Source of the DNA: Gammaproteobacteria bacterium
Lineage (GTDB): Bacteria; Pseudomonadota; Gammaproteobacteria; Eutrophobiales; Eutrophobiaceae
Length of the DNA stretch: 32,947 bases
NCBI GenBank assembly: GCA_021773245.1
Contig: JAJFKK010000084.1
Span: 1 to 32,947 of the forward strand
Direction of reading: 5' to 3'
The position numbers and the translations under genes were made by a program. A model generated the notes under the pieces. That model had not been told where the DNA came from. It did no database searches and saw nothing but the letters and a program-made list of their open reading frames with translations. Below are positions 1 to 32,947 of the stretch, one piece after another (the stretch's first letter is position 1; each line of letters starts with the position of its first letter).

Positions 1-176
1 GTCTTGTGAGGGCCGTATTCCTTTGGCGCATCCCGCCAGCGTAACCCATTGCGATTGATAAAGATAATACCACTCAAGACGCGTCTGTCGTCGACACGAG
101 GTTTGCCGTGCGACTTGGGGAAGTAAGGGGAAAGACGCGCCATCTGCGCGTCGCTCAGCCAGAAGGGATCAGACAT
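1..176 (-). CDS. IS5-family transposase, N-terminal part (cut by window edge)
   Basis: Reading the minus strand from the ATG at 176 gives an open frame to the window edge. It begins MSDPFWLSDAQMARLSPYFP and continues with a GKPRVDDRR stretch and NGLRWRDAP. These are the typical N-terminal motifs of IS5-family (IS427-like) transposases of alphaproteobacteria, recognised from memory of the family. Only about 58 residues are inside the window, so the catalytic DDE residues cannot be seen and it is not possible to say whether the element is intact. It points out of the window, and the inferred IS terminus lies behind its start codon. The insertion truncates the frame that follows on the plus strand. 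Confidence 0.85.
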   Translation of the reverse strand, partial: MSDPFWLSDAQMARLSPYFPKSHGKPRVDDRRVLSGIIFINRNGLRWRDAPKEYGPHK

Positions 177-240
177 GTCACCGCTCCGTTTTCGGTGCCG
201 TGAATCACGCAGAGCGTCTGAAATCAATGGGTCCAGAGCG
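1..240. mobile_element. Terminal part of an IS5-family insertion sequence
   Basis: The stretch holds the start of the transposase gene and about 60 noncoding bases up to an inferred terminus near 236-242. Read inward from there, the sequence CTCTGGACCCATTGATTTC is compatible with an IS5-type terminal inverted repeat. The exact edge and the target duplication cannot be fixed because the other end is outside the window. The placement relies on an open frame (from 222) that seems to run from the IS end straight into the neighbouring partial gene. Confidence 0.6.
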
Positions 241-647
241 CCTACAGCGACGAGGCCTTGATCACAACTGATGATGAAGACCTCTTGGATAACCTTTCTG
301 GTTCGCGCTTCTTCGATGTTCAGATCATTCTCGACGAGGCTATTCCGAAACTGCACACTTCGACATCTCAGATAATGGCACTTGTCCGTCGCCTGGTTGA
401 GAAGGGTGGGGAAGACATGGCGGCCAATCAACCCAATGCTGCCTTTCGAAAATGGCGTGCCGCTGATCAGACCCGCTCTGACGCGGTTATCACGGCTGCG
501 CGAAACGGCGATGAAGATGCCCTACGTTATCTCGTTTTTGCTTTGGAGGCGAAAGGGAAGCCGGATAGTGCCATGCAGTCTGCAAAAGCCACCGGCCCGG
601 AAATCCAGAAAACATGGCAAGACAAACTCAGAAAAAACGTAAAGTAG
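222..647 (+). pseudogene. 5'-truncated chimeric reading frame ending in a copied dehydrogenase tail
   Basis: An open frame runs from the IS end to a stop at 647. The first usable start is a TTG at 258, giving 129 aa, with no convincing ribosome binding site. Residues 1 to about 112 are acidic and helical-looking (ITTDDEDLLDNLSGSRFFDV onward) and are not recognised. The last part reads PEIQKTWQDKLRK, the same residues and frame as the C-terminus of the 2-hydroxyacid dehydrogenase at 28354-29379. One extra A in the poly-A run shifts the stop, so this copy ends NVK. The best reading is a gene fragment cut 5' by the IS and joined 3' to a recombined piece of dehydrogenase gene. It could still be translated, but an independent function is not supported. 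Confidence 0.5.
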
Positions 648-651
648 GAAA
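596..651 (+). repeat. 55-base direct repeat, left copy
   Basis: This matches 29334-29388 in the same orientation, from CCCGGAAATCC through CGTAAAGTAGGAAA. The only difference is one A (six here, five in the right copy). Similarity stops sharply on both sides. Each copy is followed within about 20 bases by a hairpin that looks like a terminator. The two copies bracket about 28.7 kb that contains all the catabolic genes. Confidence 0.93.
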
Positions 652-669
652 AGACAGGTAACGGGACCC

Positions 670-715
670 AAGGTGCCTGCCATCCGGAGCAGAAACGGCA
701 GGCACCTTTGTCTTC
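670..715 (+). terminator. Rho-independent terminator-like hairpin
   Basis: AAGGTGCCTGCC (670-681) pairs perfectly with GGCAGGCACCTT (697-708), leaving a 15-base loop. It is followed by TGTCTT. The 12-bp stem sits 22 bases after the stop of the chimeric frame, so it would end any transcript coming from the IS side and insulate the regulator gene downstream. Confidence 0.7.
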
Positions 716-867
716 GCTCTTGACCCACCTCGATTGAAGGTGCGAGAGTGACCGCCTTGCGAAGGGTTGCATCGAGCCGGACAGCCAGAGATAATTTTTC
801 GTGTTGGAAACCTCCGTGCGTCTAACGGACGCTTGGCAAGTGGAAATTATACTGGTCTAGTCAGGCG

Positions 868-1395
868 ATGAGTGAAACGATAGATACCAAACCGGCGGGT
901 TGCGCCGGCGATCCGAGCAATGAGCGTATCGCGCGGCTTGTCCGCCTTGCGGCACGCGGATTCAACCGTGCGCTTCAGCTTCGGTTGCAAACGGAAAATG
1001 TCACGTTCGGCCAATGGATATTCCTTCGTATCCTTTGGCAGGAAGATGGGTTGTCGCAACGTGAGTTGAGCGACAGGGCGCATCTTACGGAACCGACAGC
1101 GCATACTGCGCTTATCCGAATGGAGGAACTGGGCTATATCGTTCGGCGCAACGTGGAGGGCAACAAGCGCCGGCAGCACGCCTTCCTGACCGCGAAGGGC
1201 CAAAGGCTTCGCGATCTGCTTGAGCCGCTTGCGCTTGAAGCCAACGACATGGCGCTTTCGGGCCTTTCGGAGAACGAGCAGAATGTTCTGAGGAAAGCCC
1301 TGACCCTGATGATTCGGAATCTTGACGAAGATGAGCGAAACGCCGCGTCCCGCGGCATTCGTGTGCCGCCGACCAAGGGCACCCCGGCGTCTTAA
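868..1395 (+). CDS. MarR-family transcriptional regulator
   Basis: A 175-aa protein with the MarR winged-helix layout. An N-terminal dimerisation helix contains VRLAARGFNRALQ. The helix-turn-helix follows around residues 60-90 (LSQRELSDRAHLTEPTAHTA), and the wing carries VRRNVEGNKRRQHAF near residues 95-110. These proteins usually repress aromatic-catabolism operons and release DNA on binding a pathway intermediate. The ATG at 868 follows a poor Shine-Dalgarno sequence (TCAGGCG). The gene lies just upstream of the TRAP transporter genes. It is the first candidate for the protein reading the TTAG-N4-CTAA boxes in this window, although its own upstream region has no clear copy of that box. The ligand is unknown. 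Confidence 0.88.
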   Translation: MSETIDTKPAGCAGDPSNERIARLVRLAARGFNRALQLRLQTENVTFGQWIFLRILWQEDGLSQRELSDRAHLTEPTAHTALIRMEELGYIVRRNVEGNKRRQHAFLTAKGQRLRDLLEPLALEANDMALSGLSENEQNVLRKALTLMIRNLDEDERNAASRGIRVPPTKGTPAS

Positions 1396-1818
1396 GATAT
1401 TCGAAGGCAGGCGAGAGGGGCCGGGGTGTTGTCCGCGGTTCCATGCGTTCCGATGCTGTCAGGCGCGCCATCGTGCCATGCCTGTTGGGGCTGATGGCTT
1501 TTTTGCCCAAGCCTTCGAGGGGCTTTGAGAACTGCTGCGCCAAGAGGGGATCGCCCGGGCGATATCAGGCACGGTGCCGGGTGCTGCCCAGGCCATTGGC
1601 GCAGGCGGCCCGACCTTTTGCACCCGAATACCCCCATCCTGTGATATGATAAATTGAGGTGCTTTTGGCTGCTGTACTATGAATATGTGTGGTCATGGCA
1701 GCCTCTTTTCGGTCGGGGCGATTGCGTAAAGTTTTGTAAATTCAGGGGTAATTTGCCTTTGATTGTTGCCTTGGATCGCAGTTGACGGAGGGTTTTCTAT
1801 CCATTAAAGGTGTATTTG
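1396..1818. other. Intergenic stretch with a possible decayed gene remnant
   Basis: No intact gene is visible here. A plus-strand frame around 1470-1650 reads protein-like (ADGFFAQAFEGL, then after one TGA at 1525-1527, ELLRQEGIARAISGTVPGAA), which may be the remains of a gene. The family is not recognised. A perfect 14-base palindrome ATCGCCCGGGCGAT lies at 1550-1563. The last 150 bases are AT-rich and lead into the promoter region of the transporter operon; TTGACG at 1782-1787 is a possible -35, without a convincing -10 at normal spacing. Confidence 0.4.
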
Positions 1819-1844
1819 ATAGATATCTAAAATTAGATGTCTAT
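1819..1844 (+). promoter_or_regulatory. Tandem TTAG-N4-CTAA-type operators before the TRAP operon
   Basis: Two boxes lie 14 bases apart centre to centre. ATAGATATCTAA (1819-1830) contains a perfect palindrome TAGATATCTA. TTAGATGTCTAT (1833-1844) has the core TAGATGTCTA. Both fit, with one outer mismatch each, the box seen perfectly at 5817-5828, 8583-8594 and 24894-24905. They sit 23-48 bases upstream of the receptor start codon, where a repressor would block initiation or elongation. Confidence 0.65.
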
Positions 1845-1866
1845 GACTGTCATAAGGGAGGAAACA

Positions 1867-2856
1867 ATGAACAAGAGTTTTAGGGCCGTTGCTGCGGCTG
1901 TGGGTCTGTGCGTGCTTGGAAGCGGCGCAATGGCGGAGAGCATCAACGTGACGCTGTCCGGCGGGAACCCATCGGGTCTGTGGTCGCTTCTGGGGGCCGG
2001 TGTCGACCGGGCTGTGAAGGCAGACGATTCCAGCAGTGTCGTGACATATCAGGCAACTGGCGGCGGGTTCGCGAATATCGGTTTGCTGGCTGCGGGCCGG
2101 ACGGACCTTGGGCTGGCGCATGATGCCGAGTTGAAGATCGCCCTTGCCGGGGATGAGCCGTTCAATGCACCGATCGAGAATCTTCAGGCCATCGGGTATA
2201 TGTATAACTGGGCGCCGATGCACTTTTTCCTGAGGAAATCCATCGCCGACGAACACGGAATCGACAGTATCGACGATCTGGCCGAATCGGGTGTGGCGAT
2301 CCGCGTTGCAAACAACAACCGGGGCAACATCACCGCGAATATCACGACCTTCATGCTTGACGAAGCCGGGTTTGACGAGGCCACGATCGAAGCCAATGGC
2401 GGGGTTCTGGTTCGCGGCGGGTCGTCGCAGCAGGCCGACCTGATCACGGATGGTCGTACCGACATGGTGATCAACGGTATTTTCGTCGGGCATTCGTCTT
2501 TCCGCAAGGTTGATAAAAGCAATGATGTGGTGCTGCTGAGTGTGCCGCAGGAGATCATCGAAAAGACCAATGAGCGGTTCGGTACGCGCGACTACACGAT
2601 TCCTGGCGGAAGCTATTCCAACCAGGCCGAAGATATCGTGACGCTCGCATTGGGCGCGATGGTCGTCACCTCGGATGCGCTGCCGGAGGAAACCGGATAT
2701 ACCCTTGCCAAGGGTATCGCGTCGAACATCGACGAGATCCGCGGTGTACACAACGCGATGCAGGAGTTGACGCCCGAGCTTCTGGTGTCGCAGACGACGC
2801 TTCCGTTCCATCCCGGTGCAGAGCGCGCCTACAAGGAACTCGGGTTGATCGAGTAA
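1867..2856 (+). CDS. TAXI-family TRAP transporter periplasmic solute receptor
   Basis: A 329-aa exported binding protein. The start at 1867 follows a strong AAGGGAGG ribosome site; an upstream in-frame ATG at 1837 lies inside the operator and is unlikely. Residues 1-23 form a signal peptide (MNKSF, hydrophobic core, GSGAMA, cleavage before ES). The mature N-terminus, INVTLSGGNPSGLWSLLGAG, followed by YQATGGGFANIGLLAAGRTD, is characteristic of TAXI receptors, which feed TRAP permeases by a sodium or proton gradient. The next gene is the fused permease. Linkage to phthalate-type catabolic genes and a shared operator suggest that an aromatic carboxylate is the ligand. That is inference; few TAXI ligands are known. 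Confidence 0.9.
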   Translation: MNKSFRAVAAAVGLCVLGSGAMAESINVTLSGGNPSGLWSLLGAGVDRAVKADDSSSVVTYQATGGGFANIGLLAAGRTDLGLAHDAELKIALAGDEPFNAPIENLQAIGYMYNWAPMHFFLRKSIADEHGIDSIDDLAESGVAIRVANNNRGNITANITTFMLDEAGFDEATIEANGGVLVRGGSSQQADLITDGRTDMVINGIFVGHSSFRKVDKSNDVVLLSVPQEIIEKTNERFGTRDYTIPGGSYSNQAEDIVTLALGAMVVTSDALPEETGYTLAKGIASNIDEIRGVHNAMQELTPELLVSQTTLPFHPGAERAYKELGLIE

Positions 2857-2876
2857 AGTCCTGTACGAGTAACTTC

Positions 2877-2906
2877 ACCGGCGCGCGAGAACAGCGCGCC
2901 GGTTTC
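2877..2906 (+). terminator. Intercistronic hairpin between receptor and permease genes
   Basis: ACCGGCGCGC (2877-2886) pairs perfectly with GCGCGCCGGT (2894-2903) around the 7-base loop GAGAACA. Only TTC follows, so it is a poor terminator but a good mRNA-stabilising or attenuating structure. Such hairpins commonly let the periplasmic receptor be made in excess over the membrane subunit. Confidence 0.6.
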
Positions 2907-3017
2907 GCATCCGTCGCCGGATACAATATTTGCGGGCTGCCCCTGTGTCGCTACAGGCGGACGTGCCGCGCATCCGCAATTCAAATTCAAACCAACAACA
3001 CGTGAAACGGTGCTGGC

Positions 3018-4922
3018 ATGAAATTCCCTTCACTTACAGAAACTGGCCGTCGCAGAAAGCTGGAGCCGACCATGCGAACCGTCGTCATGGTGCTGTCGGC
3101 AGCTTTCGCGATATGGGTGGTCCATTCGAACCTGTTCGTTATCGCGGACCCCCTGATCCAGGGTATTTTGTTCATCTCGGGAATATTCACTATTCTCTTC
3201 ATGGCGATTGGGGCGACCTCCAGGGCGCCAGACCGGATTCCATTTTACGATTGGTTCCTGACGGCTCTCAGTCTTGCGTGCGGCGTTTATTTCTACATGA
3301 CGTCGGATGCGATTGCGGACCGGATCAGTCTTCTGGACACGTTCACCGCTGACCAGATGTTCTTTGGGTCGGCACTTCTGTTCCTGACCATCGAGGCGAC
3401 GCGACGGACCACTGGCCTTGGGCTTACGGGCGTTGTCATGCTTTTCCTGATCTACAATCTTTTCGGCTACCTGTTGCCGCCGCCGTTCGGGCATCGGGTC
3501 AGCGAGTTCAGTTACCTGCTGGATATCCTGGTGTTTACAACCGATGGGCTGTTCGGCGTTCCGATCCAGGTTGTGGCCAGCTACGTGTTCCTGTTCGTGA
3601 TGTTCGGGACGTTCCTGGCAAAAGCGGGCGGCGGTGACTTCTTCTTTAACCTTGCGGCCCTGATTACCGGGCGCGCGCGGGGTGGCCCTGCCAAGATCGC
3701 CATCATCTCGTCGGGTTTGTACGGCACGATGTCCGGTAGCCCCACGTCCGATGTCGTCGCGACCGGGTCGATCACGATCCCCGTCATGAAGCGGCTTGGG
3801 TATCGTGCCCGTTTCGCGGGGGCGGTTGAGGTCGCGGCCTCCACCGGCGGCAGCGCGATGCCCCCGATCATGGGGTCGGCGGCGTTCATCATGGCGGAGT
3901 ATTCGGGTATTTCGTACAACTCGATCGTGCTGGCCGCGCTTGTTCCCGCCTTGTTGTACTACACGGGTGTCTTCGCCCAGGTTCACCTGCGTTCGGTGAA
4001 ATATGACCTTCGCCCTTCGGAAGAAGAGGTTCCGAGCGCCAAGGAAACCTTCAGGACCGGCTGGGTGTTCCTGTTGCCGATCATCGGCATCGTCACGGCA
4101 CTTGTCCTTGGTTATTCGCCGACCTTTACGGCGGGTGTCGGGGTTCTTGTGACGGTCCTTGCGTCGATGATCCTGAAAGAAACGCGGCTTTCGCTGTGGC
4201 AGATGGTGGAAGGTTTCGGGACAACCACGTTGCAGATCCTGCCGGTGGCCGGGGCATGTGCTGCGGCGGGCCTGGTGATTGGCGGGTTGTCGATGACCGG
4301 TCTCGGGATGAAATCGGCGAATGTCATTCTGAACATCAGTAATGCCGAACCGTTCCTGACGCTGGTTATCGCCGCGATCGTGACGATCATCCTGGGGCTG
4401 GGTATGCCGACCCCGAGTGCCTATATCCTTGCGGCTGTACTTGTCGGGCCGGCGCTTGCAAAACTCGGCTTCCCGGTGCTGCCCAGCCAGATGTTCCTGC
4501 TTTACTACGCGATTCTGTCAGCCTTGACGCCTCCGATTGCGGTGGCGGCCATAGCGGCATCCGCGATTGCCGATGAAGACCCGTTCAAGATCGCGTTCTC
4601 GGCTGTCAGGCTTGCGATCGTCGGCTTCCTGCTGCCCTTCGCCTTTGTCTGGAACCCGGGTATCCTTCTGGAACTTGGCGCCCTGGCCAATGCTATCGCC
4701 GTGGTCGGTGCATTTGCCGGTGCAATCGCGATTGCCGCCTCCATGGAGGGGTTGATCAAAACCCAATTGCAGGGCTGGGAAAGGGTTGTTCTGCCACTTG
4801 CGGCAGTGGGGGCGGTAAGCCCGTACCTTCTGGTGGCCAGCTTGTGCATCCTGCTGATTGTCGGGTTGATCGCGCGCCAGATCGTGTTCACCGCAAGCGA
4901 GGGACGGGTAAACAAGGTATAG
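3018..4922 (+). CDS. TRAP transporter fused permease (DctQ-DctM type)
   Basis: A 634-aa, very hydrophobic inner-membrane protein, the usual length of TAXI-associated 4TM/12TM fusions. The N-terminal quarter (about residues 18-110) holds the small-subunit helices. The large-subunit domain follows, with the conserved stretch GLYGTMSGSPTSDVVATGS around residues 235-253 and then TIPVMKRLGY and STGGSAMPPIMG. A second half-repeat contains GLGMPTPSAYILAA near residue 460. The start ATG at 3018 has a weak ribosome site; an in-frame ATG at 3072 is possible. With the receptor upstream it forms a complete TAXI TRAP system for secondary uptake, probably of the aromatic substrate degraded by the neighbouring genes. 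Confidence 0.92.
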   Translation: MKFPSLTETGRRRKLEPTMRTVVMVLSAAFAIWVVHSNLFVIADPLIQGILFISGIFTILFMAIGATSRAPDRIPFYDWFLTALSLACGVYFYMTSDAIADRISLLDTFTADQMFFGSALLFLTIEATRRTTGLGLTGVVMLFLIYNLFGYLLPPPFGHRVSEFSYLLDILVFTTDGLFGVPIQVVASYVFLFVMFGTFLAKAGGGDFFFNLAALITGRARGGPAKIAIISSGLYGTMSGSPTSDVVATGSITIPVMKRLGYRARFAGAVEVAASTGGSAMPPIMGSAAFIMAEYSGISYNSIVLAALVPALLYYTGVFAQVHLRSVKYDLRPSEEEVPSAKETFRTGWVFLLPIIGIVTALVLGYSPTFTAGVGVLVTVLASMILKETRLSLWQMVEGFGTTTLQILPVAGACAAAGLVIGGLSMTGLGMKSANVILNISNAEPFLTLVIAAIVTIILGLGMPTPSAYILAAVLVGPALAKLGFPVLPSQMFLLYYAILSALTPPIAVAAIAASAIADEDPFKIAFSAVRLAIVGFLLPFAFVWNPGILLELGALANAIAVVGAFAGAIAIAASMEGLIKTQLQGWERVVLPLAAVGAVSPYLLVASLCILLIVGLIARQIVFTASEGRVNKV

Positions 4923-4952
4923 CCTTCCGATATACACTGAATGCGATACCGA

Positions 4953-4988
4953 AAGTGACCACCTTACGGGGTGGTCACTTGCTGTTTT
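4953..4988 (+). terminator. Terminator after the TRAP permease
   Basis: AAGTGACCACC (4953-4963) and GGTGGTCACTT (4970-4980) form a perfect 11-bp stem with a 6-base loop, followed by GCTGTTTT. It begins 30 bases after the permease stop, so it closes the transporter operon. Confidence 0.78.
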
Positions 4989-5051
4989 GAAGAATTACGA
5001 GTTGCTGAACCGGCATGCAGGGGCTCGTTGAAACCAATAGGTGACCTACTC

Positions 5052-5606
5052 ATGACAACTTTCAAGACGGGTCAGTCGTCCCCGCCAGAAAACAAGACTT
5101 CGGGCCTGATGTTTACCGTAAGCGCGCCGCCTGAACATGCCACAGATGTAACGCAGGCAATTCACGATATCACCGCCAGTTTTATTGCGGTGGAGGGTGT
5201 GCCGGAAAATGATTTGCAGGAACAGGACCGGACCCGGGGTGAGTTTACGCTTTCCTTTAAATTCGATGACCAACTGGCATCGAACGACAAGGACCTGCCC
5301 GAGATGATCAACCGGGAAATCAAGCAGCGGCTGAACGGGTCCGCGGCAGAGATTCGTTGTGATACCGTGGCGGTTGCGCCACCTGCAGGAAGCCAGAAAG
5401 AGCCTGCTTTCTGGAAGCGTTGGGCGGTCAGTATGCTGGGTGTCTATCCCTTGCTGATCATGATCTTTTACGCCTTGAGGCCGGTGACGGAAGGCCTGCC
5501 CGTGCCGGTATCGCTGTTCCTGGTGGCGCTTGTTTTGACGGGTCTCAATGGCCGGTACGTGATGCCGTTCCTGGCGCGGAAAATGCAATTCTGGTTCGCC
5601 CGTTAG
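5052..5606 (+). CDS. Membrane protein resembling the C-terminal part of ABM-type (COG3224-like) proteins
   Basis: 184 aa when started at the ATG at 5052, which has AGGTGA seven bases upstream; a longer frame from 4971 would overlap the terminator. Residues 1 to about 110 are soluble and polar and could be a degenerate ferredoxin-like ABM (antibiotic biosynthesis monooxygenase) domain. I see no catalytic residues that prove this. The C-terminus has two membrane helices, around residues 123-143 (SMLGVYPLLIMIFYAL) and 150-172 (PVSLFLVALVLTGLNGRYVM), followed by a basic tail. Their spacing resembles the membrane end of COG3224-type proteins. It stands alone between a terminator and the oxygenase promoter. 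Its role is unknown, and the family link is a moderate guess. Confidence 0.5.
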   Translation: MTTFKTGQSSPPENKTSGLMFTVSAPPEHATDVTQAIHDITASFIAVEGVPENDLQEQDRTRGEFTLSFKFDDQLASNDKDLPEMINREIKQRLNGSAAEIRCDTVAVAPPAGSQKEPAFWKRWAVSMLGVYPLLIMIFYALRPVTEGLPVPVSLFLVALVLTGLNGRYVMPFLARKMQFWFAR

Positions 5607-5802
5607 AAAGGTGTAAACCCGGAACGTGCAGGCGGCATGTGGGGTCTTAAGTGGTCTGGTATGATGCTTTTGGGGCCTCCGGTGCTGCCTTGAGAACCTG
5701 TTGGTATGGACAGGGGAAGGCCGGGGCTGGCGTGCTTAATACCTTGAAATATCAGGGGTTCGAGACCCGGTAACAGACTGGTGAAAAATATGGGACAGCC
5801 CG

Positions 5803-5831
5803 TTGACAGACTAAACTTAGAAAGCTAAGAA
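5803..5831 (+). promoter_or_regulatory. Promoter with embedded operator before the oxygenase gene
   Basis: TTGACA (5803-5808) is a consensus -35. A 17-base spacer leads to TAAGAA (5826-5831) as a weak -10. The spacer carries CTTAG-AAAG-CTAAG (5816-5829), a perfect inverted repeat with 5-base arms containing the TTAG-N4-CTAA core. A repressor here would exclude RNA polymerase. Initiation would leave a leader of about 55 bases before the start at 5893. Confidence 0.75.
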
Positions 5832-5892
5832 TAATACAGGAAACATAAGCCGCGCATTTAGCTTTAATGCGGCAGTCCGTGGAGGAGATCTA

Positions 5893-7173
5893 ATGCTTAC
5901 ACCTGAAGAGAATGAACTGCTGACCCGCGTGACCGGGGATGCCCCGATGGCCAAGTTGATGCGTCAGCACTGGACACCCGTGTGCCTGATGGAAGAAGTC
6001 GAAGAACCCGACGGCAAGCCGCTTCGTGTTGAGGTTCTTGGTGAAAGTTACGTGGCGTTCCGCGATTCGAAGGGGCGTCTGGGTTTGCTGGATGAGCTTT
6101 GCCCGCACCGTAAGGCATCGCTGGTCTATGGCCGGAATGAGGAATGCGGCCTGCGCTGCCTTTATCACGGCTGGAAGATGGACGTTGACGGTAACGTCGT
6201 TGCCATGTCGTCCGAGCCCGAAGGCAGCCCCCTGATGGACAAGGTCAAGCACCGGTCCTACCCGGTGCGTGAGTGGGGCGGATTCGTCTGGGCTTGGCTT
6301 GGTGAAAAAGAAGACATGCCGGAGTTCCAGCCGCCCGCCTTCGCGCCGACCGAGGATACGCCGGTTGCGATCCTGAAGATTCGGGTGCCTGCCAACTGGG
6401 CACAGATCCACGAAGGTCAGATCGACAGCGCGCATTCGTCGTCGCTCCATTCCTCCACCATGGTTCCTGCCCGGGTGGAAGGGGCCGCGGCCGACGAAAA
6501 ATCGTGGTACCGTCCGTCGACCGACAAATCGCCCCGCATGCAGACCGAAACCACGAGTTACGGTTTCCACTACGCGGCGATTCGCAAGCCGATCAAGAAT
6601 GCGCAGACCCATAACTATTTGCGCATCACCGAATTCATCGCGCCTTATTATTCGCTGATTCCGCCCAACAACAATTACCGGGTGGCAAGCGTTATCGTGC
6701 CGATTAACGATGATGAAACGGCCTTCCACTTCCTTGCCTTCGGTGGTCCGAACGTTCCTTCGACCGAGGAATGGCGCAAGTTTACCTTTGCTGTGCCGGG
6801 GGAAGATCTGGATGACAAGTGGCGTCCGGTCCGGACGCTGGAGAACGACTTCCTGCAGGACCGCGAGAGAATGAAGGAAGGTCACTTCACTGGTGTGGAT
6901 GGCATCCCGAACGAAGATATCGTGATGTGGGTTTCGATGGGAAGCCGGGTTCAGCGTCACACTGACGTTCTCGGGGCCTCTGACCTGGCAATCGTCGAGT
7001 TCCGGCGGCTGATGGCCGATGCGGCCAAGAAGGTTGCAGAAGGCGGTCGGGCCATCGGCACCGATTCCGATATCCCGCAGGGCGTGATCGCCTCTCATGA
7101 GGGTGTTTATCCGAAAGAGACCGATTGGCGCACCCTCGTCGATACCTCGGGTAAAACCGCAGCGGCAGAATAA
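5893..7173 (+). CDS. pht3: Rieske ring-hydroxylating oxygenase, phthalate 4,5-dioxygenase type
   Basis: A 426-aa oxygenase component. The Rieske [2Fe-2S] ligands are visible as C70-x-H72 and C89-x2-H92 (CPHRKAS and CLYHGW). The mononuclear iron site is D178-x2-H181-x4-H186 in GQIDSAHSSSLHSS, the arrangement of the phthalate and 3-chlorobenzoate dioxygenase branch. Family knowledge says such enzymes take electrons directly from an FMN/[2Fe-2S] reductase, which is encoded at 8629. With the dehydrogenase and decarboxylase at 9557 and 10741, the expected reaction is o-phthalate to cis-4,5-dihydro-4,5-dihydroxyphthalate. Other aromatic carboxylates remain possible. It follows a GGAGGAG ribosome site and has its own operator-bearing promoter. 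Confidence 0.88.
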   Translation: MLTPEENELLTRVTGDAPMAKLMRQHWTPVCLMEEVEEPDGKPLRVEVLGESYVAFRDSKGRLGLLDELCPHRKASLVYGRNEECGLRCLYHGWKMDVDGNVVAMSSEPEGSPLMDKVKHRSYPVREWGGFVWAWLGEKEDMPEFQPPAFAPTEDTPVAILKIRVPANWAQIHEGQIDSAHSSSLHSSTMVPARVEGAAADEKSWYRPSTDKSPRMQTETTSYGFHYAAIRKPIKNAQTHNYLRITEFIAPYYSLIPPNNNYRVASVIVPINDDETAFHFLAFGGPNVPSTEEWRKFTFAVPGEDLDDKWRPVRTLENDFLQDRERMKEGHFTGVDGIPNEDIVMWVSMGSRVQRHTDVLGASDLAIVEFRRLMADAAKKVAEGGRAIGTDSDIPQGVIASHEGVYPKETDWRTLVDTSGKTAAAE

Positions 7174-7196
7174 GCCGGTCTACATTTATCCTCCCT

Positions 7197-7237
7197 GATC
7201 CGCCCGAAACCGAGCATGGTCTTGGGCGGATCGTTTT
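7197..7237 (+). terminator. Terminator after the oxygenase gene
   Basis: GATCCGCCC (7197-7205) pairs with GGGCGGATC (7224-7232), and the long loop adds a few further pairs. It is followed directly by GTTTTG. The oxygenase is therefore probably a single-gene transcript. Confidence 0.75.
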
Positions 7238-7343
7238 GTAGGTGTCAGCCTGCCTGACACGGGGGGATGGCTGTTTGCCGCTTGTGGAAAACGCCCTGTC
7301 CCTGACGGGGGCAGAGGCGTATCGCAGGACACCGACGAGCAAG

Positions 7344-8507
7344 ATGACCCGAACCGTTAACATCGACGACTTGCGCCGCCGGGCCCGGCGGCGGCTGCCG
7401 CGCGTCGTGTTCGATTTTCTTGATGGAGGGGCGGAAGACGAAGTGACCCTTCGCAGAAACCGCCAAGCTTACGAGGATATCCGGCTCACGCCCAGAATCC
7501 TGAAAGGTGGCACGGTTGATCTTTCAATCGACCTGTTCGGCCAGAAGTTCGCATCGCCTTTCATGATCGGCCCGACGGGTTTGAACGGGATTTACTGGCC
7601 GAAAGGCGATTTGCATCTGGCCGGTGCTGCCGAAGATGCAGGCATCGGTTTTGCCGTTTCGACGGCCTCCAACTCTTCAATGGAAGAGATCGCACAACGG
7701 TCGGGCGGGCCACTTTGGTTCCAGCTTTACCCATGGGGGAAGGAGGCCTTTTCCCGGGCGCTGATCGACCGCGCCTCCGAGGCTGGCTATTCGGCATTGA
7801 TCATTACGGTCGATTCGCTGGTCGGGGGGAAGCGCGAGCGGGATTTGCGGCACGGGTTCGCGCATGAGATCACCATGAGTGCGCCCATCGTTCTTGATGG
7901 GTTGATGCACCCCGGATGGCTGAAATCCGTCTGGCTCAGCAATAACAGGCCACGATTGCAAAACCTCGTGGCTTTCCTTGGGGAGAGAGCCAGCGACAAG
8001 GAACTGGCAGATTTCACCCGCTCTCAGCGCAATCCGCATTTTTCCTGGGAGGATGTCCGGCGCATCCGCAAGCAGTGGAACGGGCCGCTTCTGATCAAGG
8101 GAATCATGTGTGCCGAGGACGCCCTGCGCGCCCGGCAGGAAGGGGCCGATGGTGTCATCGTGTCGAACCACGGAGGCCGGCAACTCGACGGTGCGCCGGC
8201 GACTATCGATGTGATCGGGGATATCGCCGGGCAACTGGACAAGGACGCGAAAATCCTGCTGGACGGCGGAATCCGCCGGGGTAGCGATACCGTCAAGGCG
8301 CTGGCCTTGGGGGCGCATGGCGTTCTGCTTGGCCGGGCACCACTTTACGGCCTGGCGGCGCATGGCCGCGAGGGTGTTGCGCAAGCGCTTTCGATTCTGG
8401 AGGATGAATTGCGCAGAACGATGATTTTCGTCGGCTGCCAATCGGTACGGGACCTGGGCGCGCAGCATATCGCAGCAATGAAAACAGGGGTGGCGGGCCC
8501 CGGCTAA
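7344..8507 (+). CDS. FMN-dependent alpha-hydroxy-acid dehydrogenase/oxidase (lactate/mandelate dehydrogenase family)
   Basis: 387 aa from the ATG at 7344; in-frame upstream codons would run back to 7242 but have no ribosome site and overlap the end of the terminator region. The (beta/alpha)8 FMN family is recognised by VVFDFLDGGAEDEVTLRRNR near residues 21-40, the FMN-contacting lysine K252 (LLIKGI), and the active-site motif SNHGGRQLDG with H276 and R279. The usual N-terminal active-site tyrosine position looks like phenylalanine (FDFLDGG), as far as alignment by eye allows. It oxidises a 2-hydroxy acid to the 2-oxo acid. No gene of the phthalate route needs this step. It may instead pair with the ThDP decarboxylase-like enzyme at 26582 in a mandelate-like branch. 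The substrate cannot be told from sequence. Confidence 0.85.
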   Translation: MTRTVNIDDLRRRARRRLPRVVFDFLDGGAEDEVTLRRNRQAYEDIRLTPRILKGGTVDLSIDLFGQKFASPFMIGPTGLNGIYWPKGDLHLAGAAEDAGIGFAVSTASNSSMEEIAQRSGGPLWFQLYPWGKEAFSRALIDRASEAGYSALIITVDSLVGGKRERDLRHGFAHEITMSAPIVLDGLMHPGWLKSVWLSNNRPRLQNLVAFLGERASDKELADFTRSQRNPHFSWEDVRRIRKQWNGPLLIKGIMCAEDALRARQEGADGVIVSNHGGRQLDGAPATIDVIGDIAGQLDKDAKILLDGGIRRGSDTVKALALGAHGVLLGRAPLYGLAAHGREGVAQALSILEDELRRTMIFVGCQSVRDLGAQHIAAMKTGVAGPG

Positions 8508-8568
8508 ACGCCCGAACGGAATGAATGAAATGCGGGCATACCCGCCCCGAAGCCGCCGCGGCGAGCGG

Positions 8569-8597
8569 TTGACATCACGAACTTAGCTATCTAATTA
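8569..8597 (+). promoter_or_regulatory. Promoter with embedded operator before the reductase operon
   Basis: TTGACA (8569-8574), a 17-base spacer, and TAATTA (8592-8597) form a good sigma-70-type promoter. TTAG-CTAT-CTAA (8583-8594) lies in the spacer and touches the -10. The core begins nine bases after the -35, exactly as in the oxygenase promoter at 5803, which supports control by the same repressor. Confidence 0.78.
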
Positions 8598-8628
8598 TTT
8601 CACATCGCGAACAGACCGGGAGGACTTC

Positions 8629-9567
8629 ATGGAGCAGATCAGAATGCGCGTCGAAAACAGGCGCGATTTGACTCCGAGTATCGTAGAATTCACTTTGGCG
8701 CCGGTCGGCGACGACAAACTGCCAAGTTTCGATCCCGGTGCGCATGTCACTGTCGAAACGCCTTCGGGCGCGATGCGCCGCTACTCGCTTGTCAATGACG
8801 GCGAGGACCCCAAGGAATATGTCGTGGCCATCAAGCGTGAGCCGGAATCGCGAGGCGGGTCCGCGTCGATGCATGATGATGCGACTGTCGGGACCGAACT
8901 TACAATCGAGGTGCCCGAGAACGATTTCCCGCTGACCGATGTGCAGAAATACCTGCTGATCGCCGGTGGCATCGGTATCACGCCGATCTATTCGATGGCG
9001 CGGTTCCTCGATAAGAAAGGCAAGATGCTGCGGATCATCTACGTGAGCCGCAGTGCAGAAGAGTCGGCCTATCTGGATGAGCTGATGAAGGATTTCGACG
9101 GGCGTATCATCGTCCACCATGACAATGGTGATCCGAATGCTGTTTATGACTTCTGGGACGATCTGGTGACGCCGCGGGCAACGCATGTCTTTTGCTGTGG
9201 CCCCAAGCCCTTGATGGAAGAGATCAAGGCCGTGTCCGGACACTGGCCGGAAGGACGCATTCACTTCGAGGATTTCAAACCCGTCGATGTGGTGCGCGAA
9301 GACGATACGGCCTTTGAAGTGGAACTGAAGAAAAGCGGTGAGGTGGTGACGGTTCCGGAGGATCGCTCGATTCTCGAAGCGCTGCGAGATGCGGGCCATG
9401 CCACGTCAAGCTCGTGTGAGAGCGGCACTTGCGGCACCTGCAAGACCCGCCTGTTGAGCGGTGAGGCCGATCATCGCGACATGGTTCTGATGGAAGAGGA
9501 AAAGGGCGATCACATCATGATCTGTGTGTCGCGGGCCAAGTCGGGGAGGCTTGTTCTTGACCTCTGA
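8629..9567 (+). CDS. pht2: Phthalate dioxygenase reductase-type flavo-iron-sulfur protein
   Basis: A 312-aa protein with the three-part class IA reductase order. The FMN domain shows RRYSLVND around residues 50-57. The NAD(H) domain shows AGGIGITPIYSMARF (112-126) and FCCGPKPLME (188-197). A C-terminal plant-type [2Fe-2S] domain carries ligands C263, C268, C271 and C299 (SSCESGTCGTCKT and IMICV). This FMN-NAD-ferredoxin order is that of phthalate dioxygenase reductase and VanB. It should pass electrons from NADH to the oxygenase at 5893, although the two genes lie in separate transcripts. GGGAGG precedes the ATG. Its 3' end overlaps the start of the next gene, indicating translational coupling. 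Confidence 0.9.
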   Translation: MEQIRMRVENRRDLTPSIVEFTLAPVGDDKLPSFDPGAHVTVETPSGAMRRYSLVNDGEDPKEYVVAIKREPESRGGSASMHDDATVGTELTIEVPENDFPLTDVQKYLLIAGGIGITPIYSMARFLDKKGKMLRIIYVSRSAEESAYLDELMKDFDGRIIVHHDNGDPNAVYDFWDDLVTPRATHVFCCGPKPLMEEIKAVSGHWPEGRIHFEDFKPVDVVREDDTAFEVELKKSGEVVTVPEDRSILEALRDAGHATSSSCESGTCGTCKTRLLSGEADHRDMVLMEEEKGDHIMICVSRAKSGRLVLDL

Positions 9568-10744
9568 TCCCGTTCGCCTCGGCGTTGCGGGACTTGGGCG
9601 TGCGTTCATGCTCATGGTGCCGACTTTCGACGCCGATTCCCGCGTGAAGCTGACCGCCGCCGCCGCCCCCAGGGAAGAAAGCCGTAACGCCTTTGAAAAG
9701 GAATACGGCGGCACGGGGTATGCGGCTATCGAAGACCTCTGCGCCGATCCCTCGGTCGAGGCGATCTATATCGCGACCCCGCACCAGATGCATGTCGATC
9801 ATGTTCTGGCAGCGGCGCGTGCCGGTAAGCATATTCTTGTCGAAAAGCCCCTGGCGATCTCGATGGAAGATGCCGACAAGATGGTTGCGGCTGTCCGCGA
9901 GGCCGGGGTGCATATGATCGTTGGCCCGAGCCACAGCTTCGATCCGCCCGTGGACCTTGCCGCGCAGTTGATCGAAAGCGGTGAGTTCGGTCAGTTGCGG
10001 ATGATCCAGGCGCTGAACTACACGGATTTCCTGTATCGCCCCCGGCGCCCCGAAGAGCTTCGCACCGAAGAGGGCGGAGGCGTTCTTTTCAGCCAGGCCA
10101 TTCACCAGATCGATGTCGTTCGCCGGTTGGCGGGGGGCATGGCCAAGAATATCTATGCCATGACCGGCGCATGGGACCCGAAACGCCCGACAGAGGGTGC
10201 GTTTACCGCGCTCATGAACTTTGAGACGGGCTGTATCGCCAACCTGACCTATTCGGGGTACGCCCATTTCGACAGCGATATCTGGATGAACGACGTCGGA
10301 GAGCTGGGGCAGCGGAAACAGCCCGGTGCCTATGGCGGGGCGCGCCGCGCCCTGATGGACCTCGACCCCGAGGAGGAAGCCCGGCTCAAGACGACGCGGA
10401 CTTTCGGCGGCGGCAAGACGGTCGACGCCAAACACAATGAACATTTCGGGCCGGTCATCGCACTTTGCGATCGTGCCGACCTGAAACTCACGCCGGACGG
10501 TATCGAGGTGTTCGGGGATACCGAACGCAGCTTTATCGAAGCGAAATTCGGTCCTGCGCCGCGCAGGACCGTTATCGATGCACTGGTGGCCGCAGTTCGT
10601 GAGGATGAGCCCCCTGTCCAGACAGGGGAGTGGGGCCTTGCGAGCCTTGAGGTCTGCCATGCGATCTTGCAGTCCGCTGACACCGGCCAGCCGGTCGAGC
10701 TACAGCGGCAGTACAGAACAAAACACAGGGAGGGGACGCAATGA
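9557..10744 (+). CDS. pht4: Gfo/Idh/MocA dehydrogenase, probable 4,5-dihydro-4,5-dihydroxyphthalate dehydrogenase
   Basis: 395 aa starting at TTG 9557. This start is chosen because GGGGAGG (9543-9549) lies seven bases upstream and the Rossmann strand then begins at residue 6 (VRLGVAGLGRAF, a GxGxxR motif). No ATG or GTG is near. The start overlaps the reductase stop by 11 bases. The Gfo/Idh catalytic motif EKP is at residues 96-98 (HILVEKPLA), and the C-terminal half holds the family's beta-sheet domain with a GGGVLFSQAIHQID helix. Pht4 of the Pseudomonas phthalate operon belongs to the same family, and the gene order here matches. The inferred role is NAD+-dependent rearomatisation of the dihydrodiol to 4,5-dihydroxyphthalate. 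Confidence 0.8.
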   Translation: MTSDPVRLGVAGLGRAFMLMVPTFDADSRVKLTAAAAPREESRNAFEKEYGGTGYAAIEDLCADPSVEAIYIATPHQMHVDHVLAAARAGKHILVEKPLAISMEDADKMVAAVREAGVHMIVGPSHSFDPPVDLAAQLIESGEFGQLRMIQALNYTDFLYRPRRPEELRTEEGGGVLFSQAIHQIDVVRRLAGGMAKNIYAMTGAWDPKRPTEGAFTALMNFETGCIANLTYSGYAHFDSDIWMNDVGELGQRKQPGAYGGARRALMDLDPEEEARLKTTRTFGGGKTVDAKHNEHFGPVIALCDRADLKLTPDGIEVFGDTERSFIEAKFGPAPRRTVIDALVAAVREDEPPVQTGEWGLASLEVCHAILQSADTGQPVELQRQYRTKHREGTQ

Positions 10745-11733
10745 GCAATCTAAATCTATCACTTGCAATGGGAAACTACGACCGGACACGGGCAATCGTG
10801 GATGGACGGGTACAGATCGACGGGGTCGATCCCATTCCGATGCTGTTGTCGCCGGAAGAAATGTTCTTCCGGGCTTTCCGGCATCAAGCCTTTGATATCA
10901 GCGAGCTTTCGCTGTCGTCCTATTCGATCTCGGTTGCCCGCGGTGATCCGCATTATGTGGCCATCCCGGTTTTCCTGAGCCGTGCGTTCCGGCACACGTC
11001 GGTTTATATCCGCACGGACAAGGGCATTGAGAAGCCCGAGGATCTGAAGGGCAAGCGCATCGGTATCGCCGAGTATCAGCTTTCCGCCAATGTCTGGGTG
11101 CGCGGTATTCTGGAAGAGGAATACGGCGTGAAATCTTCGGATATCGTCTGGGTGCGGGGCGGTATGGATACACCGGGCCGGCCGGAGAAGATCAAGGTTC
11201 AGTTGCCGGACGACATCACGATGGAAGAGGCCCCCGAAGGCAGCACCCTGAACGGGATGCTGGCAGCCGGTGAGATCGACGGCTTTGTCGGTCCGCGCTG
11301 GCCGCGTTGCTTCGCCGAGGGGCACCCGCATGTCGGGCGGCTGTTTTCCGACAGCATCTCTGCCGCGGAGGATTATTTCGAGCGGACCAAGATTTTCCCG
11401 ATCATGCATGTTCTGGGTGTCCGCCGAAGCCTTGCCGAGGAATATCCTTTCCTGCCCGCTGCGTTGCTCAAGGCGTTTACTCAGTCAAAGCGGCTGGCCG
11501 AAGAGGCGCTGTCAGACACGTCGGCCACCAAGGTCACGATGCCGTTTGTCGAGGATACCCTCAACCGGGTTCACACCCTGATGGGGGATGACCCGTGGAG
11601 TTACGGGGTTGGCGCGAACGCCCATGTGCTGGACAAGTTCCTTGATTACCACGCGAGCCAGGGCCTTTCGCCGCGCCGTGTCGGAATCGAGGAATTATTC
11701 CACCCATCGACTTTGGAAGCCTACAGCCTTTAA
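10741..11733 (+). CDS. pht5: 4,5-dihydroxyphthalate decarboxylase
   Basis: 330 aa, the normal length for Pht5/OphC. The fold is that of a periplasmic-binding-protein-like enzyme without a signal peptide. Typical segments are LSLAMGNYDRTRAIVDGRV at the N-terminus, PEEMFFRAFRHQAFDISELS near residues 40-59, and GMLAAGEIDGFVGPRWP near residue 165. It removes one carboxylate of 4,5-dihydroxyphthalate to give protocatechuate, the entry substrate of the pca genes in this window. The ATG overlaps the previous stop (ATGA), and GGGAGGGG lies just upstream, so it is coupled to the dehydrogenase gene. The family also includes ABC receptor relatives, but the context favours the enzyme. Confidence 0.87.
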   Translation: MSNLNLSLAMGNYDRTRAIVDGRVQIDGVDPIPMLLSPEEMFFRAFRHQAFDISELSLSSYSISVARGDPHYVAIPVFLSRAFRHTSVYIRTDKGIEKPEDLKGKRIGIAEYQLSANVWVRGILEEEYGVKSSDIVWVRGGMDTPGRPEKIKVQLPDDITMEEAPEGSTLNGMLAAGEIDGFVGPRWPRCFAEGHPHVGRLFSDSISAAEDYFERTKIFPIMHVLGVRRSLAEEYPFLPAALLKAFTQSKRLAEEALSDTSATKVTMPFVEDTLNRVHTLMGDDPWSYGVGANAHVLDKFLDYHASQGLSPRRVGIEELFHPSTLEAYSL

Positions 11734-11746
11734 CAGGAGTGTTAAA

Positions 11747-12190
11747 ATGGAAGAGTATCAGCCCGGCGATATTGTCGAGGTCGAAACGCCCAAGGGGCTG
11801 GCCTATGTTCAGTTGACGCATACCCACCCGAGCTATCCGCCGGTGGTCAAATTTCTCTCGGGTCCGTACAAAAGCCGACCCGAGAATGTCACTGTCCTGG
11901 CAACCGAAGAGTCCCCCATGGCGATGGTTCCGCTATCGGGCGTTCTGAAGAAACTCGGGTTGAAGCATTCCCGTGTCGAGAATGTCGAAATCCCGCGTGG
12001 GGAACGGAAATTCCCGACATTCAGAATGCCTATTCGGGGAAAGAAAGGCGAAATCATCTATTGGTGGTTCTGGGATGGGCAAGGCCTGACCTTCTCGACC
12101 GAACTCATGGAGACGCAAGAAAAGCTGCCGATGCGCGAGGTCATGTCCTCTGACCGCTTCCTTGAGCAGCTTGTTGCTGATGCCAGGTAG
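11747..12190 (+). CDS. Conserved protein of unknown function in the phthalate operon
   Basis: 147 aa from the ATG at 11747, preceded by AGGAGTG. No signal peptide or membrane helix is visible. The N-terminus YQPGDIVEVETPKGLAYVQL looks like a small beta-barrel fold. The C-terminus has an aromatic cluster IIYWWFWDGQG near residues 104-114 and ends in a helical tail. I recognise the general pattern (PGDIVE...KGLAY...H) as a conserved hypothetical family but know no function for it. It lies 13 bases after the decarboxylase, inside the same operon. A role as an accessory or sensing protein for the pathway is only a guess from context. Confidence 0.75.
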   Translation: MEEYQPGDIVEVETPKGLAYVQLTHTHPSYPPVVKFLSGPYKSRPENVTVLATEESPMAMVPLSGVLKKLGLKHSRVENVEIPRGERKFPTFRMPIRGKKGEIIYWWFWDGQGLTFSTELMETQEKLPMREVMSSDRFLEQLVADAR

Positions 12191-12214
12191 CTTCGTGCTG
12201 TCGGAACATTCCCG

Positions 12215-13150
12215 ATGACCGCTGGCTTTGGCGGCCTTCTCGCCATGCTCGGCGCATTTTGTTATGCGCTGGGTTCGGTCGCCATTGCCAAAAGTTCCCA
12301 GTCCGCCCAGGGCCGCGGAAATGATGTGTTCATTTCCGTTCTCATGACGGCCGTGGCCTCCGGCGTGCTTTGGCTGCTGCTGGGGCCGGAACTGCCTGTC
12401 TATGGCAACGCCGTCCTGATCGGCATCGTTTATTTCGTTGTTGCGGGGTTGCTGGGCAATGTACTCGGCCGGCTCACTCTTTTCCGGTCCGTCGAATTGG
12501 CCGGGGCCATCGAAACGGGATTCATCCGGCGATTGATTCCCGTCTTTGCCGCGGTCTTTGCATTCTTGTTCCTCGGTGAACTCATCACGCCGACAATCGT
12601 GATCGCCTTCCTTCTCGTGACGGGCGGGGTGCTGATCATGATGACGCGCACAAACCTTAAAACAGCCACGGCCATGGCCGTGGGGGATTTCGCGCCGAAG
12701 GAAAAGAACAAGGGCCGCGTCATGGCCTTTAGTTCGGCGGCGGGATACGGGGCATCGTTCGTTTCCCGGAAGCTGGCGATGCAGACCCTGCCCGATCCGC
12801 TTGCCGGTGTTTTCATCGGTGCAATGACCGGATTGCTGTGGTTCGCTGCCTCCGCGGGGGTGCGTCTGCGCAATGGCTCCGTGGCCCCATTGCGGATTGA
12901 AAGGCCAAGTGGCTGGCAATTGCTTGCGGGTGGGGCCATGACCATTGGGCAAGTTGCCCTGTTCTTTTCGCTGATGTTTACCAGTGTCACCGTGGTGGCG
13001 ATCATATCGTCGGTCGAAATGTTTTTCGCGGCATGGTTGGCCGGGCATGTCTTCAAGACCGAACGGCGCCCGGGGCGGAAATTCTATATTGCCGCGACTC
13101 TTGCCGGTTCCGGGGTTGTTCTGTTGGCCGTCGCACCGGGCCTTGCATGA
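12215..13150 (+). CDS. EamA/DMT-family membrane transporter
   Basis: A 311-aa protein with about ten hydrophobic helices arranged as two repeats. The first covers residues 1 to about 140 and includes VELAGAIETGFIRRLIPVFA near residues 94-113, the family's end-of-repeat pattern. The second covers about 165-311 and ends with VVAIISSVEMFFAAWLAG. A charged loop (LKTATAMAVGDFAPKEKNKG) separates them. It is 24 bases after the unknown gene and closes the reductase operon. DMT proteins export or import small metabolites. Here it could handle phthalate, protocatechuate or an inhibitory intermediate; the direction cannot be seen. Confidence 0.85.
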   Translation: MTAGFGGLLAMLGAFCYALGSVAIAKSSQSAQGRGNDVFISVLMTAVASGVLWLLLGPELPVYGNAVLIGIVYFVVAGLLGNVLGRLTLFRSVELAGAIETGFIRRLIPVFAAVFAFLFLGELITPTIVIAFLLVTGGVLIMMTRTNLKTATAMAVGDFAPKEKNKGRVMAFSSAAGYGASFVSRKLAMQTLPDPLAGVFIGAMTGLLWFAASAGVRLRNGSVAPLRIERPSGWQLLAGGAMTIGQVALFFSLMFTSVTVVAIISSVEMFFAAWLAGHVFKTERRPGRKFYIAATLAGSGVVLLAVAPGLA

Positions 13151-13165
13151 TCGGACCTGTCCGCG

Positions 13166-13600
13166 TCAGGAGGAGAGATTCCCGATCAGTTTGTCCATCG
13201 CGGCAAAAAGCTGCAAAAGCTCATCTTCTTCGAAGCCCCTTGACGCACGATCAGCCGCAGTGCGCGCCGCTTTCATGGCCTGGTCAATCTTTTTCCGGCC
13301 TTGATCGGAGAGGCTGACAACGACCACGCGCCTGTCTTCGCGGTTACGTTCACGCAGGATCAGCTGCCGCTGCTCAAGCTCGTCCAGAACGCGCGTGGAA
13401 GAAGCCTTTTCAATACCGAGAATCGCTGAAAGCTCGGATTGGCTGAGCGCGCCTTCCTCCCGCAGGCTTCTGAGGTGGATGTACTGCGCCATGCTCAGAT
13501 CAGAATCGATCAGCTGTTTCTGCAACAGCTTGCCATAGAGATGGTGGGACAGACGAAGCGATGCTCCGAGACCGCGTTTGCGGGAAGGGGAGTGATTCAA
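13166..13600 (-). CDS. MarR-family regulator divergent from the Rieske ferredoxin operon
   Basis: 144 aa starting at TTG 13600; no ATG or GTG is available near the N-terminus, and the ribosome site is weak. The helix-turn-helix is at about residues 50-80 (LSQSELSAILGIEKASSTRV), followed by the wing ILRERNREDRRVVVVSLSD. It converges with the EamA gene with 15 bases between stops. It faces the ferredoxin gene across 122 bases that contain two overlapping divergent promoters and a perfect inverted repeat. That is the classic layout of an autoregulated MarR repressor of the neighbouring operon. The ligand is unknown. Confidence 0.88.
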   Translation of the reverse strand: MNHSPSRKRGLGASLRLSHHLYGKLLQKQLIDSDLSMAQYIHLRSLREEGALSQSELSAILGIEKASSTRVLDELEQRQLILRERNREDRRVVVVSLSDQGRKKIDQAMKAARTAADRASRGFEEDELLQLFAAMDKLIGNLSS

Positions 13601-13639
13601 GCCGATATCGTAATGCCTTAGATTAGATTTCTTATTTTA

Positions 13640-13680
13640 TTGACAATTCTAGAGCATATCTTATAGTAAGACAATCTTAC
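13640..13680. promoter_or_regulatory. Overlapping divergent promoters sharing one MarR-type operator
   Basis: On the plus strand TTGACA (13640-13645), a 16-base spacer and TATAGT (13662-13667) drive the ferredoxin operon. On the minus strand TTGTCT (complement of 13669-13674), a 17-base spacer and TAGAAT (complement of 13646-13651) drive the MarR gene. The perfect inverted repeat GTAAGA-CAA-TCTTAC (13666-13680) covers the end of the plus -10 and the minus -35, so one bound dimer would shut both. The box differs from TTAG-N4-CTAA, implying a separate regulatory circuit. Confidence 0.75.
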
Positions 13681-13722
13681 CAATTGGTATGACCAAGCCA
13701 GGCAATAAACGGAGGAGCTTTT

Positions 13723-14088
13723 ATGCCGGAAAAACTATTATGTGCTTCGTCCGACCTCAGCGATACGACCGTGAAAATCTGCGAGGTCGACGGAGTTGAG
13801 ATCGGCATTATACGTCACAACGGGGATGTCGTCGCATACAAGAACGTATGCCCTCACCAGGGCGGACCAGTTTGCGAAGGCCTGAGGATGCCCCGGGTTT
13901 GTGTCGAATTCGACGACCAGCAGCGCGCGCTCCAACAGAACTTCGACGAAAGCGAGATGCACTTCGTGTGCCCCTGGCACGGCTGGGAATTCAAAATGGA
14001 AACCGGAGAAGCCGTGGGCGATCCGAAAATTCGCCTCAAGCGATACAAGGTGACCGAACGGGATGGAGAGGTCTATGTCGAAATTTGA
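13723..14088 (+). CDS. Rieske-type ferredoxin
   Basis: A 121-aa soluble protein with one Rieske [2Fe-2S] site: C43-x-H45 (NVCPHQGGPVCEG) and C83-x2-H86 (FVCPWHGWEF). The 37 residues between the two ligand pairs are about twenty more than in classical BphF-type ferredoxins; the extra part is acidic (VEFDDQQRALQQNFDESEMH). GGAGGAG precedes the ATG. The phthalate-type oxygenase at 5893 does not need a separate ferredoxin, so this one probably serves another oxygenase or is part of an uncharacterised reaction with the two genes that follow. It overlaps the next gene by 14 bases. Confidence 0.85.
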   Translation: MPEKLLCASSDLSDTTVKICEVDGVEIGIIRHNGDVVAYKNVCPHQGGPVCEGLRMPRVCVEFDDQQRALQQNFDESEMHFVCPWHGWEFKMETGEAVGDPKIRLKRYKVTERDGEVYVEI

Positions 14089-14374
14089 GAAAATGACTGC
14101 TGAAGCCACCGGGTTGGACGCATCGGTTAACGCCGTTTTGCAAGCCCTGCGCGAGCCGGAAACCAGCGGGTTGAACCCGGCACAATTCCAGGCGGTGTTC
14201 GCCGAGGTTGTGACCGCGTTTGCCAAGTATCGGGAAAGCGACAAGGAGTTCCCTGCCTTTCCAGACAACAACAACGTTTCAGCGACGGATGTTGCAGTTG
14301 CCGCAACCGGGATTCTCGATGCTGCCGATGTGGCGGTATTCGAACTCGGTATGTGGCAGACGCTGAAACAATAA
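14075..14374 (+). CDS. Small protein of unknown function between ferredoxin and amidohydrolase
   Basis: 99 aa from the ATG at 14075 (an ATG at 14063 would add four residues); GGAGAGG lies close upstream, inside the ferredoxin gene. The protein is acidic and predicted mostly helical, without membrane segments or cysteines. Recognisable pieces are LDASVNAVLQALREPETSG near the N-terminus and VAVAATGILDAADVAVFELG near the C-terminus. I do not recognise the family. The overlap with the ferredoxin gene and the 21-base gap to the amidohydrolase gene show a three-gene operon, which suggests a subunit or assembly partner of one of them. Confidence 0.7.
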   Translation: MSKFEKMTAEATGLDASVNAVLQALREPETSGLNPAQFQAVFAEVVTAFAKYRESDKEFPAFPDNNNVSATDVAVAATGILDAADVAVFELGMWQTLKQ

Positions 14375-14395
14375 CGATCAAGGGAGCGAGATAAT

Positions 14396-15634
14396 ATGTC
14401 TCTTACTGGGAATACGATGAACTTCAGCACGGATAATGATCCGGCGATCAAGGAGTTCAATACCACCAAACTTCTGAAAAACGCGCGCAAACAGGCAGAA
14501 GACCGGAACTACAAGGATTTCTTCATTTGCGACGTGGACAGCCACCACTATGAAACCGAGGCCCTGCCCGAAATCCTGCAGTACATGGATGACCCGGTCA
14601 TGCGGCATCTCGGTCTGTCGGCGGGGAACGTGGGGCGTGCCGGCCTGATCCCGCAGGCAATCGGCTCTCAGGACATGGCCGGGCGCGTGACGCGCTATGC
14701 CGGTCGTAACAAGGAAGTGGTCCCCGAGAAACCGCATCGCGACATCACGCTGACCCGGCGCTGGATGGACGCGATGGGGGTCGACATGGCCTGCCTTTTC
14801 CCGACCCCGATGCTGCTGCTTGCAACCCATCCGCAAGTCGAGGTCGAGGTGGCGATGGCGCGGGCTTATAACCGCTGGCTGTGCGAACGTATCCTGGAAG
14901 AAGACAAGCGCATCGTGTCGATGGTCTATCTTCCGATGAACGAACCGCATGAAGCGGAAAAGATGATTGACGAGTTCGCCGAGAAAAAAGGCGTCGTCGG
15001 CTTCCTGTCGACGGGCTACCTCAAGCGACCGGTGCATGACAGTGTGAACATGCGCATCTATGCCAAGCTGGAAGAACACGGTATGCCGCTTGGTTTCCAC
15101 GCGGCCTATCACTGGGCAGATACGTCCCTGGCGCAGCTGAACAAGTTCATTTCGGTTCATGCCCTCGGGTTCAGCTTCTGTAACATCATCCACATGACGA
15201 ACTGGGTTCTGAACGGTATGCCCGAGCGGTTCCCGAAGCTGAACACCATGTGGATCGAAAGCGGCCTTGCCTGGGTTCCGTTCCTGATGCAGCGTTTGGA
15301 CAATGAATACATGATGCGCACCTCGGACGCGCCGCTTCTCAAGAAGAAGCCGAGCGATTACATGCGCGAGATGTTCTATTCTTCTCAGCCGATCGAACTG
15401 GTGGACAACAAGGAAGCCCTGGAAGTCACGTTCAAGATGATGAACGCGGAGTCGCAATTGCTGTACTCGTCCGACTATCCGCACTGGGATATGGACCTGC
15501 CCAGCACGATCCACGACATTCCGTTCCTTGATGAAACGGCAAAACGGAACATTCTCGGTGGGAACGCGCAAAAGCTGTTCAACCTCGATCCGGTAATGTC
15601 CGAGTGGAAGCTTGAAGCCCGCAAGCAGGGCTGA
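14396..15634 (+). CDS. Amidohydrolase-superfamily enzyme (amidohydrolase_2 / decarboxylase-like)
   Basis: A 412-aa TIM-barrel metal enzyme. The first metal motif is D46-x-D48-x-H50-H51 (FICDVDSHHYE). Later candidates are H235 (GFHAAYHW), H266 (NIIHMTNW) and D360 (YSSDYPHWD), the order expected for the amidohydrolase_2 family. That family contains non-oxidative aromatic decarboxylases (ACMSD, gamma-resorcylate, 5-carboxyvanillate) and hydrolases. GGGAGCG precedes the ATG by seven bases. It ends the operon that starts with the Rieske ferredoxin and is controlled by the divergent MarR. A second aromatic-acid decarboxylation or ring-opening hydrolysis is plausible; the exact reaction cannot be assigned. 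Confidence 0.8.
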   Translation: MSLTGNTMNFSTDNDPAIKEFNTTKLLKNARKQAEDRNYKDFFICDVDSHHYETEALPEILQYMDDPVMRHLGLSAGNVGRAGLIPQAIGSQDMAGRVTRYAGRNKEVVPEKPHRDITLTRRWMDAMGVDMACLFPTPMLLLATHPQVEVEVAMARAYNRWLCERILEEDKRIVSMVYLPMNEPHEAEKMIDEFAEKKGVVGFLSTGYLKRPVHDSVNMRIYAKLEEHGMPLGFHAAYHWADTSLAQLNKFISVHALGFSFCNIIHMTNWVLNGMPERFPKLNTMWIESGLAWVPFLMQRLDNEYMMRTSDAPLLKKKPSDYMREMFYSSQPIELVDNKEALEVTFKMMNAESQLLYSSDYPHWDMDLPSTIHDIPFLDETAKRNILGGNAQKLFNLDPVMSEWKLEARKQG

Positions 15635-15643
15635 TGCAATAAT

Positions 15644-15672
15644 TGCGCGGCCTGGTCTTGCCGGGCCGCGCA
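15644..15672 (+). terminator. GC-rich hairpin after the amidohydrolase gene
   Basis: TGCGCGGCC (15644-15652) pairs perfectly with GGCCGCGCA (15664-15672) around an 11-base loop, ten bases after the stop. No T-tract follows, so it may act as an mRNA 3' end stabiliser or a weak terminator. The remaining bases to 15842 contain no gene I can support. Confidence 0.5.
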
Positions 15673-15842
15673 TGATGTCCTGTCCCCATGAAAGGCCGCG
15701 TTCATCGGGGTATTCCGTGGGGTCGCGGCAAAGGCTGCGCCGATCACCATGCCATATGTTTGCCGACCTCGGGCATTCCGGAATAGGCGAGGATCATGGC
15801 CATTCGGCCAAAGGTTGCACCGATAACCCCGGCGATCCCAAA

Positions 15843-15870
15843 TTCACAACCATAGACATCTAAGTATAAG
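15843..15870 (+). promoter_or_regulatory. Promoter with embedded operator before the universal stress gene
   Basis: TTCACA (15843-15848), a 16-base spacer and TATAAG (15865-15870) form a plausible promoter. ATAG-ACAT-CTAA (15852-15863) lies in the spacer; its core TAGACATCTA is the reverse complement of the core TAGATGTCTA before the TRAP operon. Confidence 0.65.
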
Positions 15871-15911
15871 TCTGGTAATCGGATTTGGAAAGATCGAACT
15901 GCGAGGCGAAA

Positions 15912-16736
15912 ATGAGTATAAAAAACATCCTGCTTGCACATTCCGGCAGTTCTGGTTTTCCCAACAGTTTGCGGCATGCGGCAAGAATTGCCGCAACCCA
16001 CGAGGCATGGTTGACCGGAGTTTATGGCAGTTCGACCTCGTACTTCGAACAAGTGCTGGGGCTGACCGAAGAATTGCTTGAAAAGCTCGGGCACGTGAGA
16101 CGTGAGAAAATCGCGGCATCGCGGGAATTGTTCATGGAAGTGACGGCGGCTGCGGGTCTTGGTGATCGCGCCCGTTTCCTGATGCCCGATGAGATCGGAA
16201 AGCTCAGCATTACACAGGTCGCCCGCAACTTCGATTTTATCGTAACGGGCTATCAGCCCAAGTTGCCGTCAGACGAATTTCGCGCCGTAAGCCCGGACCT
16301 GATGGCACTTGAAAGCGGTCGCCCGGTCCTGGTTGTGCCCGATGAATACGAAGCCGATAAACCTGCGGCCCATGCTCTTGTCGCGTGGGATGGCAAGCGT
16401 TCGGCGGCCCGGGCCCTCAACGACGCCATGTATATTCTGGAGGAAAAGCCGCGCAAGGTCTCTATCGTGACCGTCGGTGGCGGCCTGCCTGACATGCCGG
16501 AAGGGAACGATATCCTGACGCATCTGGAGCGCCATGGAGTTCACGCCAAACACATAGAGCGGGCGAGATCCGGGAAAAGCATCGCCAGTACCATTCAGGA
16601 AACAGCCGCGGAACTGGATGCCAAGCTGATTATCATGGGTGCCTATGAACACAGCAAGTTTTCACAGGACCTTTTCGGCGGCGTGACCCACGAGGTGATC
16701 CGGTCGACGAAGGTGCCGGTATTCATGTCGCACTAA
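15912..16736 (+). CDS. Two-domain universal stress protein (UspA family)
   Basis: 274 aa from the ATG at 15912, preceded by GAGGCGA; a longer frame to 15885 lacks a ribosome site. Two Usp folds are present. The first begins at residue 2 (SIKNILLAHSGSSGFPNSLR). The second begins near residue 155 (ALVAWDGKRSAARALNDAMY) and carries the C-terminal GAYEHSKFSQDLFGGVTHEV pattern with VPVFMSH at the end. Only this second half shows the nucleotide-binding-like GAYxHS/GGVT signature. Its promoter carries the same box as the catabolic operons, so it probably belongs to the regulon and helps cells cope with aromatic-acid stress. Confidence 0.85.
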   Translation: MSIKNILLAHSGSSGFPNSLRHAARIAATHEAWLTGVYGSSTSYFEQVLGLTEELLEKLGHVRREKIAASRELFMEVTAAAGLGDRARFLMPDEIGKLSITQVARNFDFIVTGYQPKLPSDEFRAVSPDLMALESGRPVLVVPDEYEADKPAAHALVAWDGKRSAARALNDAMYILEEKPRKVSIVTVGGGLPDMPEGNDILTHLERHGVHAKHIERARSGKSIASTIQETAAELDAKLIIMGAYEHSKFSQDLFGGVTHEVIRSTKVPVFMSH

Positions 16737-16739
16737 TGC

Positions 16740-16784
16740 GTTTCGCCTTTCGCCGATGTGCCGGGCCAAGGGCGAAACACTTTA
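16740..16784. terminator. Bidirectional terminator between the stress gene and pcaB
   Basis: GTTTCGCC (16740-16747) pairs with GGCGAAAC (16771-16778), extended inward by three pairs including one G-U. The two genes converge here with only 45 bases between their stops, and ACACTTT follows on the plus strand. Confidence 0.6.
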
Positions 16785-17834
16785 AGCCTTGCCAAGCCCC
16801 GTAATGGATTTGCAAAGGGCGCACCCGACATCCAAGGCCTTGCCCGTGGCCATCAGCATTTGCGGTAGCACCATCCATTCAAGAGACCAGGCCGCGCCCG
16901 AGCGTTCCTGTTCATGGATCAAGGCATGATGCATGGCCGAGACCTGCGTGGCGTTGAAGCGTGCCAGGGTGATGAGCAGTTCGGCGGAAACCGGGTTTTG
17001 CTTGTGCGGCATGGCCGAAGACCCGCCACCGCCAGACAGGGTGATGTCTTCGAGGCCTTGCTGGGTCATCAATGCGACGTCCTGCCCGAACTTTCCGAGA
17101 GTTCCCGAAATCAATGAGAGACAGGAGGCATAATCCGCGATGCCGTGGCGCATGGTCTGCCAACTCTTTTGCGTCGGGGCAAGGCCAAGGGTTTTCGCCA
17201 CTTCGTCCACGACCATCCCGGCCTTGTCGCCAAGGGCCTTGCGGTCGCCCGAAGCCCCGCCGATCTGCACCTTTTCGATAGTCGCACGCTTTTGGCCGAT
17301 GGCCGTGAGATGATCGGACAGTGGTAAGCGCCAGGCAAGCAGACGGTCCCGAACGGTGATTTGCGTGGCTGCCTGCATCCGCGTGCGGCCCATGAGGGGG
17401 ACGTCACCGAACCGCTTTTCGAGGGCTTCGAATTCTGTTTCAAGGGTTTTCAAGCGGCCCTCGATCAGGATGGATGCCTCGCGCAGTGCAAGGACCATCG
17501 CGGTATCCACGACATCCTGCGACGTGGCACCCTTGTGTACGGCGTCGGCGGGTGCAATCGCCTTCAATTGTTTCACAAGACGCGGGATCGGTACGCCATC
17601 TTGCCCCATGCCTGTGGCGATATCGGCAAAGTCGATCGTTGCGGTCTCGATCGCCCGCGCGGCCTCTTCCGCCTTTGCCGTGTCGAACAATCCGGCCTTG
17701 CCGCAGGCGCGTGACCATGCCGCTTCGAAGGCGAGCATATGCGACATTTGCCGTTCGGCGGAAAGAATCCCGGCCATCTCCGCATCGCCGAAAAGACCGG
17801 AAAGCCAAGGGTGATCGAAAACCGAGATGTTCAT
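16782..17834 (-). CDS. pcaB: 3-carboxy-cis,cis-muconate cycloisomerase
   Basis: A 350-aa member of the fumarase/aspartase superfamily. The signature GSSAMPHKQNP lies at residues 271-281, and the first conserved block, HKGATSQDVVDTAM, at 100-113. It converts 3-carboxymuconate, made by PcaGH, to 4-carboxymuconolactone in the cytoplasm. At 350 residues it is like the short alphaproteobacterial form and lacks the C-terminal extension of some homologues. It is the last gene of the minus-strand pcaDCHGB series. A 69-base gap with a hairpin separates it from pcaG, unlike the tight packing of the others, so its expression may be partly uncoupled. Confidence 0.93.
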   Translation of the reverse strand: MNISVFDHPWLSGLFGDAEMAGILSAERQMSHMLAFEAAWSRACGKAGLFDTAKAEEAARAIETATIDFADIATGMGQDGVPIPRLVKQLKAIAPADAVHKGATSQDVVDTAMVLALREASILIEGRLKTLETEFEALEKRFGDVPLMGRTRMQAATQITVRDRLLAWRLPLSDHLTAIGQKRATIEKVQIGGASGDRKALGDKAGMVVDEVAKTLGLAPTQKSWQTMRHGIADYASCLSLISGTLGKFGQDVALMTQQGLEDITLSGGGGSSAMPHKQNPVSAELLITLARFNATQVSAMHHALIHEQERSGAAWSLEWMVLPQMLMATGKALDVGCALCKSITGLGKA

Positions 17835-17861
17835 CGGGCTACGTCCTCGCTGAAAGGCAAA

Positions 17862-17884
17862 AAGGGCGGTCGTTGCCGCCCCTT
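17862..17884 (-). terminator. Hairpin between pcaG and pcaB (attenuator-like)
   Basis: On the plus strand GGGCGG (17864-17869) and CCGCCC (17876-17881) form the stem. In the direction of pca transcription the stem is followed by a run of T residues (complement of the A run at 17859-17863). This is a short terminator-like structure inside the operon and could lower pcaB expression relative to pcaHG. Confidence 0.55.
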
Positions 17885-17903
17885 TTGAATGACTTGTTTC
17901 GGC

Positions 17904-18509
17904 TCAAATATCGAGGAAAACCGTTTCGCCCTCGCCCTGAAGGCGGATATCGAAGCGATATTTCCCCTCGCCGGTTTTCTTGGCGATAAGCGTGTCCACG
18001 CGCGGGCGCTGTTCGACCCGGTTCAGAAGCGGATCGTTTTCATTGTCTTCATCCTCGAAATAGATCCGGGTATTGAGACCGATGTTGATTCCGCGGGACA
18101 CCACCCAAAGCGAGATATGCGGCGCGCTGTCTACCCCGCCACGGCCCTTGTAGGGGCCGGGCTTCACGGTGCGCAGCGTGAATTCACCGGTTTCCGCATC
18201 GGCGGCAAAGCGGCAATGGCCGGTAACGGCCGGATCGGCGCCCTCGGCCCCCGGGAAGATGCCGCTTGCGTCGCATTGCCAGCTTTCGATCAGGGCATCG
18301 CGCATCGCCCAGCCGGTGCCATCGTACACGGAGCCAACGATCTCGATGATCTCGCCTTGTGCCTTGCTTTCGTCGATGAAGGGGGTGGTGCCGATCTCTT
18401 CGTCGTAATACCCGGCATTCCCGGCGTAGGTTGGCATCAATCCGATGTGGACATAAGGACCCGCTGTTTGCGACGGGCTTTCTTGCAGAGTGTCGAGTTT
18501 CTGGACCAT
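17904..18509 (-). CDS. pcaG: Protocatechuate 3,4-dioxygenase alpha subunit
   Basis: A 201-aa intradiol dioxygenase subunit. The family segment SQTAGPYVHIGLMP is at residues 13-26, GTGWAMRDALIESWQCDASG lies near residues 64-83, and a C-terminal KYRFDIRLQGEGETVFLDI closes the beta-sandwich. As known for PcaG, it lacks the metal-ligand set of the beta subunit and builds the active site together with PcaH. The complex cleaves protocatechuate between the hydroxyls to 3-carboxy-cis,cis-muconate. The start is two bases after the pcaH stop, so equimolar coupled translation is expected. Confidence 0.95.
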   Translation of the reverse strand: MVQKLDTLQESPSQTAGPYVHIGLMPTYAGNAGYYDEEIGTTPFIDESKAQGEIIEIVGSVYDGTGWAMRDALIESWQCDASGIFPGAEGADPAVTGHCRFAADAETGEFTLRTVKPGPYKGRGGVDSAPHISLWVVSRGINIGLNTRIYFEDEDNENDPLLNRVEQRPRVDTLIAKKTGEGKYRFDIRLQGEGETVFLDI

Positions 18510-18511
18510 GA

Positions 18512-19255
18512 TTACATACCCTCCAGCTTGTTCTCGAACATGGTCTGGCGGCGCCCGCGCAGAACGATGTCGAATTTATAGGCAAGGAAATCGAGCGGGC
18601 GCGACTTCGAGAAATCGAGTGGCGCGACCAGGCGGTCGAGCTGGCTGCGCTCCTTGATCGTCGCGGCGATCGGGCAATGGTTGATCAGCGGGTCACCCTC
18701 GAAATACATCTGGGTGATCAGGCGCTGACCGAAGCTGTGGCCATAGACGGACACATGGATATGCATGGGCCGCCAGTCATTGCCGCGGTTGGGCCAGGGA
18801 TAAGCGCCGGGGCGCACGGTCAGGAATTCGTAATACCCGTTCTCGTCGGTGATGGTCCGCCCGCAGCCGCCGAAATTCGGATCGAGCGGTGCGAAATAGG
18901 TATCCTTCTTGTGACGGTAACGACCGCCCGCGTTGGCCTGCCAGATCTCGATCAGCGTATTGGGGACGGGGCGGCCCATCTCGTCCAGAACCCGCCCGTG
19001 CATCAGGATGCGCTCCCCCACGGCTGGGGCCTTGCCCTTGGTCCAGTTCAGGATCAGGTTGTTGTCGAGCGCGCCGAGCTTCCCATGCCCGAAGGTCGGG
19101 CCGGTCTCTTCCGAAGGGGTGCTTTCCATCGACAGAAGCGGCAGGTTCGGCGAGCGTGCAACGCTGGTCTTGTACCCCGGATTGTAGGGGTCGGGATGGA
19201 TCGCGCGGTTTCGGGGGATCAGCGGTCCCTGATCCACGTTCAATCGGTCAGTCAT
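18512..19255 (-). CDS. pcaH: Protocatechuate 3,4-dioxygenase beta subunit
   Basis: 247 aa from the ATG at 19255, which has a GGAGG site upstream on the minus strand; a longer frame reaching 19279 is not needed. The Fe(III) ligands of intradiol dioxygenases are visible as Y113 (GGRYRHKKD), Y152 (PGAYPWPN), H165 and H167 (RPMHIHVSVYG). N-terminal segments such as RNRAIHPDPYNPGYKTS are typical of PcaH. The start codon overlaps the end of pcaC by eight bases. Together with PcaG it forms the ring-cleaving enzyme of the beta-ketoadipate pathway. Confidence 0.96.
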   Translation of the reverse strand: MTDRLNVDQGPLIPRNRAIHPDPYNPGYKTSVARSPNLPLLSMESTPSEETGPTFGHGKLGALDNNLILNWTKGKAPAVGERILMHGRVLDEMGRPVPNTLIEIWQANAGGRYRHKKDTYFAPLDPNFGGCGRTITDENGYYEFLTVRPGAYPWPNRGNDWRPMHIHVSVYGHSFGQRLITQMYFEGDPLINHCPIAATIKERSQLDRLVAPLDFSKSRPLDFLAYKFDIVLRGRRQTMFENKLEGM

Positions 19256-19634
19256 TTTCACGTTCCTCCATTTCCGCAAAGGTCTGTTTGGCGAGTTTCA
19301 GGGCGTGGTTCGCCTTCGGTACCCCCGCATATATCGCCACATGCTGCAGGGCCTCCGCGATGTCGTCTTTCGACGCACCCGTGCGCAGCGTGGCGCGGAT
19401 GTGCATCGGGATTTCTTCGAAGTTTCCCGTCGCCGCCAGAAGCGCAATGGTCAGCATCGACCGTTCCCGGCGCGAAATCTTATCCGAGGACCATACCGTG
19501 CCCCAGGCGCTCTCGGTGATGAGCGATTGAAAGGGCAGGTCGAATTCGGTTTTTGCCGCCTCGGCGCGGTCCACGTGGGCATCGCCCAGAACCTCGCGCC
19601 GGGTCTTCATGCCCTGATCGAATTTTTGGCTCAT
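19248..19634 (-). CDS. pcaC: 4-carboxymuconolactone decarboxylase
   Basis: 128 aa from the ATG at 19634, a normal length for stand-alone PcaC. It is an all-helical CMD-family protein with SRRERSMLTIALLAATGNFE at residues 54-73 and the conserved EALQHVAIYAGVPKANHAL at 94-112. It decarboxylates 4-carboxymuconolactone to the beta-ketoadipate enol-lactone used by PcaD. The ATG overlaps the pcaD stop (ATGA), and the stop overlaps pcaH, so the operon is tightly coupled. PcaC and PcaD are not fused here, unlike in some actinobacteria. Confidence 0.95.
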   Translation of the reverse strand: MSQKFDQGMKTRREVLGDAHVDRAEAAKTEFDLPFQSLITESAWGTVWSSDKISRRERSMLTIALLAATGNFEEIPMHIRATLRTGASKDDIAEALQHVAIYAGVPKANHALKLAKQTFAEMEEREND

Positions 19635-20413
19635 GCGCTGATCCTTTCCACAAATGTCATCAATGCCCTGGTAAAGGCTTCCGGCGCCTCGATCGCGGGC
19701 AGGTGCCCGGTGTCTTCGAACATGACCAGATCGGCACGCGGCAGCACGCGGGCCAGTGCTTCGACCATGTCGGGCGGGGTGGCCAGATCGTGCTTTCCGC
19801 CGAGTACGAGCGCGGACTGAGTGATTTCGCCCAAGCGCTCGGTAATGTCTGTTCCGGCAATCGCGGCACAGGTGGCGATATACCCCTCTTGATCGGTTCG
19901 TGCCAAAAGCGTCCGCCACAAGGGCGCGGTCCTGTCCGCAAGCATCTTGGGTCCGAACCACCGTGGCATGATGCCTTCCGCCATTGCCGCCATGCCATTT
20001 TCACGAACGGCTTGGATGCGCGTGTGCCAGCCTTCGGCGGCCCCCAGCATGGAGGCGGTATTGGACAGGACAAGGCCGGCAACGCGCTCGGGTGCCATCA
20101 GTGCGACGTGCTGCGCGATCAACCCGCCGATCGAGCAGCCAACGATGATCGCGCGGTCTATCCCGGTCCCGGTCATCGCGGCCAGAACATCTTCGGCCAG
20201 ATCGGGAATCCCATAACCCTGTGGGGCGGTTTCCGATAATCCATGTCCGCGTTTGTCCATGCGAAGGCAGGCGCGGTCCTCGGGCAGGGCCGCGATAACC
20301 GCGTCCCACATCCGCAAATCCGTGCCGAGAGAGTTGACAAAGACCAACGGCACACCGCTGCCAGCCCGGTGATCGACGTGCATTATGCCCCAGTCGCGTG
20401 TGATTGCTTGCAT
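19631..20413 (-). CDS. pcaD: 3-oxoadipate enol-lactonase
   Basis: A 260-aa alpha/beta hydrolase. The nucleophile elbow GCSIGG has S94, the acid is D209 (GGKHDLATPP) and the base is H237 (DTGHLPAIE). The cap-domain sequence and length fit PcaD, which hydrolyses the enol-lactone to beta-ketoadipate. The ATG has AGGAGG five bases upstream. It is the first gene of the minus-strand pca operon and is divergent from pcaQ, which normally activates it when bound to beta-carboxymuconate or related intermediates. Confidence 0.94.
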   Translation of the reverse strand: MQAITRDWGIMHVDHRAGSGVPLVFVNSLGTDLRMWDAVIAALPEDRACLRMDKRGHGLSETAPQGYGIPDLAEDVLAAMTGTGIDRAIIVGCSIGGLIAQHVALMAPERVAGLVLSNTASMLGAAEGWHTRIQAVRENGMAAMAEGIMPRWFGPKMLADRTAPLWRTLLARTDQEGYIATCAAIAGTDITERLGEITQSALVLGGKHDLATPPDMVEALARVLPRADLVMFEDTGHLPAIEAPEAFTRALMTFVERISA

Positions 20414-20489
20414 TGGTACCTCCTGACTCAGACCTTTGCATAATATTTTCCCTTGAAAAAATACAATCTTGCGTCAAAAGTATAACCAA
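20414..20489. promoter_or_regulatory. pcaD-pcaQ divergent control region
   Basis: Seventy-six AT-rich bases separate the two start codons. TTTTC-CCTT-GAAAA (20446-20459) is a perfect inverted repeat with the T-N11-A form of LysR-type boxes. ATAACC (20482-20487) resembles half of the ATAACC/GGTTAT arms described for PcaQ in rhizobia, but no clean second arm is seen. On the minus strand TATTAT near 20440-20445 may be the pcaD -10. Confidence 0.55.
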
Positions 20490-21407
20490 ATGAATATACC
20501 ACCCGGTTTGAAACTCCGCCATATCGAGGCGTTTCTGGCGGTCGCGCAGAATGGCACGATCTCGGCCGCAGCGCGGGCGCGCAATGTTTCGCAGCCCGCA
20601 TTGTCCAAGACCATTGGCGAGCTTGAGACCTTTTTAGGCACAGCATTGTTTGAGCGGACCGGCAGGCGCGCGGTCCTGACCCCGGCGGGGGAGGGCTTTC
20701 GCGCCCATGCGCTGGTTGCGGTGCAAAGCCTCGAAGCGGGGGTGCGCGATCTGTCGGGCAAAGCCGCGCCGGGGCTGGTCAAGGTCGGGGTGCTGCCTAC
20801 CGTTGCGGGCGGATTTTTCCCGTCTGTCGCGCTGGATTATCATCGCACGCAGCAGCAAGCGCGGATCGGGATCATCACCGGGCCGAATCGCTATTTGCTC
20901 GACATGCTGCGCTCGGGCGGGATCGACCTGATGGTCGGGCGGATGCCATCGGCCAAGGATATGCCCGGCCTGTCCTTCGAGCATCTTTACGACGAACCGG
21001 TGCTTTTGGTGGCGCGGGCGGATCACCCGGCACTGGCCCTGCCTGCGCCAGAGGCGCTGGCGATGTATCCGCTGATTGCCCCCAACCCCGGGGCGATCAT
21101 TCGCCAGACCGTGGATCAATATCTGGCCGCGCAGGGGCTGAGCGGCCTCGTGCCTGCCTTCGAAACGGTTGCCCTGCCGGTTGCCCTCTCCCTGATCGAA
21201 CGATCCGACATGCTGTGGTTCATCTCGCGCGGGGTGGTCGAACGCGAGTTGCAGCGGGGCACCCTTGCCGAGGTGAACCTGAAATCGGGTTATATGTCGG
21301 GCGCGGTCGGGATCACACGCAAGTTCGCCTTCAACGAAAACAGCCCCGCCGATTTACTGGCGAGGCTGCTGCACAGGCGAGCCGGGGAAATGGCCCGCGA
21401 CGCGTGA
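20490..21407 (+). CDS. pcaQ: LysR-type activator of the pca operon
   Basis: 305 aa from the ATG at 20490. The N-terminal winged helix spans residues 5-65, with LRHIEAFLAVAQNGTISAAA and VSQPALSKTIGELE. The effector domain follows with VKVGVLPTVAGGFFPSVAL and a PcaQ-like segment GGIDLMVGRMPSAKDMPGLS. It is transcribed away from pcaD, the standard position for PcaQ, which activates pcaDCHGB on sensing pathway intermediates. Its stop codon directly abuts the stop of pcaF on the other strand, leaving no room for a terminator between the two convergent genes. Confidence 0.92.
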   Translation: MNIPPGLKLRHIEAFLAVAQNGTISAAARARNVSQPALSKTIGELETFLGTALFERTGRRAVLTPAGEGFRAHALVAVQSLEAGVRDLSGKAAPGLVKVGVLPTVAGGFFPSVALDYHRTQQQARIGIITGPNRYLLDMLRSGGIDLMVGRMPSAKDMPGLSFEHLYDEPVLLVARADHPALALPAPEALAMYPLIAPNPGAIIRQTVDQYLAAQGLSGLVPAFETVALPVALSLIERSDMLWFISRGVVERELQRGTLAEVNLKSGYMSGAVGITRKFAFNENSPADLLARLLHRRAGEMARDA

Positions 21408-22606
<1,199 letters not shown>

Positions 22607-22607
<1 letters not shown>

Positions 22608-23299
22608 CAGATATCCTCCGGTACGATCAGGTCGCCGACGGGGCCATCGGTGTGCAATGTGGCGCCGGTAACGGCCTGGAGTTCTTCCATCGAAATGGCG
22701 GGCAGTTTCTCACGCAGGTTGAACTTGCCATCCTCGATGTCGAGAACCGCCAGGGACGTATAAACGCGGGTCACACAGCCAACCCCCGTCAAAGGGAAGG
22801 TGCAGGCTTCGACCAGCTTGGGCTGGCCATCCTTGGTCACGTGATCGGTGACCACCGCAACGGCCTTGGCCCCATGGACCAGGTCCATCGCACCGCCCAC
22901 GGCGGGAACCCCCTTGGAGCCGACCCGCCAGTTCGCCAGATCGCCGTTCTGTGCAACCTGGTAGGCCCCGAGAACGGCCAGGTCGAGGTGCCCGCCACGC
23001 ACCATCGAGAAACTGTCGGCATGATGGAAGAACGAGGCCCCGGGCTTCAGCATGATCGCTTTCTTGCCCGCGTTGATCAGGTCCCAATCCTCTTCGCCCT
23101 CCTTGGGCGCTTTGCCAAAGCCCAGCACGCCGTTTTCGGTGTGATAGGTTACGTCGCGCCCTTCGGGTTGGAAGGTGGCGATCATTTCGGGAAAGCCGAT
23201 GCCAAGGTTCACATAGGAGCCGTCTTCGAGATCCTGCGCGGCACGCCACGCGATCTGGGCATTCGTCAGCTTGTCTTCCATGAGGTTGAAATCGGACAT
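22607..23299 (-). CDS. pcaJ: 3-oxoadipate CoA-transferase subunit B
   Basis: 230 aa from the ATG at 23299, which overlaps the pcaI stop (ATGA). The catalytic glutamate is E55 in the TYHTENGVLGFG motif of class I CoA-transferase beta subunits. The conserved VNLGIGFPEMI precedes it and KGVPAVGGAMDLVHGAK follows. Together with PcaI it transfers CoA from succinyl-CoA to beta-ketoadipate. Sequence alone hardly separates it from succinyl-CoA:acetoacetate transferases; the pca context decides. Confidence 0.94.
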
Positions 23300-24018
23300 C
23301 AGTAAACCACTCCCGTGCGGACAAGCACTTCTTCCTGTTGCGGGTCGGGCACTTCGACAATGGTGTCGACGAAGATGCCCGGCGTAACCACCTGCTCGGG
23401 GTCGATAGAGCCGGGTTCGCTCAGGCTCGATACCTGGGCGATGGTCTTGTCGGCGGCCATGGCCATGAGCGGGTTGAAATTGCGCCCTGCCAGGCGATAG
23501 GTCAGGTTGCCGAGGGTATCGCCCAGCTGCCCCTTGATCAGTGCGAAATCGGCGCGCAGCCAACCTTCGCGGACATACATCTTGCCGTCGAATTCCTCGG
23601 TCGGTTTGCCCTCGGCCAGTTCGGTTCCGTAGCTGGACGGCGTGTAAAAGGCCGGGATGCCCGCACCTGCGGCGCGGATACGCTCGGCCAGCGTACCTTG
23701 CGGCACAAGCTCAAGCGCGATCTGGCCCGACAGATATTTCTCGTTGAAGGCTTCGGCATTGGATGAGCGCGGGAAAGAGCAGATCATTTTCGCGACCATG
23801 CCGGCCTTGATCATGGCGGCGATGCCGATGGCACCGTTGCCCGCATTGTTGTTGATCACCGTCAGGTTTTTCGGGCTGCCGGTTGCGCGGAACCTGTCGA
23901 TCAGCGCATGGATCAGTTCGATCGGCGCGCCGGAGCCGCCGAAACCGCCGATCATGACTTTCGCTCCGTCGGGGATATCCGCGACGGCATCGGCCACAGA
24001 AAGCGAGACTTTGTTCAT
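23299..24018 (-). CDS. pcaI: 3-oxoadipate CoA-transferase subunit A
   Basis: A 239-aa class I CoA-transferase alpha subunit. The glycine-rich CoA-binding segment KVMIGGFGGSGAPIELIHAL is at residues 20-39, and INNNAGNGAIGIAAMIKAG follows near 55-73. The N-terminus is clean and GGAGGGT lies upstream of the ATG. It is the first gene of the minus-strand pcaIJF operon, divergent from an IclR-type regulator, as in many alphaproteobacteria. Confidence 0.94.
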   Translation of the reverse strand: MNKVSLSVADAVADIPDGAKVMIGGFGGSGAPIELIHALIDRFRATGSPKNLTVINNNAGNGAIGIAAMIKAGMVAKMICSFPRSSNAEAFNEKYLSGQIALELVPQGTLAERIRAAGAGIPAFYTPSSYGTELAEGKPTEEFDGKMYVREGWLRADFALIKGQLGDTLGNLTYRLAGRNFNPLMAMAADKTIAQVSSLSEPGSIDPEQVVTPGIFVDTIVEVPDPQQEEVLVRTGVVY

Positions 24019-24117
24019 GAGGACCCTCCGTTTCTGGCCGTAGCCATAGCCTGCGCCGCTGCGGCAGGCGAGATGATTTGGTCAATTATTGAGATTTGTT
24101 CATTATGTTGCTATCGC

Positions 24118-24134
24118 TGTTCGCATGTTGAACA
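24118..24134. promoter_or_regulatory. Inverted repeat at the pcaI-pcaR divergent region
   Basis: TGTTC-N7-GAACA (24118-24134) is a perfect 5-base-arm inverted repeat that overlaps the pcaR ATG at 24125. GTTCA and TTGA half-sites recur upstream (for example 24097-24101). The 106-base region between pcaI and pcaR is AT-rich near pcaR. An IclR-type protein binding here could repress its own gene and activate or repress pcaIJF. Confidence 0.45.
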
Positions 24135-24883
24135 AACCGACCGACTATGTCGCCTCCTTGGCCAAGGGGCTGCGCGTCATCGAAGCCTTCGGCGCGAATA
24201 CGCCGCGCCTCTCGATCACCGAGGCGGCAGCGGCAAGCGGGCTTGACCGCGCCACGACGCGGCGTGTTTTGCTGACGCTCAACCGCGAGGGTTATGCCGA
24301 TTACGACGGCAAGTTCTTTACACTGACGCCGCGTATTCTGCGTCTTGGCATGGCGGCGCTGGCCTCGTTGCCCTTGTCGCAGATCGTGCAACCTTGGCTG
24401 AATCAATTGTCCGAGAGAATCGGGCAAAGCTGTTCGGTGGCGCTGCTGGATGAAAGCGATATCGTCTATATCGCTCGTGCGGCGCAAAAACGGGTGATGT
24501 CCGTCGGGCTTATGCCCGGGTCGCGCCTGCCTGCGCATTGCACCTCGCTTGGGCGTGTCCTTCTGGCCGCGTTACCGCGAGAGGAGGCCGCAGGGCTGGT
24601 CGAAAGGTCCGACCTCACGCCGCGCACCCGGTTTTCACTCGTCGAACCCAAGGATATCATGACGCGCATCGACGACGCGCGCGACAAAGGGTTTGCGCTG
24701 GTGAACCAGGAGGTCGAGCTTGGATTGCGGTCCATCGCCGTCCCGCTCATGGGGCGGCACGGCACGGTCGTCGCGGCGCTCAACATCGGCCTGCCCGCGA
24801 CGGACGCCCCCCCCGAGGCCACCGTCGATGAGTATCTGCCCCACCTGTTGCGCCTCCAGTCGGCCATGGGCCGAGTTCTTTGA
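24125..24883 (+). CDS. pcaR: IclR-family regulator of the pca genes
   Basis: 252 aa from the ATG at 24125; a TTG at 24089 is also in frame but not needed. The N-terminal winged helix (residues 8-70) has YVASLAKGLRVIEAFGANTP and LSITEAAAASGLDRATTRRV. The IclR effector domain follows with IGQSCSVALLDESDIVYIAR and LPAHCTSLGRVLLAALP. These segments are very close to PcaR/PobR-type regulators. It is divergent from pcaIJF and probably senses beta-ketoadipate or protocatechuate. The gene ends just before the promoter of the aldehyde dehydrogenase gene. Confidence 0.9.
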   Translation: MLNKPTDYVASLAKGLRVIEAFGANTPRLSITEAAAASGLDRATTRRVLLTLNREGYADYDGKFFTLTPRILRLGMAALASLPLSQIVQPWLNQLSERIGQSCSVALLDESDIVYIARAAQKRVMSVGLMPGSRLPAHCTSLGRVLLAALPREEAAGLVERSDLTPRTRFSLVEPKDIMTRIDDARDKGFALVNQEVELGLRSIAVPLMGRHGTVVAALNIGLPATDAPPEATVDEYLPHLLRLQSAMGRVL

Positions 24884-24912
24884 TTGACAATATTTAGAGG
24901 TCTAAGTTAACA
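24884..24912 (+). promoter_or_regulatory. Promoter with embedded operator before the aldehyde dehydrogenase gene
   Basis: TTGACA (24884-24889) begins right after the pcaR stop. TTAG-AGGT-CTAA (24894-24905) fills the spacer, and TTAACA (24907-24912) is a weak -10 at 17-base spacing. It is the fifth unit with this operator and ties the dehydrogenase to the transporter and oxygenase genes rather than to PcaR. Confidence 0.7.
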
Positions 24913-24939
24913 GGTGTCAACGTGGGGAGGAAACATCTG

Positions 24940-26418
24940 ATGGACATCTTGAAACTGGACGCGAACCTGACTCTTTCGAAAAAAGCAGACCTGTATTACG
25001 GAGGGGCATGGGTTCCACCCATCGAAGGACTTTACGAAGAAACCCTGAATCCGGGCACCGGGCAGCCGATCGGAACGGTTGCCACGGCGGGCCGCGCCGA
25101 CGTGGACGCCGCGGTTGCCGCGGCGGGGAAGGGTTTCGAGGAATGGCGCGATGTCGCGCCGCTGGAACGGGCCCGCATCCTCAAGGAAATCGCGGCGCTG
25201 TTGCGCAAACATGGCGATGAACTGGCGATGATGGATGCCGCGAACTGCGGCAATCCCTACACGGAAATGCGCGGTGATGCCGCGATTGCCGCAGCCCAGA
25301 TGGAATTTTTCGCGGGTCTCGTGACCGAAATGAAGGGTGACACGATCCCGATGGGGCCGGACCGCGTCAACATGACATTGCGCCAGCCGCTCGGCGTCGT
25401 TGCCCGGATTCTCGCCTTCAACCATCCTTTCATGTTCTGCGGCGGCAAGATGGCCGCGCCGCTGGCGGCGGGCAATGCCGTTATCATCAAACCCCCGGTG
25501 CAGGCGCCCCTTTCGGCCCTGCGTCTTGCCGAACTCGTCGATGGCCTGATGCCGAAAGGCACGTTCAGCGTTCTGCCCGGCGGGGTCGAAGCCGGTGCCG
25601 GGCTGGCCGAGCATCCCGACGTGGCCAAGGTGACGCTGATCGGGTCGGTTCCCGCCGGGCGCGCGGTGATGCGCAGTGCCAGCGACACGGTCAAGCCCGT
25701 CCTGCTGGAACTCGGTGGCAAGAACGCCCTGATCGCCTATCCCGACAGCGACCCGAAAAAGATTGCAGATGCGATTGTCGCCGGGATGAACTTCGGCTGG
25801 TGCGGACAGTCCTGCGGCTCGACAAGCCGGGCTTTCCTGCATCAGGATATTCACGATGAGGTGATCTCCCATCTGGCCGAGGCCGTCGCGCGGTATCAAC
25901 CCGGCGTGCCGACCGATCCGGAAACCACCATGGGGGCCATCGTCAGCCAGGCGCAGTTCGACCGCGTGATGAGCTTCATCGACTCCGCCAAGAGCGAAGG
26001 CGCACAGGCCGTTACGGGCGGGCATGCCGTGACCGATGGCGCCTTGGCCGATGGCTATTTCATCGCGCCGACGATCTTTGCCGACGTGACTCCGGAAATG
26101 CGGATTGCGCGGGAAGAGATCTTTGGCCCGGTGCTCGCCGTTCGCAAGTGGTCGGACGAAGACGAGATGCTGAGCGAGGTCAATGCGCTCGAACTTGGCC
26201 TGACCTGCGCGATATGGACCCGCGACCTTGTCACCGCGCACCGAACGGCGGCGAGTGTCGAGGCAGGGTTCGTCTGGGTCAACGAGGTCGGTCGCCATTT
26301 CCTCGGGGCGCCTTTCGGCGGGGTCAAGCAATCCGGTATCGGACGCGAGGAAGGCATCGGTGAACTGATTTCCTTCACCCACGAGAAGAACGTTCACATC
26401 AACCTCGCCGGGCAATAA
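24940..26418 (+). CDS. NAD(P)-dependent aldehyde dehydrogenase
   Basis: 492 aa from the ATG at 24940; GGGGAGG lies upstream, and a longer start at 24922 would bury that site. The catalytic residues of the family are present: N161 (AFNHPF), K184 (IIKPP), E257 (LELGGKN) and C292 (GQSCGSTSR). It oxidises an aldehyde to the acid. The strictly protocatechuate-based route needs no aldehyde step, so it points to a side branch. Benzaldehyde-type oxidation after a ThDP decarboxylase is one option; semialdehyde oxidation is another. It has its own promoter and regulon box and lies 163 bases before the ThDP enzyme gene. Confidence 0.9.
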   Translation: MDILKLDANLTLSKKADLYYGGAWVPPIEGLYEETLNPGTGQPIGTVATAGRADVDAAVAAAGKGFEEWRDVAPLERARILKEIAALLRKHGDELAMMDAANCGNPYTEMRGDAAIAAAQMEFFAGLVTEMKGDTIPMGPDRVNMTLRQPLGVVARILAFNHPFMFCGGKMAAPLAAGNAVIIKPPVQAPLSALRLAELVDGLMPKGTFSVLPGGVEAGAGLAEHPDVAKVTLIGSVPAGRAVMRSASDTVKPVLLELGGKNALIAYPDSDPKKIADAIVAGMNFGWCGQSCGSTSRAFLHQDIHDEVISHLAEAVARYQPGVPTDPETTMGAIVSQAQFDRVMSFIDSAKSEGAQAVTGGHAVTDGALADGYFIAPTIFADVTPEMRIAREEIFGPVLAVRKWSDEDEMLSEVNALELGLTCAIWTRDLVTAHRTAASVEAGFVWVNEVGRHFLGAPFGGVKQSGIGREEGIGELISFTHEKNVHINLAGQ

Positions 26419-26519
26419 GCGGCTGGCCGGGGGGAGGCGACGCGGGCTGAAAGGCCGGCAATCACCTGCCCCGATCTTCCCTTAACGCCGATCATCCGGG
26501 CGGCGATCAAGAAAGAAAA

Positions 26520-26533
26520 CGGCGGCGCCGCCG
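26520..26533. other. 14-base perfect palindrome between two enzyme genes
   Basis: CGGCGGCGCCGCCG lies in the 163-base gap. No T-tract follows, so it is not a standard terminator. No TTAG-N4-CTAA box is present in this gap, so the next two genes either read through from the aldehyde dehydrogenase promoter or use an unrecognised one. Confidence 0.4.
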
Positions 26534-26581
26534 GTGTGCAGGTGCGGCTGAATGAAAAGAAACAGAAAGTTGGATGGAAAC

Positions 26582-28351
26582 ATGACTGATCAAAAACCTT
26601 CACGCGTTGAGACGCCTGTGCCTTCGGCGGGTACTGGTGTATGGGGTAGTGATGTATTTGCGGATATGCTTCGTGGCTTGGGTGTTAAGTATGTTGCGCT
26701 GAACCCCGGGTCGAGTTTCCGGGGGTTGCATGACAGTCTTGTCAATCACCTTGGGAACGCGGATCCGCAGATGCTTTTGTGCCTGCACGAGGAGCATGCG
26801 GTGGCGATTGCGCATGGTTATGCGAAGGTGACGGGGGAGCCGCTTGCGGTGATCCTGCACAGCAACGTGGGCCTGATGCATGGCACGATGGCGATCTTCA
26901 ACGCCTGGTGCGACCGTGTGCCGGTGCTGATCTACGGGGCGACGGGGCCGGTGGATGCGGCGATGCGGCGGCCGTGGATCGACTGGCTGCACACCTGCCG
27001 GGACCAGGCCTCGATGATCCGCCATTATGTGAAGTGGGACGACCAGCCTGCCTCGATGGAGGCGGCGCTTGAGTCGATGCTGCGCGCGGATGTGATCGCG
27101 CGGAGCGAGCCGATGGGGCCCACTTATGTCAATTTCGACGTGTCGATCCAGGAGAAGCGGCACGAGGCGGCGCCGGCGCTGCCGGATTTCTCGCGCTACC
27201 AGCCGCCGCTGCCGGCCGAGCCTGCCGCCGAAGGGGTGGCACGAGCGGCAGAGCTGCTGAAGGGGGCGAAGGCCCCCGTGGTCCTGGCGGGGCGGGTATC
27301 GCGCGACCCGGCGGACTGGGCGCGGCGGGTGGCGCTGGTGGAGGCGCTGGGCGCGAGGGTCCTGACGGATATCCGGATCGGGGCGTCCTTCCCGACGGAC
27401 CATCCGCAGCATCGCGGCAAGCCGGCCTTCTTCATCGACGATGCGGCGGGCGAGGTGCTGCGCGAGGCGGACGTGATCCTGAGCCTCGACTGGCTGGACC
27501 TTGCCGGGACGCTGAAGCTGGCGGGCGAGGTGACGGCGAAGGTCATCCAGGCCTCGCAGGATTACCAGTTGCACAACGGCTGGGGCATGGAACACCAGGC
27601 CCTGCCGGCGCTCGACCTGCACCTGGCCTGCGCGCCGGACCGGGCGATGCATGCCATCGCGGATGCGCTGGAGGTGGGTGCGGGCGCGGCGCCGGAGGCC
27701 CTGCCGGTCAAGCCGGCGCTGGAGGCGCCCGCGCCGGAGACGCCGCTCGACATCATGACGCTGGCCGGGGCGCTCGGCGAGGGGCTGGACGGGGTCTGCG
27801 CCAGCATCGTGCGCCTGCCGCTGGGCTGGGCCGGGGAGGCCTGGCACTTCCGCCACCCGCTGGATTTCCTGGGCTCGGACGGCGGTGCCGGGATCGGCTC
27901 GGGTCCGGGGATGCTGATCGGCGCGGCGCTGGCGCTGAAGGACAGCGGGCGGATGCCGGTCGCGGTGCTGGGCGACGGGGACTTCATGATGGCGGCCTCG
28001 GCCTTCTGGACGGCGGCGCATTACGGCACGCCGTTCCTCGCGGTGGTGTCGAACAACCGCTCGTTCTACAATGACGAGGTCCACCAGGAGCGCGTCGCGG
28101 TGGCCCGCAACCGCCCGGTGGAGAACAAGTGGATCGGCCAGCGGATCGGCGACCCGGATATCGACATTGCCGGTGTCGCCCGGGCGCAGGGCTGCGAGGG
28201 GATCGGGCCGGTGGAGACCGCCGGCGAGCTTGTCGAGGCGGTGAAGAAAGGCCTGGAGATGGTGCGCGAGGGCAAGAGCGTGGTGATCGACGCGCGGGTC
28301 CGGCCGGGCTACAACCCCAACATGGTCGCCGGCCTGACGCGGAGCGACTGA
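26582..28351 (+). CDS. Thiamine-diphosphate-dependent enzyme, benzoylformate decarboxylase/acetolactate synthase-like
   Basis: 589 aa from the ATG at 26582 (an in-frame ATG at 26552 adds ten residues). The ThDP glutamate is E70 (CLHEEHAVAIAHGYAK). The cofactor motif GDG begins at about residue 464 and closes with NN at 491-492. Residues matching the active-site S26 and H70 of benzoylformate decarboxylase appear to be present as S44 (NPGSSF) and H93 (ILHSN), by eye alignment. Non-oxidative decarboxylation of a 2-oxo acid is therefore plausible. The first 200 bases are far less GC-rich than the rest. The next gene starts two bases after its stop, so the two act together. Confidence 0.82.
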   Translation: MTDQKPSRVETPVPSAGTGVWGSDVFADMLRGLGVKYVALNPGSSFRGLHDSLVNHLGNADPQMLLCLHEEHAVAIAHGYAKVTGEPLAVILHSNVGLMHGTMAIFNAWCDRVPVLIYGATGPVDAAMRRPWIDWLHTCRDQASMIRHYVKWDDQPASMEAALESMLRADVIARSEPMGPTYVNFDVSIQEKRHEAAPALPDFSRYQPPLPAEPAAEGVARAAELLKGAKAPVVLAGRVSRDPADWARRVALVEALGARVLTDIRIGASFPTDHPQHRGKPAFFIDDAAGEVLREADVILSLDWLDLAGTLKLAGEVTAKVIQASQDYQLHNGWGMEHQALPALDLHLACAPDRAMHAIADALEVGAGAAPEALPVKPALEAPAPETPLDIMTLAGALGEGLDGVCASIVRLPLGWAGEAWHFRHPLDFLGSDGGAGIGSGPGMLIGAALALKDSGRMPVAVLGDGDFMMAASAFWTAAHYGTPFLAVVSNNRSFYNDEVHQERVAVARNRPVENKWIGQRIGDPDIDIAGVARAQGCEGIGPVETAGELVEAVKKGLEMVREGKSVVIDARVRPGYNPNMVAGLTRSD

Positions 28352-28353
28352 GC

Positions 28354-29379
28354 ATGCCCAGGATCTACATAGCACAAGACCCGGTTCTGGACGAGGTTCT
28401 GGAGCGCGCCTCGGCGCGGCTGGAGGACCAGGGCTGGGAGGTGGTGCGCGGCCCGGCGATCACGCCGGGGGTGCCGCTGCGGCTGACGCCGGATCAGCGG
28501 CAGGCGCTGCTGGGGGATGTCGATATCATCGTGGCCAGCTCGCGCTCGCGGCTGGGCGAGGAGGATCTCGACGCCTCGCCGCGGCTGCGGGGGCTGGTGT
28601 TCCCGACGATCGGGGTCGATGCGGTCGATCTGGAGGCCTGCGCGGAGCGCGGGCTGATCGTGGCCAATGGCGCGACGCCCGAGAACTTCCTGGCGATGTC
28701 CGAGGCGACGGTGATGCTGATGCTGGTGCTGCTCTACCGGCTGCACCGGTCCGAGCGCCTTTTGCGTGAGAACGCGGGGCGCCCGCAGCAGATGTACGCG
28801 CGGATGCTGTGCGGGCGGCGCATCGGGCTGATCGGGTCGGGTCGGATCGGCGGCGGGGTGATCGACCGCCTGCAGGCCTTCGAGCCGGCGGAGATCCTGG
28901 TGCATGACCCGTTCCTGACGCCGCAGACCGCGCCGGAAGGCGTGCGGCTGGTGGCACGCGAGGAACTGCTGGCGCAGGCCGACGTGATCAGCCTGCACGT
29001 GCCGCTCAATGCCGGGACCCGGGGCCTGATCGGGGAGGCCGAACTGCGGGCGATGAAGCCGGATGCGATCCTGATCAACACCTCGCGCGGCGGGCTGATC
29101 GACGAGGCCGCGCTGGCGCGGGTGATGACCGAGGGGCACCTTGCGGGGGCGGGGCTGGATGTGACGGAAACCGAACCGATGCCCGCCGACCACCCGCTGC
29201 GCGAGATCGACCGGGTCGTCCTGACGCCGCATATCCTGGGCCACACGGTCGACCTCTACTCGGTCATGCCCGAGGTCCTCGTCGAAAACGCAACCCGCAT
29301 CATGCAAGGCAAACTCCCCAAATACACACGTAACCCGGAAATCCAGAAAACATGGCAAGACAAACTCAGAAAAACGTAA
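28354..29379 (+). CDS. D-2-hydroxyacid dehydrogenase (NAD-dependent)
   Basis: 341 aa from the ATG at 28354, two bases after the previous stop. The Rossmann motif is GLIGSGRIGGG near residues 158-168. The catalytic set is R245 (INTSRGGLID), E274 (TETEPMP) and H293 (TPHILGHT). It interconverts a 2-oxo acid and a D-2-hydroxy acid. Pairing with a ThDP enzyme suggests that both act on the same 2-oxo acid or its product; the substrate is unknown. The C-terminal NPEIQKTWQDKLRK fits the usual end of this family and lies in the 55-base repeat found again at 596-651. The gene is markedly GC-rich except at that end. Confidence 0.87.
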   Translation: MPRIYIAQDPVLDEVLERASARLEDQGWEVVRGPAITPGVPLRLTPDQRQALLGDVDIIVASSRSRLGEEDLDASPRLRGLVFPTIGVDAVDLEACAERGLIVANGATPENFLAMSEATVMLMLVLLYRLHRSERLLRENAGRPQQMYARMLCGRRIGLIGSGRIGGGVIDRLQAFEPAEILVHDPFLTPQTAPEGVRLVAREELLAQADVISLHVPLNAGTRGLIGEAELRAMKPDAILINTSRGGLIDEAALARVMTEGHLAGAGLDVTETEPMPADHPLREIDRVVLTPHILGHTVDLYSVMPEVLVENATRIMQGKLPKYTRNPEIQKTWQDKLRKT

Positions 29380-29388
29380 AGTAGGAAA
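29334..29388 (+). repeat. 55-base direct repeat, right copy
   Basis: This forms the last codons of the hydroxyacid dehydrogenase gene and nine bases after its stop. It equals 596-651 apart from one A. Because the encoded tail is natural for this family, this copy is probably the original one. Confidence 0.93.
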
Positions 29389-29418
29389 GCGCGGATAGGG
29401 CGTATTCCGCGCCCTTTT
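29389..29418 (+). terminator. Terminator after the hydroxyacid dehydrogenase gene
   Basis: GCGCGGA (29389-29395) pairs with TCCGCGC (29406-29412) around a 10-base loop and is followed by CCTTTT. It starts exactly where the 55-base repeat ends. Confidence 0.68.
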
Positions 29419-29441
29419 CCGATGCGAAATGGCACAACAGG

Positions 29442-29557
29442 TGTCGCGTAGCCCTTAATTGTGAGATGGGAAATCCAACGAAATCAACGGCTGAGCTTTG
29501 CCCTTAAATATGAGATTTTGCCTTTAATTCTGATATTTTTGCCCTTAAACCTGAGAC
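29442..29557 (+). repeat. Left transposon end with four transposase-site repeats
   Basis: Behind the outer TGTCGCGT, a 17-base motif recurs in the same orientation at 29451, 29500, 29520 and 29541. The versions are GCCCTTAATTGTGAGAT, GCCCTTAAATATGAGAT, GCCTTTAATTCTGATAT and GCCCTTAAACCTGAGAC. Multiple spaced sites of this sort bind the DDE transposase in Tn7- and Tn5053-like elements. The tniA gene begins 30 bases after the last one, so binding might also autoregulate it. Confidence 0.85.
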
Positions 29558-29587
29558 AGGGTTCACAGACATTTGCGGCAAATATCG

Positions 29588-31222
29588 ATGAATGATGATG
29601 GCGAAGACTCCGTTGCCGTTGGTGCTGAAGAGGCGCGCAGGGCCGCGGTGCTGCGCCCTCTTGTTCAGGCATATCTCAATGGGACTGGCAGCCTGGAACG
29701 TGGCATCAATGACGCCGTTTGGGAGCTTGGTGTCAGCAGGGCGACGGTCTGGCGTTGGATAAAACGGTTGGCGGAAGAGGGTGGGCGCACCAGCGCTCTG
29801 GCTCCGCGGAAACGGGGCCGCCCGACCGGGACGATGTTAATATCCAGCAAAGTCGAAGCGGTAATCGAGGAGCACCTTCGCCGCTATTTCTTGCGCCGGG
29901 AGCGTTCGAGCTTGTCGCGCGTCGTGACAGAAATCCGCAGCGCTTGCTGGCAGGAGGGCTTGCAACCGCCGACACGGCGAACGGTTCAGCGTCGTCTGGA
30001 TGCGATGGATGCCCGCGAAGTTGCGAAGGCACGAGAGGGCGCAAAGGCGGCCCGCCAGAAATTTGCGCCGGTCACAGGTGAGAACAAGGCCAGTATGCCA
30101 CTGGAGATCGTCCAAATTGATCATACACCGGCGGACATCATTCTTGTCGACGGCTTTGAACGCAAACCAATTGGGCGGCCTTGGGTCACGCTGGCGATCG
30201 ACGTCGCAACGCGGATGGTGACCGGATATTACACCTCTCTCGAGGCACCTTCGCGTCTGTCAGTGGCGCTTTGCCTGACACAGGCGGTGGCCCTCAAGGA
30301 GGAACTTCTTGCGGAATTGGCGTGCGATGTTCCTTGGCCGGCACAGGGCAAACCGCACAGCATCCACGTCGATAACGGTCGCGATTTCCGGTCGCGCGCC
30401 TTTCGGTCGGCCTGTGCGGATTGGGGGATCGATCTGGTCTATCGACCGCCAGCAAGTCCTCACTTCGGTGGTCACATCGAACGGTTGATCGGCACCATGA
30501 TGGGGGCCGTTCACCTGTTGCCGGGAACAACGCAATCCTCGATCGCGGCAAAGGGCGACTATGACGCCGAAAGCAAGGCCACGATGACGTTGAGCGAATT
30601 CGATCGCTGGTTTGCTCTGGAAATCTGCCGTTACAACAACAGCATTCATTCAAGTCTTGGCTGCACGCCCGTTGCCAAATGGGAGGCGCTCTCAGAGCAA
30701 ATGACAGGCGACATCCCCTTCGAGATGGAAGCCTTTCAGGTGAGCTTCCTGCCGAGTGAACTGCGCAAGATCAGGCGTGACGGCATCCATCTGTTCCAGA
30801 TAAGGTACTGGTCCGATGCCCTTGCAGGCCACATTGGGCGCGGGGATGGAAAGGTGGTCGTTCGCTACGATCCTCGCGATATCTCAATGATCTGGGTCGA
30901 ACTGGACGATGGCCGGTATGTTGAGGCGCGGTACAGAAACCTGGAAATTCCGCCCGTCTCGCTCTGGGAATATCGCGAAGCGATGAGGAAGGCCCGTGCC
31001 CTTGGCAAGTCCGGGTCTAATGAGCTGGTGCTGGCTGAGCTGATCCGACAGCAACGCCAGATCGAAGCTGAAAGCCGGGGCCTGACGAAGGCCGAACGCA
31101 GAACCCGTGAAAGAAAAGGGACATTGAAGGGCACGAACTCGGCCGTCTCGACAACCGAAGGGCTGCGCCCGATCGATACGGGTGATACATCGCGCCCATT
31201 GTTCAAGGTGGAGAGATGGTGA
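29588..31222 (+). CDS. tniA: TniA/TnsB-type DDE transposase
   Basis: 544 aa from the ATG at 29588 (a TTG at 29573 would add five residues). An N-terminal helix-turn-helix, ELGVSRATVWRWIKRLAEEG, lies at residues 46-65. The integrase-like catalytic core has D178 (VQIDHTPAD), D262 (HVDNGRDF) and E298 (GGHIERLIG), a DD(35)E spacing. A Mu-type C-terminal beta-barrel and a basic helical tail for contact with the ATPase follow. It cuts and joins the transposon ends. Its stop lies two bases before the proposed tniB start. Compared with the catabolic genes its ends are AT-rich and its coding sequence unremarkable. Confidence 0.93.
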   Translation: MNDDGEDSVAVGAEEARRAAVLRPLVQAYLNGTGSLERGINDAVWELGVSRATVWRWIKRLAEEGGRTSALAPRKRGRPTGTMLISSKVEAVIEEHLRRYFLRRERSSLSRVVTEIRSACWQEGLQPPTRRTVQRRLDAMDAREVAKAREGAKAARQKFAPVTGENKASMPLEIVQIDHTPADIILVDGFERKPIGRPWVTLAIDVATRMVTGYYTSLEAPSRLSVALCLTQAVALKEELLAELACDVPWPAQGKPHSIHVDNGRDFRSRAFRSACADWGIDLVYRPPASPHFGGHIERLIGTMMGAVHLLPGTTQSSIAAKGDYDAESKATMTLSEFDRWFALEICRYNNSIHSSLGCTPVAKWEALSEQMTGDIPFEMEAFQVSFLPSELRKIRRDGIHLFQIRYWSDALAGHIGRGDGKVVVRYDPRDISMIWVELDDGRYVEARYRNLEIPPVSLWEYREAMRKARALGKSGSNELVLAELIRQQRQIEAESRGLTKAERRTRERKGTLKGTNSAVSTTEGLRPIDTGDTSRPLFKVERW

Positions 31223-31223
31223 A

Positions 31224-32105
31224 TTGAGGGCAGGGACAACTGAAGAAGACGGCCGGATCGCCCTCATTCAATCGGATATCTGGATCGGCTTTCCTCGGGC
31301 GGAACAGGTGTTGGACCGCTTGCAGGGCATGATCGAAGCGCCACGACAAACCCGTATGCCTGGGCTTCTTGTGCATGGCGCCTCCGGGATCGGAAAGACG
31401 ATGATTGCCCGAAACCTGTCGCGCAAGTACGCACCAGAATACGATCCGGCGTCGGGCATCACCCGCACACCGCTTCTGCTGTTGCAAGCGCCGCCCGCAC
31501 CTGATGAACGGCGGTTTTACCTGCACATCCTGGCCGCCGTCGGCGCCCCGGCGACGGCTCTTAGCGCCCGCGCTCAAAATGTGGCTTCCCTCGAAGTCCG
31601 TGTCATCGCGCTCTTACGCGACCTTGGCCTGCGGATGATCATGATCGACGAGGTCCACAATCTCTTGGCCGGGACCCACCGCGAACAGCGCCGATTTCTC
31701 AATGTCCTGCGGTATCTCAGCAATGAACTCGAGGTGTCACTGGTCTGCCTTGGGGTCAGCGAGGCCGTCGATGCTATTCGCGGTGATATCCAGCTTGCCC
31801 GACGGCTGGACGAACATCATCTGCCAAACTGGCGCGACGATGCCGAGTTCTCGGACATGATCCAGACCCTTATTGCTGCCATGCCACTGGAAAAGAAGTC
31901 CAACCTGAAGGTCAAATCTCTCAAGCAGGTCTTGGCACTGACCGGTGGGGTGACCTCGCGCATCTTCGCTCTGGTCAAGGATCTTTCCATCGACGCCATT
32001 ATCACAGGCGAGGAATGCATCACCGATGACGCAATCGCAAAATGGACGCCGGTTTGGTCGCGCCATGCGAACCCCCATCGGCGGCTCCAGAAGTCCCGGG
32101 TGTGA
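31224..32105 (+). CDS. tniB: TniB transposition ATPase
   Basis: A 293-aa AAA+ ATPase. Walker A is GASGIGKT (residues 52-59) and Walker B is MIMIDEVHN with D142 and E143. TTG at 31224 is chosen as the start because GGTGGAGAG lies about nine bases upstream and no ATG is near; a frame from 31182 would overlap tniA more deeply. Like TnsC and MuB, it selects target DNA and activates TniA. The C-terminus ends inside the start of tniQ. Confidence 0.9.
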   Translation: MRAGTTEEDGRIALIQSDIWIGFPRAEQVLDRLQGMIEAPRQTRMPGLLVHGASGIGKTMIARNLSRKYAPEYDPASGITRTPLLLLQAPPAPDERRFYLHILAAVGAPATALSARAQNVASLEVRVIALLRDLGLRMIMIDEVHNLLAGTHREQRRFLNVLRYLSNELEVSLVCLGVSEAVDAIRGDIQLARRLDEHHLPNWRDDAEFSDMIQTLIAAMPLEKKSNLKVKSLKQVLALTGGVTSRIFALVKDLSIDAIITGEECITDDAIAKWTPVWSRHANPHRRLQKSRV

Positions 32106-32893
32106 AGCCGCACCCGCTGCCCAAGACTGTCGCGCCGCTGCCAGACGAGTTGTTGTCAGGTTGGTTGTCTCGGCTGGCGGCGGCCAACTACTGTGATGAT
32201 GCGGAACTACTGGCTCATCTCAGAATCGATACCGCGCATGGCACCGCCTTGGACTTCAACGTCGACGCGGCTGCGGCGGCGAAGATTGCCAACGCCGCAC
32301 GGGTTAACCCAGATGTTGTTCGATCTTTGACCTTTCCGGCAATGACGCCACGAGAAGCCTCGCTGACGGCTCAGATGCCATTCCAGCATTGCATGCAATG
32401 CGCCAGAGAGGGTCTTTCGCTCAGGCATTGGAGGCGGGCCTGGGCATTTGACTGCCAAGTTTGCGGGACGAGACTTGTGCAGACCCTTGGCAAACTCCGT
32501 GAGGAACAAATATCTGGAAAACTGATATACCGAGCGCGCCGCGGGGCAGAGATGCTTGAGTGCGCCGCGCGCTCGCGCGGCCCCAAGCAACTTCGGCGCG
32601 CAATGCGCGCAGTCACCTTTGCCATGTCACTCAAAACCTTCCGCGGGGATCCGTCGTTCGCTGTCCAGAACCCCAGATCGGAAGTTAGGCTGTTCTGCCT
32701 CGCCGCAATCGCCGCCGCTCGATCTCATCCCTTGGCTAAGGCAGCCATCGTCAGCAAAAGCATCGACGACTATGCAAGGGTTGCTCTCTTGCGCGCCTTC
32801 GAGAAGGAGCCTCGATTGCTTGCCGCGGTTGATCACATCGCGCAAAGGTGCGCGAGAAACAGGGGCCCCATGACAGCCGTATCTCACAATTAA
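32102..32893 (+). CDS. tniQ: TniQ target-selection protein
   Basis: 263 aa if started at GTG 32102, which overlaps the tniB stop (GTGA); an ATG at 32042 is the alternative. The N-terminal TniQ segment is VAPLPDELLSGWLSRLAAAN (residues 10-29). A zinc-finger pair follows, with C97-x2-C100 (HCMQCAREG) and C118-x2-C121 (DCQVCGT). TniQ/TnsD proteins recognise target sites and recruit TniB. At 263 residues it is short, so DNA-site recognition may be limited. The stop codon lies within the inner transposase site of the right end. Confidence 0.85.
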   Translation: MKPHPLPKTVAPLPDELLSGWLSRLAAANYCDDAELLAHLRIDTAHGTALDFNVDAAAAAKIANAARVNPDVVRSLTFPAMTPREASLTAQMPFQHCMQCAREGLSLRHWRRAWAFDCQVCGTRLVQTLGKLREEQISGKLIYRARRGAEMLECAARSRGPKQLRRAMRAVTFAMSLKTFRGDPSFAVQNPRSEVRLFCLAAIAAARSHPLAKAAIVSKSIDDYARVALLRAFEKEPRLLAAVDHIAQRCARNRGPMTAVSHN

Positions 32894-32947
32894 GGGCAAA
32901 AATTGTCGCCAAACGCGTCGCGTCTCAGATTAAAGGGCAACGCGACA
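32881..32947 (-). repeat. Right transposon end with two transposase-site repeats
   Basis: Read inward from 32947, TGTCGCGT is followed by GCCCTTTAATCTGAGAC (complement of 32922-32938) and, further in, GCCCTTAATTGTGAGAT (complement of 32881-32897). The inner one is identical in all 17 bases to the outermost left site and overlaps the last codons and stop of tniQ. Two sites here against four on the left give the asymmetry known for this transposon group. Confidence 0.85.

Follow-up and report, generated by a model that had tools for sequence, protein, structure and literature searches.

A candidate three-component oxygenase of the ARO class, combining a Rieske ferredoxin, a PF04909 protein, and a putative dedicated helical subunit, in Alphaproteobacteria

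Three tightly packed genes are best explained, with a probability that we place at roughly 75%, as a multicomponent member of the amidohydrolase-related dinuclear oxygenases (AROs), in which a Rieske protein would donate electrons, a protein of the PF04909 family would hold the dinuclear site, and a small helical protein would act as a dedicated third subunit. Within the whole stretch of DNA analyzed (32,947 nt of contig JAJFKK010000084.1, hereafter “the window”), they encode a 121-aa Rieske [2Fe-2S] ferredoxin (positions 13723–14088; Pfam Rieske, E-value 3e-16), a 99-aa all-helical protein characterized by alignment and AlphaFold2 modeling and referred to here as SML (14075–14374), and a 412-aa amidohydrolase-related protein (14396–15634; Pfam PF04909, E-value 1e-24), all on the forward strand. 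These frames and their tight packing, as proposed in an initial sequence-only reading of the window, were borne out. Because the first two overlap by 14 nt and the third follows after a gap of 21 nt, the trio is very probably one transcript. In a survey of 84 loci, 55 included the small-protein gene (trio loci) and 29 did not (dyad loci, i.e., ferredoxin and oxygenase only), after small-protein matches in two loci (L038 and L060) were dropped as frames overlapping the ferredoxin gene. A Rieske homologue adjoins the oxygenase gene in 79 loci, and the trio is kept together in dozens of alphaproteobacterial loci, hence its conservation is not restricted to the window.

Published work describes the AROs AibH2, SfbO, and PtmU3 as O2-activating dinuclear enzymes built on the PF04909 fold (PMC10811679, PMC10401708, PMC7782822), and in two of these papers the signature of the class is a small Rieske protein gene beside the PF04909 gene, with the Rieske protein treated as the reductant (PMC10811679, PMC10401708). 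The six metal ligands of AibH2 (D25, H27, H211, E265, D337, and H340; PMC7782822) align to D48, H50, H235, E288, D360, and H363 of the window’s PF04909 protein, and its second-shell D342 to D365 (D48 and H50 were mapped via the alignment to 8SM7; the one to AibH2 begins later). The six ligands and D365 were invariant in an alignment of 92 homologues, and a further sample retained all seven residues in 24 complete copies, 6 others being incomplete in the fetched stretch. The best PDB sequence matches of the protein were 8SM7, 8SM6, 8SM9, AibH2, and 8SM8. For its AlphaFold2 model (pTM 0.85), the top 11 VIA entries were all AROs, with Z-scores from 36.2 (SfbO and 8SM7) through 34.0 (AibH2) to 31.4 (PtmU3), 4dzi and LigW-type decarboxylases coming next with no more than 30.4, and a Foldseek search again returned AROs as the best matches. 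Identity to characterized AROs was 20–26% over the model alignment, and no AibH1-like second PF04909 homologue was found in the assembly or at 13.1–16.7 kb of the window. Judging from these ligands and the predicted fold, the PF04909 protein is almost certainly a terminal oxygenase of the ARO class rather than a hydrolase or decarboxylase. The sequence-only reading had stated that no terminal oxygenase was encoded with the ferredoxin; since the ligand set, fold, and pairing with a Rieske gene all match AROs, the missing enzyme would be the PF04909 protein itself. In addition, 4–8 kb upstream the window encodes a Rieske oxygenase of the phthalate type together with a reductase belonging to it.

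Most characterized PF04909 enzymes are mononuclear Zn or Mn decarboxylases and hydrolases, of the ACMSD or gamma-resorcylate decarboxylase type, and if the window’s protein were one of them the ferredoxin would be a bystander or would serve another client. Such enzymes come next in the structural ranking, with Z-scores up to 30.4, and UbiD, UbiX, and aromatic-acid genes occur near some trio loci. However, we consider this quite improbable given the full dinuclear ligand set and second-shell D365 across 92 sequences, the ranking of AROs above decarboxylases in both sequence and fold, and a near-universal linkage to the ferredoxin. It is very improbable that the three proteins form a redox-assisted decarboxylation or ring-opening complex, as originally suggested, in which the ferredoxin would act on the hydrolase reaction itself. 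The tight coupling of the three genes and the aromatic catabolism encoded nearby would fit such a complex, but the ligand set and fold point to O2-activating dinuclear oxygenases, and in the accessible parts of the literature we found oxygenase chemistry (PMC7782822, PMC10401708, PMC10811679) and no such chemistry for a PF04909–Rieske pair. An ARO may, alternatively, perform oxidative ring cleavage or oxidative decarboxylation.

Since its PF04909 neighbor has the ligands and fold of an ARO, the ferredoxin is best read as the electron donor to this putative oxygenase. Its two ligand pairs, C43-x-H45 and C83-x2-H86, are separated by 37 residues, compared with 16 in the window’s ring-hydroxylating oxygenase, so that the extra segment of about 20 residues noted initially is real (about residues 54–74; 13882–13944, forward strand). 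Of the 54 trio loci scored, 52 have a spacing of 37, and 25 dyad loci have 36–37. Three ARO-linked ferredoxins that are only distantly related (from Mesorhizobium pMLa, the archaeal Halalkalicoccus, and Rhizobium pRLG203) fall between 32 and 37. A spacing of 32–38, a criterion proposed in the present analysis, is thus common to every ARO-linked Rieske protein checked, archaeal ones included. The segment had been taken as a pointer to new chemistry; instead, it looks like a class-wide mark of ferredoxins serving AROs, and is possibly a recognition element.

The window also encodes a phthalate-type (LigXa-type) Rieske ring-hydroxylating oxygenase (5893–7173), 6.5 kb from the trio in a common cluster found in roseobacter and Stappiaceae loci, and the ferredoxin could conceivably serve this enzyme, with SML and the amidohydrolase-related protein acting otherwise. 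Yet this oxygenase occurs near only 14 of the 55 trio loci and has its own PDR/VanB-type reductase, and the ferredoxin gene overlaps that of SML and tracks the oxygenase-like gene into unrelated neighborhoods with the order shuffled. We rejected the partnership on these neighborhood grounds as very improbable, as the initial proposal requires.

The third protein had been described as an unknown small helical protein, and the description stands: the AlphaFold2 model of SML (pLDDT 81) contains four helices, and no Pfam or NCBIfam match, PDB sequence relative, or PDB fold match (Foldseek) was found. When 42 family members were compared to Pfam, only scattered chance-level matches were obtained, each in 1–3 of the 42. 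F89, L91, and W94 are invariant in the SML alignment, which has no conserved Cys or His, so that a docking subunit fits better than a cofactor carrier. Among 337 genomes evenly drawn from the class of Pseudolabrys (Alphaproteobacteria), SML was detected in 13, at 19 places, to which 9 copies found in four other genomes were added. Within the fetched stretches, 27 of these 28 places included the ferredoxin gene, 27 the ARO gene, and all 28 at least one of the two. The prevailing gene order was ferredoxin–SML–oxygenase (17 places), followed by oxygenase–ferredoxin–SML (4), oxygenase–ferredoxin–SML–oxygenase (3), and oxygenase–SML–ferredoxin (2), the last also being the order in Aminobacter; the oxygenase gene was never placed between the other two. 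This shuffling of gene orders among loci speaks for a functional role of the small protein with the ferredoxin and oxygenase, beyond an inherited arrangement. Because SML always stands beside ARO or ferredoxin genes, we infer that it is a dedicated adaptor or effector working with this pair.

Mapping the trio label onto the oxygenase tree takes at least 5 changes. Given the 29 loci, in close relatives, without its gene in the operon, the small protein may not be essential, and the dyad-operon genomes tested (3 of 3) carry it elsewhere. Two Rhodospirillales bins contain tandem ARO genes with all ligands intact, five in L042 (7992–14216) and four in L043 (7887–13011), and each array is accompanied by a single ferredoxin gene and a single small-protein gene. 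The main rival to an adaptor or effector role is one in metal loading, with SML as a metallochaperone or assembly factor for a Mn/Fe site and no subunit of the working enzyme. AROs need specific metalation, a delivery chaperone has been suggested, without data, for AibH1H2 (PMC10401708), and the SML gene is missing from some operons; the invariant residues, however, are F89, L91, and W94 rather than any Cys or His, and we regard metal loading as unlikely, if a serious contender.

Compared with known systems, the trio resembles the 2-aminoisobutyrate monooxygenase AibH1H2–AibG–AibF of Rhodococcus wratislaviensis in having a PF04909 dinuclear oxygenase with the same ligands and a neighboring Rieske ferredoxin, the Aib cluster also including a ferredoxin oxidoreductase, but AibH2 requires a second PF04909 subunit, AibH1, where the trio has an unrelated 99-aa helical protein (PMC7782822, PMC10401708). 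AibH2 is about 23% identical to the trio oxygenase, and the printed Aib gene table shows no protein of the size of SML between aibH1 and aibF. Closest to the trio oxygenase, by both sequence and fold, are SfbO and 8SM7, 8SM8, and 8SM9, Rieske-linked dinuclear PF04909 proteins with Z-scores of about 34–36 and 22–26% identity, for which the accessible main text of the paper mentions no small third protein (PMC10811679). The platensimycin beta-hydroxylase PtmU3 (6omp, Z-score 31.4), about 20% identical to the trio oxygenase, combines diiron chemistry with the ARO fold, and its substrate is a CoA-linked diterpenoid. Elsewhere, small extra proteins beside a dinuclear oxygenase are known as the effectors MmoB and T4moD, and T4MO also uses a Rieske ferredoxin. 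Any likeness of SML to these effectors would be an analogy of function; no sequence or fold match was found (Pfam, PDB sequences, Foldseek), and multicomponent monooxygenases are built on a four-helix bundle whereas the trio oxygenase is a predicted TIM barrel.

In the mechanism we propose, this TIM-barrel ARO, with an Fe2 or Mn/Fe site, would receive electrons one by one, from NAD(P)H through a PDR/VanB-type reductase and the Rieske ferredoxin, and O2 activated at the dinuclear site would hydroxylate a C–H bond of a small carboxylic acid. SML would dock by its C-terminal FELxxWQ helix, most likely at the ferredoxin–oxygenase interface, and thereby link the supply of electrons to substrate and O2. 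The candidate electron source in the window is a PDR/VanB-type ferredoxin reductase identified by NCBIfam matches (8629–9567, forward strand), which could serve both oxygenases. Outside the phthalate cluster, the trio loci of the 84-locus survey had no reductase gene as a regular neighbor, and on plasmid pRLG203 of R. leguminosarum a reductase of this family (by annotation) directly follows the Rieske–ARO genes. A flavoprotein encoded after the Aminobacter trio was ruled out as a ferredoxin reductase, being of the FAD aromatic hydroxylase type.

A MarR-family regulator is encoded divergently from the trio (13166–13600, reverse strand; Pfam MarR, E-value 2e-15), and MarR genes of one cluster were found near 15 trio loci vs 0 dyad loci. 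Between the regulator and the ferredoxin gene lies a sigma70-type promoter-like sequence, TTGACA-16-TATAGT (13640–13667, forward strand; 11 of 12 matches), whose core is also present upstream of the ferredoxin gene in roseobacter and Stappiaceae relatives. Its -10 box is overlaid by the palindrome TAGTAAGAcaaTCTTACCA (13664–13682), which matched once in the window and in 0 of 100 shuffles, and close relatives keep it as TAGTAAGnCAATCTTACTA. Upstream of several distant trios, TAAG...CTTA palindromes occur at similar places. This palindrome is a probable MarR operator, at which the divergent regulator would act as a repressor. Control of the trio independently of the phthalate genes, as suggested initially, is supported by its own MarR gene, promoter-like sequence, and single-copy palindrome, and is plausible. 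Downstream of the trio, a universal stress protein gene is found both in the window (15885–16736) and in the Phaeobacter locus (L085, 20930–21754).

Mandelate catabolism follows the logic of hydroxylation, formation of a 2-oxo acid, TPP-dependent decarboxylation, and aldehyde oxidation. In the window, possible subsequent steps are represented by an FMN-dependent 2-hydroxyacid dehydrogenase of the LldD/mandelate dehydrogenase type (7242–8507; Pfam FMN_dh, E-value 7e-133) and a benzoylformate-decarboxylase-like TPP-dependent decarboxylase (26552–28351), both on the forward strand. An NAD-dependent 2-hydroxyacid dehydrogenase is also encoded on this strand (28129–29379, true start probably near 28351; Pfam 2-Hacid_dh_C, E-value 2e-52), and in Phaeobacter pP75_b a gene of this type comes after that of the TPP enzyme. 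The FMN enzyme is encoded near 17 of 55 trio vs 0 of 29 dyad loci, ALDH near 15 vs 0, TPP decarboxylase homologues near 11 vs 1, UbiX near 8 vs 0, and UbiD near 11 vs 2, counts that are inflated, as most of the 17 FMN-enzyme loci represent one shared roseobacter/Stappiaceae cluster. Many trio loci have none of these catabolic neighbors. As the neighboring enzymes follow the mandelate logic, the trio may be an aryl-acetate alpha-hydroxylase forming a mandelate-type acid, a tentative conjecture with the odds somewhat against it. In the window, the substrate is perhaps, again by conjecture, homophthalate, with phthalate as a product of the pathway. Odds are longer still for the full proposal that SML is the first dedicated ARO effector or adaptor, independent of the MmoB type, and that the trio alpha-hydroxylates aryl-acetates, converting homophthalate to 2-carboxymandelate. 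The literature searched contained no gene for this conversion, nor was the trio described in work on homophthalate, 4-hydroxymandelate formation, aromatic catabolism by Rieske and amidohydrolase proteins, or roseobacter phthalate clusters.

The catabolic cluster of the window also holds a Gfo/Idh dehydrogenase, a TRAP transporter, pca genes, and an otherwise unclassified 330-aa protein, whose relatives are annotated as ABC substrate-binding proteins and which we take to be probably 4,5-dihydroxyphthalate-decarboxylase-like. Five of its frames gave no Pfam or NCBIfam match (4971–5606, 11588–12190, 17889–18581, 18677–19519, and 24907–26415), and the first two are matched in position in Phaeobacter by genes annotated “hypothetical protein.” Marine roseobacters and Stappiaceae have kept the block of phthalate genes and trio, several of them on plasmids (including Phaeobacter pP75_b and Thioclava pLX02, loci L085 and L086), some of which are predicted to be conjugative. 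Transposition genes (Mu-type, TniB, and TniQ) lie close to the Phaeobacter plasmid block.

The contig itself has a GC content of 60% vs 34–40% elsewhere in the assembly, and 17,236 nt of it are identical to Marinibacterium profundimaris 22II1-22F33. No oxygenase homologue was found in genomes of the same order as the assembly, and a search of 369 genomes from the class of the assembly gave no SML homologue. The assembly yielded no 16S gene. Based on the GC contrast, the identity to M. profundimaris, and the absence of these genes from the relatives of the assembly, the contig is most likely misbinned into a low-GC bin, probably as a Marinibacterium contaminant, and its foreign origin would in turn explain that absence. 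An IS481-family transposase is encoded at 29573–31222. From 29440, and outside the part that is otherwise syntenic, the window is 88–89% identical in two surveyed loci (L010 and L011). Misbinning has no bearing on the biology of the trio, which is present in cultured alphaproteobacteria.

While the ARO class is known, neither a subgroup whose members have a third protein of their own nor a ferredoxin insert common to the class was found described in the accessible main-text literature. AROs were recognized only recently, and substrates are known for few of them. The present analysis points to a sizeable subgroup in Alphaproteobacteria with a putative dedicated third component, whose recurring catabolic neighborhood suggests substrates that can be tested, and a Rieske ferredoxin with 32–38 residues between its ligand pairs could serve as a marker to screen “amidohydrolase” annotations for hidden oxygenases.
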